DNA of 47,920 nucleotides, from assembly GCA_023512135.1 (NCBI GenBank), contig JAIMAG010000017.1, forward strand, positions 1 to 47,920. The letters are read 5' to 3'. The notes beneath the pieces are model-generated. The model was not told the origin of the DNA. It ran no database searches and worked only from the letters and a program-made list of their open reading frames with translations. This DNA is from Terriglobia bacterium (GTDB lineage: Bacteria > Acidobacteriota > Terriglobia > Acidiferrales > UBA7541). The position numbers and the translations under genes were made by a program. This document shows positions 1 to 47,920 of the stretch, one piece after another (positions within the stretch are counted from its first letter, which is position 1; each line of letters begins with the position of its first letter).

Positions 1-1
1 C

Positions 2-187
2 GTCCGTCGCCGCCAGGCCGCACGCGCCGATGTGGAACTGGACCCCGTCTTCCACAGTCTCATCCGGCAGGCCACGACAGCGTTCTGGGACGCGTACCTC
101 CGCAACGACACTGCAGCACGTCAATGGCTTGCCGATGGCGGCCTGGAAGCGGTGCTCGGCGTCCACGGCGTGCTCAAGAAGAAATAG
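2..187 (+). CDS. alpha/beta hydrolase-like protein, C-terminal fragment (5' end outside window)
   Basis: The reading frame is open from the left edge and stops with TAG at 185-187, leaving 61 residues that end in a basic tail (LKKK). The fragment carries an ATTAFWDAYL stretch, then a run ending in WLADGGLEAVLG. From memory this resembles the C-terminal helix of dienelactone-hydrolase or PAF-acetylhydrolase-like alpha/beta hydrolases, where a short 'FWDAYL...A..WL' helix follows the catalytic histidine. The catalytic residues would lie upstream of the window, so function cannot be confirmed. Codon use is GC-rich like the neighbours. The only alternative is an unrelated helical C-terminus. Confidence 0.5.
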   Translation, partial: VRRRQAARADVELDPVFHSLIRQATTAFWDAYLRNDTAARQWLADGGLEAVLGVHGVLKKK

Positions 188-404
188 CACGCGCACAGGC
201 CCAGCCGGCGCCGCGTGCACGAGCTGACTCGCCCGGCTCCTGGCCTGGCTCTCCGGAGAAAGCTGCGCCTCTGCACTGCGCACACGAAGGACGGAAAGCT
301 TTGCTTCAGAACAGCAGACCAGCCGCTTCCGGAAAAGCAGAAGAACGACCGAACGATTCAGGCTGTTTCCGGCGGAACCAGACCGCAGCAGTCCGTCGCT
401 CGTT
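188..404. other. intergenic, nothing recognised
   Basis: Between the hydrolase stop and the tRNA promoter I see no gene, no clear hairpin followed by a T-run, and no repeat. Open frames crossing it lack a ribosome binding site and do not look like a protein family. Confidence 0.5.
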
Positions 405-433
405 TTGACCGCTGCAGGACGCGTCGTTATAAT
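405..433 (+). promoter_or_regulatory. sigma70-type promoter of tRNA-Lys
   Basis: TTGACC (405-410) and a perfect TATAAT (428-433) are separated by exactly 17 bp. The predicted start of transcription is near 440, about 11 bases before the tRNA. This is the best match to consensus in the window, as expected for a stable RNA gene. Confidence 0.85.
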
Positions 434-450
434 GCGCAGCAGATGCGTGT

Positions 451-526
<76 letters not shown>

Positions 527-553
527 TTTCCCGCCAACGCTTTCTGGAGCGCA

Positions 554-890
554 CTACACCGGTTTCAGGGCCGCGACAAGTTGCCAGAGCTGCTTTTCGC
601 TGCTCTTGTTGAGCTTGCCCAGAAATGCTTTTTGCATGACTTCGTGCGAATCCACGATGAACACCGCGACTCATCGATAGGCGAACACCATCGGTCACCA
701 TTGCAAATTGGCGCGAAAGGAAGATGACTGCGTTCCTGAACGGCTCGATTCCGGTGAACTCCTGCGGAAGCACTCCAACCATCTGGACAGTGGCTCCGTT
801 CCAATTCATCGTCTTGCCGACGACCTGCGGATCGGCCGCCCAGTGCGTTTTCCAGCAGGAATAGCCGAGCACTGCCGCCCACCCGTCTTT
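554..890 (-). pseudogene. decayed ADOP/MacB-like permease fragment
   Basis: On the minus strand, about 668-890 translates to a segment of the form WAAVLGYSCWKTHW.., then DPQVVGKT, then WNGATVQMVGVLP. This is the periplasmic 'VLSYGFWQRRFGGDPxVVGKTIxLNGxxFTVVGVxP' region of ADOP-type (acidobacterial duplicated orphan permease) MacB-like proteins. Those run to about 800 residues; here only about 75 remain, with no FtsX membrane segments. Near 670 the similarity stops. A second frame with no stop (minus, ending TAG at 554-556) encodes about 38 residues ending in LWQLVAALKPV that I cannot identify. No start codon with a ribosome binding site is visible. I read this as a gene relic between tRNA-Lys and the M55 gene. 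Confidence 0.55.
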
Positions 891-967
891 GCCACCCCCC
901 GGCGACATCACCCGCCAAAGACAAACTGTTGGCGCAAGACAGGAACTGGTCTTTGCGCCCGGCGCCA

Positions 968-1876
968 CTAAGGCTCGAGCTGCGGCCCGTAGGTGAGCAG
1001 GAAGGTCATGATGTCTGCCGCCTCCAGCATATCCCGGGCGGTGAAGCGAATCGAATGCGAGCCGGTGCGTTCGATGCCGGGCATGTAGGCGGCGACTTCG
1101 GCCATCAGGTAGTGTTTGAAGCTGACCTCGACCAAGACCGGAGACTGGATGCGAAAGGGTTTGAATTCACTGCGGCGTGCCAGTGCTGCGCGCACCTTTT
1201 CGGCGATGAGCGAATAGGCGGCTTCCGGCGTGAGGGTGCTGGCGGAATGAAAGCCGAGGTTTTGCTTCACCACAGCGGCTTCGATGGGCCCGACCAGGCG
1301 GCGAACCTCTTCCACGGCGGCGTCGTCACCGCTGACCATGACGACGGGCACGCCGAAGTGTCCGGCGATGGCGGCGTTCCAGGAGCCTTCGCTCATCTCG
1401 ACGCCGTTGACGGCGACCCGCGTCAGCCGCGCGCTGGAAAACGTGTGCGCGCGAACGCCTTTCAGATTGCTCGCCGAGGCGTGATAGCCGATGAAGAGAA
1501 CCGCATCGAACGATTCATCGATGCCGGCCATCATGCTCAGCCGGCGCGGCCAGGAGCGAATCACTCGCACGTCGGGCGGAAAGAGTTCGAGGAGCAGATT
1601 TTCTCCGTTGCCGTGGGAATCGCTGACCAAAATTTCTGTGGCGCCGGCCGCTTTGGCCGCCTGGATGGCGGCCAGGGCTTCGCGCGTCATGAACTCGCGA
1701 TAGCGAGCATATTCGAAGCCGCTCGGACCGAGCTGGTCGCCGGTCACGGTGCCGACGGTGCCTTCCATATCCACGGAGATGTAAACCTTCAGTTTGCGCT
1801 GCGGAGCTTCCGCGGCAGCACCCCACAGCGACGGAGCTGCTAACAGTGCAAGGACGGCAAGGAAACGGAGCCGCAT
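968..1876 (-). CDS. M55 family D-aminopeptidase (DppA-like), exported
   Basis: The product has 302 residues: a signal peptide (about 1-21, ending GAAA), then a complete peptidase M55 domain. The zinc ligands of Bacillus DppA are recognisable: SVDMEG (D36, E38), SDSHGN (His), GYHA (His) and NGVEMSEG (Glu). DppA is a self-compartmentalising decamer that cleaves D-Ala-D-Ala and related D-amino-acid peptides. The signal peptide suggests a periplasmic role here, for example on cell-wall peptides. I chose ATG 1876 because GGGAGGTG lies eight bases upstream; an upstream in-frame extension of 35 residues lacks both signal peptide and homology. It is divergent from the N-acyl-D-amino-acid deacylase gene, 115 bp away. 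Confidence 0.88.
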   Translation of the reverse strand: MRLRFLAVLALLAAPSLWGAAAEAPQRKLKVYISVDMEGTVGTVTGDQLGPSGFEYARYREFMTREALAAIQAAKAAGATEILVSDSHGNGENLLLELFPPDVRVIRSWPRRLSMMAGIDESFDAVLFIGYHASASNLKGVRAHTFSSARLTRVAVNGVEMSEGSWNAAIAGHFGVPVVMVSGDDAAVEEVRRLVGPIEAAVVKQNLGFHSASTLTPEAAYSLIAEKVRAALARRSEFKPFRIQSPVLVEVSFKHYLMAEVAAYMPGIERTGSHSIRFTARDMLEAADIMTFLLTYGPQLEP

Positions 1877-1991
1877 GGACTTCACCTCCCGCAAAGTTTT
1901 TCTGTCTGCGTGCCCGCGCATCTTCTCATACCTCCGGGCCGGGTTGAACGGGCTACTGCAGTGGTTGATTTTCTGCGGCACTGCGTTCAGG

Positions 1992-3545
1992 ATGAGCCGG
2001 GTGCTGACGATGCGGAAACGACGCTGGGTGCGAATCCTGCTTGCGGGAGTGCTTGTCAGCGGTGCCGGGCTGGTGAGCCTGCCGGCGCCGAATCCCGATT
2101 CGTGGGTGATTCAGGGGGCGCTGGTGGCCGATGGCACCGGCAGCCCGCTCCGGGCGGCCAACGTGCGCATCGCCGGGGATTCCATTGTTGAAGTCGGAAA
2201 TTTCGTTCCGAAAGAAGACGAAGAGACCGTCCATGCCGAGGGATGGGTGCTGGCTCCGGGATTCATTGACATCCACAACCACTCGACCGAGGGCCTGCTG
2301 GTGGAACCCCTGGCGGCCAGCCAAATTTCTCAGGGAATCACCACGCTCGTCGTTGGCGCCGACGGCAGCTCACCCTGGCCCGTGCAGGACTATCTGGAGC
2401 GGTTGCAGCGGTCGCCGGCGGCCGTCAATGTGATGGTTCTGGCCGGGCACGCGACGGTTCGCGAGCTCGTGATGGGGCGAGACTACCGACGGGCGGCGCG
2501 GCAGGAAGAGATTGCGCGTATGGAGCAGCTCGTCGAACAGGCAATGCAGGAAGGGGCTGCAGGGCTTTCCAGCGGGTTGGAATACGAAGTGGGCAGCTAC
2601 GCCGCGACCGAAGAGCTGATCGCGCTGGCGCGTGTAGTGGCGCGCTACGGCGGGTTCTACATGACCCACATCCGCGACGAAGCCGATCGCGTCTTCGAAG
2701 CGCTGGCCGAAGCGCTGGCGATCGGCGCTGCGGCTCAGGTGCCGGTGCAGATTTCTCACATCAAGCTGGGCACGGTCGGGGTGTGGGGCCAGGCAGCGCG
2801 GGCGGTAGAACTGATCGAACAGGCCCGGCAGCGCGGCGCGGACGTCACGGCGGATAGCTACCCGTACGACGCCTGGTCTTCCACCATCACCGTGCTGGTG
2901 CCGAACCGGCGGCACGACCACGCACCCAGCGTGGCCAAAGGACTGGCCGATGTCGGCGGGGCACAGAACGTGATGATCGTGCGCATGGCCAGGCGTCCCG
3001 AATATGAATTTCGCACGCTGGCCGAAATTGCCGAAGCGCGCGGGATTTCGCCCGTCGAGCTCTACATGGAGATTGTTCGGGAAGGTGGCGCCAGCGTGGT
3101 ATGCCGTTCCATGGTGGAAGAAGACATTCGCACCTTCTACCAACAGCCATGGGTCATGGTGGCCTCCGACGGCGGCATCGGCCTGCGGCATCCGCGCAGT
3201 GCCGGCAGCTTCCCGCGGGTGCTGGGCCGGTACGTGCGGGAGCTAGGCTGGCTGAGCCTGGAAGAAGCGGTTCGCAAGATGACCTCACTGCCAGCCGCAC
3301 GGCTGAAACTGGCCGACCGCGGTCAAATTCGGGCCGGGGGAAAAGCCGATCTGGTGTTGTTTGATCCTGCGACGATCCAGGATCGTTCGACTTTCTACGA
3401 CCCGCTCCGGCTCTCCGAGGGGGTTCTGCGCGTCTGGGTCAACGGGGTGGAGGTCTGGCGTGCCGAACGCGGTGCGGCAGGAGCAGCCACGGGCGCCCGG
3501 CCGGGCCGCGTGCTGACGCCTCCCCGTTCAACTCGGCCCGGCTAG
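1992..3545 (+). CDS. N-acyl-D-amino-acid deacylase family amidohydrolase
   Basis: A 517-residue amidohydrolase-superfamily protein with an N-terminal signal peptide or membrane anchor (about 8-30). Metal-site motifs are FIDIHNH (H95, H97), MTHIRDEAD, QISHIKLG and VASDGG, in the order seen in D-aminoacylase. Members release D-amino acids from N-acyl-D-amino acids, or act on related D-compounds. In the Alcaligenes enzyme the metal-bridging residue is Cys in a GNCG motif; here the same place reads GADG (D124 in the Cys position), so substrate or metal use may differ. ATG 1992 or ATG 2010 could be the start; neither has a strong ribosome binding site. The stop overlaps the stop of the convergent CreD-like gene within one CTAG. 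Confidence 0.85.
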   Translation: MSRVLTMRKRRWVRILLAGVLVSGAGLVSLPAPNPDSWVIQGALVADGTGSPLRAANVRIAGDSIVEVGNFVPKEDEETVHAEGWVLAPGFIDIHNHSTEGLLVEPLAASQISQGITTLVVGADGSSPWPVQDYLERLQRSPAAVNVMVLAGHATVRELVMGRDYRRAARQEEIARMEQLVEQAMQEGAAGLSSGLEYEVGSYAATEELIALARVVARYGGFYMTHIRDEADRVFEALAEALAIGAAAQVPVQISHIKLGTVGVWGQAARAVELIEQARQRGADVTADSYPYDAWSSTITVLVPNRRHDHAPSVAKGLADVGGAQNVMIVRMARRPEYEFRTLAEIAEARGISPVELYMEIVREGGASVVCRSMVEEDIRTFYQQPWVMVASDGGIGLRHPRSAGSFPRVLGRYVRELGWLSLEEAVRKMTSLPAARLKLADRGQIRAGGKADLVLFDPATIQDRSTFYDPLRLSEGVLRVWVNGVEVWRAERGAAGAATGARPGRVLTPPRSTRPG

Positions 3546-4765
3546 CGCGGGGCAAATTTCTCCGACCAGCGCACCCGCGCGGTCATCTGCATGACCACAA
3601 ACAGGGTGAGGATGGAGAGGATGGTGACCGTCAAACCGGTATAACCTTCTAGGAAAAAGGCACTGGAGAACAACACCAGATAGACGAATTGGGTGAGTCC
3701 CGCTTCCCGCCAGGCAAAGCGCGCCCCCACGACCCGCCACAGATAGCTCACCACCAGGAAAACAGAGACGGCAGCGCTGACGGCAAAGGCAAAATGCACG
3801 GCGATGTGATCGACCAGATAGGCCAGCAGCAGATGGAATGCAAAAAACGCAGCGGCCAGGAAAAAGTAGTTCATCGGGTGCAGATCAATCTGACGGAGCG
3901 TGGTGAAGATGAACATCAGAAAGAAAAAGAAGAAAAGCGAAACGGGGGCGAAGAAGCTGATCCGGCCCGCCAGCGGACCGGGCTGCAGCATCCGAGGCAT
4001 GGCCACGCCGAGATCGTAACCGGTCATCAGGTTGGTGTATGTCCAGAGCAGTTCCCATCCCGAGTCGGTCTCGTGCTTTTCGGTCGCCGCCAGCGTGTCC
4101 TGCGGAAAATCAAAATCTCGGAAATTCGTAGTCAGGCGCAGCTCGAAATCGCGCACCCGGGCGACGCCATCGCCGAAGTCATAGCGCCAGCTATCCAAAC
4201 CCTGAGAGCGATAGCGCACCTGCCACTGCAGGGGCTGGTGCGCACCCACCGGCACTTCCACGGTGATGGTGTCTGCGTTCTGGCGAAACTCCACGGGCCG
4301 GCCCTCGGCGAGCACTACGAGGTCGTCGTAGATGGCCTGCGCCGCCGGAAGTTTCCATTCCACCAGCACGCGCAGTTCGCGGTCGGTTGGATTGCGGAAG
4401 GTGTAGTCACCCTGGAAGGCGACCCGATAGGTACTGTACCAGAGCAGCCCTTTTTTCCGCGGCTCGAGCGTCAGCGCGACCCGCGCGCGCGTCTGCTCCA
4501 GGGGAATGAGCAAAGCCGGAGGCGCGGTCGCCTCAGTCGCCGATCCGCCGCCCGGTCGACCGGCTTCCACCGGCAAGGCAGCGGCGCGCGCGTCGCGGGC
4601 CACCGGGGCTCGCTGGATGTGTGCTGCGCCCCAGATGGACTCCACCTGGCCACGAAGGTTTTCCTCTGCAGAATAGGTGCGGTGGAAGATCGTTGCGCCC
4701 AGCACACCCCAGGCCGCGGCGGTGCAGACGTAGATGAAAACGATGGCCACGATGCGTTTGATCAT
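3542..4765 (-). CDS. CreD-like inner-membrane protein
   Basis: A 407-residue membrane protein. There is one N-terminal transmembrane segment (about 4-26), a large periplasmic part of about 240 residues, and a C-terminal block of about five hydrophobic segments (from about 275 to the end), including RQIDLHPMNYFFL. This matches the layout and the LHPxNYxxxG-type region of the CreD family (Pfam CreD). CreD members are linked to envelope stress and beta-lactam response in gamma-proteobacteria, but their biochemistry is unknown. Start ATG 4765 is preceded by GGGAG at a good distance. It lies 140 bp downstream of a winged-helix regulator on the same strand, so it is probably its target or partner. 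Confidence 0.7.
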   Translation of the reverse strand: MIKRIVAIVFIYVCTAAAWGVLGATIFHRTYSAEENLRGQVESIWGAAHIQRAPVARDARAAALPVEAGRPGGGSATEATAPPALLIPLEQTRARVALTLEPRKKGLLWYSTYRVAFQGDYTFRNPTDRELRVLVEWKLPAAQAIYDDLVVLAEGRPVEFRQNADTITVEVPVGAHQPLQWQVRYRSQGLDSWRYDFGDGVARVRDFELRLTTNFRDFDFPQDTLAATEKHETDSGWELLWTYTNLMTGYDLGVAMPRMLQPGPLAGRISFFAPVSLFFFFFLMFIFTTLRQIDLHPMNYFFLAAAFFAFHLLLAYLVDHIAVHFAFAVSAAVSVFLVVSYLWRVVGARFAWREAGLTQFVYLVLFSSAFFLEGYTGLTVTILSILTLFVVMQMTARVRWSEKFAPR

Positions 4766-4905
4766 GTTGTCAGGTCTCCCGGGCGAACCATCCGCTGCAC
4801 CCGGCAGTAGCACAGCGGGTACGATCGGCCCATTTCGATGGATGTTCCGCGACGGAAGCGGCGAGCGCCATCGCGAGCGAGGACGGCGGGGCGAGCTTCA
4901 CCGGT

Positions 4906-5301
4906 TCAGCTCTCCGAAGCAACGGCGCGCATCGCCGGACGCCCGCGCGCGGGCGCGTGTCGAAGCTGAGAGGTGTCCGGCAGCATCCCGGCGAGCGTTT
5001 CGAGGTAGGACTCGAGCGCCGCGCGGCCCCGCGCCGTCAGCCTGTAGGTCGTTTTGGGCTTGCGCGCGACGAAGCGCTTGGCGCAGGCCACATAACCGGC
5101 TTCTTCCAGTTTGCGCGCCTGCACGCTCAGGTTCCCGTCCGTGGTTTCCAGCAGGTCGCGCAGTTCGGTGAAGGTCAGCGATTCGTTCACCGCCAGCGCG
5201 CAGAGGATGCCGAGCCGCAATCGCTCGTGAATCAGCGGGTCGAGATCGCCGGGAGCCGGCCGCGGCCGCTCTGCGGAAACTGACTTGCGGTGTTTAGCCA
5301 T
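4906..5301 (-). CDS. winged-helix transcriptional regulator
   Basis: A 131-residue protein. Residues about 20-100 form a winged-helix DNA-binding domain of the HTH_34 / MarR-PadR-like type. It has the run LGILCALAV, the recognition region TDGNLSVQARKLEEAGYV, and a basic wing KRFVARKPKTTYRLT ending in 'TARGRAAL'. Such small single-domain regulators typically sense nothing by themselves, or bind a small ligand at a dimer interface. ATG 5301 has GGAGG four bases upstream. The start overlaps the end of the upstream membrane protein gene by 8 bp, so the two are probably translationally coupled. Its C-terminal tail (about 105-131) is low-complexity and basic. Confidence 0.8.
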   Translation of the reverse strand: MAKHRKSVSAERPRPAPGDLDPLIHERLRLGILCALAVNESLTFTELRDLLETTDGNLSVQARKLEEAGYVACAKRFVARKPKTTYRLTARGRAALESYLETLAGMLPDTSQLRHAPARGRPAMRAVASES

Positions 5302-5896
5302 TGTGCCTCCACGCGATGTAGGCCCCGAAGGCGATGTGGAGCCAGCCAAAACCCAGTGCCAGCAGGGCCAAACCGGCCGAATCGTCCAGCCAGACGGCCG
5401 CAGCAGCCAGAGCCAGAAAACTCGCGCCCATCCAGCGGAGCGGAGCCACGGAAACCACTCCCGCCGAGCCGAGCGCCACGCCATAACACCCCAACCAGAC
5501 CTCCGGCAGCATGCCCGGTGTGCCACCAGCCAGCACGGCCAAAGTGAGCAGCCCGCCCAGCATCATGGCGGTGCCATAGCCCCAGGCAGCACGACGCAGC
5601 ACGGGAGTCCAGAACTGCTGGCCGAGGCGGCGGGCTTTGCGCGCCATGCTCCAGGTGCCCGTAATCGCCGAGCTGAGCAGCAACGCTCCCCACACCGCCA
5701 GTGCAGCCCGGGGATGCGCGGCATCCCAGGGTGCACCGGTCCACAGGCGGTTGGCTCCCACAGCCAGCAAAGCGAGCAGTCCGATGGCGACGAAGCCGCG
5801 GCCGGGAATCGTGGTCAGATGTCCGGCTGCTTCCAGCGTGCGCCGGATGTAGGCCAGCTCGTCCTGGGCTCGGTGGAACAGTGGGCGCTCGGTCAT
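5294..5896 (-). CDS. uncharacterised membrane protein coupled to winged-helix regulator
   Basis: A 200-residue protein beginning MTERPLFHRAQDEL. The N-terminus (1-30) is cytoplasmic and charged; it is followed by about six hydrophobic segments rich in Ala, Gly and Leu. I recognise no catalytic motif. The IRRTLEAAGHLTTIPGRG stretch just before the first membrane helix is reminiscent of small membrane proteins found next to HTH_34 regulators in Acidobacteriota (recollection, unverified). A TTG start at 5959 would add 21 residues, but ATG 5896 fits the family-like beginning better; neither has a clear ribosome binding site. The gene overlaps the regulator by 8 bp, with CreD-like downstream, giving a three-gene operon. 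Confidence 0.65.
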   Translation of the reverse strand: MTERPLFHRAQDELAYIRRTLEAAGHLTTIPGRGFVAIGLLALLAVGANRLWTGAPWDAAHPRAALAVWGALLLSSAITGTWSMARKARRLGQQFWTPVLRRAAWGYGTAMMLGGLLTLAVLAGGTPGMLPEVWLGCYGVALGSAGVVSVAPLRWMGASFLALAAAAVWLDDSAGLALLALGFGWLHIAFGAYIAWRHNG

Positions 5897-6199
5897 CTTG
5901 TCGGTGCGGCTGGGCGAAACCACCGCCGGCAGGATGGCAGTTGCCGCGATAAATGTCAAGTACTTTTCTTCATAAAGTTAACTCCCCGTTGCCGGGCTTC
6001 CCTTCCGCTCTGCCCCGTCCGGCGTTCGTGCAGGCGCACGGGCGAATCGGTGGTCTGGAACAACCCTCCGGGCACCGGATCGGCGCAGCGTACGGTTGAC
6101 GGGAGCGACTGGCTGCGCGCAGCGATTTTGTCCATAATGGCCGCTCGGACTGCCCGCGCAGCCGTCCAGACTGCGGCACGCACAAAACGGAGGGAGACT
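5897..6199. other. intergenic between divergent genes; AT-rich spot near 5950-5985
   Basis: This 303 bp stretch separates the membrane-protein/regulator/CreD operon (minus) from the AhpD-like gene (plus). Its one notable feature is an AT-rich patch at about 5948-5985 in an otherwise GC-rich region, holding a perfect TTGACA on the minus strand. I see no gene, repeat or terminator. Confidence 0.5.
5931..5959 (-). promoter_or_regulatory. candidate promoter of membrane-protein/regulator/CreD operon
   Basis: On the minus strand TTGACA (5954-5959) is followed after 17 bp by CATCCT (5931-5936), a poor -10 with three matches. Transcription would start about 28 bases before ATG 5896. The perfect -35 with a weak -10 is what one expects of a promoter needing an activator, but this is inference. 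Confidence 0.35.
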
Positions 6200-6550
6200 A
6201 TGGCCGAGACACTGGCAGAATTTCAGAAATTCCGCGCCGAGATGAACGAAGAAATTCAGAACTCGAATCATCTCGGCATGAAACGTTTCTTCGCGCTCGA
6301 CCACCAAGCCTATGAGCCGGGGGCGTTGGACACCAAGACGAAGGAATTGCTGGGACTGGTGGCCTCCACCGTGCTCCGCTGCGACGACTGCATCACCTAC
6401 CATCTGGTGCGCTGCGCCGAGCAGGGCTGGAGCCGCCAGCAGGTGATCGATGCGCTGAACGTGGCGCTGATCGTGGGCGGCTCCATTACGATTCCGCACG
6501 TGCGCCGGGCCTTTGCGCGGATGCGCGAGATCGAGGCCCTGAAGGCCTAG
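6200..6550 (+). CDS. carboxymuconolactone decarboxylase / AhpD-like family protein
   Basis: A 116-residue all-helical protein of the CMD family. It carries the AhpD-type redox motif: C61-D-D-C64, followed by H68 (CDDCITYH). In AhpD this pair reduces peroxiredoxin or other partners and acts as an alkylhydroperoxidase. The preceding KTKELLGLVAST is the usual helix of the family. Full length for a single-domain member. ATG 6200 is preceded by GGAGGGAG. No peroxiredoxin gene is adjacent, so the physiological partner is unknown; it appears to be a single-gene unit. Confidence 0.85.
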   Translation: MAETLAEFQKFRAEMNEEIQNSNHLGMKRFFALDHQAYEPGALDTKTKELLGLVASTVLRCDDCITYHLVRCAEQGWSRQQVIDALNVALIVGGSITIPHVRRAFARMREIEALKA

Positions 6551-6651
6551 CCGTGCGTTCTGCAGCCGCGACGGGCAGCCGTAGCCCGGCAAACAAAGCC
6601 GCGGACAGCAGGGTTTTCCCGACGGGCGGCTTCCGTGTTAGACTGCGGCCC

Positions 6652-7320
6652 ATGCGTTGCCCTCGCGTTTTCTTATGGATTCTGGTTGTCCTGATCGCTC
6701 CGGCGGCGCGGGCACAGACGGCGGATCCCGTGTCGGCGTTCGAGCAGGGACTGCGTGCCGCACTCGCCGCAAAGAATCAGGCGGAACTGCTTCGCCTGAT
6801 CCCGATCCTGGACCCCACGTTGACCCACGCGATTCTGCAAACACCCGCCGAGCGCGTGCAGATTACGGTGCACGCACTCGGCCCCCTTGAGTCGGGCCGG
6901 CTGGTCTTTGTGCGGCTGGAGGACAGCGTCGGCGGCCACTCGATCGAACTGTTTCAGTCGCTTGGCGAGCTCCGCCTGCGAGCCGGGCAAGGGGTGCTGG
7001 CCCGCAGCCTCTCCATCCACGAAGCGGCGACGGCGTTCCGCATCGCCACGCACTATTCCATCCTGGAGATGGAGGCGAATTCAGGCGCCACGACAATCCT
7101 CGACCATCTGGAAATCGCCGTAACGCGGCCAACGCGCTGGATCTTCTTTTTTCTGAACCCCGACCGGGTGGTGCATTCGGTGGCCATCGAAGCGGGCAGC
7201 GCCGCGGTGTTTCGCGCCGGAAATTTTGTCGCGGTGGAGCGCGAGGAAAACTGGCGTCAGGGTGAACGGATCCGCCTGACGGTGCGTTCGCAGCAGCGCG
7301 GCGCTGGAACGAAATCCTGA
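6652..7320 (+). CDS. secreted protein of unknown function
   Basis: A 222-residue protein with a clear signal peptide (about 1-21, ending ARA before QTAD). The mature part has an N-terminal helical region (about 27-62, AFEQGLRAALAAKNQAELLR) and a beta-rich remainder. A middle segment, RPTRWIFFFLNPDRVVHS, is strikingly aromatic. I do not recognise the family. ATG 6652 has no ribosome binding site; a -10-like TAGACT (6639-6644) ends seven bases upstream, so the transcript may be leaderless. It is followed 59 bp later by the CDF transporter gene, possibly co-transcribed. Confidence 0.6.
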   Translation: MRCPRVFLWILVVLIAPAARAQTADPVSAFEQGLRAALAAKNQAELLRLIPILDPTLTHAILQTPAERVQITVHALGPLESGRLVFVRLEDSVGGHSIELFQSLGELRLRAGQGVLARSLSIHEAATAFRIATHYSILEMEANSGATTILDHLEIAVTRPTRWIFFFLNPDRVVHSVAIEAGSAAVFRAGNFVAVEREENWRQGERIRLTVRSQQRGAGTKS

Positions 7321-7379
7321 AGTCGGTGGTGCCCCTTCGGGGCGCAGACCCGACGCGCTTCCACCCGCGGGAACACGCA

Positions 7380-8309
7380 ATGCACAACGCCCACACCCAT
7401 CCCCGGACGCACACAGCCAGCATGAGGGGTGTGCTGCAGTGGTCCATGGTGGCCACGGTCGGCCTGGTGGTTGCCGAGCTCGTCGGCGGCATTCTGGGTC
7501 GTTCGATTGCCCTGATCAGCGATGCGGTGCACAACCTGACCGATGTGCCCACGCTGATGGTTTCCTGGGCCGCGCTGCGACTGGCCGAGCGACCGCCCAC
7601 CGCGGAGAAGACCTACGGGTATCACCGCGCCGGGATCCTGGCGGCGTTCACGAACGCCATCCTGCTCGTGCTGGTCGCGCTCTACATTCTCTACGAGTCG
7701 TATGTGCGGCTGCGCGCGCCGGTCGCCGTGCATACCGGCGTGATGCTCTGGCTGGCCGTCGTCGGTCTGGCAGTCAACGGAGGCATCACGCTGGCGCTGG
7801 TGCGCGGGCGCGGCGACCTGAATCTTCGCAGCGTGCTGATTCACAATTTTGGCGACGCGCTTTCCAATGTGGCCATCCTGGCCGGGGCGCTGGCGATTCG
7901 CTGGACCGGCGCAGCCTGGGTGGATCCGTTGCTCGGCATCGGCATTGGCGCGCTGGTGCTCTGGTCGAGCTTCGGCATTCTGCGCGAGAGCAGCCACATC
8001 TTGCTCGAGGGCACCCCGCGCGGGGTTTCCATCGAAGCCATCGCGCGCACGATCCTGAGCGTCGAGGGGGTACGCGAAGTGCACGACATCCACGTCTGGA
8101 CGCTGGGCGCAGAGCTGCACGCCCTCTCCTGCCACGTGCGCATCCCCGACATGCATATGGAAGAGAGCGAACGCATCCTGAACCGCATCGCAGCACTACT
8201 TGCCGAGAAATTCCGGATCACGCACACGACGATTCAGTTCGAGCGCGCCGGACTGCCGCGCGAAGCCACCCTCTACCTGCCGGATACGGAAACGACGCGG
8301 GCGAAGTGA
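7380..8309 (+). CDS. czcD: cation diffusion facilitator (CzcD-type Zn2+ exporter)
   Basis: A 309-residue CDF transporter with six membrane helices (about 18-200) and a C-terminal cytoplasmic domain. The metal-site residues are HxxxD in helix 2 (H51, D55 in SDAVHNLTDV) and HxxxD in helix 5 (H155, D159 in LIHNFGDALSN). That double HxxxD pattern is typical of zinc-selective CzcD/ZnT members, which swap Zn2+ for H+ across the inner membrane. The His-rich start (HNAHTHPRTH) fits metal binding. ATG 7380 follows GCGGGAA. No ArsR-type metal regulator is adjacent. Ends one base before the convergent next gene. Confidence 0.92.
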   Translation: MHNAHTHPRTHTASMRGVLQWSMVATVGLVVAELVGGILGRSIALISDAVHNLTDVPTLMVSWAALRLAERPPTAEKTYGYHRAGILAAFTNAILLVLVALYILYESYVRLRAPVAVHTGVMLWLAVVGLAVNGGITLALVRGRGDLNLRSVLIHNFGDALSNVAILAGALAIRWTGAAWVDPLLGIGIGALVLWSSFGILRESSHILLEGTPRGVSIEAIARTILSVEGVREVHDIHVWTLGAELHALSCHVRIPDMHMEESERILNRIAALLAEKFRITHTTIQFERAGLPREATLYLPDTETTRAK

Positions 8310-8310
8310 T

Positions 8311-9090
8311 TCACGGCGTGGTGCCGGATTCTGCCGGGACACGGGCCCGCAACTGCAGCGAGGTGCCGCGCTCTTCGTTCATCTGTTCGCTGGCTTCCAG
8401 ATCCAGCTCGGCCAGATGGAGCGAACGCCGGATGCCCTCCGGCGTGACGTACACGATGCGGTCACCGCGGATGCTGAACGCCACGGCCAGAACCAGCGTG
8501 CCATCGCGGCGGAGGAAAACAATCTGCTCCAGCTCGGGAACCGGCGGAGGCGGCAAGGATGGCGCGACCGTTTCTTGCGACACCGGAGCGGCGACGGGTT
8601 CGACGACAGCGCGTTCCCCCGGCGGCTCGCCGACGAGCTGCTGCACGACCACGACCGGTGGCACGACGACAGCCGGCGTCGGCGGGAAGAAGACGGGCAC
8701 AACAGGCAGGGCAGGCGTCTCGCGGCGGATCTGGCGTGCCAGGGCCAACTGCTGCTGCGTGACCGGATCGACCAGAGCACGCACCTCGAGATTCCGTGTG
8801 ACCGCAGCGAGGTGAGGATAGTCAAAGCCCAGTCCGGGCACCGGAAAGTCTCCCAGGAGCAAGCTGCGGACGCTCCCTCCTGCACCGACCGTGGAACCCG
8901 CAGGAAGCACGACGGTGGTGCTGGATTCTGCGGTGACGGGACTTGGTTGAACAGGCACGGCGACGGTTCGCGAGGCAGCGGAACGAGTCCCAGCCGGCCG
9001 TGACGCCGGCGCACGCCGCTGTGCCTGTGCATCCGGAGCGACCAGGACCACCGCTGCGGCCAGCAGAAAAACTGAGGAAAAGCGTTTCAT
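8311..9090 (-). CDS. secreted proline/valine-rich protein of unknown function
   Basis: A 259-residue protein with a signal peptide (about 1-23, ending AQA). It then has a low-complexity Ala/Thr/Pro/Val-rich segment (about 25-75), a middle region with QQQLALARQIRRETP, and a second Pro/Val-rich linker (about 130-185). A compact C-terminal domain (about 187-245, IVFLRRDGTLVLAVAF..) has a beta-hairpin look and a 'TPEGIRRSLHLAELD' helix. I cannot assign a family. The start is ATG 9090. There is no clear ribosome binding site; CATAAT (9102-9107) lies 11 bases upstream. Convergent with the CDF gene. Confidence 0.55.
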   Translation of the reverse strand: MKRFSSVFLLAAAVVLVAPDAQAQRRAPASRPAGTRSAASRTVAVPVQPSPVTAESSTTVVLPAGSTVGAGGSVRSLLLGDFPVPGLGFDYPHLAAVTRNLEVRALVDPVTQQQLALARQIRRETPALPVVPVFFPPTPAVVVPPVVVVQQLVGEPPGERAVVEPVAAPVSQETVAPSLPPPPVPELEQIVFLRRDGTLVLAVAFSIRGDRIVYVTPEGIRRSLHLAELDLEASEQMNEERGTSLQLRARVPAESGTTP

Positions 9091-9233
9091 GGGCGAGTCC
9101 AATTATGCCAGATGCGGCAGCCCGGTGCGGGGTTGCAGAGCGATGCGGAGGTGACTGCTTCGGTGCCGGGTATCGCCGGGTCGGGATGCTTTTCCTCAGG
9201 ACGGAGTTTGTGCTATAACCTTGCGGCTCCGCC

Positions 9234-9401
9234 ATGGAGGAACAAGAACAGCACGAGCCAACTGTGCTCGCGACGCCGCTGCCGAACGGGGCCAATGCCA
9301 GCGACTACTGTCCCGTCTGTTCACGGGCGCTCGAGTCGCGAAGGTGCAAGCTAGTGTGTCCCGGCTGCGGCTACTACATGTCCTGTTCGGATTTTTACTG
9401 A
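9234..9401 (+). CDS. small zinc-ribbon protein
   Basis: A 55-residue ORF from ATG 9234 to TGA 9399-9401. The N-terminal half is acidic and variable (MEEQEQHEPT...). The C-terminal half has two knuckles, YCPVC and VCPGCGYY, with additional Cys (RRCK and MSCSDFY), giving six cysteines in 29 residues. Four of them in the CxxC...CxxC spacing can bind one Zn2+. The second half ends in an aromatic SCSDFY tail. GGAGGAAC lies just inside the start, not upstream, and TATAAC (9214-9219) lies 14 bases before it. It sits 78 bp ahead of the STAS gene on the same strand and may share its transcript. Function unknown: a nucleic-acid or protein adaptor is possible. Confidence 0.7.
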   Translation: MEEQEQHEPTVLATPLPNGANASDYCPVCSRALESRRCKLVCPGCGYYMSCSDFY

Positions 9402-9479
9402 AACGGAACCGAGACACCGCGCGGTGCTGGCGAGTCCGGACGCTGCGGCGGGTGGTCCTGCGTAGAAGAAGGAGGAAAC

Positions 9480-9824
9480 GTGGCACTGAGGATTACGAAT
9501 CGTGAAGTGGATGGCGTGACTGTGGTGGAACTGGATGGACGGATTGTGCTCGGAGAAGAGAGCAACTCGCTGCGCGAAACCGTCAAGTCCCTGCTGGCCA
9601 ACAACAAGCGCAAGATCGTTCTCGATATGCGCAACGTGACGTACATCGACAGCGCAGGGCTGGGCACGCTGGTGGCCAGCTACCAGAGCGCACGCAATCA
9701 GGGTGCCACGCTGAAGCTGGCCAATCTGGGTTCGAAATTCCAGGAAATTCTGCAGGTGACCAAACTGATCACCGTGTTCGACGTCTACGACAGCGAAACG
9801 GCCGCCATCAAAAGTTTTCAATAG
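9480..9824 (+). CDS. STAS-domain protein, anti-sigma-factor antagonist-like
   Basis: A 114-residue single STAS domain. The phosphorylation loop YIDSAGLG holds the conserved serine (S58) that SpoIIAB/RsbW-type kinases phosphorylate in SpoIIAA/RsbV proteins. The order beta-alpha-beta with VVELDGRIVLGEES at the N-terminus is typical. The protein would bind and neutralise an anti-sigma factor kinase, or act in another partner-switch. The GTG start at 9480 is strongly supported by AAGGAGGAAAC just upstream; no ATG fits. No HATPase kinase, phosphatase or sigma factor is adjacent, so the partner must be elsewhere. Confidence 0.92.
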   Translation: MALRITNREVDGVTVVELDGRIVLGEESNSLRETVKSLLANNKRKIVLDMRNVTYIDSAGLGTLVASYQSARNQGATLKLANLGSKFQEILQVTKLITVFDVYDSETAAIKSFQ

Positions 9825-9834
9825 TCGTCGCACG

Positions 9835-9851
9835 GCCGGGAGCGACCCGGC
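9835..9851 (+). terminator. possible terminator-like hairpin after STAS gene
   Basis: GCCGGG (9835-9840), loop AGCGA, CCCGGC (9846-9851): a perfect six-pair GC stem ten bases after the STAS stop. There is no T-run after it on either strand, so intrinsic termination would be weak. It lies between convergent genes. Confidence 0.3.
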
Positions 9852-9936
9852 TCGCCGATATCGCGTGCAGGAAGCTGTGAGGCTACGAACACCGTGGCCG
9901 AGCCCCAGGTGACACCGTTCGCAGGCGCGGCCACGC

Positions 9937-11268
9937 TCATTCTTCCAGCCGATAGATCGTCAGCCCGCTGAGCAATTTGGGATAGAAGTCGGTGGATTTC
10001 TGCGGCAGGACGTTTCCGCTGAGCGCAATTTCCATCACCTGTTCCACGCGCACCGGATTCAACAGGCAGGCCAGTTGGGCACGGCCGGCCTCAACCGCAG
10101 CGATGGCCTTTTCCATCTCGCGTTCATAGCTGAGGTAGGACTCGTTGCGCACGGCGGCGGGGGTAATGCCCAGCCCTTTTTCGAGCACGAGGCGATGCAG
10201 CACCATCACGTCGAGCCGGCGCTGCGCCGGCGTGGCCTCGGGGATCAACTCTTCGAGGTTCACGTTGGGCCGAAGGACGAACAGGAACAACCCGGCGCCG
10301 GCCGCACAGATGCCGATCGTGGTGCGCGTGGCGCCGCGCCGTACCAGATCCCGGCGAAACTGCTCCCGTTCCTGCTGCGACCGGCCGGCGGAGTCGGGAT
10401 AGGCATACCAGTCAAAGTACGGTTCTAACTGTTTGCGGAAGCGGGCGAAATCGAATTCCGGCAGGTTGGCCACCACGCGGTGCGTGGGCAGGATGGTGAT
10501 CCCTTCGCTGCAGGCGTTGAAAAACGTCATCATGGCGAACTCGTAGGGCGCGTGGGGCAGGAGGGCAGCGGCGGCCTGGCGACGCTCGTTGCGGTAGGCG
10601 AGTGCGGTTTCGTAGCGGTGGTGGCCATCAGCAATGACCAGTTTTTTGTCCACCAACTCGGTGATGAAGCGCTGGATGGTCTCTTCTTCCACGATGGGCC
10701 AGAGGCGGTGGACGACGCCGTACTCGTCGCGCACTTCGACCGGGGCAGGCACGCGGGAGACGCTCTCGAGCAGTTGGTCCACGCGGCGGTGCGGGTCAGC
10801 AAACAGCATGAAAAGCTGTCCGGTCTGAGCCCGAGTCCTGCGCAGCAGTTCGAGCCGGTCGGCTTTGGGAGCCGCAAGGGTTTGCTCATGACGGTGCACC
10901 ACGCCTGCTTCGTAGTCTTCCACCCGGCCGAGGGCAATGAACCCCTGGCGGTGGTGGAGCACACCGGTATCGGGCGCGACGTATTCCTGAAAATAGGCAT
11001 AGATGGCCGGGGCGGGGTCGCGCACCAGGATCCCTTCCGTAATCCAGGCTTGCAGTGTGGCCGCAGCGCGTGTGTAGACGTTGGTGCGTTCGTTGTCGCC
11101 GGGTTCGGGCCGGCCTTTTTCGATCCGCACCAGATTGCAGGGATCGAGCGCGTAATACCGCTCCTGCATCTCCGGCGTGATCTTGTCGTAGGGCTGCGTG
11201 AGCACCCGCTCCAGTTGCACGCGGCTGGAGTTGTAGCGGTAGGCGGCAAATGCGCGGATCTCAGCCAT
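9937..11268 (-). CDS. DUF1015 family protein
   Basis: A 443-residue protein matching the DUF1015 family over its length. It has the N-terminal AEIRAFAAYRYN... PYDKITPEM region and the central hallmark VIADGHHRYETALAYRNE. The C-terminal half includes LDVMVLHRLVLEKGLG. The family is widespread in bacteria and often near serine or amino-acid metabolism genes, but has no established reaction. Here it stands alone, divergent from gph. ATG 11268 has GAGG upstream, and a good promoter candidate lies at 11304-11332. Confidence 0.88.
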   Translation of the reverse strand: MAEIRAFAAYRYNSSRVQLERVLTQPYDKITPEMQERYYALDPCNLVRIEKGRPEPGDNERTNVYTRAAATLQAWITEGILVRDPAPAIYAYFQEYVAPDTGVLHHRQGFIALGRVEDYEAGVVHRHEQTLAAPKADRLELLRRTRAQTGQLFMLFADPHRRVDQLLESVSRVPAPVEVRDEYGVVHRLWPIVEEETIQRFITELVDKKLVIADGHHRYETALAYRNERRQAAAALLPHAPYEFAMMTFFNACSEGITILPTHRVVANLPEFDFARFRKQLEPYFDWYAYPDSAGRSQQEREQFRRDLVRRGATRTTIGICAAGAGLFLFVLRPNVNLEELIPEATPAQRRLDVMVLHRLVLEKGLGITPAAVRNESYLSYEREMEKAIAAVEAGRAQLACLLNPVRVEQVMEIALSGNVLPQKSTDFYPKLLSGLTIYRLEE

Positions 11269-11303
11269 GCATGCCTCGCAGTGCGCTCGTGCTCAAACGC
11301 GCT

Positions 11304-11332
11304 ATTCTAACAATTCACCGGCAGAGGCCCAA
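11304..11332 (-). promoter_or_regulatory. promoter candidate for DUF1015 gene
   Basis: On the minus strand TTGGGC (11327-11332) and TAGAAT (11304-11309) are separated by 17 bp. Start of transcription would be near 11297, about 28 bases before ATG 11268. Confidence 0.5.
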
Positions 11333-11366
11333 GAAAGACCGCGCGACTGCGTTAGAATCGAGAAGG

Positions 11367-12068
11367 ATGCAGGGAGCGATGCCGGTGCAGGAAACCCGCA
11401 AAGATTTTCGCGGCGTGCGGCTGCTGATTTTCGATCTCGACGGCACATTGATCGATTCCAAGCTCGACCTGGCGCTTTCCGTCAACGCGGTGCGCGCCTG
11501 GCTGGGCCGGCCGCCGCTGGAGCCGGAGCGCATCTACAGCTACATCGGCCAGGGTGCCCCGATGCTGATCCGTCGCGCGCTGGAAGAGGGCGTCAGCGAA
11601 GAAGAAGTCGAGCGGGGGCTGAAATATTTCCTCGAGTACTACCAGGCCCACATGCTGGACCACACGGTGCCCTATCCGGGCGTCCGCGAAGGGCTGGAAC
11701 GGCTGGCGCAACGTCCGAATACCCTGCTGACGGTCTACACGAACAAGCCGGAACGGTTCAGCCGCCAGATTCTGGAGGGGCTCGACCTGGCCAGGTTTTT
11801 CCGGCAGGTGTACGGGGGCAATCGCTTCGAACGAAAGAAGCCCGATCCGATGGGCGTCGAAGCGCTGTTGCACGAATTCCAGTGCGCGCCGCAGGAGGCC
11901 ATGATGGTGGGGGACAGCGAAATCGACGTGCTGACCGCACGGAATGCCGGCATCTGGTGCGCCGGTGTCACCTACGGACTCGGCGCCGAGCGACTGCGCG
12001 AGTATCCACCCGACCTGCTGCTCGATTCTCTTCTCGAGCTTCCCGCCCGACTGGATGGCTGCACCTGA
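11367..12068 (+). CDS. gph: phosphoglycolate phosphatase-like HAD hydrolase
   Basis: A 233-residue HAD-superfamily phosphatase with a cap between motifs I and II. Motif I is FDLDGTLIDS (D23 nucleophile, D25). Motif II is in VYTNKP (Thr). Motif III is the Lys of RKKPDP, and motif IV is GDSEID. The sequence order and length are typical of Gph, which removes phosphate from 2-phosphoglycolate; specificity in HADs is not certain from sequence alone. The start may be ATG 11367 or ATG 11379; both lie very close to purine-rich stretches, and TAGAAT (11353-11358) only eight bases upstream suggests a leaderless transcript. Confidence 0.82.
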   Translation: MQGAMPVQETRKDFRGVRLLIFDLDGTLIDSKLDLALSVNAVRAWLGRPPLEPERIYSYIGQGAPMLIRRALEEGVSEEEVERGLKYFLEYYQAHMLDHTVPYPGVREGLERLAQRPNTLLTVYTNKPERFSRQILEGLDLARFFRQVYGGNRFERKKPDPMGVEALLHEFQCAPQEAMMVGDSEIDVLTARNAGIWCAGVTYGLGAERLREYPPDLLLDSLLELPARLDGCT

Positions 12069-12104
12069 GAGGAAGCGCTCGAGCGCAGCCGGAAAATCCC
12101 GTCG

Positions 12105-13046
12105 CTAGTCGGCGGCCGAATGCTGCCGGTACCACGCCCAGGTGCGGCGGAGTCCTTCCTCGAAGCTGACCTGCGGACGGTAGCCGAGATAGTGCTGCGC
12201 GCGAGAAATATCGGCCTGCGAATGCAGGATATCGCCGGCGCGCGGCGGCAGGTGTTTCGGAGAAACCGCTGTGCCGGCGATGTGGGTCAAGCTGTCGAGC
12301 ACTTCCTGCAAGCTGACGCGCCTGCCGGTGCCAATGTTGAAGGTCAGGCCGGAGACGTCCGGCGCCTGACAGGCGAGCAGATTGGCCTGGACAACATTTT
12401 CGACGTAGACAAAATCGCGCGATTGGGTGCCGTCTCCGTAAATCGTTGGCGGCTCGCCCGCCAGCAGCGCAGTACAGAATTTCGAGAGCACGCCGGAATA
12501 GGGCGAACGAGCATCCTGGCGCGGGCCGAAAACGTTGAAGTAGCGCAGCGAGACGTTTTCCAGGCCGTAGGCGCGGCCGAAGACCTGGGCGTAGAGTTCC
12601 GCGACGTATTTCGTGACGCCGTAGGGCGAGAGCGGCTCCGGCCGCATGGACTCCGTTTTGGGCAGCTCGGGCGACTGGCCATAGACCGCAGCCGAAGAAG
12701 CCACCACGACACGCCGGACCTTGGCCTGTCGAGCCGCCAGCAGGACGTTCAGCGTGCCGTCCACGTTCACGGCATGGGTTTCCAGCGGGTTCTCTACGGA
12801 CCGGGGTACCGAGGTGAGCGCGGCCTGGTGAAGCACAACGTCCACACCGCGGCAGGCGTGTTGCACAGTGGCGAGATCGCAGATGCTGCCTTCGATCAGC
12901 TCGATGCGGCTGAGCACGCCCGCCAGATTCTCCCGTTTGCCGGTGGAAAAATCGTCCAGCACGACGACTTCATCGCCGCGAGCCACCAGGGCTTCCACAA
13001 TGTGCGAACCGATGAAGCCGGCGCCACCGGTGACCAGATAACGCAT
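12105..13046 (-). CDS. NAD-dependent epimerase (UDP-sugar 4-epimerase-like)
   Basis: A 313-residue extended short-chain dehydrogenase. It has the GGAGFIGSH nucleotide motif at residues 7-15, a D at the end of beta-2 (VVLDDFSTGK), SSAAVYG with the catalytic Ser, and YGVTK with Tyr and Lys. The later RYFNVFGPRQ and RDFVYVENVV stretches are typical of the WbpP/GalE branch that interconverts UDP-GlcNAc/UDP-GalNAc or UDP-Glc/UDP-Gal. ATG 13046 has GGAGAG six bases upstream. A sigma70-like promoter lies at 13244-13272, giving a leader of about 190 bases. The gene may supply UDP-sugars to the polysaccharide locus 4 kb away, but it is not part of it. Confidence 0.85.
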   Translation of the reverse strand: MRYLVTGGAGFIGSHIVEALVARGDEVVVLDDFSTGKRENLAGVLSRIELIEGSICDLATVQHACRGVDVVLHQAALTSVPRSVENPLETHAVNVDGTLNVLLAARQAKVRRVVVASSAAVYGQSPELPKTESMRPEPLSPYGVTKYVAELYAQVFGRAYGLENVSLRYFNVFGPRQDARSPYSGVLSKFCTALLAGEPPTIYGDGTQSRDFVYVENVVQANLLACQAPDVSGLTFNIGTGRRVSLQEVLDSLTHIAGTAVSPKHLPPRAGDILHSQADISRAQHYLGYRPQVSFEEGLRRTWAWYRQHSAAD

Positions 13047-13109
13047 CTGCGCTCTCCAACGAACGGGCCCGCTCTGCATCCCTGGCGGGTTCTTTTGCGA
13101 CTCGGCGGC

Positions 13110-13132
13110 CGGGTTCGCAGTGCACGAACCCG
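13110..13132 (-). other. hairpin in epimerase leader
   Basis: CGGGTTCG and CGAACCCG form an eight-pair stem with a seven-base loop. A second GGGTTC copy at 13087-13092 could compete for the same partner strand, so two alternative folds are possible in the untranslated leader of the epimerase gene. Confidence 0.4.
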
Positions 13133-13243
13133 TCCCGGAAGATAGTTCTGCGGCCTGCGCAGCAGCCCCGTGGCAGGCGTCGCACCGGGTTGCCGAACAG
13201 CGCGCGAGGGCTTTCCGCAGCCGCCGCGGTTCAGGTACGCTTG

Positions 13244-13272
13244 ACTATAGCCCGAGCTGCGGCAGGGGACAA
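13244..13272 (-). promoter_or_regulatory. promoter candidate for epimerase gene
   Basis: On the minus strand TTGTCC (13267-13272) and TATAGT (13244-13249) are 17 bp apart. Transcription would start near 13237, leaving an unusually long leader to ATG 13046. Confidence 0.55.
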
Positions 13273-13338
13273 GCCAGCACACGAAGAGATTTTCTGCGGG
13301 CAACACCCCCACGGGCACCAGGAGTCCAACGGAAAGCG

Positions 13339-14226
13339 ATGAAACGGTGGCTGGGGATCGTTGTGCTGGTCGTCGGCCTGGCGAGCCTGCTGGTGCTGGG
13401 AGCGAGGCTCCTCTTCTTTCCGGTAACCCAAAACAGTGACTCACGCGCGCCGGCGGCGCCAGCCGACGCTACCGTTCCGCCCACACCGACCGAGCCTGAA
13501 CATCCCGAGCAAATCTCGAAAGCTGCTCCGGCACGAGCTCGCCCGGCGGAGAACCCGCCTGCGCTGCCGTTTCGCGCCGGGGAAAAACTGGGCTACCGGG
13601 TGCGCTGGTCGTTTTTCCCGGCGGCGGCAACGGTGGAAATGATCGCGGTTGGGCGTCGTACGTTCCACCAGCAAACCGCGTGGCACTTTCAAGCGGTGGC
13701 ACGAACGCTCGCGCCGGTGCGTTCGATTTACGAGCTTGACGATCAGTTCGATTCCTACAGCGAGGCGACCGCACTGCGTGGCCTGCAATTCGAGATGCAC
13801 CTGCGCGAGCAAGGCAAGGAGCAGCGGCGCATTGTGCAACTGCTGCGTGGCGAGCAGGCGCCCCGTACAAATGGTACTGCGGTGCGCGTGCCGGAAGAGA
13901 CCCGCGACCCGCTCGGGCTGATCTACTACCTGCGCACCGTGGACTGGCGGCAGACTCCGGAGCTGCACCTGCCCGTGCACGACGGACGGGCCCTGTATGA
14001 CGTCCGGGCCAGGCGCGAAGAAAGCGACGTCCGCGTGGAAGTGCCGGCGGGATGGTTTCGGGCCGAACAGATCTCCCTGCGCGTTTCCCGCGATGGCCAG
14101 CCGGTGCCGATGACGGCGTTTCGGCTCTGGCTGGCCGACGACGTCGCGCGCACGCCGGTACGGATCGAAGCCGAGCTGCCGTTCGGATCTCTGCACGTGG
14201 AACTGCAGCCCCCTCCGTCGCCGTGA
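13339..14226 (+). CDS. DUF3108 domain protein, membrane-anchored
   Basis: A 295-residue protein with an N-terminal membrane anchor (about 4-26), a Pro/Ala-rich linker (about 35-78), and a DUF3108 domain from about 80 to the end. The domain begins FRAGEKLGYRVRWSFFPAA, the usual 'GExLxYxVxWgxixAG' opening of the family, and continues with a beta-rich fold. DUF3108 proteins are periplasmic or outer-membrane associated beta-sandwich proteins of unknown biochemical function. ATG 13339 has GGAAAG just upstream. The gene is convergent with gmhA, with six bases between the two stops. Confidence 0.78.
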   Translation: MKRWLGIVVLVVGLASLLVLGARLLFFPVTQNSDSRAPAAPADATVPPTPTEPEHPEQISKAAPARARPAENPPALPFRAGEKLGYRVRWSFFPAAATVEMIAVGRRTFHQQTAWHFQAVARTLAPVRSIYELDDQFDSYSEATALRGLQFEMHLREQGKEQRRIVQLLRGEQAPRTNGTAVRVPEETRDPLGLIYYLRTVDWRQTPELHLPVHDGRALYDVRARREESDVRVEVPAGWFRAEQISLRVSRDGQPVPMTAFRLWLADDVARTPVRIEAELPFGSLHVELQPPPSP

Positions 14227-14232
14227 GGCGCT

Positions 14233-14811
14233 TCAGCCGAATCGCAGGGCTTCGATCAATCCGCAGACAATGTGGCCGATGGTGATGTGCGCTTCCTGAA
14301 TCCGCTGGGAATCCCGGGAGGGTACATTGAGCAGCAGGTCGGCGCAGCCGGCGAGCGCACCGCCGGTTTCCCCGGTCATGGCGACCACGAAAGCGCCGCG
14401 GGCTCTGCCGGCTTCCGCGCCGCGGAGCACGTTGGGACTGGTGCCGCTGGTGGAAAGGGCCACGAGCACGTCTCCCGGCTGCACCAGAGCTTCGATCTGG
14501 CGCGCGAAGACGTGCTCGAAGCCGTAATCGTTGGCCGCCGCGGTGAGCACCGAAGGATTCGTGGTCAGCGCCAGCGCGGGCAGCCCGGGTCGGTCGCGCC
14601 GCAGGCGGACCACCAGCTCGGCGGCGATGTGCTGCGCATCGGCTGCGCTACCCCCGTTGCCGAACAGAACCACCTTGCCGCCGGCGGCAATCGTCGCCGC
14701 GGCTCGCTCAGCAAAGCGGGCGATCCGCGCAATCAGTTCGTCGGAAAAGCTCTGCTTGACGCGACAGCTTTCCGCCAGTTGCTCGCGAATCTGCAGGCAC
14801 AGGTCCTGCAT
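14233..14811 (-). CDS. gmhA: phosphoheptose isomerase (sedoheptulose 7-phosphate isomerase)
   Basis: A 192-residue SIS-domain protein, the exact usual length of GmhA. It has the FGNGGSAADAQHIAAELVVR phosphate-binding helix, then TSGTSPNVLRG, and the C-terminal QEAHITIGHIVCGLIE with the catalytic His and Glu. GmhA turns sedoheptulose 7-phosphate into D-glycero-D-manno-heptose 7-phosphate, the first step to LPS core heptose. ATG 14811 has AAGGGAA upstream. It has its own promoter candidate and stands outside the polysaccharide locus, which holds a second, more divergent SIS protein. The likely division of labour is core heptose here, polymer heptose there. Confidence 0.92.
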   Translation of the reverse strand: MQDLCLQIREQLAESCRVKQSFSDELIARIARFAERAAATIAAGGKVVLFGNGGSAADAQHIAAELVVRLRRDRPGLPALALTTNPSVLTAAANDYGFEHVFARQIEALVQPGDVLVALSTSGTSPNVLRGAEAGRARGAFVVAMTGETGGALAGCADLLLNVPSRDSQRIQEAHITIGHIVCGLIEALRFG

Positions 14812-14850
14812 GTCGGTTCCCTTGCCACTTCGCTCCAGCACGGCGGCCCG

Positions 14851-14877
14851 ACTATAGCAGGATTCCCGCACCGTCAA
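14851..14877 (-). promoter_or_regulatory. promoter candidate for gmhA
   Basis: On the minus strand TTGACG (14872-14877) and TATAGT (14851-14856) with a short 15 bp spacer. Transcription would start about 33 bases before ATG 14811. Both hexamers are good; the spacing is below optimum. Confidence 0.45.
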
Positions 14878-14999
14878 AAGGTGTGACCGCACTTGCACCA
14901 GGGCTGCAAAACCTGTTGCCCACCGGGCGCGTTTCGGCGGAAGATGGCGCCCCGAACGACCGGCTGGAGACAGCGCAGAAACGTTCTGCGGAGCTGCCC

Positions 15000-15392
15000 G
15001 TGGAAACTGTTCTGATCCTTTTGCTCGGGCTGGCAATTGGAATCGCGGTGGGACTGCTGGGCGTGGGCGGCGGAATCCTGCTCGTGCCTGCGCTGAGTTT
15101 CCTGCTGGGCATGAACCAGCACCTGGCGCAGGGAACCTCGCTGTTCATCCAACTGCCGCCACTCGGGCTGGGCGCGCTGTACGCGTACTGGAAACGACGG
15201 CAGGTAGACTGGCGCGCCGGCTGGACCTGCGCCCTGGGATTTTTTCTGGGCGGGTACTTCGGCAGCCTGATCGCGATCCAAATTCCTGCTGAAGATCTGC
15301 GGGCGATCTTCGGACTGTTCCTGATGTTCGCCGCTGCGATGCTTCTGCGGAAGTCACACCCGGCGCGGCCTGTGAACAAAAACCATGCCTGA
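15000..15392 (+). CDS. half-size TauE/SafE permease, first of a tandem pair
   Basis: A 130-residue membrane protein with about four hydrophobic segments. It contains the TauE/SafE (TSUP) signature GLLGVGGGILLVP (about 19-31), then HLAQGTSL and RRQVDWRAG. Full TSUP proteins have two such repeats in about 250 residues; this gene has one. The start is a GTG at 15000 with CGGAG upstream. A longer frame exists upstream but is hydrophilic and unlike the family. TSUP proteins move sulfite, sulfoacetate or other sulfur-containing anions. The stop overlaps the start of the next gene by 8 bp, so the two chains are probably made together and form a heteromer. Confidence 0.78.
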   Translation: METVLILLLGLAIGIAVGLLGVGGGILLVPALSFLLGMNQHLAQGTSLFIQLPPLGLGALYAYWKRRQVDWRAGWTCALGFFLGGYFGSLIAIQIPAEDLRAIFGLFLMFAAAMLLRKSHPARPVNKNHA

Positions 15393-15768
15393 AAACTCTG
15401 TGCGCCTGCTCTCCATCTTCAGTGTGGCCTGCGTGGTGGGTGTGCTGGGAGGATTGTTCGGCGTGGGCGGCGGAATTCTGCTGGTTCCGCTTCTGGTACT
15501 CCTGTTCCATTTTGAACAGCACCGGGCACAGGGCACCAGTCTGGTGGCGCTGGTACCGCCCACGGGCCTGCTTGCCTTTCTGGAATATTACCGCGCCGGA
15601 CATGTGGACTGGCGCGTGGGGCTTTTGATTATCCCCGGGGTTTTTGTCGGCGGGGTGCTGGGAAGCCGTCTGGCGCAAAGGCTTACGCCGACCCGGATGC
15701 GCCGGGTGTTTGCCATTTTTCTTTTCCTGCTGGGCGCGTGGCAAGCAGCTTCGATCTGGTTTTTTTGA
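15385..15768 (+). CDS. half-size TauE/SafE permease, second of a tandem pair
   Basis: A 127-residue membrane protein with the same layout as its upstream neighbour: GLFGVGGGILLVP (about 23-35), HRAQGTSL, GHVDWRVG, and a closing hydrophobic run LFLLGAWQAASIWFF. The two chains are clearly homologous to each other, as the two halves of a full TSUP permease are. Together they are about 257 residues, the size of one complete transporter. ATG 15385 lies inside the previous gene (8 bp overlap), which indicates translational coupling. Confidence 0.78.
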   Translation: MPENSVRLLSIFSVACVVGVLGGLFGVGGGILLVPLLVLLFHFEQHRAQGTSLVALVPPTGLLAFLEYYRAGHVDWRVGLLIIPGVFVGGVLGSRLAQRLTPTRMRRVFAIFLFLLGAWQAASIWFF

Positions 15769-15843
15769 ATCTTGGCTGCCGACGTGCTGACCGACTGGCC
15801 TGCGGTTTGCTGGGCTTTTTTCGAGGGTAGTGCGCGGCCAGTC

Positions 15844-17100
15844 ATGTTCGGCCCTTGGCGAAGCCAGCGGAGGATCGGCTCGATCGCGCGGCTGCTGCTG
15901 ACGCTACTTCTTCTCTACTGCCTGTATCTGGTGATTACGCACGCCGTCGGGTACTGGTATTACCGCCAGGGCACGGTGGCGGATCTCGAGCGCGCCATCG
16001 CGTGGAACCCTCAAGAAGCGCGTTACTACGCCGCGCTGGCGCGCGGGCAGCAGGCCGCCCTGATCGAAGCAGACCCGCAGAAAATCCTCGAACTGTACGA
16101 GCGCGCAGTCGCGCTCGCACCGCGCCGGGCTGAGTCCTGGCTGCAACTGGGCAGCGCGTACGAGTGGGCCGGCCGGCTCACGGAAGCACGCCAAGCCTAC
16201 GAACACGCACTGCGCCGGGCGCCGAATTCACCGCAGGTCAACTGGCAGGTCGGAAATTTTTATCTGCGCACCGGTGAGCTGGACGCCGCCTTCGCGGCGC
16301 TGCAGCGCGCGGCAGTACAAGACCCGCAGCTCCGTCGGGCCGTGTTCGCGCTGGCCTGGCGCGCGGCTGACCCCGAACGCATCCGCACCCAACTGCTGCC
16401 GCGCCAGACGGAAGTGTTGCTCGACTATCTGGATTTTCTGGCCGCCACCGACCGCGCCGACGAAGCCGAGGCTATCTGGGCGCTGCTCCTTGCGCAGGGG
16501 GAGAAGTTCGCTCCACAGCGGGTGTTTCCGTATCTGGACCTGCTCCTACGCAGCCGCCGGACCGCGGCCCTGCAATTGGCCTGGCAGCGGCTCTATCCCG
16601 CGCCGGCACCCGCCGGTGAGCTGATTACCAACGGCAGCTTCGAGCAGGAGGCCTGGAACGCCGGGCTCGACTGGCACATCTACGCTGCCGAAGGAGCCCG
16701 AGCGGCCATCGAAGCCGGCACGGCACAGCAGGGTCAGCGTGCCCTGGTGATCCGCTTCGATGGCCGCCAGAACGTGCACTTCACACACGTCTTCCAGCAT
16801 GTGCCGGTGATGGCCGAAGCGCAGTACCGCTTCGTGGCCTGGGTCCGCAGCGAAGCCGTGACGACCGACCGCGGCCCGCAACTGGAGATCTTCGACCCGG
16901 ATGCACCGCAACGACTGCGATGGACCACACCAGCCATGACCGGCACGCACCCGTGGACGGAACTATCACTCGAGCTGCGCACCGGCAGGCAGACGAGCAT
17001 TCTGGTGGTCCGGGTAACGCGGCTGCCGAGCCACCGGCTGGACAACCGCATCGCGGGCACGTTCTGGCTGGACGCGGTCAGCCTGCGCAGCGTGCCCTAG
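15844..17100 (+). CDS. membrane-anchored TPR protein with C-terminal carbohydrate-binding-like domain
   Basis: A 418-residue protein. It has an N-terminal membrane helix (about 14-37), then TPR-type repeats from about 45 to 160 (WNPQEARYYAALARGQ, PRRAESWLQLGSAYEWAG, PNSPQVNWQVGNFYLRTGE, each followed by an AxxxxxxA helix). A further helical region follows to about 255. The last 160 residues begin ELITNGSFEQEAWNAGLDWH and look like a beta-sandwich carbohydrate-binding or discoidin-like domain. TPR proteins of this form accompany O-antigen ligase-type proteins. The gene faces an O-antigen ligase-like gene tail to tail, 16 bp apart. ATG 15844 is the first Met before the hydrophobic anchor; the ribosome binding site (GAGGG) is rather far. 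Confidence 0.65.
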   Translation: MFGPWRSQRRIGSIARLLLTLLLLYCLYLVITHAVGYWYYRQGTVADLERAIAWNPQEARYYAALARGQQAALIEADPQKILELYERAVALAPRRAESWLQLGSAYEWAGRLTEARQAYEHALRRAPNSPQVNWQVGNFYLRTGELDAAFAALQRAAVQDPQLRRAVFALAWRAADPERIRTQLLPRQTEVLLDYLDFLAATDRADEAEAIWALLLAQGEKFAPQRVFPYLDLLLRSRRTAALQLAWQRLYPAPAPAGELITNGSFEQEAWNAGLDWHIYAAEGARAAIEAGTAQQGQRALVIRFDGRQNVHFTHVFQHVPVMAEAQYRFVAWVRSEAVTTDRGPQLEIFDPDAPQRLRWTTPAMTGTHPWTELSLELRTGRQTSILVVRVTRLPSHRLDNRIAGTFWLDAVSLRSVP

Positions 17101-17116
17101 CACACCCCGAGGAATC

Positions 17117-18406
17117 TCAAGCCCGGGGCAGGCGCGCTCGGGAACCCGCAGGTGTAACCATCGCGGCAAGAATTCCGAGCAACGTCGCAAACAGCATCGC
17201 GTTGGCGGGAAGCTGCAGGTTGAAGTCGGCAGCCGAGTGCACCAGCAGCGCCAGCACACCGGCAGCACAACCGAGCAGCTCGAATCGCTCCGGGCTGCGC
17301 AAGGGTCGGAACATGCCTGCGAGCAAACCGCGCAACACCAGCACCGCGATCGCAGCAAACAGCAACAGCGCGGCCGGCACGCCCAGTTCCACGGCCGCCT
17401 GCAAGTAATCGTTGTGCGCGTGTTCGACGATTTTTACCGGCAGCGCTGTTTGCACCCGGGGATAAACATCGGCAAAGCTGCCGAAGCCACTGCCCAGCCA
17501 GGGGTGCGCGGAAACCAGCGCGAGGGCGTCCCGCCAGACCTGCAGCCGCGGAACCGTGTCGGCTTCCAGTTGCGTGAAGCGTTCAAACACCGGACCCAGA
17601 CCGATCCAGACGCTGAGCCCGGCAACGATCACCAGCAAAGTCGCCAGGACTCCAATCGCACGGCGGCGATAGGGAGTCGAAAACAGCCAGGCCAGCGAAA
17701 GGACTCCCAGGCCTGCTGCGGCACTCAGGATGCCCATCCGCGAACGGGAAAACAGTATGGCTGTCAGCAGGAGCACCGCGAGAACGGCGAAAAAACCGGC
17801 GCGGGCCAGCGCGTCACCTTCCCGAATTTCGTCCCGCTTCCGCCGCGGGGCGTCCCGCAGCGACCAGCATTCCCAGTGATAGAGCGACGCAGCCGCCAGC
17901 AGCGGCAGAATCATCTCCAGCAGGCCGGAGAAATGATTCGGGTTGACGTAGGTACCGGTGGCGTGCGCGGTGTAGTACACCTTCTGCAGGGCAAAGATGC
18001 GGTGCCAGTCGGCCAGGTACTGCACCATTCCGTAGAGCGCCTCCAGCACACCGAGCAGGAGGATAGCCGCAAGCAATCGCCTGCGCGCGCCGGCCTCCTG
18101 GCCGACCCTGGCAGCCATCAGAAACACGGCCAGGCAGGTGACCAGCCGGGGCAGATGCATCGGCAGGGTGTAGCCTTCCCGATCGAGCTGCACGTGCTGG
18201 ACGAACACGAGCGCCAGCAACAGCGCCGGCGCCAACCAGGGCAGGCGTGCTCGCGGCTCAGGAGTGCTGCGCTTCGTCCAGAGCAACCCGATGGCCAGCA
18301 CCAGCACGACCGATTGAACGGCAGCCAGGGTGTAGACCTCTGTGCCGCCAAAGCCCAGCGCGGCAGCCCACAAGCAGGCACCGAGCACGAAAGCCGGCCC
18401 GCGCAT
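17117..18406 (-). CDS. O-antigen ligase / polymerase family membrane protein (last gene of polysaccharide locus)
   Basis: A 429-residue protein with about 11-12 hydrophobic segments and a Wzy_C-type (O-antigen ligase) core. A periplasmic loop contains YYTAHATGTYVNPNHFSGLLEM, and a second loop contains VWRDALALVSAHPWLGSGFGSF, then EHAHNDYLQAAVELG. The HxHNxYLQxxxExG motif is characteristic of the WaaL/Wzy superfamily. Such proteins either polymerise repeat units or ligate polymer to a lipid or protein acceptor. A second Wzy-like protein is encoded in the same locus, so one may be polymerase and one ligase. ATG 18406 has TAGGAGG six bases upstream. It follows the GT4 gene after nine bases. Confidence 0.85.
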   Translation of the reverse strand: MRGPAFVLGACLWAAALGFGGTEVYTLAAVQSVVLVLAIGLLWTKRSTPEPRARLPWLAPALLLALVFVQHVQLDREGYTLPMHLPRLVTCLAVFLMAARVGQEAGARRRLLAAILLLGVLEALYGMVQYLADWHRIFALQKVYYTAHATGTYVNPNHFSGLLEMILPLLAAASLYHWECWSLRDAPRRKRDEIREGDALARAGFFAVLAVLLLTAILFSRSRMGILSAAAGLGVLSLAWLFSTPYRRRAIGVLATLLVIVAGLSVWIGLGPVFERFTQLEADTVPRLQVWRDALALVSAHPWLGSGFGSFADVYPRVQTALPVKIVEHAHNDYLQAAVELGVPAALLLFAAIAVLVLRGLLAGMFRPLRSPERFELLGCAAGVLALLVHSAADFNLQLPANAMLFATLLGILAAMVTPAGSRARLPRA

Positions 18407-18415
18407 GGCAGCCTC

Positions 18416-19699
18416 CTACGGGGAGCCTGTGCGCGCCGGCGCGACCCGGGCCGGCGAGGTCTGCGCGAGCGACTGCGGCGGTATCAGGGAGGCAAGAAAT
18501 TCCGCGTAGCGGGCCAGCACACGGCGGCGTTCGAAGTGTTCGGTGGCGTAGCGCCGACCGGCCTCGCCGAACTGGCTGCGGAGCCGGTCGGAGCGGGCGA
18601 GCTGGAGCAAGGTGCCAGCCAGTGCTTCAGGGTCTTCCGGGGGCACGACGGCACCGCAGCCGGCAGCACGAATCAGGCACGCTGCCTCGCTGGCTTCGTG
18701 AATTGCCGCGACCACCGGGCGGCCGGCGGCGAGATAAGTGAGCAGTTTGGAAGGAATCACCATGTCCACAATCGCGGCAGCCTGATTCAGCAACAGGACA
18801 TCGGCAGCCGCCAGCATTTCGGCGAGCCGTCCGGCAGGCTGCAGCGGCAGGAAGCGGACATTGTGCAGACGGCGCGCACGCGCGGCCTGTTCCAGTTGTG
18901 AGCGCTCCGAACCATCGCCGACGAGGAGAAAGAGCATCTGCGAATCAGCGACCCGTTCAGCGGCAGACAGCACATTTTCCAGCTTTTGTTTGGCACCCAT
19001 GTTGCCGCTGTGCAGGACGACGAAGCTGTCTTCGGCGATGCCCAGCTCCCGTCGGAACGCATTCTGGCGCGGGAGCGGGCGAATGGCTTCGGTGTCAATC
19101 CAGTCGGGCAGCAGGAGCAGTTTTTCCGCGGGCACGCCTTTGCGGCGCAGGTTTTCGCAGAATCCCGGACAAATCGTGAGGATGCGCTCGGCGCGGCGGT
19201 AGACGAGATGCTCCAGCCACCGTGCGGCACGCACCGCCAGCGGATGCCGCAGCAGGCCCAGGGCGATGGCGACATCGGGAACCAGGTCCTTGACCTGCAG
19301 CAGAAAGCGCGCCCGGTGCCACCGCGCCAGCAGCCCGGCGGCGAGAGCCAGTTGCAGCGGCGGGCTGACGGCAAACACCACATCGGGGCGGGGCAGCCGG
19401 GCCCCCAACAACAGGGCCGGCACCGCCAGCGCGGAATCATAGGCGATGCGGCGCAGCGTGCTGCGTCGTGCCGGGACGTAGCCCCGGCAGCGGACTACGG
19501 AAACGCCGTTGCGTTCCTCGCGCCTCAGCCATTGTCCGCGATCACCATCCGCCAGCCGCCACGCAGGATAATGCGGGAACGTCGTCAACACGGTGACGCG
19601 GTGTCCCGCGCCGGCCAGATACTCGGCGAGACCGGTGTTGAACGGGGCAATGCCGGTTGGCTCCGGCGCATAATTCATCGCCACGAGCACAATGTGCAT
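18416..19699 (-). CDS. glycosyltransferase family 4 (WcaI/WbuB-like)
   Basis: A 427-residue GT-B fold glycosyltransferase. The N-terminal domain begins MHIVLVAMNYAPEPTGIAPF, the classic opening of WcaI/WbuB-type enzymes with the flexible acceptor loop. The C-terminal domain has LHSGNMGAKQKLENVL (donor binding start) and ends in the E-x7-E region (PSKLLTYLAAGRPVVA). ATG 19699 has AGGAGG nine bases upstream; the 33-residue upstream extension is not family-like. It lies in the middle of the tail of the locus. Donor and acceptor sugars cannot be told from sequence. A Pro/Ala-rich C-terminus (last 15 residues) is odd but not unusual. Confidence 0.88.
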   Translation of the reverse strand: MHIVLVAMNYAPEPTGIAPFNTGLAEYLAGAGHRVTVLTTFPHYPAWRLADGDRGQWLRREERNGVSVVRCRGYVPARRSTLRRIAYDSALAVPALLLGARLPRPDVVFAVSPPLQLALAAGLLARWHRARFLLQVKDLVPDVAIALGLLRHPLAVRAARWLEHLVYRRAERILTICPGFCENLRRKGVPAEKLLLLPDWIDTEAIRPLPRQNAFRRELGIAEDSFVVLHSGNMGAKQKLENVLSAAERVADSQMLFLLVGDGSERSQLEQAARARRLHNVRFLPLQPAGRLAEMLAAADVLLLNQAAAIVDMVIPSKLLTYLAAGRPVVAAIHEASEAACLIRAAGCGAVVPPEDPEALAGTLLQLARSDRLRSQFGEAGRRYATEHFERRRVLARYAEFLASLIPPQSLAQTSPARVAPARTGSP

Positions 19700-19727
19700 C
19701 CGCAGCCGACCTCCTGGAGGTTTTGCT

Positions 19728-21530
19728 TCATCCCGGGCGGCCCTGCCGGGCGGCCAGGGCGTAGCGGCGTGCTGAGCTCGCTTCCGGTTCGGCCGCAAGC
19801 TCTGCGGCCGGCGAATCAGGGTTCGACGCAGCGAGCTCCGGTTTCCAGGCGACCGCTTTCAGAGAATTCCCCCAGCGCCCGAACAGGACGTTGCCCGCGA
19901 GAAATGCGATCTGAAACAGCCGGAACATCGGCGTCGAGTCGAACCACCGATAGAAGCGAAAGGTCCAGGGCTGGTAATAGACCAGGTCACGCCGCATGGC
20001 CCAGCGCTGCACACCGGCAGCAGCGAAGATTTGGGCCAGCCGATCGGGATCGAGTCGGTAGACAAAATTTCCGGCTTCCTCGTATTCCCCGCTGATGCCG
20101 AGCCGGACGGCCAGACGGGTGAGAGCGGCATCGGCGGGCTCGGCAATGACCACGGCGCGACGGGCCACGCGGAGCATTTCCCGAACGCCGCGGTAAGCAT
20201 CCGAAAGGTGGTGCAGCCCGTCGTGCACAAAGACGAAGTCGAACGAGGCGTCAGGAAACGGCAACTGCTCGGCATCGCCCACAAGCAGCGTGCAGGAGAA
20301 GCCGTAGCGGCGGCAGCGTTCGTGCGCGCGGGCGATGGCTTCCGAAGAAATATCCAGGCCGGTCACCTGAAAGCCTCGCCGGGCCAAGAATTCGGACTCC
20401 ATGCCCGAGCCGCAGCAGACCACGAGTACCGTTTCGGAAGCGAAGCCATCCGCCGAAGCTGTTTTCCAGAGCAAATCCAGGCCGCGGCGCAGCTTGAACT
20501 CGAGCAAATAGCGGACCGCACGGGGGTAGCCGCGCGGCCGCGTGATTTCTTCTTCGGCATCCACGGCTTCCCGGTAGAACTGCAACTGGCGGTCGCGCGC
20601 GGCGCAATCGCCGACACCGGGCATCGCGGCCGAGGACGGTTCATCGAGGCCGGGGTTCTGCCGCTGAGCCGCAGAACGGTCGCGCAGGCGGATTTCGTAT
20701 TCTTTGAGACGAACCTGATACCAGTAGAAAGCCTTCAGGGCGTTGTAGTGAAATCCGGCACGTCCGTCGAGAAAACCTCCGCGCAACCAGTACGAGTAGA
20801 AAAAGTAGAGCAGCGGACGGCCGGGTGCAGCCAGAAAGAGCCGCTTCAGCCAGCGGCGACGCTCGACGGGCGTGCCCCACAGCCGCGGGCGCACCTCACC
20901 GCTGCGGTCGCGGCGGGCATAGCGTGTGCGCAGCAGAGCTTCCCAGTCCGAGTAGGTGTTGTGACGGTCAAAGAAGTGGCGGAGGTCCTCGGCATCGCGA
21001 TGGAGCAGCGGGGCGCGCAGCCGGCCAACCGGGCCATCCACGCAGAGCCACTCGTGCAGCTCGACGTCATAGCGGTTCACTTCAGGAACGCGGATGTGCT
21101 CGAAGCGCGCGCGCCGGTGTTCCACCAGGGCCATCTTCCAGAGCGGGTCGCCGTGCCGCAGGCGCTGTCCCAGAAATTCGTAGTGGTAGCGAATCAGGTA
21201 GCCGGCGCAGTCCGGGCCGCGTGCGAGCAGCCGGGTGATCTCCTCGCGCAGCTCCGGCGTGACTTCTTCATCGGCGTCGAGCAGCAGCAGCCAGGGATGC
21301 CGGAAGGGCAGGTGCGCGAGGGCCCAGTTTTTCTTGCGCGGCCCGCGCCCGTCCCAGGCAAACGGGACGACGTGAGCGCCGCGTGCGCGGGCCAGTTCCG
21401 CCGTGCGATCGCTGGAATGCGAGTCCACGACCCAGACGTCTTCGGCCCAGTCGAGCGAATGCAGGCATTTCTCGATGTTGGCCTCTTCGTTCCGCGTGGG
21501 GATGAGCACCGAGATGGGAACTTTTCGCAT
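19728..21530 (-). CDS. fusion of GT2 glycosyltransferase (WaaE-like) and SAM methyltransferase
   Basis: A 600-residue two-domain protein. Residues about 5-260 are a GT-A family 2 glycosyltransferase of the WaaE/KdtX type: SVLIPTRNEEANI, WVVDSHSSD, LLLDADEEVTPEL (DxD-like) and WKMALVEH. A linker of about 70 residues follows. Residues about 335-560 are a class I methyltransferase with motif I VLVVCCGSGMESEFLA, motif II VTGLDIS and motif IV FDFVFVHDGLHHL. Such a fusion could add a sugar and methylate it or a neighbour. ATG 21530 fits the domain start; a GTG at 21548 would overlap the upstream stop as GTGA and add six residues. The disordered C-terminus (about 560-600) is Ala/Glu rich. Confidence 0.85.
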   Translation of the reverse strand: MRKVPISVLIPTRNEEANIEKCLHSLDWAEDVWVVDSHSSDRTAELARARGAHVVPFAWDGRGPRKKNWALAHLPFRHPWLLLLDADEEVTPELREEITRLLARGPDCAGYLIRYHYEFLGQRLRHGDPLWKMALVEHRRARFEHIRVPEVNRYDVELHEWLCVDGPVGRLRAPLLHRDAEDLRHFFDRHNTYSDWEALLRTRYARRDRSGEVRPRLWGTPVERRRWLKRLFLAAPGRPLLYFFYSYWLRGGFLDGRAGFHYNALKAFYWYQVRLKEYEIRLRDRSAAQRQNPGLDEPSSAAMPGVGDCAARDRQLQFYREAVDAEEEITRPRGYPRAVRYLLEFKLRRGLDLLWKTASADGFASETVLVVCCGSGMESEFLARRGFQVTGLDISSEAIARAHERCRRYGFSCTLLVGDAEQLPFPDASFDFVFVHDGLHHLSDAYRGVREMLRVARRAVVIAEPADAALTRLAVRLGISGEYEEAGNFVYRLDPDRLAQIFAAAGVQRWAMRRDLVYYQPWTFRFYRWFDSTPMFRLFQIAFLAGNVLFGRWGNSLKAVAWKPELAASNPDSPAAELAAEPEASSARRYALAARQGRPG

Positions 21531-21544
21531 GTCGCAGCGACACT

Positions 21545-22198
21545 TCACTTCCAGGTTTCAACGAACAGGGAGATCGAAGCCACGCCGACTTCTTCCTGCT
21601 CCAGTTGCGCGAAGCGGGCGGGGGAGTAGATCCGGGTTTGATTGCACCGCACCCGCTGCACCTCACGAAAGCCGGCCTCGGTGAGCAGCTCCTGCAGATA
21701 GGAGAAATCCAGCCCCTGGCGGTGGCCGCCTTCGCAGAATAGAAGATTGGACAGCTTGCCCCCCAGCGAACGGTGCGGGCGAGGAAAATCGGTAAAGAAA
21801 TCGGCGCGTCCGGTCAGGTAGGCGACGACGGCAGCTTGCATATCGGGCACCACGATGCGCATGCCGCCACCCGGGCAGAGGACACGATGGCATTCGCGCA
21901 GCAGGGCCTGGAGGTCGTCCGGGTAGAAATGCTCGAAGACGTGCGAGCTGTAGATCGAGCGCACGGAGTTGTCCGGCAGGGGCAGGCCGTGGCGCAGGTC
22001 GAGCACCAGATCCGATTTGCGAAACAGGTTGCCGTCAATGTTGACGAAGCCTCGCAGATACTTTGTGCCGCAGCCGAGGTGCAGATGCAGTTCCCGGCCG
22101 TTGCCACCGACACCCTGCAGCCGCCAGCGCCAATGGTTCAGCCAGAGCAGCGGGCGTAGCACGGTGAAGTAGAAGTCGCGCGTGGTTTGCTTCACCAT
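21545..22198 (-). CDS. class I SAM-dependent methyltransferase
   Basis: A 217-residue methyltransferase. The SAM motif I is LHLGCGTKYLRGFVNID (about 39-55), motif II/post I is LDLRHGLPLPDNS, and motif IV is IYSSHVFEHF. The FEHF..D..ALLRECHRVLCPGG run is typical of Methyltransf_11 proteins in LPS and O-antigen clusters. The C-terminal half (FSYLQELLTEAGFREV..) follows the usual pattern. Likely substrates are sugars in the repeat unit or their nucleotide precursors. ATG 22198 overlaps the end of the upstream GT4 gene by 7 bp, so the two are translationally coupled; no strong ribosome binding site is needed. Confidence 0.85.
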   Translation of the reverse strand: MVKQTTRDFYFTVLRPLLWLNHWRWRLQGVGGNGRELHLHLGCGTKYLRGFVNIDGNLFRKSDLVLDLRHGLPLPDNSVRSIYSSHVFEHFYPDDLQALLRECHRVLCPGGGMRIVVPDMQAAVVAYLTGRADFFTDFPRPHRSLGGKLSNLLFCEGGHRQGLDFSYLQELLTEAGFREVQRVRCNQTRIYSPARFAQLEQEEVGVASISLFVETWK

Positions 22199-23457
22199 CG
22201 TCCGAATCGAGCGGGCTGCTCGTGGCCCTCGCGTGAAAAACCGGCTCGCGCACGGCGAACGCGCAGCGCCATGCGCTGGTAGAGCGCGAGCATCTGATCG
22301 GCCACTGCCTGCCAGTTGTACCGTTCTGCGACCAGCCGTCGCCCACGCTCACCCATGGCGCGCGCCTGCGCTGGCTGGCGGAGAATCTGTTCGATGGCCG
22401 CTGCCGTCGCGGCGGACTCGCACGGCACAACCAGTCCGGCGCCGGCTTGGGCCACTGCAGAGCACAGGTTCACGCGGTCAGAGATAACCACAGGCAGCCC
22501 GCAGGCCATCGCTTCTGCAACCGCTTGTCCAAAATTCTCGCTGTAGGAGGGCAGAACGAACACAGCGCCGGCACCAAGCAGAGCACGACTCTGCTGCTCG
22601 TTTAGAACACCAACAAAGCTAGCTTTTTCCAGCACTTGCGCCTGTCGCAGCCAGGTGCACAGCCTGGCTCCAAACCCCTCCGTATCCGGACCGGCAACCA
22701 CCAGATGAGCCTGCGGATTGCGCCGAGCCACCTCCGCAAAGGCCCGAGCCAGAACATCCAGTCCCTTTTTGAAACTGAGCCGTCCAAAGAAAATGACCCA
22801 TTGCTTGCCGGTCAGTTCCGGGAAGCGAGCCAGCAAATTGGCGCAGGCAGCAGGGTCAGCAGGCGCAAACCAGTGTTCCTCCACACCGACGGGCACGACG
22901 GCGCGTTCAGGCACATCAGCAGAGCCGACGATGCGGTTCAGCCACGCTTCGGCGAGGCGGCGTTCTTCCGGAGTGTTGAACAGCACCGCGGCGGCATGGC
23001 GGAAGTTGCGGCGCTCGATCAGCCATTCATAGGCGCGCTTGCGCAGGGCATGGCGCCGGCGAAGATAAGGATCCAGCGTTCCGTGCGGGTGGAGCAGGTA
23101 AGGAACCCCGTGACGACGGCAGGCCCACGCCGCCGCAGTGGCCGAAAAGATGTACATCGAGTAGATGTGTACGACGTCGAACGCAGCCACCCGCCAGAAC
23201 AGAGCGCGAGCCAGGGCCGGCGAGAACTTGTATTCGGCGGGCCAGGTCCAGCCGTCGAAATACTCGTACTGCACACCGTCGCGCTTCTGCGGAGTCCCCA
23301 GCGGAAGCTCGTGCTTTCCCGGACCATCCACGTTCGTGGTGAACACGGTGACCGAGGCACCTTGACGGACCAGGGCCTTTGCCAAGGCCGGACAGGCCAC
23401 TGACGGTCCGCCGTATCGCGGCGCCAGACTGGCGATCACCTGCAAGATGCGGAGCAT
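22192..23457 (-). CDS. glycosyltransferase family 4
   Basis: A 421-residue GT4 enzyme. The N-terminal domain opens MLRILQVIASLAPRYGGPS (glycine loop). The C-terminal donor domain has IFFGRLSFKKGLDVLARAF, LVVAGPDTEGFG and the E-x7-E element SYSENFGQAVAEAMACGLPVV, with catalytic Glu residues. ATG 23457 begins directly at the family start; the longer upstream frame (43 residues) has no homology. The C-terminal tail (about 398-421) is basic and poorly conserved. Adjacent to another GT4 gene upstream (82 bp gap) and overlapping the methyltransferase downstream. Sugar specificity unknown. Confidence 0.88.
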   Translation of the reverse strand: MLRILQVIASLAPRYGGPSVACPALAKALVRQGASVTVFTTNVDGPGKHELPLGTPQKRDGVQYEYFDGWTWPAEYKFSPALARALFWRVAAFDVVHIYSMYIFSATAAAWACRRHGVPYLLHPHGTLDPYLRRRHALRKRAYEWLIERRNFRHAAAVLFNTPEERRLAEAWLNRIVGSADVPERAVVPVGVEEHWFAPADPAACANLLARFPELTGKQWVIFFGRLSFKKGLDVLARAFAEVARRNPQAHLVVAGPDTEGFGARLCTWLRQAQVLEKASFVGVLNEQQSRALLGAGAVFVLPSYSENFGQAVAEAMACGLPVVISDRVNLCSAVAQAGAGLVVPCESAATAAAIEQILRQPAQARAMGERGRRLVAERYNWQAVADQMLALYQRMALRVRRARAGFSREGHEQPARFGRW

Positions 23458-23539
23458 AGAGCTCGGATCGCGCGGCTCACGCGGTACCTGTGCTCTGGGA
23501 AATTCCTCGTGCCGCGGCAGACGCGTTCGGCAGCTCGGT

Positions 23540-24763
23540 TCACTGCACAAGCACCTTTTCGGGAGGTTCCCGACGTTCGACGGCACCGGTGCGCACAGCC
23601 TGCCTGCGGTGCAGCTCCTGAGCCTGCGCGAACACCTGGCAGTAGCCGGCGGCTACGGCGGTCATTGCGTACCGGCTCAGCGCAAATTCTCGCGCACGCT
23701 GACCGAGCAGGTCGCGGAGCGCGGCTGAGGTCAACAGCACCTGCAGGGCATGACGAAGTTCCGCTACGTTTCCTTCGGGAACGACCAGGGCGCCCGGTCC
23801 GGCGACTTCCGGAATCGCTCCGGAGTCGGACACGACGGAAGGCCTTCCGACCATCATCGCCTGCGCCAGGGCCAAGCCGAACTGTTCTTTCCACTTTGGC
23901 GTGCGATAGGAGGCGAGCACAAAAATGTCCATGGCGCGCAGGTAACGAGGCACCTGTTCGTGCGGCACAGCGGGTATCTGGACAATTCGTCCGGGATAGC
24001 GAGCCATCCAGTCCTCGCGGATTTCGCGTTCCAGCGGGCCGCTGCCCACCAGCAGCAGCTTCCAGGGAAGGTGCAGCAGGCCGCCGAGTGCCAGCAGGAG
24101 CAGGCGGATGCCTTTTTCGGGGATCAGCCGGCCGGCATAGCCCACGCAGAGGCTGGCGTCGAGGCCGAGCGCGCGGCGCAGTTCCGGCTCCGGATGCGCG
24201 GCGTGCTCGACGGGGTCCAGGCCCTGCTGAGGCAGCACCGTGACCGGGCCAGTGAAGCGACCTTCCTCGCGGAGAAGCCGTGCAGCTTCCGAATTGCCGC
24301 AGATGACAGCCGTGGTTCGTCGCAGACTGAATGCACGCAGGCGAGCCTTCCCTGTGTTCAGCGGAAACGCTCGACGGCGCAGCAGATTGTCCCAGGTGAA
24401 CAAAGTCACCGCAGCCTGCGGAGCATAGCGCCGGCGCAGCAACAGGGTCTCGACCGTCACGAACGCCTGCGGTTCTTCCTCGATGTGGATCACATCGGGT
24501 GCGAAAGTTCGCAGGTGCTGCGCCAGGGCGAGCGGGTCGAGCAGGTAGGTCATATGGGAATACCACAGCGCCGAACGCAACGCGGGCACCTGTTCGGCAG
24601 TGAGCTGCGGATGAACTTCGTGGGGATAGGTGCGGAACGGGTGGGGTACCGCACGCGGCACCAGCAGCCGCAGGGAAACGTTCGCGCCGACCTGCTGGAT
24701 GACCACGAATTTGCGCTGCAGGTAGGCCACCGCGTACGGATGACCGAGCACGAGCAGTTTCAT
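23540..24763 (-). CDS. glycosyltransferase family 4
   Basis: A 407-residue GT4 protein starting MKLLVLGHPYAVAYLQRKFV. Donor-domain motifs are VGYAGRLIPEKGIRLLLLAL, LLVGSGPLEREI and KEQFGLALAQAMMVGRPSVV (E-x7-E with Glu and Gln). ATG 24763 has CGGAG five bases upstream and forms an ATGA overlap with the stop of the preceding Wzy-like gene. It is therefore translationally coupled. The N-terminal domain has VIHIEEEPQAF in place of the more common acceptor loop. Probably transfers a sugar onto the undecaprenyl-linked repeat unit. Confidence 0.88.
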   Translation of the reverse strand: MKLLVLGHPYAVAYLQRKFVVIQQVGANVSLRLLVPRAVPHPFRTYPHEVHPQLTAEQVPALRSALWYSHMTYLLDPLALAQHLRTFAPDVIHIEEEPQAFVTVETLLLRRRYAPQAAVTLFTWDNLLRRRAFPLNTGKARLRAFSLRRTTAVICGNSEAARLLREEGRFTGPVTVLPQQGLDPVEHAAHPEPELRRALGLDASLCVGYAGRLIPEKGIRLLLLALGGLLHLPWKLLLVGSGPLEREIREDWMARYPGRIVQIPAVPHEQVPRYLRAMDIFVLASYRTPKWKEQFGLALAQAMMVGRPSVVSDSGAIPEVAGPGALVVPEGNVAELRHALQVLLTSAALRDLLGQRAREFALSRYAMTAVAAGYCQVFAQAQELHRRQAVRTGAVERREPPEKVLVQ

Positions 24764-26274
24764 GGAAGCTCCGGGACTGTCTTCGAGGTCGCAGCCGTCG
24801 CGGGGCTGTCTTCCGAATCCGATACCGCTGCCAGTCGGCCCGCGATGCCCGCAAAAACCCAGAAGTAGACATTGATCGGGTCCAGGTCCATCAGCCAGCC
24901 CTTGAAGCAGTTCAGCGCCATGACGAGCAGAAAGGCCAGCACCGCACAGGCGGTCGTGCGAAGCAGCGGCGAGCGCAGCCGCTGCCGCGCACGCCAGGCC
25001 GCCGCCATCAGCGCGGCGAAGAGCCACCAGAGCAGCAGCAGCCCCAGCCATCCCAGTTCGAGGACGGCTTTGGCGTAATAGTTCTCCACGGCCACGAAAG
25101 CTTCCGGATCATCCAGCGCATGCCGGGCCGGGCCGGTGTTCGTGCCGGTGCCGCCTCCGAAGGGAGACCTTTCGATCGCCTGGAGCAGGTCGAGGTACGC
25201 GGTCTGCTCCGCGTAGGTGACCAGCAGTTCCCAGATGTGAGCGAACAGGCTGCTCGCCGGAACACTCAGGATTCCCAGGGCCAGGGCCAACACCAGGGCG
25301 AAAACCAGCAGCGCGCGCGGCAGTCCGCCAAAGCCGCGGTCGAATCCGTAGGCCAGCACGAGCAGCAGGGGAACGAAAACGAACGCTGCCCGCGCTCCGG
25401 ACAGCAGCGAGGCCACCGCCACCAGGGCCAGCATCCAGCGTCCCATGCGACGCCAGCGCAGCGCGGGATCGCTGCGGCTGAGGATGTAGCACGGCACCAG
25501 CATCGCCAGCGTGTAGGCAAAGTACTGTGTCACGCTGCTGAACGTTGCCGGGATGCGCGGAGCCAGATAGCCGCCCCCCACTTCAAATACGGTGAACTCC
25601 TGGGTGACGTGCGCGGCCGCCACACCATAGATGGCTTCCATGACTTCCTGGTGGCCGTAGATGCGTCCCAGCAGGTACTGCGCCAGACCGACCAGACAGG
25701 GCACCACCGCGAACACGACACAGATCCGCAGCAGCGTGCGCAACCGGTCGAGGTCGGCCAGCAGCGCGGCCGTGAGCAGATACAGCGGCATGTAGAACAG
25801 CCAGACCTTGATGCCGATGGCGGCCAGCAAAGGCGAGGTCGCAGCCGGACGAATGGCCTGCAGGAGAACCAGCAGCCCGAACAGGAGCATGCAGAGCGCC
25901 GGGGCGCGGGCAAAGTCCGGCAGAGCTGTGCGACGCAGCACCCGGGCCCCGAGAAAGCCTAGATAGGCGGGCAAGGCAAAAAAAATGTCCTTGTAGAGCA
26001 AAGGATGGGCAAACGGAGGACCTTCCCACGGGTAGAAGGCCAGCGTTACGGCGCCGGAAAACGGCAGATAAGCGAGCAGGCCGTAATAGCCGCGCTGCCA
26101 GCGCAGCAGAATCAGTCCGAAACAGAACAGCAGCGCCAACCCGAGCAGGGTCAACAAACCCCATTCGCGGAGGATCAGTTGCGCGGCGAGCAGGGCAAGC
26201 AGCAAGCCGACCAGCAGAACCATCGCCGGGGCCAGCGCCGTCCGTGGCGGGGCCGTTGTGCGGACAGTGTTCAT
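24760..26274 (-). CDS. Wzy-like O-antigen polymerase / ligase-type membrane protein
   Basis: A 504-residue protein with about 12 predicted membrane segments. A large periplasmic loop (about 335-400) contains SVPASSLFAHIWELL, FGGGTGTNTGPARHALDDPEAFVAVENYYAKAVLELG, in the position where WaaL/Wzy proteins carry their catalytic loop. The rest is hydrophobic. The ENYY.KAVLELGWLG ending matches the 'xNxYLxxxxExG' element of the O-antigen ligase family. It lies among glycosyltransferases and just downstream of the flippase, which fits repeat-unit polymerisation at the periplasmic face. ATG 26274 overlaps the upstream stop (ATGA), with GGAGGG six bases before it. Confidence 0.8.
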   Translation of the reverse strand: MNTVRTTAPPRTALAPAMVLLVGLLLALLAAQLILREWGLLTLLGLALLFCFGLILLRWQRGYYGLLAYLPFSGAVTLAFYPWEGPPFAHPLLYKDIFFALPAYLGFLGARVLRRTALPDFARAPALCMLLFGLLVLLQAIRPAATSPLLAAIGIKVWLFYMPLYLLTAALLADLDRLRTLLRICVVFAVVPCLVGLAQYLLGRIYGHQEVMEAIYGVAAAHVTQEFTVFEVGGGYLAPRIPATFSSVTQYFAYTLAMLVPCYILSRSDPALRWRRMGRWMLALVAVASLLSGARAAFVFVPLLLVLAYGFDRGFGGLPRALLVFALVLALALGILSVPASSLFAHIWELLVTYAEQTAYLDLLQAIERSPFGGGTGTNTGPARHALDDPEAFVAVENYYAKAVLELGWLGLLLLWWLFAALMAAAWRARQRLRSPLLRTTACAVLAFLLVMALNCFKGWLMDLDPINVYFWVFAGIAGRLAAVSDSEDSPATAATSKTVPELP

Positions 26275-28604
26275 GACCGGCCCTCCACCGCAGCCGATCC
26301 AGCCAGTCGGCTCAACACGGCTGCCAACCGCTGCCGATACAGTGTCCAGGAAAACTGCTCTGCGCGAGCGCGGGCGCGGCGGGCCAGCTCACGGCGCAGT
26401 TCGGGATTTTCGTAGAGAAACAGAATGCGTTCCGCCAACGCGGGCACGTTGCGGATCGGCACCAAGAAACCTTCCAGACCGTCGCGCACGACCGAGCCGC
26501 TGTTCGGCGTGGTGATGACGGGCAGCCCGGAAGCTAATGCCTCGTAGATGGCCAGTGCCGAACCTTCATGCAGCGAGGGATACACAAACACGTCAGCCTG
26601 CGCGTACCACGCGGGCAGCCCGGTTTGCGGAATCGGCGGCACGTGCCGGAAGTATTCACGGTACCGGCGCAGTCCGTCGCCGGAGCCCAACACCGGACCC
26701 ACCAGAACCAGCTCTGCGTCGGGCAAGCGGAGTCGGACGAACGCTTCCAACAGATACTTCAGCCCTTTTCGCTGGCTGAGCTGGCCGACAAACAGCAGCC
26801 GAAACGGTTTGCCGGTACGGGATGGCGCCGGCGCAAATCGTGCTGTATCGGCGCCGTAGGGCAGCAGCACGATGCGTTCGTCGGCGACGCCGATGGCTGT
26901 CAGCGTGTTGCGGACGTACTCGGAAGGAGCCAGAACGCAGTCGGCCAGCAGCGCCTCGTGCGTGCAGCGTTCGATCAGCCAGTCGGGCGGCGCGGGCGGC
27001 AGCGAGTCTGCGAAATCCGGATGGAGTTCAGCCTCTTCCCGGTAGAGCGCTGCGGCGGTGCGCAGGTGTCCGATTGTCTGATCCAGCACGCAGCGGATGC
27101 CGAGCTGGCGGGCCCGCTGAAACGTGCGCAGCGCCGAGGTGTCGTATCCCAGCACCACCGCCGGGCGCTCCTGCGCCAGGCGTTGCGCCACGTAGGCATC
27201 GAAGCGCTCGTTGCGCCAGCGGAGCAGCGGCTCAGCGAGCGGGCGCGCGATGGGAAGGTGCGCGGAGCTCAGGTAGAGCGTCTCCAGCAGCGGACGGGTG
27301 GCCACCAGCCCGGCAGCCAGCTCCGCGCTGTGGCGCTTTTCGAGCCGCCGCGCGAGCCCGCTCGCGCGACCGTTCACCGTGGTCCGCAGCAGGCGGAACC
27401 AACGCGGGTGAATATACAGGCTGGTGTAGTAGCGGCGGAGCAGTCCAGCCTGGGCCAGCCCTCGTGCTGTCTCCAGGGAGTGCTGCGTGCCCGGATGCGC
27501 CACCAGCACACCACGCCGGCCGAAGCGGCCCGCGCGGCGACGGGTTTCCGCAAGCAGTTCCTGATAGAGTTCGTGGTAACAGCCGGCGATGTGCTCCAGG
27601 GAAAAGCTGCGCGCGCGCACCAGGCTTCGTGCTTCCAACTCGGAGCGGAGCGCGGCGTCAGCCGCTATGCGCTCCAGGCAGTGCGATAAAGCCACTGCGT
27701 CCCCGTTGGGAAACTGCAGGCCGACCCCGCAAAGGACTTCACCGAGTCCTCCCGCGGCCGAGCCAATCACCGCACGACCGCAGGCCATCGCCTCCAGGGC
27801 CACGATCCCCAGCGGCTCCGGCCAGCGGGAGGGCACCACCAGGGCCAGGCTGCGCCGGTAGACTTCGGGCAACGCTTCGCCCTGCACTGCGCCGTGAAAG
27901 GCAACCTGGTCGGTCAGGCCCAGCGTGCGGGCCAGCGTCTGCAGGCGGCTGCGTTCGGGGCCGTCGCCGTAGATATCGGCCTCGAAGCGCTGACCCCGGC
28001 GGGCGCAGTGAGCGAGCGCTTCCAGCAGCAGGTCGCAGCCTTTGTCGGCAACCAACCGGCCCACAAAGCAGAAGCGGTTCCCCGGCTTCACTTCCGGCGC
28101 GGGACGAAAGCGTGGATGAACCGGATTGGCAATGATCCGACAACGCGGCAGCCGCAGGCATTGGCTGAGCCAGGCACTGATGCTCACATTCCGCTGCACC
28201 AGGCGCAGGACGGCAGCGCTGGCAGCCGCGTGCAGCAGTCGCAGCGGCCCCTCCGCTGCAGCCACAGCGAACACGGAGCGCAGATCGCGCGGCAGCTGCG
28301 CGTTGTAGGTCTGGTGGGTCACCAGGACCGGCAGACGAGCGCATCGCGCAGCGAGAACGGCGCGCACGCTCATCCCGTTCACATGAACCAGATCGTGGGC
28401 GGCAAAGATGCGCGGCAGGGTGCCGGGGCCGGGTCGGCGGGCCACAGCGTAGGGCCGCCACGGTTCCGGGCCGTGTGCCGGGGTTTCCGTCACCACGGTC
28501 ACCGCTGCGCCCCGCCGGGCAAACCACTCCGCAAGCATTTCGGTGGTGACTTCGATCCCCCCGACGCTCGGAGCGAACACATTCGAGTAGAAACACAGTT
28601 TCAT
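26271..28604 (-). CDS. double GT4 glycosyltransferase fusion
   Basis: A 777-residue protein with two complete GT-B glycosyltransferases in tandem. Unit 1 (about 1-360) opens MKLCFYSNVFAPSVGGIEV and has CFVGRLVADKGCDLLLEAL and the E-x7-E element PEPLGIVALEAMACGRAVI. Unit 2 (about 368-777) opens VLVAHPGTQHSLETARGLAQAG and has LLFVGQLSQRKGLKYLLEAF and HEGSALAIYEALASGLPVI. Single GT4 enzymes are 350-420 residues, so this is a true fusion, not a long variant. It probably adds two consecutive sugars without releasing the acceptor. The start ATG 28604 follows GAAGAG. The end overlaps the Wzy-like gene (ATGA). Confidence 0.88.
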   Translation of the reverse strand: MKLCFYSNVFAPSVGGIEVTTEMLAEWFARRGAAVTVVTETPAHGPEPWRPYAVARRPGPGTLPRIFAAHDLVHVNGMSVRAVLAARCARLPVLVTHQTYNAQLPRDLRSVFAVAAAEGPLRLLHAAASAAVLRLVQRNVSISAWLSQCLRLPRCRIIANPVHPRFRPAPEVKPGNRFCFVGRLVADKGCDLLLEALAHCARRGQRFEADIYGDGPERSRLQTLARTLGLTDQVAFHGAVQGEALPEVYRRSLALVVPSRWPEPLGIVALEAMACGRAVIGSAAGGLGEVLCGVGLQFPNGDAVALSHCLERIAADAALRSELEARSLVRARSFSLEHIAGCYHELYQELLAETRRRAGRFGRRGVLVAHPGTQHSLETARGLAQAGLLRRYYTSLYIHPRWFRLLRTTVNGRASGLARRLEKRHSAELAAGLVATRPLLETLYLSSAHLPIARPLAEPLLRWRNERFDAYVAQRLAQERPAVVLGYDTSALRTFQRARQLGIRCVLDQTIGHLRTAAALYREEAELHPDFADSLPPAPPDWLIERCTHEALLADCVLAPSEYVRNTLTAIGVADERIVLLPYGADTARFAPAPSRTGKPFRLLFVGQLSQRKGLKYLLEAFVRLRLPDAELVLVGPVLGSGDGLRRYREYFRHVPPIPQTGLPAWYAQADVFVYPSLHEGSALAIYEALASGLPVITTPNSGSVVRDGLEGFLVPIRNVPALAERILFLYENPELRRELARRARARAEQFSWTLYRQRLAAVLSRLAGSAAVEGRS

Positions 28605-28634
28605 GGCTGCTCTTCGAGGCCGCGCCTGTGCCGG

Positions 28635-30245
28635 TTACCCACCGTGGTGCTGGCTTTTCTTCCCCGGCGGCGTGCTGCGAAGCACGACGGCAAACAGATG
28701 GCGCGCCTCGGCCACCCCGAACAGCCGTGTCGCCAGCAGGAATACAGCGAGACCGGCAGATCCACCGGCCACGGTTGACCAGAGCTCCCACGGCGGGATC
28801 GGCGTAACGAAAATCTCATGCACCCGCACCGCCACCCAGGCTGCCGCCAGCGCAGCCAGCGTTGTGCCGACCAGCAGCCGGGCCGCCGAAGCCGCCTGCA
28901 CAACCCGCCAGCGCCATCCCAGAACACCGGCCAGGATCAGAGTGCTGCTCCAGGCAACAGCCACCAGGGTCAGCACCACGCCTTCCACTCCGTGATGGGC
29001 AGCGACTTCGGGCAACATCAACGCCAGCGCAATCGTGCCCGCCAACTGCACTGCGAACGGCAACCAGTTCCTCTGCATCGAGTAACAGGTTTTCTCCAGG
29101 ATCACGCAGGCCGTGGTGGCAGGAGCGCCCAGCAGCAGCAGACCGAACAGACGGCTGACCTGACGAGCCGCATCGGCATCGAACGCACCCCGGCCCAGCA
29201 GCAGCTCGACCAGCGGCTCGCGCAGCGCGAAGCAGAGCAGGCTGAGCGGCACACCGGCAAACAGCACCAGACGCAATGCATCGGTGCTCGTATGGCGCAA
29301 TCGGACACTGCCCCCGCTCGCATGGCTGGCCGCCAGCCGCTGGAACAGAACGGTCGTCAGCGCTGCCGGCACCAGGGCCACCAGCATACCGAGTTTGTAG
29401 GCGTAGCCCAGCGCCGCCAGGCTACCTTCCGCCAGACGGGACACTTCCCGGAGAACCAGAACCGAAACCAGCTGGCCGAGCACGAACACCCCGAACAAGG
29501 GAAGCAGTAACAGAACGAGCCGGCGCAGCGCCGGAAACCGGAACCGAGCAGGCGAAGACGGCGCGACCGACGCGGCCGGCTTCAGGCGTTGTGCGCGCGC
29601 CCAGTGCAGTCCCATGGCGGCGAGCGGGCCGGCCAGTGCACCCACCATCAGCGCACCTACGCCCAGCAGCTGGCTCAGAAGGAGAATCGCCAGCACCAGC
29701 GCCAGGTGCCCGGTGAGCTGGGCCACGGGAGTGCACCAGAAGATGCCGTGGGCCTGCAGCACACCGGCTGCCGTGCCGGCAGCGACCAGCGGCAAATAGC
29801 CGAGGGCAAACCAGCGCAGCATCGTGGCAGCGGTGGCAGCGGATTCTCCTTCCAGCCCCGGAGCGAGCACGTTGACCAGCCGCTCCGGCCATAGAAACAC
29901 CATCGCGGCCACGACTCCGAACAGCAACAGCAGCAGTCCCATCAGACGCAGGGTCATTTGCCAGGCGCATCCGGCACGGCCCTGGGAGCGGAGCTCGGCA
30001 AACAGCGGCACGATGATGTGCGGCAGCACCTGCACAACCAGCAGCTGCTGACCGAGAACAAGGAAGGTGCTCGCGGTGCGAAATGCGTCCACCTCCGCCG
30101 ACACACCGAACTGCCAGGCCAGGGCCATCTCCACAGCCAGCCCGGCAGCCGGCGAGAGCACCGACAGAAGAACCAGTCCACCAACCGAGCGCACCATTCC
30201 GCCAGAATCTGACGCGATTCCGGCTCCGGCTGCGAACCCAGCCAC
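28635..30245 (-). CDS. MurJ/MviN-type flippase (Wzx-like role)
   Basis: A 536-residue membrane protein with about 14 hydrophobic segments, of the MurJ (MviN) family within the MOP superfamily. The N-terminal FGVSAEVDAFRTASTF and the LVVQVLPHIIVPLFAEL region are typical; a central YAYKLGMLVALVPAALTTVLF is recognisable. MurJ flips lipid II; MurJ-like copies inside polysaccharide loci are thought to flip undecaprenyl-linked repeat units in place of Wzx. I chose GTG 30245 because AAAAGGAG lies five bases upstream; an alternative ATG 30197 would lack a ribosome binding site. It lies between gmhB and the double GT4 gene (30 bp). A housekeeping murJ should exist elsewhere. Confidence 0.85.
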   Translation of the reverse strand: MAGFAAGAGIASDSGGMVRSVGGLVLLSVLSPAAGLAVEMALAWQFGVSAEVDAFRTASTFLVLGQQLLVVQVLPHIIVPLFAELRSQGRAGCAWQMTLRLMGLLLLLFGVVAAMVFLWPERLVNVLAPGLEGESAATAATMLRWFALGYLPLVAAGTAAGVLQAHGIFWCTPVAQLTGHLALVLAILLLSQLLGVGALMVGALAGPLAAMGLHWARAQRLKPAASVAPSSPARFRFPALRRLVLLLLPLFGVFVLGQLVSVLVLREVSRLAEGSLAALGYAYKLGMLVALVPAALTTVLFQRLAASHASGGSVRLRHTSTDALRLVLFAGVPLSLLCFALREPLVELLLGRGAFDADAARQVSRLFGLLLLGAPATTACVILEKTCYSMQRNWLPFAVQLAGTIALALMLPEVAAHHGVEGVVLTLVAVAWSSTLILAGVLGWRWRVVQAASAARLLVGTTLAALAAAWVAVRVHEIFVTPIPPWELWSTVAGGSAGLAVFLLATRLFGVAEARHLFAVVLRSTPPGKKSQHHGG

Positions 30246-30274
30246 GCTTGCTCCTTTTCCCCTGCCGCAGCCCG

Positions 30275-30919
30275 TCAGGGCACCGCCCGATTCAACCCCA
30301 GGTTGCGGGAAACACGCCGGGCTGCCCGGTTGGCAACCGGGTCGGCTATCCGGTGCCGCCTCGGGAGCCGGCACAGCGTGCGCAGAATCAACTCGGCAGC
30401 AGCGCCGATTCCTGCAGCAGAAAAGTCAGCTCGGCCCAATTCTGCTTCCAGCGCTGGTGAAGCAACGCGCACGGTCAGACAACCGACGGCTCGTCCGGCG
30501 GCGATGTCTTTCCAGCTATCGCCCACCAGAAACGAGCGGCGCAGGTTCAGGGAAAAGTCGCGCGCAGCAGCCAGCAGCAGCCCCGGTCGCGGCTTGCGGC
30601 ACGCACAGCCATCGGCGTCGTCGTGCGGACAGACGTAGATGGCATCCACCCCGAGCTGTGCGGCCAGCCTGCGGTGCATTTCCGCCAGTGTTTGCTTCTC
30701 CAGAAGACCGCGCGCCAGATCCGGCTGATTCGTCACGACCACCACCGGCAGGCCAGCCGCGCGCAGCCGGGCCACGGCGGCGGCGGCACCCGGCAGGAGC
30801 GCGAACTCGGCGAGCTGTCGCGGCGAAACCCAGCGCCCGGCGCGCCAGACCAGCCGGACGAGCACGCCATCGCGATCAAGCAGGACACCGGGTCGTCTTT
30901 TCTCGGCAGGCCTGGGCAC
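30275..30919 (-). CDS. gmhB: D,D-heptose 1,7-bisphosphate 7-phosphatase
   Basis: A 214-residue HAD-IIIA phosphatase. Motif I is LLDRDGVLV (D15, D17). Motif II is in VTNQPDLARG. A structural zinc site is formed by C97, H99, C105 and C107 (VCPHDDADGCACRKP), which is diagnostic for GmhB. Motif IV is VGDSWKDIAAG. The enzyme removes the 7-phosphate from heptose 1,7-bisphosphate. GTG 30919 is the only start that keeps motif I; it lies 44 bp inside the preceding SIS gene, preceded by GGCGGAG. The last 20 residues are Arg-rich and not family-like. Belongs with the SIS gene and hddA. Confidence 0.9.
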   Translation of the reverse strand: MPRPAEKRRPGVLLDRDGVLVRLVWRAGRWVSPRQLAEFALLPGAAAAVARLRAAGLPVVVVTNQPDLARGLLEKQTLAEMHRRLAAQLGVDAIYVCPHDDADGCACRKPRPGLLLAAARDFSLNLRRSFLVGDSWKDIAAGRAVGCLTVRVASPALEAELGRADFSAAGIGAAAELILRTLCRLPRRHRIADPVANRAARRVSRNLGLNRAVP

Positions 30920-31508
30920 GGATTTTCTCCGCCAGACAGAACGTCAGCAGGTGATGGAGCACGACATGGAACGATTCCACGCCCGGCGTGGTGTGGTCCG
31001 GCACCACAACGCAGACGTCGCACAGCTCGCGCAGGGCGCCGCCGTCGAAGCCGGAAAGGCCCAGCGCAGCACCGCCCTGTGTCCGCGCATATTCCACGGC
31101 CCGAAGCAGGTTCTGCGACCACAGGCCGGCGCGGTCGCGCCCGGTGCCCCCGTGCACGCTGATCGCGACCAGCACATCGCCGGGATGGAACAGCGTCTCC
31201 AGTTGCCGCACATAAATGGCGTCCCAGCCGTCATCGTTCGTCAGCGCGGAAAGCAGCGGCAGGTTGTCCACCAGGCTCACAGCCCGCAGTCGAGGCTGGC
31301 CGGGCGCAATCGTGCATTTGAACAGGTCGGCAGCCAGGTGTTGTGCAGTGCTCGCCGAGCCGCCATTGCCGCAGGTGAACACCGTGCTGCCGCGCTGCCA
31401 GGCGGCGTAGAGCAGCTCGATGGCGCGATCGATTGCGGCACGATCGATCGTAGCCGCGATGCGGCTGACCCCGGCCAGGTAGTTCTCGATGTACGAGCCG
31501 TTTTCCAT
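30876..31508 (-). CDS. GmhA-like SIS isomerase (second phosphoheptose isomerase)
   Basis: A 210-residue SIS-domain protein related to GmhA. It has CGNGGSASTAQHLAADLFKC (phosphate-binding), ISVHGGTGRDRAGLWSQNLLRAVEYA in place of the TSGxSxN loop, and a C-terminal ESFHVVLHHLLTFCLAEK. It differs from the canonical gmhA encoded at 14.2 kb: the loop is VHGGTG rather than STSGTS, and the tail differs. With gmhB directly downstream (44 bp overlap) and hddA 3 kb upstream, the role is most likely sedoheptulose 7-phosphate to heptose 7-phosphate for the polymer. ATG 31508 is preceded by GGGAGGCTGAGG. Confidence 0.78.
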   Translation of the reverse strand: MENGSYIENYLAGVSRIAATIDRAAIDRAIELLYAAWQRGSTVFTCGNGGSASTAQHLAADLFKCTIAPGQPRLRAVSLVDNLPLLSALTNDDGWDAIYVRQLETLFHPGDVLVAISVHGGTGRDRAGLWSQNLLRAVEYARTQGGAALGLSGFDGGALRELCDVCVVVPDHTTPGVESFHVVLHHLLTFCLAEKIRAQACREKTTRCPA

Positions 31509-31536
31509 CCTCAGCCTCCCTCTGGCCGGCTGCCGG

Positions 31537-32610
31537 CTAGCCGACCGCTTCGGCCGCCACCGGTGCCGCTGCTGGATCCCGTTCCGGACGAATCACGCTG
31601 CCGACCGCTGCGGCGCGGTAAGCCGCCTCAACCAGCCGCAGCGCCGCCAGGGCGTCGCGACCGCTCGCGACCGGAGTGCCCTGTCCTCGCACAGCCGAAA
31701 CAAATGCGCACCATTCCAGCTCCCAGGAACGATCCTCGCCGGGAAACTCGATAACCTGCTCGTCCGGTGCGCCAAAGTTTTCTGCGCGTTTTCCAACCCG
31801 CAGCCGCTCCGGTCCGTAGTTCCCACCCAAACCTTCCACGCAGAGATAGCCCTGGCTGCCACAGAGCTCGAAGCTGAACAGATTGCGCCACTGGGTCCAA
31901 GAGGCATGCAGGCTGGCCACCTGCCCGGCAGCCGTGCGGAGCAGCACAAACGCGTTGTCTTCGACCGCGACCGGCCAGAACGCCGTTTGCAGAAACGCAG
32001 CCACCTCGGCAAATTCGCCGAACAGCCAGCCGAACAGATCCAGCGCGTGGATGCCCTGGTCGAGCAACTCGCCCCCGCCGGCACGTACCGGGTCTGCTCG
32101 CCATTCCCGTTCGTAGCCGGCGCGCCCGCCGTGTCCGTACCGGCAACGTGCCCAGAGCAGCTGGCCGATCGCTCCCTCGGTGGCCAGCGCCCGGAGCCGT
32201 GCCAGCCCCGGGTGACAGCGGTGATTGAACCCGACCGCCAGCACCCGCCCGCGCCGTTCCGCCAGCGCAACCAGCGGAGCGGCTTCCGCCAGGTTGCGGG
32301 CCAGTGGCTTCTCGCAGAAGACATCCTTGCCGGCCTCGAGCGCGGCACGCGTGGCACGGGCCAGGCCATCGTGCGAGGTGGTTACTACCACCACATCCAC
32401 CGCTTCTGCCGTGGCCGCTGCTTCCCAGCTCTCCGTGACGCGACCGCCACAGGCAGCGGCCAGCGCGGCAGCACGGGCGCGATCGGTATCGGCCACCAGG
32501 ACGACCCGCGCAGAACGGCTGGCGGCCATCACCTCTGCGCGGCGGCGTCCGATACGGCCCGCACCTACGATGGCCACCCGCAAGGGCTGCGAACTGACGT
32601 TTCTTCCCAT
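31537..32610 (-). CDS. Gfo/Idh/MocA family oxidoreductase
   Basis: A 357-residue two-domain oxidoreductase. The Rossmann domain opens VAIVGAGRIGRRRAEV (GxGxxG). The family signature is CEKPLA (catalytic Lys). The substrate domain holds NHRCHPGLARL and GGGELLDQGIHALDLFGWLFGE, with D and H in the usual places for Gfo/Idh members. Such enzymes oxidise or reduce nucleotide-sugar hydroxyls at C3 or C2, or act on inositol and sugar acids. In this locus it may act with the SDR and the dehydrogenase-like gene to modify a nucleotide sugar. ATG 32610 has no strong ribosome binding site. The C-terminus is Ala/Pro/Val-rich. Confidence 0.85.
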   Translation of the reverse strand: MGRNVSSQPLRVAIVGAGRIGRRRAEVMAASRSARVVLVADTDRARAAALAAACGGRVTESWEAAATAEAVDVVVVTTSHDGLARATRAALEAGKDVFCEKPLARNLAEAAPLVALAERRGRVLAVGFNHRCHPGLARLRALATEGAIGQLLWARCRYGHGGRAGYEREWRADPVRAGGGELLDQGIHALDLFGWLFGEFAEVAAFLQTAFWPVAVEDNAFVLLRTAAGQVASLHASWTQWRNLFSFELCGSQGYLCVEGLGGNYGPERLRVGKRAENFGAPDEQVIEFPGEDRSWELEWCAFVSAVRGQGTPVASGRDALAALRLVEAAYRAAAVGSVIRPERDPAAAPVAAEAVG

Positions 32611-32684
32611 AGCTTTTGCAGCGGCGGCAGTGCGGCGATCCCTCTCCTGCGCCCTCTGCCCAACCGAACGCTTCCGCAGGCGTT

Positions 32685-33545
32685 TCAGCCGCGGGCTACT
32701 TCGAGAAAATTTCGTCCGTCGATGCGCCGGAGGGTGTACAGCGCCGAATTCGCCAGCGCGGCAGGCTGGCTGGCCAGCCCGCGCCAGTCGTCCCAGACGG
32801 CGCTGATCAGCCGGCCGGTAATTCCGGCGGCCGCCGGTGTAGCCAGAAACACAGCCAGCTCGGCGGCGCGTTCAGCGGGCGTGCCTCCCGTTCGTTTCTG
32901 CTCGAGCGCCCTGGCATAGAACTCCGCTCCGGCCCGCTCTCCGGCCTCCAGCACCTGATCGAGCAGCCGGGTGTTCACGGCTCCGGGGGCAATCGCGTTG
33001 ATGCGGATGCCGTACTCGCGTACCTCTTCAGCCAAGGTTTCCGTCAGGCGCACCACCGCCGCTTTGCTCGCGCTGTAGGCCGAAAACCTGGGGAACGGCG
33101 CCACCGCCCCGCCGCCGGAAAAGTTCACCACCACGCCTTTGCGCCGAGCGATCATGGCAGGCAGTGTGCGATGCAGCACCCGCGCCGTACCCACCAGATT
33201 GACCGCCACGGCCCGGGCCCACTGCTCCATGTCGTTTTCCACCAGCGGACCAATCGGCCCGTAGATGCCGGCGCAGTTCACCACCACGTCAATCTGTCCG
33301 AAGCGCTGCAGCGCGATGCGGACAAACCGCTCCACATCGCGCGCGTCTGAGACGTCCCCGGCCACCGGCACGGCCTCCACCCCGGCTTCGGCCGCCTGTC
33401 GTGCGACCCGTTCCAGATCGGCCATCGTGCGCGCCACCAGCGTCAGATGGGCACCGGCCCGGGCAAAGGCCAGCGCCGTCGCCGCACCGATGCCTTGGCC
33501 GGCTCCCGTGATCAGCACCGCTTCTCCGAGCAGTGGTCGGTTCAT
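32685..33545 (-). CDS. short-chain dehydrogenase/reductase
   Basis: A 286-residue classical SDR. It has TGAGQGIGAATALAFA (TGxxxGxG nucleotide site), NCAGIYG, the catalytic Ser in NFSGGGAVA, and YSASK (Tyr, Lys). The length exceeds a minimal SDR by about 35 residues at the C-terminus (WDDWRGLASQPAALANS...). NAD(P)(H)-dependent; substrate unknown, probably a sugar or sugar acid given the neighbours. ATG 33545 has CAGGAG eight bases upstream, and its first ATGA overlaps the stop of the upstream UDP-glucose-dehydrogenase-like gene, so it is translated by coupling. Confidence 0.85.
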   Translation of the reverse strand: MNRPLLGEAVLITGAGQGIGAATALAFARAGAHLTLVARTMADLERVARQAAEAGVEAVPVAGDVSDARDVERFVRIALQRFGQIDVVVNCAGIYGPIGPLVENDMEQWARAVAVNLVGTARVLHRTLPAMIARRKGVVVNFSGGGAVAPFPRFSAYSASKAAVVRLTETLAEEVREYGIRINAIAPGAVNTRLLDQVLEAGERAGAEFYARALEQKRTGGTPAERAAELAVFLATPAAAGITGRLISAVWDDWRGLASQPAALANSALYTLRRIDGRNFLEVARG

Positions 33546-34897
33546 CGTCCCACTCCTGCCATCGAATCTACTTTCGACTGTGTCGAGCTGGGCTCTGGAA
33601 CTCCGACTCCAGCCCAAACCAATCCCGCACGAGCAAGCTCTGCCGGGTCGAGCAGATTGTGCGCATCCAGTACGACCGTGCCGCGCATCACCCGGCGCAT
33701 CTGTTCCCAGTCGAGCGTGCGAAACTCAGGCCAGGGCGTCGTCAGCAACACGGCATCGGCACCGGCGGCAGCCTGGTAAGGGTCCGCGCCAAGTACGATT
33801 CCGCTGCCACCCAGTTCGGCGCCGGCAGAACCCGTCACCCCGGGATCGTAGGCCTGCAGCGTCGCGCCGGCATCCACCAGTCGCCGAGCCAGCTCCAAGG
33901 CATGCGAGCGGCGCAGGGTGCTCGTGCCGGGCTTGTAGACCAGGCCGAGCAGGGTGACCCGTCGTCCCGCCAGTTCCCCGCCGAGCAGTCGCCGCAGCTT
34001 TTCCACCAGCATGGGCAAGCGTGCCCGATTGACGGCGAGGACAGCATCGAGCAGACGGGTTGGCTGGCCGGTGCGCACACCGAGCTTTCGGAGCGTCTGG
34101 ACATCGCGGCCGAGCGTGCCGCCGGCGAAACCGGGTCCGGGGCTGAGAAAGGCGTGCGGACCGATCCGCCGGTCAGCGCGCAGCACACCGACGACGTCGC
34201 GGATATCGGCTCCGACCACTTCAGCCAGAGCCGCCAGCTCGTTGGCGAAGCTGACCGAGGTGGCCAGGAAGGCGTTGGTGGCGTGTTTGGCCAGTTCGGC
34301 ACTCTCCCAGCTCATGACCAGCCGCGGGCCCGGAATCCCGCGATAGAGCGGCTCCAGTTTCTCGGCCGCCGCACGAGGCTCGGCGCCCACCACGATGCGG
34401 TCGGGCCGGGTGAACGTTTCGAGCGCCTGGCCGAGCCGCAGGTTTTCCGGCTGGCAGAGCAGTGTGAACGGCAGCGCCGGGGCGCGTGCAGCCATCTCCG
34501 CCGCCAGCCGGCGCGTGGTGCCGACCGGCACCTGACTCATCAGCACCACCGTCAGCGGCGTGCGCGCATGCGCAGCGATTTCCTGCGCGGCGCGTTCGAT
34601 GGGCCGAAGGTCGCTGCCATCGGCGTCGTCGACCGGCGTGTCGAACGTGATAAAGGCCGCATCCACTCCGGCGAGCGCACGAGCCACGTCGGCGGTAAAC
34701 GCGAGCCGAGCCGCGTTGAGCTCGCCGGTCAGCAGCTCCTGCAGCCCCGGCTCGAACAGCGGCGGCTCCCCGGCCGCCAGCCGCGAGACCAACGCGCCGT
34801 CAAAATCGATCCCGCAAACGCGGTGCCCGAGCCGGGCCAGAGAACCAGCCACGACGCAGCCGAGATGCCACAGGCCGAAGACAGCTATGCGGGCCAT
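33542..34897 (-). CDS. UDP-glucose/GDP-mannose dehydrogenase homologue without catalytic cysteine
   Basis: A 451-residue protein with the three-domain layout of nucleotide-sugar 6-dehydrogenases. Conserved residues are E151 (QPENLRLG), K204 and N208 (AKHATNAFLA), and D265. Two key features are missing. The NAD motif GxGYVG reads GLWHLG (8-13, W10 in place of the second Gly), and the catalytic Cys of the GFGGSCFxKD motif is T261 (GFAGGTLGRD). Without that cysteine the two-step oxidation to the acid should fail. It may be a one-step oxidoreductase, an epimerase-like enzyme, or inactive. ATG 34897 follows CGGAG; it overlaps hddA by 13 bp. Confidence 0.82.
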   Translation of the reverse strand: MARIAVFGLWHLGCVVAGSLARLGHRVCGIDFDGALVSRLAAGEPPLFEPGLQELLTGELNAARLAFTADVARALAGVDAAFITFDTPVDDADGSDLRPIERAAQEIAAHARTPLTVVLMSQVPVGTTRRLAAEMAARAPALPFTLLCQPENLRLGQALETFTRPDRIVVGAEPRAAAEKLEPLYRGIPGPRLVMSWESAELAKHATNAFLATSVSFANELAALAEVVGADIRDVVGVLRADRRIGPHAFLSPGPGFAGGTLGRDVQTLRKLGVRTGQPTRLLDAVLAVNRARLPMLVEKLRRLLGGELAGRRVTLLGLVYKPGTSTLRRSHALELARRLVDAGATLQAYDPGVTGSAGAELGGSGIVLGADPYQAAAGADAVLLTTPWPEFRTLDWEQMRRVMRGTVVLDAHNLLDPAELARAGLVWAGVGVPEPSSTQSKVDSMAGVGR

Positions 34898-35961
34898 GAT
34901 TCGCTCCGCGCGGTTGTCTCCACACCGGTTTGCATGGTCGACGGCGCATAGACCCCGGCCGAGAAGCCGCCGTCGAGAAAGTTCACCAGTACCTTCGACC
35001 CTTCGAAGTCGAAGCCGTAGCGCATTTCGCGCAGCCCGGCAGCGCGCATCGCTTCGCGCAGTTGCTGGTGTCGGCGCTCGGTGTAGAAGAGAAAGAAACC
35101 GCCGCCGCCGGCACCGGACAGCTTGCCGCCCAGCGCGCCGTTGGCCCGGGCCAGTTCGTAGAGGGCATCAAAGCGCGGGTTGGTGACCCTGGCCGAGAGC
35201 CGCTTCTTCAACTGCCAGTGCCGGTCGAGCGCCAGCCCGAAGCTGGTCAGGTCGCCCGCCTCGATCCATTCCAGAATCTGCCAGCCCATCTCCTTGATCC
35301 GGTCCAGGCTGCCGAGCACGCCATCGCGGGCCGCGGCCGCCGCGCGGCTCTGTTCGGCGAGAATATCCAGCGCGTTGCGTTCCGTACCGGTGTAGAACAG
35401 CAGCATGTTGCGCCGCAGCTCCTCGAGGGTTTCCTCGGAAACCCGTGCCGGGCGCACGGCCACGCAGCCGTCGGGCGCAATCTCCAGTACGGTCAACCCG
35501 CCGAAGGCCGCCAGATACTGATCCTGCTTGCCGATGGGCTTGCCCAGAATTTCGATCTCCAGATGGCAGGCTTCTTCGGCCAGCTCGGCCGGGCCCAGCG
35601 GACGGCGCTGCAGCGTGTGCAGAGCGTTCAGCAGACCCACTGCGTAGCAGCTCGAGCTGCCGAGTCCGGTTCCCGCCGGCACATCGGCCATGGAGACAAT
35701 TTCCACGCCGCGCTCGATCCCGACCAGTCGCAGGGCCTCGCGTGCGATATCGTGTTCGAGCTGATCCCGGTGCGGAACGATCTCCGTACGCGTGTATTTG
35801 ACCCGCACCAGATCGTCCACCACCGGCCGATTCAGGTTGATCACCATGTACTTGTTGATCGCTGCGGCGAAAACGAACCCGCCCCGCTGGCGGTAGTACG
35901 CGGGCAGATCGGTGCCGCCACCTCCGAGCGTGATGCGAAACGGTGTGCGTGTGACGATCAT
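34885..35961 (-). CDS. hddA: D-glycero-alpha-D-manno-heptose 7-phosphate kinase
   Basis: A 358-residue GHMP kinase. It opens MIVTRTPFRITLGGGGTDLPAYY, the typical HddA start. The ATP-loop is PAGTGLGSSSCYAVGLL, and the C-terminal motif is GGKLSGAGGGGFFLFY. HddA phosphorylates heptose 7-phosphate at O1 to give the alpha-1,7-bisphosphate, the branch that leads to GDP-D-alpha-D-heptose rather than ADP-heptose. ATG 35961 forms an ATGA overlap with the upstream epimerase stop, and AGGAGGT lies 11-12 bases before it. The GDP-heptose pyrophosphorylase (HddC) expected with it is not in the window. Confidence 0.9.
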   Translation of the reverse strand: MIVTRTPFRITLGGGGTDLPAYYRQRGGFVFAAAINKYMVINLNRPVVDDLVRVKYTRTEIVPHRDQLEHDIAREALRLVGIERGVEIVSMADVPAGTGLGSSSCYAVGLLNALHTLQRRPLGPAELAEEACHLEIEILGKPIGKQDQYLAAFGGLTVLEIAPDGCVAVRPARVSEETLEELRRNMLLFYTGTERNALDILAEQSRAAAAARDGVLGSLDRIKEMGWQILEWIEAGDLTSFGLALDRHWQLKKRLSARVTNPRFDALYELARANGALGGKLSGAGGGGFFLFYTERRHQQLREAMRAAGLREMRYGFDFEGSKVLVNFLDGGFSAGVYAPSTMQTGVETTARSESWPA

Positions 35962-37109
35962 GATCCGGCCCGCACCTCCTGCGCCGACGGTGTGGCGGTC
36001 ACCAGCACGCCAGCGCGCCGCATTTCGTCGGCGGCCTGCTCGGCGTTGTCGGGTGGCTCGCCCTGCTCCCGCACCCAGGCCACATAGTCGCGGAGAATTT
36101 GCTCGACCCCGTGCTGCGGTGCCCAGCCGAGTGCGCGCAGCTTCGTCGAATCGGAGATCGTGTGGCGGGTATCACCCAGGCGGAAATCGCCGCGCACGAT
36201 CGGGGCAATTGCCGCATCACAGGCCCGCGCCGCCAGGGTGGCGAACTCGAGCACGCTGGTCGCCCGCTGCCCGCCCACGTTGTAGGCCTGAAACTCCGCC
36301 TCCGGACGCTCCCAGACGAGCAGGTTCGCCCGGGCCACATCGGCCACGTGCACGTAGTCGCGCAACTGGCGACCGTCTTCGAACACCACCGGGGGCTGGC
36401 CGCGCAGCAGCCGTTTGACGAAGATCCGGCAGATGCCCGAATACGCGTTCCACAGCGAGTTCCGCGGGCCCTGCACGATCGAATACCGCATCGCCACGAC
36501 GGGAATGCCCAGCCGCCGGCCGAGCTGAAACCCGAGCAGTTCGGCGGCGTACTTCGAGATGCCGTAGGCGGTGTGCGGATGGACGACCGACTCTTCCAAA
36601 GGAACTGGCTCCAGATCGGCTCCGCACTGCGGACAGGGATGTTCCCACTGGCCCGCACGCAGCCGCGCCAGCGGGCGCGCGGCCGGATAGAACACTCCGT
36701 GCTCGGCGCAGCGGTATTTGCCCTCGCCATAGACAGCCTGCGAAGACGCCAGCACCACCTTTTCGACCGGCAGCCGCCGCGCCGCGATCACTTCGAACAG
36801 CAGCGCGGTCGAAACCGCGTTGACGTGCACAAAGGTGGAGAAATCGGGCTGGTAGTCCTGATAAGCCGCCAGGTGAAATACGCCGCGCACCCCGTCCAGA
36901 GCCCGCTCCCAGGCTGCGGCGTCGCGCACATCGCCCGCGATTCGTTCCACCTCGGCCGGCAGCCAGGCGGGCCAGCCGTGCGGATGCACCCGCGGCTGGA
37001 GATTGTCGAGCACGCGCACGCGGTAGCCCCGGGCGAGCAGCAGATCCACCGTGTGCGAGCCGATGAATCCGGCACCGCCCGTCACCAGAATCGTTTCCGC
37101 CAACTCCAT
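35958..37109 (-). CDS. NAD-dependent epimerase with zinc-ribbon insertion (dTDP-L-rhamnose 4-epimerase-like)
   Basis: A 383-residue extended SDR. It has GGAGFIGSH (residues 11-19), SSQAVYG, and YGISK (Y182, K186). Between the catalytic Ser and Tyr there is an insert of about 40 residues with C134, H137, C159 and C162 (RCAEHG...CPQCG), a likely zinc site. From memory this insert is shared with dTDP-L-rhamnose 4-epimerase-like SDRs. The substrate could be a dTDP- or GDP-sugar in this locus. ATG 37109 directly follows GAGGGAGG. It overlaps hddA by the ATGA. Its neighbours suggest it may act on a GDP-heptose derivative, but that is only inference. Confidence 0.85.
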   Translation of the reverse strand: MELAETILVTGGAGFIGSHTVDLLLARGYRVRVLDNLQPRVHPHGWPAWLPAEVERIAGDVRDAAAWERALDGVRGVFHLAAYQDYQPDFSTFVHVNAVSTALLFEVIAARRLPVEKVVLASSQAVYGEGKYRCAEHGVFYPAARPLARLRAGQWEHPCPQCGADLEPVPLEESVVHPHTAYGISKYAAELLGFQLGRRLGIPVVAMRYSIVQGPRNSLWNAYSGICRIFVKRLLRGQPPVVFEDGRQLRDYVHVADVARANLLVWERPEAEFQAYNVGGQRATSVLEFATLAARACDAAIAPIVRGDFRLGDTRHTISDSTKLRALGWAPQHGVEQILRDYVAWVREQGEPPDNAEQAADEMRRAGVLVTATPSAQEVRAGS

Positions 37110-37141
37110 CCTCCCTCGGCGTGCAGCGCGACTGACGCGGA

Positions 37142-38602
37142 CTAGTAAGCTCCGCGGCCGCGCAGCACCGCCGGGATCGTTTTCAACAAAATCCAGCAGT
37201 CCAGGCTCAGCGAGGCCCGGCGGATGTATTCCAGGTCCAGTTGCACCCAGTGGTCGAAGTCGCGGATTTCGCTGCGACCGTTCACCTGCCACAAGCAGGT
37301 CAAGCCCGGCTTGACCGAAAGCTTCCGCCGCTGCCAGAACGCGAACCGCTCCGCTTCTTCGGGGAACGGCGGCCGCGGCCCCACCAGGCTCAGATCGCCG
37401 CGCAGCACGCTGACCAGTTGCGGCAGCTCATCCAGGCTGTACTTGCGCAGCCAGCGGCCCAGCCGCGTCACCCGGGGGTCGTTGCGCATCTTGAAGACCG
37501 GCCCGTTCATCTCGTTCGCCGCTGCCAGCGCGGCCTTGCGGCGGTCGGCATCGGGCACCATGGTGCGGAATTTCCAGCTCGTGATCGGCCGGTGATTGCG
37601 CCCGAGCACCCGCCAGTGGTAGAGGACCGGCGCGCGCGGATCGCTCAGCTTGATCGCGACCGCAATGGCCGCCAGCAGCGGCGACAGCAGCACCAGCAGC
37701 ACCGCGGCTCCGACCAGGTCCATGGCCCGCTTGACCACTCGATAGCCGCTGCCCCAGCGCACGGTGGACACCACGGCCACCGGCTGACCGAGGAAAAATT
37801 CCAGCGAAACCTGCGGATCGGCAATCGAGTAGCCCGCCCGGTGCAACTGAAAATCCGGCAGCACCACCACCCGCAGCCCGAGCTCAACCGCTGCGGCAAT
37901 CCGCTCGCTGGCTTTTGGCACCAAAGCCAGTGGCATGGCGAACACCACCAAATCCACCGCCTCGCGGGTCAGAATCGAAACCAGCGCATCGGTGCTGCCC
38001 AGCACCGGTACCCCTTCGACCGTCGTGCCGGCCGGCAACGGCTCCGGATCGAGACAGCCGACCACACAGTAGTCGGCATCGTCGGCGTGCCGCGCGCGGC
38101 GGATGAACTCGCGCGCCCGCTCCCGCGTACCCACCACCACCACCCGCGGCACGTTGTAGATGTGAGCCCGGCGCAACGCGAGCAGCCCCAGTACCAGCCA
38201 GCGGCCAGCGAGCGAAACCGGAACGTAGAGCAGACAGAAACCGAACAGGATCAGCCGGCTCACCTCGACCAGCTTGGCAGCAAAGATCACCACGGCCAAA
38301 CCGGCCAGCCCGAGCGCCGAGGTGCGCAGCGTCCGCTGCAGCACCAGCCGCCAGGCCAGTCGCGTGCGCCCGTACAGCCCGGCCTGCGCGGCCAGCCCAA
38401 TCCAGAGCGGCAGAATCAACAGCAGCAGCCAGGCGTGCTCGGAGAAATGGCCGGGGTCGGCAGCCCCGGCACGCAGCCACGGCCGGTAGACCGGGAGCAG
38501 GCGGTAGGAGAGATAGAAGCTGGTCGTCACCCAGAGCAGATCGGCTCCCAGCAGCAGATGCCGGGTGGTCCATCCACCGGTGAAGGCATCGGAGTGTCGC
38601 AT
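37142..38602 (-). CDS. polyprenyl glycosylphosphotransferase (WcaJ/WbaP-like initiating enzyme)
   Basis: A 486-residue protein with four or five N-terminal membrane helices (about 15-150), a cytosolic Rossmann-like domain (about 155-265), and a C-terminal catalytic domain (about 290-486). The catalytic part shows the hairpin helix, SWKFRTMVPDA, GPVFKMRNDPRVTRLGRWLRK, YSLDELPQL and LSLVGPRPP (DE..P signature). The enzyme transfers a sugar-1-phosphate from a UDP-sugar to undecaprenyl phosphate, starting the repeat unit. This sets the locus as undecaprenyl-linked, Wzx/Wzy-dependent. ATG 38602 has CAGGGAA seven bases upstream. Confidence 0.92.
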   Translation of the reverse strand: MRHSDAFTGGWTTRHLLLGADLLWVTTSFYLSYRLLPVYRPWLRAGAADPGHFSEHAWLLLLILPLWIGLAAQAGLYGRTRLAWRLVLQRTLRTSALGLAGLAVVIFAAKLVEVSRLILFGFCLLYVPVSLAGRWLVLGLLALRRAHIYNVPRVVVVGTRERAREFIRRARHADDADYCVVGCLDPEPLPAGTTVEGVPVLGSTDALVSILTREAVDLVVFAMPLALVPKASERIAAAVELGLRVVVLPDFQLHRAGYSIADPQVSLEFFLGQPVAVVSTVRWGSGYRVVKRAMDLVGAAVLLVLLSPLLAAIAVAIKLSDPRAPVLYHWRVLGRNHRPITSWKFRTMVPDADRRKAALAAANEMNGPVFKMRNDPRVTRLGRWLRKYSLDELPQLVSVLRGDLSLVGPRPPFPEEAERFAFWQRRKLSVKPGLTCLWQVNGRSEIRDFDHWVQLDLEYIRRASLSLDCWILLKTIPAVLRGRGAY

Positions 38603-38623
38603 CGCGTTTCCCTGCCGGACGGT

Positions 38624-39316
38624 CTAGCTGCGGTCGGCCGTGCGCGCCGCGAGCTCTGCCAGCGCCCGTTCGGCATCGGCATTGAAGCCGCGCACCGTTT
38701 CCCGGCTGTACTTGTGATCCACCAGGCGCGGCAGAAACGGCGGCGGAATGGTGATGATGTGAGCTCCCGCCAAAGCCGCCATCTGCACGTCCAGCACGGT
38801 GCGGATACTGCCGACGATGATCCGCGCCGGATGGGCCCAGCGATCCAGCCAGCCGCGCACATTGCCGATGACCTCGGACGGATTCCCGCCTTCGTCCGCT
38901 ATCCTGCCGGCAAACAGACTGACGTAGCTCGCGCCCGCCTTCGCGGCCAGCAGGGCCTGATTGAAGGAAAGAATCGCCGTGCAGTTGACCGCAATGCCTT
39001 CCTGAGCCAAGCGGTGCACGACGTCGAGGCAGGAAAGGCCGTCCTGGTTGATCACGGGAACCTTGACCACCACGTTCGGCGCCCAGCGGGCCATGGCGCG
39101 TCCCTGGCGCAGCATCTGCTCGGGATCGTTGCTGGTCACTTCGACCGAAACCGGACGCGGATCGAGCAACCGGCACAGCGCCCGCGTGCCCTCTTCCAGG
39201 TCATAGACACCGTCCCGCAAGCAGATGGACGGATTCGTGGTGACTCCGTCCACCAAACCGTGCGCCAGCCAACGTGCGATTTCCCGGCAATTCGCGCTGT
39301 CGAGAAAGATTTGCAT
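38624..39316 (-). CDS. transaldolase-family protein (decameric type)
   Basis: A 230-residue TIM-barrel transaldolase of the short subfamily that also contains fructose-6-phosphate aldolase. It has D6, TTNPS (26-30) and the Schiff-base Lys K85 (VVVKVPV). Residue 59 is Glu (SVEVTSND) and the SLFAGRI segment has Phe where the aldolase has PYVNR with Tyr; both favour transaldolase over fructose-6-phosphate aldolase. It would make or use sedoheptulose 7-phosphate, the substrate of GmhA. That makes its place beside heptose genes sensible. ATG 39316 has AAGG upstream; a start at 39331 would add five residues. Lies between Wzc and the WcaJ-like gene. Confidence 0.85.
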   Translation of the reverse strand: MQIFLDSANCREIARWLAHGLVDGVTTNPSICLRDGVYDLEEGTRALCRLLDPRPVSVEVTSNDPEQMLRQGRAMARWAPNVVVKVPVINQDGLSCLDVVHRLAQEGIAVNCTAILSFNQALLAAKAGASYVSLFAGRIADEGGNPSEVIGNVRGWLDRWAHPARIIVGSIRTVLDVQMAALAGAHIITIPPPFLPRLVDHKYSRETVRGFNADAERALAELAARTADRS

Positions 39317-39364
39317 CACGCACCTTCGCATCCCGAGCGAGCCGGCGCCGCCCCGGCACCGACT

Positions 39365-41692
39365 TCAACGGTCCGGGCTGGCGGCGCTTTCGGTCGTCTC
39401 GACCTCTCGCCGCTCGTAGTAGTGATAGTAGGAATAGGCATACGCGTCGGCGGTGCGGGCATCGAGCTGATTCAGCACCACGCCGAGCACATGCCCGCCC
39501 ACACTTTCGATTCCTGCAAGAGCCCGCTGCGCCAGCTCGCGCGGAGTGGTTCCGGCTTTGACGACCAGCACAACGCCTTCGACCTGCGTGGCCAGCACCC
39601 GGCTGTCGGAAACATTCAGCACGGGAGGAGAATCCACAATCACGACGTGATACTGGCGCGCAGCTTCCTGCAGCAGCGCGGGCATCCGCGCGCCGCTCAG
39701 CAACTCGGCCGGGTTCGGCGGAACGGGCCCGCAGACCAGCGCATCCAGACCCGGCACGCCGGTCGGCTGCACCACGTCCATCCACTCGACCCGCCCCGAC
39801 AGGTAGCCAGACAAGCCCTGCTGCCGTCCGAGTCCGAAGGCCAGATGGACCGAAGGCCGACGCATGTCTCCGTCGATCAGCAGCACACGCTGACCGAGCT
39901 GGGCCAGCGAAATCGCCAAGTTGGTGGAGACGGTCGTTTTCCCCTCGCCCGGCTGCGCACTGGTCACCAACAAAGTCCGCGGGGGGCGGTCGGCCGCCGA
40001 AAGCAGCACCGAAGTGCGCAGACCGGCAAAGGCCTCCGCCAGCACCGAATGCTGCGTTTCCGCCCGGTCAATGCGCAGCCAGAGGTTCAGGCCCGGTGCC
40101 GGTTTCCCGTTCGGCTTCTGCGTCCGGCGCCCGGCCAGGAGACTGCCTGAAATCTGCGGTCGCCGACCATAGACGGCGCCGCGCCGCCCGACGAGCGAAT
40201 CTTCTGCCGGGATGAAGGCCAGCGTGGGAATCTGCAGATAGCGTTCGATCTCCTCCGAGCTTTTGATCGAACTGTCGACGTGCTCGGCCAGCAGTGCCGC
40301 TCCGATTCCCAAGCCGAGCCCGAAGGCGGTCCCCAGGAGCAGGTTCAGCAGCAGGTTCGGTTTTGCCGGACGCCGCGGCGGCGTGGCGCGATCCACGACG
40401 CGAATGTTGGAAGACTTGATGCCCGAAGAAACGCCGGCTTCCTTCAGCCGCTGCAGCAGGGCTTCGTAGAGCTGCCGGTTGGTTTCCACTTCTCGTTTCA
40501 GGATGTTGTACTGCACCGAGCGTTCCGCCACCTGGTTTCGCCGCTGCTGCTGTTCGGCAAACGCGCGGACCAGCATCTGTTCCCGTGCCAGTGCCGCGCG
40601 GTACTCGTTGCCGACGCGCTCGGCCATGCGCGCCCGTTCGGCGGCCAGCAACTGTTCGAGCTCACCGATCTGGTTGTCGAGCTGGCGCACGCGGGGATAT
40701 TCTCCGGTGAACAGCGTGGCCAGCTCCGCCCGTTCCCGCCGCAGATCGGCCAGCCGCACGAGCAGGTCTTCGATCACCTTGCTCTCGCCGCCGGGCAGCG
40801 CCGAGAAATGGCCCGCCTCGACCAGCCGATAGCGGGATTCCCGCTCGAACCGCTCGGCCTGCGCCCGCGTCAGCTCCTCCTGCAACTGTCGCAACCGCTC
40901 ATCCAGGATGTGCTCGGGCTGTCCCTCGCTGGTTTCCAGAAACAGCAGGCCGTTTTCCCGGGCATACCGCTGCAGCTCTTCTTCCGAGCGTTCCAGTTTC
41001 ACTTTCAGCCCGTCGAGCTGCTGACCGAGCCATTCACTGGCCTTCTGGGTGGCCTGCCAGCGCACCTCTAAACTCTGGTCGATGTAGTTGTCCGCGAGCG
41101 CATTGACCACGGCAGCGGCGAGCTCCGGATCGTGCGATTGAAAACTGATTTCGACGAGCCGGCTGCGCTTGACCGGAGCGATGGTCAGCCGCCGGTGGTA
41201 GCTGGCCAGCGTAGCCTCCAGCGCTTCCGGCCCCGGGGCCGAGTCCGGCACGCTGGCCGCCGACACCGTGCCGGCCGAGGAGGCGTTCGGGTTGAACTCG
41301 GGCACGCGGTCCAGGCGCAACTGCTGGATTACCCGTCGCGCCAGGGCATCGCTGCGGAGCACCTTGTACTGGGTTTCCAGATAGGCATCGGAGACCGTCT
41401 CCAGCTCGAACAGTTCCTTCACCGTCAGAAAATTCGGATTTTCTTTTTCGATTTCGATCAACCCGCGGGCTTCGAACACCGGCCGCATCTTCAGCGTGCC
41501 GATCAGCACCAGCAGCCAGACGACGCTGAACAGCGTCAGCACCGTCCAGCGCCGCTTGCGCAGCACGCGCCAGTACGCCAGCAGATCCACCGGCGTTTCG
41601 CGCTGGCTGTCGGTGGCCCGTGGGGCCGGCAACGGACCGGGCACGATCGGGCCCGGCGGGCGGTGGGGGACCAACGGATGCGCTTCGCTCAT
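39365..41692 (-). CDS. wzc: Wzc-type polysaccharide co-polymerase and tyrosine autokinase
   Basis: A 775-residue PCP2a protein. It has a proline-rich start, a first membrane helix (about 48-68), a Wzz domain and a long coiled coil (about 210-410). The second helix follows the PPRRPAKPN motif (about 445-475). A cytoplasmic BY-kinase has Walker A SAQPGEGKTTVSTN (about 577-590), Walker A' LLIDGDMRRP and Walker B VIVDSPPV. The C-terminus has six tyrosines in YAYSYYHYYERR, the autophosphorylation cluster. It sets chain length and couples synthesis to export through Wza. GGAGG lies five bases before ATG 41692, one base after the wza-like stop. Confidence 0.93.
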   Translation of the reverse strand: MSEAHPLVPHRPPGPIVPGPLPAPRATDSQRETPVDLLAYWRVLRKRRWTVLTLFSVVWLLVLIGTLKMRPVFEARGLIEIEKENPNFLTVKELFELETVSDAYLETQYKVLRSDALARRVIQQLRLDRVPEFNPNASSAGTVSAASVPDSAPGPEALEATLASYHRRLTIAPVKRSRLVEISFQSHDPELAAAVVNALADNYIDQSLEVRWQATQKASEWLGQQLDGLKVKLERSEEELQRYARENGLLFLETSEGQPEHILDERLRQLQEELTRAQAERFERESRYRLVEAGHFSALPGGESKVIEDLLVRLADLRRERAELATLFTGEYPRVRQLDNQIGELEQLLAAERARMAERVGNEYRAALAREQMLVRAFAEQQQRRNQVAERSVQYNILKREVETNRQLYEALLQRLKEAGVSSGIKSSNIRVVDRATPPRRPAKPNLLLNLLLGTAFGLGLGIGAALLAEHVDSSIKSSEEIERYLQIPTLAFIPAEDSLVGRRGAVYGRRPQISGSLLAGRRTQKPNGKPAPGLNLWLRIDRAETQHSVLAEAFAGLRTSVLLSAADRPPRTLLVTSAQPGEGKTTVSTNLAISLAQLGQRVLLIDGDMRRPSVHLAFGLGRQQGLSGYLSGRVEWMDVVQPTGVPGLDALVCGPVPPNPAELLSGARMPALLQEAARQYHVVIVDSPPVLNVSDSRVLATQVEGVVLVVKAGTTPRELAQRALAGIESVGGHVLGVVLNQLDARTADAYAYSYYHYYERREVETTESAASPDR

Positions 41693-41693
41693 C

Positions 41694-42734
41694 CTACCTC
41701 CGGAAGACGATCAACCCGCTGACGATCCCGATGGCGGCTTCGGCACTGCGATAGAACGCCCCGCGCGCCGCCGAGTTGGGCACAAAGACGATGTCGCGGG
41801 GCTGCAGCAACAGGTCCGGAGCCTTGCCATCCAGGATGCGTCCCAGATCGACGGGAATCTCCTGCCGCGCGCCGGTGCGGGCATCGGTGCGAATGATCCG
41901 CGCGCGGCTGCGCGCCGCCGTTCGGGTCAGGCCCTCGGCCAGCGCCAGCGACTGGAGCACGCTGATGCTTTCGTTGCTCCGCAGCAGAAAGCCACCGGGC
42001 TTGTGCACCTCGCCCACGACATAGACCACGCCCGCACGCGGCACCCGTACCACGTCGCCGGGCCAAACCGGCAGATCCAGCTCCGGGCTGCTCGACTGCA
42101 GTAGATCCTTCAGATGGATTTCGGCCACCGGCGCCAGCTCGCTGGCCAGAACCCGTTCCGGACTGCGTGTGATCACCACGCGGTCACCGGCATCCTCGGC
42201 CAATCCGCCGGCCAGCGACAGCACCTCGACCACCGAGCTGCGCCTTCGCAGTTGATAGACACCCGGCCGGGCCACGGCCCCGAACACCGCCACACCCCGG
42301 CTGTTCAGCTCCTTCACAAACACACTCACCTGTGGATCGCGCATGTACCGTTCGGCCAGGCGCCGGCCGATTTCTTGCTCCAGCTCGCGCGCCGTTCGCC
42401 CGGCAGCGACAAGCGGACCGATCAGCGGCAGGGAAATCTCTCCGGCGTTGTTCACGCGCACGGTGCGGTTCAGCTCCTCGGCACCGAGGATTGTGATTTC
42501 CAGCAGATCCTCCGGACCGATCTGCCCCTCCGCAGCCTCGGCGGTGCCGCGGAGGCTCTGCTCGAGCTGCGCCAGCCGCCGGTTGTAATCTCGGGTCGTT
42601 TCGAGCACCGGCTTTTCTTCCTTCGGAGGCTGCTGGGCCCGGGGCGGTTGAGCACTGAGCGCGCCAATCGTGCCCAGCAGCCCTGCGAGGGCCGCTCGTG
42701 AGGCTCCACGGAACAGGACTGTGTTGTGCCTCAT
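41694..42734 (-). CDS. Wza-like polysaccharide export protein (PES/SLBB)
   Basis: A 346-residue exported protein. The signal peptide is about 1-30 and ends near SAQ. A polysaccharide export sequence domain (about 68-150) begins IGPEDLLEITILGAEELN. It is followed by SLBB domains (about 155-235 and 245-320: RGVAVFGAVARPGVYQL, VVYVVGEVHKPGGFLL). Canonical Wza is a lipoprotein; here I see no lipobox cysteine. It would form the outer-membrane export channel with the Wzc-like protein. ATG 42734 has GGGAG eight bases upstream; two upstream Met codons would only lengthen the signal region. The preceding gene is the FecR-like protein, 168 bp away. Confidence 0.88.
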   Translation of the reverse strand: MRHNTVLFRGASRAALAGLLGTIGALSAQPPRAQQPPKEEKPVLETTRDYNRRLAQLEQSLRGTAEAAEGQIGPEDLLEITILGAEELNRTVRVNNAGEISLPLIGPLVAAGRTARELEQEIGRRLAERYMRDPQVSVFVKELNSRGVAVFGAVARPGVYQLRRRSSVVEVLSLAGGLAEDAGDRVVITRSPERVLASELAPVAEIHLKDLLQSSSPELDLPVWPGDVVRVPRAGVVYVVGEVHKPGGFLLRSNESISVLQSLALAEGLTRTAARSRARIIRTDARTGARQEIPVDLGRILDGKAPDLLLQPRDIVFVPNSAARGAFYRSAEAAIGIVSGLIVFRR

Positions 42735-42834
42735 GGGATATGCTCCCGGCTCTTGTCTCATGCGGACGAGCCGGCTGCGCAGGGCGCACACCGGCTGCAC
42801 GCACGAAAAGCGGAAAGAATCTCGAAGGAAGGGG

Positions 42835-42862
42835 GCGAGCCGTCCTGCAGGGCACGGCTCGC
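42835..42862 (-). other. stable hairpin between FecR-like and wza-like genes
   Basis: GCGAGCCGT (42835-42843) and ACGGCTCGC (42854-42862) form a nine-pair perfect stem with a ten-base loop. On the minus-strand transcript it is followed by a C/T-rich run (CCCCTTCCTTC), but not a U-tract. It may be an attenuator, a processing site, or a partial terminator between the first and second genes of the locus. Confidence 0.55.
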
Positions 42863-42902
42863 ATTCGAGAAGGTTTCCGAAGACGACTCTGTCGACCGCG
42901 GC

Positions 42903-43577
42903 CTACGGACAGCTAATCGTGAACGGCGTAGCCGAGCCGACCACTCGGCACTCCTGCGGTTCATCCCGCAAGAAGGCCGCCAGTGCGACAGCAAACCCGG
43001 CAACACCCAAGCCCACGGCCGTGACCAGGACGAATTTGTCGAACGCACTCAGCCCGTTCACCGGCGCCGGAGCCACTGTCGCCTCCAGCTTCGTTCCCGC
43101 GGGAACCTCGACGGTGCGGTCTGCGGCGACCACCACCGCCGTTCCGTGCCGGCTGAGCACCTCCAGCGCGCGGCCGCGCACGGCCACTTCAAAAATAGCC
43201 GCACCGCCGCCGGCCGAGATCTGTGTGCCGAGCGCCTGCACCTGCAGTGGCCGTTCCGCACGGCTGACGACGGCCAGCGAGCCTTGCTCCAGAACGACGC
43301 GCAACCGCTCGCCCGCCTGGCGCACCGCGGCGACGCTCAGCTCAGGCAGAAACACCTGGTCGCGCCCGGCCAGCAGCAGCGACACGGCCGCATCTTTTCC
43401 GATGACGATGCGGTCATCGGCATAGAGCGTGCCTTCAGAAGGCAGAACCACACCGTTGACTTCCACGCGTCCCTTGGCCTGGATCGTGCCTACCGCTGCA
43501 GGGGGATACGCCGGCGCCACGCCCGCGTAGACCAGCAGCAGCGACACGACCACGGCCAGCAAGCCTTTCCTGCTCAT
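42903..43577 (-). CDS. FecR-domain periplasmic protein at head of polysaccharide locus
   Basis: A 224-residue protein with a signal peptide (about 1-24, ending AYP). A FecR-like domain (about 30-150) follows: VGTIQAKGRVEVNG, ADDRIVIGKDAAVSLLL, LVVLEQGSLAVVSR-type strands. A C-terminal membrane helix (about 180-203) leads to a short tail with two cysteines. FecR proteins usually signal to ECF sigma factors, but no sigma gene is adjacent. FecR-domain proteins also occur beside Wza-type export genes as periplasmic scaffolds. AGGAGGGG lies just before ATG 43577. It is the first gene after the likely promoter. Confidence 0.75.
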   Translation of the reverse strand: MSRKGLLAVVVSLLLVYAGVAPAYPPAAVGTIQAKGRVEVNGVVLPSEGTLYADDRIVIGKDAAVSLLLAGRDQVFLPELSVAAVRQAGERLRVVLEQGSLAVVSRAERPLQVQALGTQISAGGGAAIFEVAVRGRALEVLSRHGTAVVVAADRTVEVPAGTKLEATVAPAPVNGLSAFDKFVLVTAVGLGVAGFAVALAAFLRDEPQECRVVGSATPFTISCP

Positions 43578-43698
43578 CGAACCCCTCCTGACAAAGTAGA
43601 TTTGCTTTCGCCACAAGCTTGTCCTGGTTGCTCCACGGAAGGGGGTGGAATGCAGGGAACCCGCGGGAAGGGAGAAACGCCGGGCCCAGAACGCCGGC

Positions 43699-43729
43699 AG
43701 TGTACTCCGCGGGATCCGCTGAGTGTCAA
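43699..43729 (-). promoter_or_regulatory. promoter candidate of polysaccharide locus
   Basis: On the minus strand TTGACA (43724-43729) is followed by TACACT (43699-43704) after a long 19 bp spacer. Transcription would begin near 43692, giving a leader of about 115 bases before ATG 43577. The spacing is at the edge of what works, so an activator may be needed. Confidence 0.45.
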
Positions 43730-43735
43730 GCGGAT
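43714..43735. repeat. inverted repeat over the -35 of the locus promoter
   Basis: ATCCGCT (43714-43720), eight-base spacer, AGCGGAT (43729-43735): a perfect seven-base inverted repeat that encloses the TTGACA. It has the size and place of an operator for a dimeric regulator. Read on the plus strand it is a short hairpin followed by only three T residues, so a terminator is less likely. Confidence 0.5.
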
Positions 43736-43911
43736 TTTCCAAACGATTACTCCCCGTCGCTCGGAACCCTGCCGCGCTGTTTCGACCATCAACGACTCTC
43801 CACTTCCGAAATGAAACTCAAAGTACTCCGTGCAGAGAGGATCATTGCAAGCTGCTGGCCAATCTCGCGTGCTCGCCTGCGAACGCCTGCGCACAGCGAA
43901 TGGCCCGCCAA

Positions 43912-43939
43912 TTGCTTGCCTCACCGAGATGCGTTATCT
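43912..43939 (+). promoter_or_regulatory. promoter candidate of CpsB-like phosphatase gene
   Basis: TTGCTT (43912-43917), 16 bp, TTATCT (43934-43939). Transcription would begin close to ATG 43950, so the message may be leaderless; no ribosome binding site is seen. Confidence 0.35.
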
Positions 43940-43949
43940 TGCCCATCCG

Positions 43950-44744
43950 ATGATCGACATTCACTGTCATTTGCTGCCCGGACTCGACGACGGTCCCGAT
44001 TCCCTGGAGGAGTCGTTGCAGATGGTCGAAGCGGCCATCGCCGACGGCATCACTCACCTGGTCGCCACGCCACACGCCAATGATCGCTACGCCTTCCTTC
44101 CCGATTTGGTGCGCCAGCGCCGAGATGAAATCGCTCGCGCCGCAGGCGACCGATTGTTTCTCGCCACCGGCTGCGATTTCCATCTGACCTACGAAAACGT
44201 GCGCGATGCGCGTGCGCACCCCTCCAAATACACCTTGAACCAGAAGAATTATCTCCTGGTGGAATTTGCCGATTTTGCGATTCCGCCTTCTGTGGACGAG
44301 GCGCTGCATCAGTTGCAGTTGCACGGCATCGTTCCCGTGATCACGCATCCGGAGCGGAACGGTTTGATCTGTCGGCAGCCGCAGCGCCTGGCCAACTGGG
44401 TACAACGGGGCTGCTACGTACAGGTGACCGCGGGCTCCTTCCTCGGCCGATTCGGTCCTGCTGCCCGGCGTGCCGCCGAGCAGTGGCTGGCCGAGGGTCT
44501 GGTGCACTTTGTGGCCTCCGATGCCCACAATCTCCACAGCCGCCCGATTCAGCTCAGCGAGGCCTATGCTGCCGTCTGCAAACAGCACGGCGAGCCAGTG
44601 GCGCGCGCCCTGTTTCGAGAAAACCCGCTGGCGGCAATCGAGGGTCGTCCCCTGCCCTGGGTTCCGGAGCCGCCCGACCCGGCACACATAGGCGCGGTCG
44701 GAACGGCTCAGGGCCGGCGTCGCAAACGGTTCTGGTTTTTCTGA
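43950..44744 (+). CDS. PHP-type tyrosine-protein phosphatase (CpsB/CapC-like)
   Basis: A 264-residue metal-dependent phosphatase of the PHP fold. Metal-binding motifs are MIDIHCHLLPGLDDGP (H5, H7), VATPHAND, ATGCDFHLTYEN, VITHPERN and ASDAHN, all in the order found in CpsB/YwqE. These enzymes dephosphorylate the tyrosine cluster of Wzc-type kinases and so control polymer synthesis. It lies just across the promoter region from the locus that encodes a Wzc-type kinase. ATG 43950 gives the usual family start; ATG 43929 would add seven residues. The Arg-rich C-terminal tail (GRRRKRFWFF) is not typical and could mediate membrane binding. Confidence 0.9.
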   Translation: MIDIHCHLLPGLDDGPDSLEESLQMVEAAIADGITHLVATPHANDRYAFLPDLVRQRRDEIARAAGDRLFLATGCDFHLTYENVRDARAHPSKYTLNQKNYLLVEFADFAIPPSVDEALHQLQLHGIVPVITHPERNGLICRQPQRLANWVQRGCYVQVTAGSFLGRFGPAARRAAEQWLAEGLVHFVASDAHNLHSRPIQLSEAYAAVCKQHGEPVARALFRENPLAAIEGRPLPWVPEPPDPAHIGAVGTAQGRRRKRFWFF

Positions 44745-44807
44745 CGGTCAGCGCAAACCGGAGAAACTGGAACGTGCACCGTCCTGCTGCCTCGGCGGGC
44801 GGTCTGC

Positions 44808-46649
44808 TCAGACGAGCAGCTCGAGCACCTCTTCGTAGCGCTTGAAGGGAGGAATCAGGTAGGCCCCGGCGAATTTCCCGCGGGCCCATTCGAGCAGGCG
44901 ACGGGCCAGGGCAAAGCCGCAGTCGCGCGCGGCCGCTCCGGCCTGTTCGAGCTGGCTGAGCACGGAGGCGGGGATGACCATGCCGGGCACTTCGTTGTGC
45001 AGACGCACTGCCTGCTTGAAGCTGGTCAGCGGCCAGATGCCCACCAGGACCGGGATCGGCGGAGGAGCGCCCAGTTTTTCTACGAATGCTTCCCAGTAGG
45101 CAGGATCGAACAGCGGCTGGGTCATCGCGAAATGGGCTCCGGCCTCGATCTTGCGGCGGAAGCGTTCGATTTCGTAGTCGAGGTCCTCGGCAACGGGATT
45201 CAGGGCGACCCCGATGGTGAAATTCGTGGCCCCGCCCAGTTGCTTGCCGGCCCAGTCGGTGCCGGCATTCAGCCGCGCCAGTACCCGCACCAGACCAATC
45301 GAATCCACCTCGTAGACACCGCTGGTTTCCGGATGGTCGCCGAGCGAGGGCGGGTCGCCGGTGAGGGCCAGCACGTTGCGCACGCCGCCGACCGACCAGG
45401 CGCCCAGCAGCGTCGCCTGCAGGCCGATGATGTTCATGTCGCGCGTGGTCAGATGGGGAATCGTCTCGATGCCGCGGGCTTCCAGCGCACCCGCCAACAT
45501 CATGGCGTCCATGCCGACCCGCGCCAGCGTGCCACTGTTGATGTCCACCACATCGACGCGTCCGGAAGCCATCACACGGTCCACCTGTTCGAAGATGCGA
45601 TCCAGGGCCACTCCTTTCGGCGGGTCGATTTCGACCGAGATGACGAACTGACCCGACTGCAGCTTTCGCCAGAGCCGGCTTTCGGGCTCGCGCGCCCGCG
45701 AGATCGCGGCAGGCGGTTGCGCCGGCGGCGTTTCGACCTGCACGCTGCGCGCGGCGCGCGTCGGAGCCGGGCGCAGGTGGCGGACGGCTTCCGCGATGGC
45801 CCGGATGTGCTCGGGCGTGGTCCCGCAGCAACCACCCACAAGGCGGGCGCCGGTTTCGACGGCCTCGCGCGCGAACGCAGCGAAATATTCCGGAGAAGAT
45901 TTCGGATAGACGATGCGGTCTCCCATGCGCTGCGGGAAGCCGGCATTCGGCATGGCGGAGAGGGCCAGGCCGCTGGTGGCCATTGCGCGCAGCACGGGCA
46001 GCAGCGGCTGCGGGCCCAGCGTACAGTTGGCGCCGATGGCCTGCACCGGCTGCTGAGCCAGGCGCCAGGCTGCCTCGGCGGCCGGCGTGCCCCCGAAGGT
46101 GGTGCCTTCTTCGTTGAACGTCAGCGAAGCCACGATCGGGAGCGCGGAAAACGAACGGATCGCCGCAATCGCCAGCAGGAGCTGATCGAGGTCGGTGAAC
46201 GTTTCCAGCAGGAAGAAATCGACCCCGCGCTCTTCGAGGGCCGCGGCCTGCTCGGTGTAAATGGCCCGGATTTCCTCGTCGGGCAGCGTGCGGCCCTGCC
46301 GGAGCAGGCCGAGCGGCCCGATCGAGCCGGCGATCAGAACCTCGTGGGGTGCGGCCTCGCGAGCCTCGCGGGCAATTTTCACGGCGCGATGGTTGATCCG
46401 CACCACCTCGTCGCCCAACCCGATCTGTGCCAGCCGGTGACGGTTGGCGCCGAACGTGTTCGTTTCGATGATCTGCGCCCCGGCCTGGATATAAGCCTGG
46501 TGAATGCCGAAGACAACCTCCGGCTGGGTCAGGTTGACCTCGTCAAAGGAGCGCTGCGGGCCGGCGGCTTCGTAGATCATCGAGCCCATGGCCCCATCGG
46601 CCACCAGCACGCCGTTGCGCAATCGCTCGACGAATTCGTCAATCTTCAT
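44808..46649 (-). CDS. bifunctional homocysteine S-methyltransferase / methylenetetrahydrofolate reductase
   Basis: A 613-residue fusion. Residues about 1-290 are a cobalamin-independent homocysteine methyltransferase domain with DGAMGSMIYE, ETNTFGAN and the zinc cysteines in GANCTLG (about 209) and GGCCGTT (about 272-273). After a Pro/Ala linker, residues about 330-613 are a MetF-like (5,10-methylenetetrahydrofolate reductase) domain with ISVEIDPPKG, ALTGDPPSLGDHPE and FTIGVALNP. This is the layout of Bacillus YitJ. It would couple production of methyltetrahydrofolate to homocysteine methylation. ATG 46649 matches the domain start but lacks a ribosome binding site. Downstream of a cystathionine beta-synthase gene. 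Confidence 0.9.
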   Translation of the reverse strand: MKIDEFVERLRNGVLVADGAMGSMIYEAAGPQRSFDEVNLTQPEVVFGIHQAYIQAGAQIIETNTFGANRHRLAQIGLGDEVVRINHRAVKIAREAREAAPHEVLIAGSIGPLGLLRQGRTLPDEEIRAIYTEQAAALEERGVDFFLLETFTDLDQLLLAIAAIRSFSALPIVASLTFNEEGTTFGGTPAAEAAWRLAQQPVQAIGANCTLGPQPLLPVLRAMATSGLALSAMPNAGFPQRMGDRIVYPKSSPEYFAAFAREAVETGARLVGGCCGTTPEHIRAIAEAVRHLRPAPTRAARSVQVETPPAQPPAAISRAREPESRLWRKLQSGQFVISVEIDPPKGVALDRIFEQVDRVMASGRVDVVDINSGTLARVGMDAMMLAGALEARGIETIPHLTTRDMNIIGLQATLLGAWSVGGVRNVLALTGDPPSLGDHPETSGVYEVDSIGLVRVLARLNAGTDWAGKQLGGATNFTIGVALNPVAEDLDYEIERFRRKIEAGAHFAMTQPLFDPAYWEAFVEKLGAPPPIPVLVGIWPLTSFKQAVRLHNEVPGMVIPASVLSQLEQAGAAARDCGFALARRLLEWARGKFAGAYLIPPFKRYEEVLELLV

Positions 46650-46702
46650 CCGAGAAGCAGCCGGAACACGTGCGGCCGTCGCACGCGACAGCAAGGCGCA
46701 AC

Positions 46703-46711
46703 AGTATAACA
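46703..46711 (-). promoter_or_regulatory. extended -10 promoter of YitJ-like gene
   Basis: On the minus strand TGTTATACT is an extended -10 (TGn plus TATACT). There is no good -35 at the normal distance, which extended -10 promoters can do without. Transcription would start about 47 bases before ATG 46649, so the gene has its own promoter apart from the upstream cystathionine beta-synthase gene. Confidence 0.5.
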
Positions 46712-46777
46712 TCGCCTCCGACGGGTCAGCAGCGCCCGGAAGGAGAACCCGCCAGCGGCGCGCTGGCCGCAGACCGG

Positions 46778-47920
46778 CTATTGCCGCATCTGCTCGATCA
46801 TGCCGGCGATGGTGTGCATCAGGTCGTACTTGGTGAGAATTTCATAGCGACCGTTGCCCATGTCCACGAACACGGCCGGGCCTTCGTGGCTGAGCAGATA
46901 GGTGATGCGGTCGGCCGGCGCGTCTTTCGGCACGGTGGGCAGCGGCTTGCCCATAACCTCGCGGATGACCAGCTTCCGCAGGTCCTTGCCCTGCAGCGCC
47001 AGATTCAGGATCTGGTCTTCATAGATGGTGCCGATCAGGTTGCCGTTTTCAAAAACGGGCAACTGGGAAATGTCCTGGGCCTGCATCGTGCGCAGGGCGT
47101 GGAAGACGGTCTGATCCGGCCGCGCCGTGAGCAGCTCTTTCACCTTGCTGCGCTGGTGTTTGACGCGCACGATGTCTTCTGCCGTCAGCGGCACGGCCGC
47201 ATCCGAGTAGCCGTGATCGCGCATCCATTCGTCGTTGTAGATCTTGCTCAGGTAGCGCATGCCGCTGTCCGGCAGAAACGCCACGACCAGATCGTTCGGC
47301 CCGCATTGCCGTGCCACCCGCAACGCTGCGGAAACACAGCCGCCGCCGGAACCGCCGGTGAAGATGCCTTCGGCGCGAGCCAGCCGGCGCGCCATGACAA
47401 AGCATTCTTCATCGGTCACCTGAATCACGTCGTCCAGGTAGCGGAAATCCATCGTCGAGGGAAAGAAATCTTCGCCGATGCCTTCGACGACGTAGGTTCG
47501 GGCCTTGCCCACTTTGCCCGTTTTCACGTAGTCGTAGTAGAGCGAGCCGACGGGATCCACGCCGATGATCTGCACCCGGGGATTTTTCTCTTTCAGGTAG
47601 CGGCCCACTCCGCTGATCGTGCCGCCGGTGCCCATGCCGCAGACGAAATGCGTGATCTTCCCCTCGGTGTCTTCCCAGATCTCCGGGCCGGTCGTGCGGT
47701 AGTGCGCTTCCGGGTTCATCGGATTTTCGTACTGATTCGGATAGTAGGAGTTGGGGATCTCCTGCGCCAGCTTGCGCGCCACCGAATAGTAGCTGCGCGG
47801 GTCGTCGGGTTCGACCGCCGTCGGGCAGACAATGACCTCCGCGCCCAGCGCCTTGAGCAGATCGATTTTTTCTTTCGACTGCTTGTCGTTGATCGTAAAG
47901 ACCACCTTGTAGCCGCGCAC
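46778..47920 (-). CDS. cystathionine beta-synthase (N-terminus outside window)
   Basis: The frame is open to the right edge of the window; 380 residues are visible. It is a fold-type II PLP enzyme: VCGMGTGGTISGVGRYLKEK is the PLP phosphate-binding loop and FTGGSGGGCVSAALRVA follows. The PLP lysine would lie upstream, beyond the window. Residues about 250-380 form a pair of CBS domains (VFHALRTMQAQDISQLPVF, ITYLLSHEGPAVFVD) ending in MIEQMRQ. The enzyme condenses serine and homocysteine to cystathionine; the CBS pair may bind S-adenosylmethionine or ATP. The first codon inside the window is not the true start. Its partner gene downstream recycles homocysteine to methionine. Confidence 0.9.
   Translation of the reverse strand: MRGYKVVFTINDKQSKEKIDLLKALGAEVIVCPTAVEPDDPRSYYSVARKLAQEIPNSYYPNQYENPMNPEAHYRTTGPEIWEDTEGKITHFVCGMGTGGTISGVGRYLKEKNPRVQIIGVDPVGSLYYDYVKTGKVGKARTYVVEGIGEDFFPSTMDFRYLDDVIQVTDEECFVMARRLARAEGIFTGGSGGGCVSAALRVARQCGPNDLVVAFLPDSGMRYLSKIYNDEWMRDHGYSDAAVPLTAEDIVRVKHQRSKVKELLTARPDQTVFHALRTMQAQDISQLPVFENGNLIGTIYEDQILNLALQGKDLRKLVIREVMGKPLPTVPKDAPADRITYLLSHEGPAVFVDMGNGRYEILTKYDLMHTIAGMIEQMRQ

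Follow-up and report, generated by a model that had tools for sequence, protein, structure and literature searches.

The window, a stretch of 47,920 nucleotides from a Terriglobia bacterium, carries on one strand a cassette in the order transaldolase, initiating sugar transferase, epimerase, HddA-like kinase, UDP-glucose dehydrogenase (UGDH)-like dehydrogenase, SDR, Gfo/Idh oxidoreductase, GmhA-like isomerase and GmhB-like phosphatase (Table 1). The dehydrogenase gene begins with ATG and is free of internal stops. At its start it shares 13 nt with the end of the HddA-like kinase gene, and at its stop 4 nt with the beginning of the SDR gene. The plus-strand translation of the same interval was rejected as a gene, the minus strand being the coding one. 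With the HddC profile no nucleotidyltransferase was found in the window cassette, and five NTP_transferase genes are present elsewhere in the genome.

The cassette lies within a polysaccharide locus (17117-42800) with a Wzz/GNVR-ATPase protein (39365-41692), a Poly_export protein (41694-42800), a MurJ/MATE-like flippase (28635-30374), an O-antigen ligase (17117-18406) and several glycosyltransferases, one of which (26271-28604) contains two glycosyltransferase units within one protein. At 44808-46712 of the window, homocysteine S-methyltransferase and methylenetetrahydrofolate reductase domains are fused.

Table 1 Features of the window, with positions and basis of assignment
Feature	Position	Strand	Basis
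Cys-less UGDH-like dehydrogenase	33542..34897	minus	451 aa; three UDPG_MGDP_dh domains, fold
W10 + H11 codons (canonical Gly9, Tyr10 of SpUGDH)	34865..34870	minus	alignment; numbering by PMC4794789
Q122 codon (canonical Thr118)	34532..34534	minus	alignment
L155 codon (canonical Glu145)	34433..34435	minus	alignment
T261 codon (canonical catalytic Cys260)	34115..34117	minus	alignments
SDR oxidoreductase	32685..33545	minus	Ser143, Tyr157, Lys161 retained; neighbour in 74/82 loci
Gfo/Idh/MocA oxidoreductase	31537..32610	minus	profile matches; 65/82 loci
SIS isomerase, GmhA-like, divergent	30876..31508	minus	BpGmhA Asp61 to Thr, Glu68 to Asp
HAD phosphatase, GmhB-like	30275..30919	minus	domain match; cassette homologue
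GHMP kinase, HddA-like	34885..35961	minus	profile matches; solved relatives
NAD-dependent nucleotide-sugar epimerase/dehydratase (extended SDR)	35958..37109	minus	profile matches
Initiating polyprenyl-phosphate sugar transferase (Bac_transf)	37142..38602	minus	domain match
Transaldolase / fructose-6-phosphate aldolase family protein	38624..39331	minus	47/82 loci
Polysaccharide co-polymerase (Wzz/GNVR, ATPase domain) + Poly_export protein	39365..42800	minus	polysaccharide locus context

The dehydrogenase, its relatives and its active site

The N, central and C domains of UDPG_MGDP_dh (Pfam) are all present in the dehydrogenase, which scores 323.1 bits with TIGR03026 (nucleotide sugar dehydrogenase; curated cut-off 189.8), and databases call it a 'nucleotide sugar dehydrogenase' (TIGR03026 in the sequence libraries). 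Its motifs read GLWHLG (W10), SQVPVGT (Q122), CQPENLRLG (E151), AKHATNAF (K204, N208) and GFAGGTLGRD (T261, D265). An earlier note on this DNA had placed Thr261 at the catalytic Cys and Trp10 at the second Gly of GxGxxG, and alignment to solved UGDHs gave the same assignment. The replacements go further than that note had recognised and include Tyr10, Thr118, Glu145 and the Lys of PKD (S. pyogenes UGDH numbering). A canonical UGDH, for UDP-GlcA, is encoded elsewhere in the same genome.

The structure predicted with AlphaFold2 from 50 family sequences had a pLDDT of 92.9 and a pTM of 0.88. Its nearest solved structures in Foldseek were UGDHs (E 1e-40, TM ~0.9), and VIA-align superposed the model on 3gg2 with Z 45.4 and an rmsd of 1.7 A over 421 residues, and on 4a7p with Z 44.9. 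The structure prediction called for in the earlier note thus indicates that the fold, as modelled, is still that of a UGDH. The protein resembles the UGDHs 3gg2, 4a7p, BceC (2y0e) and the human enzyme in fold, in sequence (28-38 % identity) and in the three Pfam domains, and has Lys204, Asn208, Asp264, Glu141, Thr83, Asp29 and Arg244 in common with them. Unlike these enzymes, it has lost the catalytic Cys, Tyr10, Thr118, Glu145 and GxGxxG, and its operon is different.

The same motifs were found in 4 of the 60 related genomes searched beside the window's own, three from the same family (60 % identity) and one from the same order (44 %). In the other related genomes the canonical enzymes were about 40 % identical or less, with GxGYVG and GFGG(F/S)C where these were read. 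Scanning 84,980 species genomes turned up 241 relatives, of which the best 80 were aligned together with the window protein (n=81). These best 80 come from Acidobacteriota, Verrucomicrobiota, Chloroflexota, Planctomycetota, Pseudomonadota, Patescibacteria, Micrarchaeota, Nitrosopumilaceae and others. A scan with a DNA pattern of SQVP codons (297 genomes) was too permissive and was not used.

In all 81 proteins W10, H11, Q122, E151, N152, K204, H205, N208, G259, G260, T261, R264, D265, N290, Y321, R329 and S331 were invariant, among them the Glu151, Lys204, Asn208 and Asp265 that the earlier note had listed as kept, and D31 and T87 were conserved in 79. At six of the invariant positions, W10, H11, Q122, N152, T261 and R264, canonical enzymes have G, Y, T, F, C and K; the catalytic position was Thr in 81/81 family members and Cys in 34/34 canonical sequences. 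As the genome scan selected on GLWHLG or SQVPVGT, the W10-H11-L12-G13 and Q122 columns are partly ascertained, and those of N152, L155, T261, R264 and Y321 are independent of the selecting peptides. In a tree of 41 members and 31 other family enzymes, the family formed a single clade (SH-aLRT 100, stem length 0.95), a test limited in that the canonical rows set beside the clade are from genomes related to that of the window. As the earlier note had proposed to check, one clade unites the homologues that bear GLWHLG and GGTL(G/A)RD, and their conserved neighbourhood includes the SDR and Gfo/Idh enzymes. The dehydrogenase is thus a member of a widespread, apparently so far unrecognised branch of the UGDH family. 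A sequencing error or one-off was rejected on the residue pattern in 81/81 members, and a pseudogene or assembly error because many genomes, and closed plasmids too, carry the gene intact.

A survey of 229 NDP-sugar dehydrogenases listed 18 invariant residues and assigned the roles of C260, T118, D264 and Y10, the last in thioester hydrolysis (PMC4794789); the roles of Cys276 and Lys220 in human UGDH (hUGDH) are given in PMC3184952. The family retains 14 of the 18, the changed ones being Gly9, Thr118, Gly257 and Cys260, and has changed two residues outside the set, Tyr10 and Glu145. The residues of the first oxidation, Lys204, Asn208, Asp264 and Glu141, are retained in 81/81, and the family also keeps the NAD-contacting Asp29 and Thr83. 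Judged from the alignments, residues assigned to thioester formation and hydrolysis are among those lost, and those for the first alcohol oxidation are retained. Most of the lost residues have been exchanged for others that are themselves fixed, a pattern that speaks against decay.

A nearby cysteine filling the catalytic position would have spoken against the earlier note, and no conserved compensating Cys was seen at the site in the 81-protein alignment. The cysteines of the window protein at 14, 28 and 148 are patchy in the family (C14 42 %, C148 56 %, C28 below 20 %), and C19 and C225 are common to family and canonical enzymes.

The cassette in other genomes and its sugar-supply enzymes

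The full operon extends beyond what the earlier note had recognised. By profile searches, 82 family loci compared with 20 canonical-UGDH loci had SDR in 74 vs 2, Gfo/Idh in 65 vs 1, HddA-like in 50 vs 0, transaldolase in 47 vs 0, GmhA-like in 46 vs 0, HddC-like in 45 vs 0 and GmhB-like in 43 vs 0; the family counts are lower bounds, many contigs being short, and only genomes related to that of the window supplied the background loci. Among the 33 family loci flanked on each side by 9 kb or more, Gfo/Idh was present in 29, SDR and HddA in 26 each, transaldolase and GmhA in 25 each, HddC in 24 and GmhB in 22. SDR, Gfo/Idh, HddA, GmhA and transaldolase occurred together in 41 loci, from at least 14 named phyla and unclassified records. 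The commonest order was epimerase, UGDH-like, SDR, Gfo/Idh, HddA, HddC, GmhA, GmhB, transaldolase, with order and strand near-constant. This nine-gene operon is conserved across many bacterial and archaeal phyla (at least 14 named).

A plasmid search located the full cassette, in the commonest order, on a closed Rhizobium jaguaris plasmid, and a rearranged one on the closed plasmid 3 of Lawsonia intracellularis (locus L144, 9580-28872), where annotations are general only (SIS, transaldolase, nucleotide sugar dehydrogenase, galactokinase). A related cassette in genome G016 (locus L141, contig C7, 4178-11523) consists of Gfo/Idh, epimerase, sugar transferase, SDR, HddA-like and a GmhB-GmhA fusion protein and has no UGDH-like gene, which suggests that the pathway is modular and the UGDH-like step optional.

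The supply enzymes resemble those of the GDP-D-glycero-D-manno-heptose pathway (GmhA, HddA, GmhB, HddC), to which the neighbours are nearest in type and which they match in lying in one operon. However, the curated cut-offs are not reached. The HddA-like kinase of the window scores 160.9 bits with the equivalog NF049969 (cut-off 600), HddA still being its best family and its best solved relatives including heptose kinases; the GmhA-like isomerase scores 104.1 bits with TIGR00441 (209.45), and the cassette nucleotidyltransferase 81.4 bits with HddC NF049965 (300), with a higher score for the MurU model. The nucleotidyltransferase is nearest to MurU and HddC, and the phosphatase to the histidinol-phosphatase/GmhB group. 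With TIGR02134 (cut-off 281.95) the transaldolase of locus L120 reaches 303.2 bits and that of the window 114.2 bits. The isomerase active site is also altered: relative to GmhA of B. pseudomallei, Asp61 is Asn or Thr (rarely His or Ala) and Glu68 is Asp in the cassette isomerases, residues that probably mark a distinct subfamily of isomerases acting on a substrate of their own. Either GVGGSAANASHAVNDF or GNGGSASTAQHLAADL replaces the Asp61/Glu68 pattern of GmhA in 46 GmhA-like isomerases (e.g. locus L087, 8757-9353).

Transaldolase, SDR, Gfo/Idh and UGDH-like steps are additional to the GDP-D-glycero-D-manno-heptose pathway. As the supply enzymes score below the HddA, GmhA and HddC equivalog cut-offs and the isomerase active site is altered, the sugar may be something other than a classical heptose. 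A heptose-type substrate, for which the chances seem even, is our best guess from the neighbouring supply enzymes and not a finding.

Another likeness is to WbpA/WbpB-type pairs, which consist of a UGDH-family and a Gfo/Idh dehydrogenase, in that a UGDH-type enzyme is paired with a Gfo/Idh-type one. Unlike such pairs, the present enzyme lacks the Cys, and the recurrent gene types of the cassette include no aminotransferase in a profile set that left aminotransferases out. Neither a Cys-less branch of NDP-sugar dehydrogenases nor this gene set was described in the open-licence papers searched, a weak absence with subscription journals outside the search; the operon is apparently undescribed so far.

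Proposed reaction and its alternatives

We propose that the enzyme is an NAD+-dependent NDP-sugar dehydrogenase of UGDH fold, remodelled to perform a single two-electron oxidation in place of two, and give this a probability of about 0.5. A two-electron oxidation of an NDP-sugar, taken by itself, seems somewhat favoured, and the single oxidation would probably lead toward an undescribed, probably seven-carbon, surface sugar. The thiol of UGDH captures the aldehyde made in the first oxidation and keeps it bound during the second, and the hUGDH variant C276A does not complete the reaction from UDP-glucose (PMC3184952). In the family enzyme, Asp265 with a water, Lys204 and Asn208 would still remove proton and hydride from an alcohol group on the bound NDP-sugar. 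Without the thiol, neither thiohemiacetal nor thioester would form, and the carbonyl product would be released for the SDR, Gfo/Idh and epimerase enzymes to take up.

The transaldolase and the GmhA-, HddA-, GmhB- and HddC-like neighbours suggest an NDP-heptose or close relative as the substrate. It is more speculative that the oxidised carbon would be C6, the position on which UGDH acts and which in a heptose bears a secondary alcohol. A 6-ketone could not be oxidised again, so that the thiol and the hydrolysis residues would be useless and the Cys could be lost without harm. Oxidation at heptose C6 would account simply for the pattern of lost and retained residues, where we infer substrate, carbon and product alike; a C6 ketone as the product is doubtful. 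The modified sugar would then enter a surface polysaccharide or glycan. The complex of hUGDH with UDP-4-keto-xylose was rejected as a precedent for ketone formation, the compound having been made by E. coli ArnA (PMC11713868). Tentatively, and at rather less than even odds, the operon may encode an unnamed cross-phylum NDP-sugar pathway from transaldolase to finished NDP-sugar, with the UGDH-fold enzyme as a ketone-forming NDP-heptose dehydrogenase and a chemically undescribed surface sugar as the outcome.

It is unlikely that a uronic acid is still formed, in a four-electron, non-covalent reaction with direct oxidation of the hydrated aldehyde. The fold and the NDP-sugar and NAD residues are retained, and since hUGDH C276A is reported still to oxidise the aldehyde intermediate (PMC3184952), loss of the Cys alone leaves an acid product possible. 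However, Thr118, Tyr10 and Glu145 were lost along with the Cys, Tyr10 being the residue assigned to thioester hydrolysis (PMC4794789), and the same genome already has its canonical UGDH. The TIGR03026 score is above the cut-off, but the change of 4 of the 18 published invariant residues makes the four-electron chemistry of UGDH, GMD and UDP-ManNAc DH unlikely. If a primary alcohol (hexose C6 or heptose C7) were oxidised to the aldehyde only, which would serve to lengthen the carbon chain, possibly together with the transaldolase, loss of the Cys should indeed block acid formation, and a transaldolase/FSA-family gene accompanies 47 of the 82 loci; the transaldolase may simply feed sedoheptulose 7-phosphate to the GmhA-like enzyme, with no direct link to the dehydrogenase, and we regard this course as improbable.

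The earlier note had suggested a single oxidation or an epimerisation. Its interpretation is supported, and on the sequence evidence the single oxidation is the best reading and epimerisation a rival. An epimerase would oxidise and re-reduce the same carbon with a tightly held NAD, the GLWHLG loop holding the cofactor. The fixed change of the NAD-loop Gly to Trp in 81/81 (a partly ascertained column) and the D31 and T87 retained in 79/81 would suit this, but an extended-SDR epimerase is already encoded in the operon along with two further oxidoreductases, and no epimerase with a UGDH fold was encountered in the analysis, which makes epimerisation improbable. The absence of the catalytic Cys and of one NAD-loop Gly could also point to a catalytically dead pseudoenzyme with a regulatory or structural role. 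This appears highly improbable, as K204, N208, D265 and E151 are invariant in 81/81 and the lost residues have given way to other invariant ones.

If the single oxidation is correct, a covalent four-electron enzyme has become a two-electron one by changes at about a dozen positions, and a nine-gene operon present in at least 14 phyla specifies an activated sugar that has yet to be described. The candidate enzymes are all in one place, so the pathway would be directly testable by stepwise reconstitution. Annotation pipelines label such proteins UDP-glucose or nucleotide-sugar dehydrogenases (e.g. in Lawsonia intracellularis) and thereby imply uronic acid products, which are probably beyond the capacity of these enzymes.

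The cassette often has a polyprenyl-phosphate-type GT2 and a methyltransferase close by. A methyltransferase-like protein starting WPKVFPPLTPEQ, which no NCBIfam model matched at 1e-10, recurs beside it (locus L087, 10672-11409, and 16 loci).
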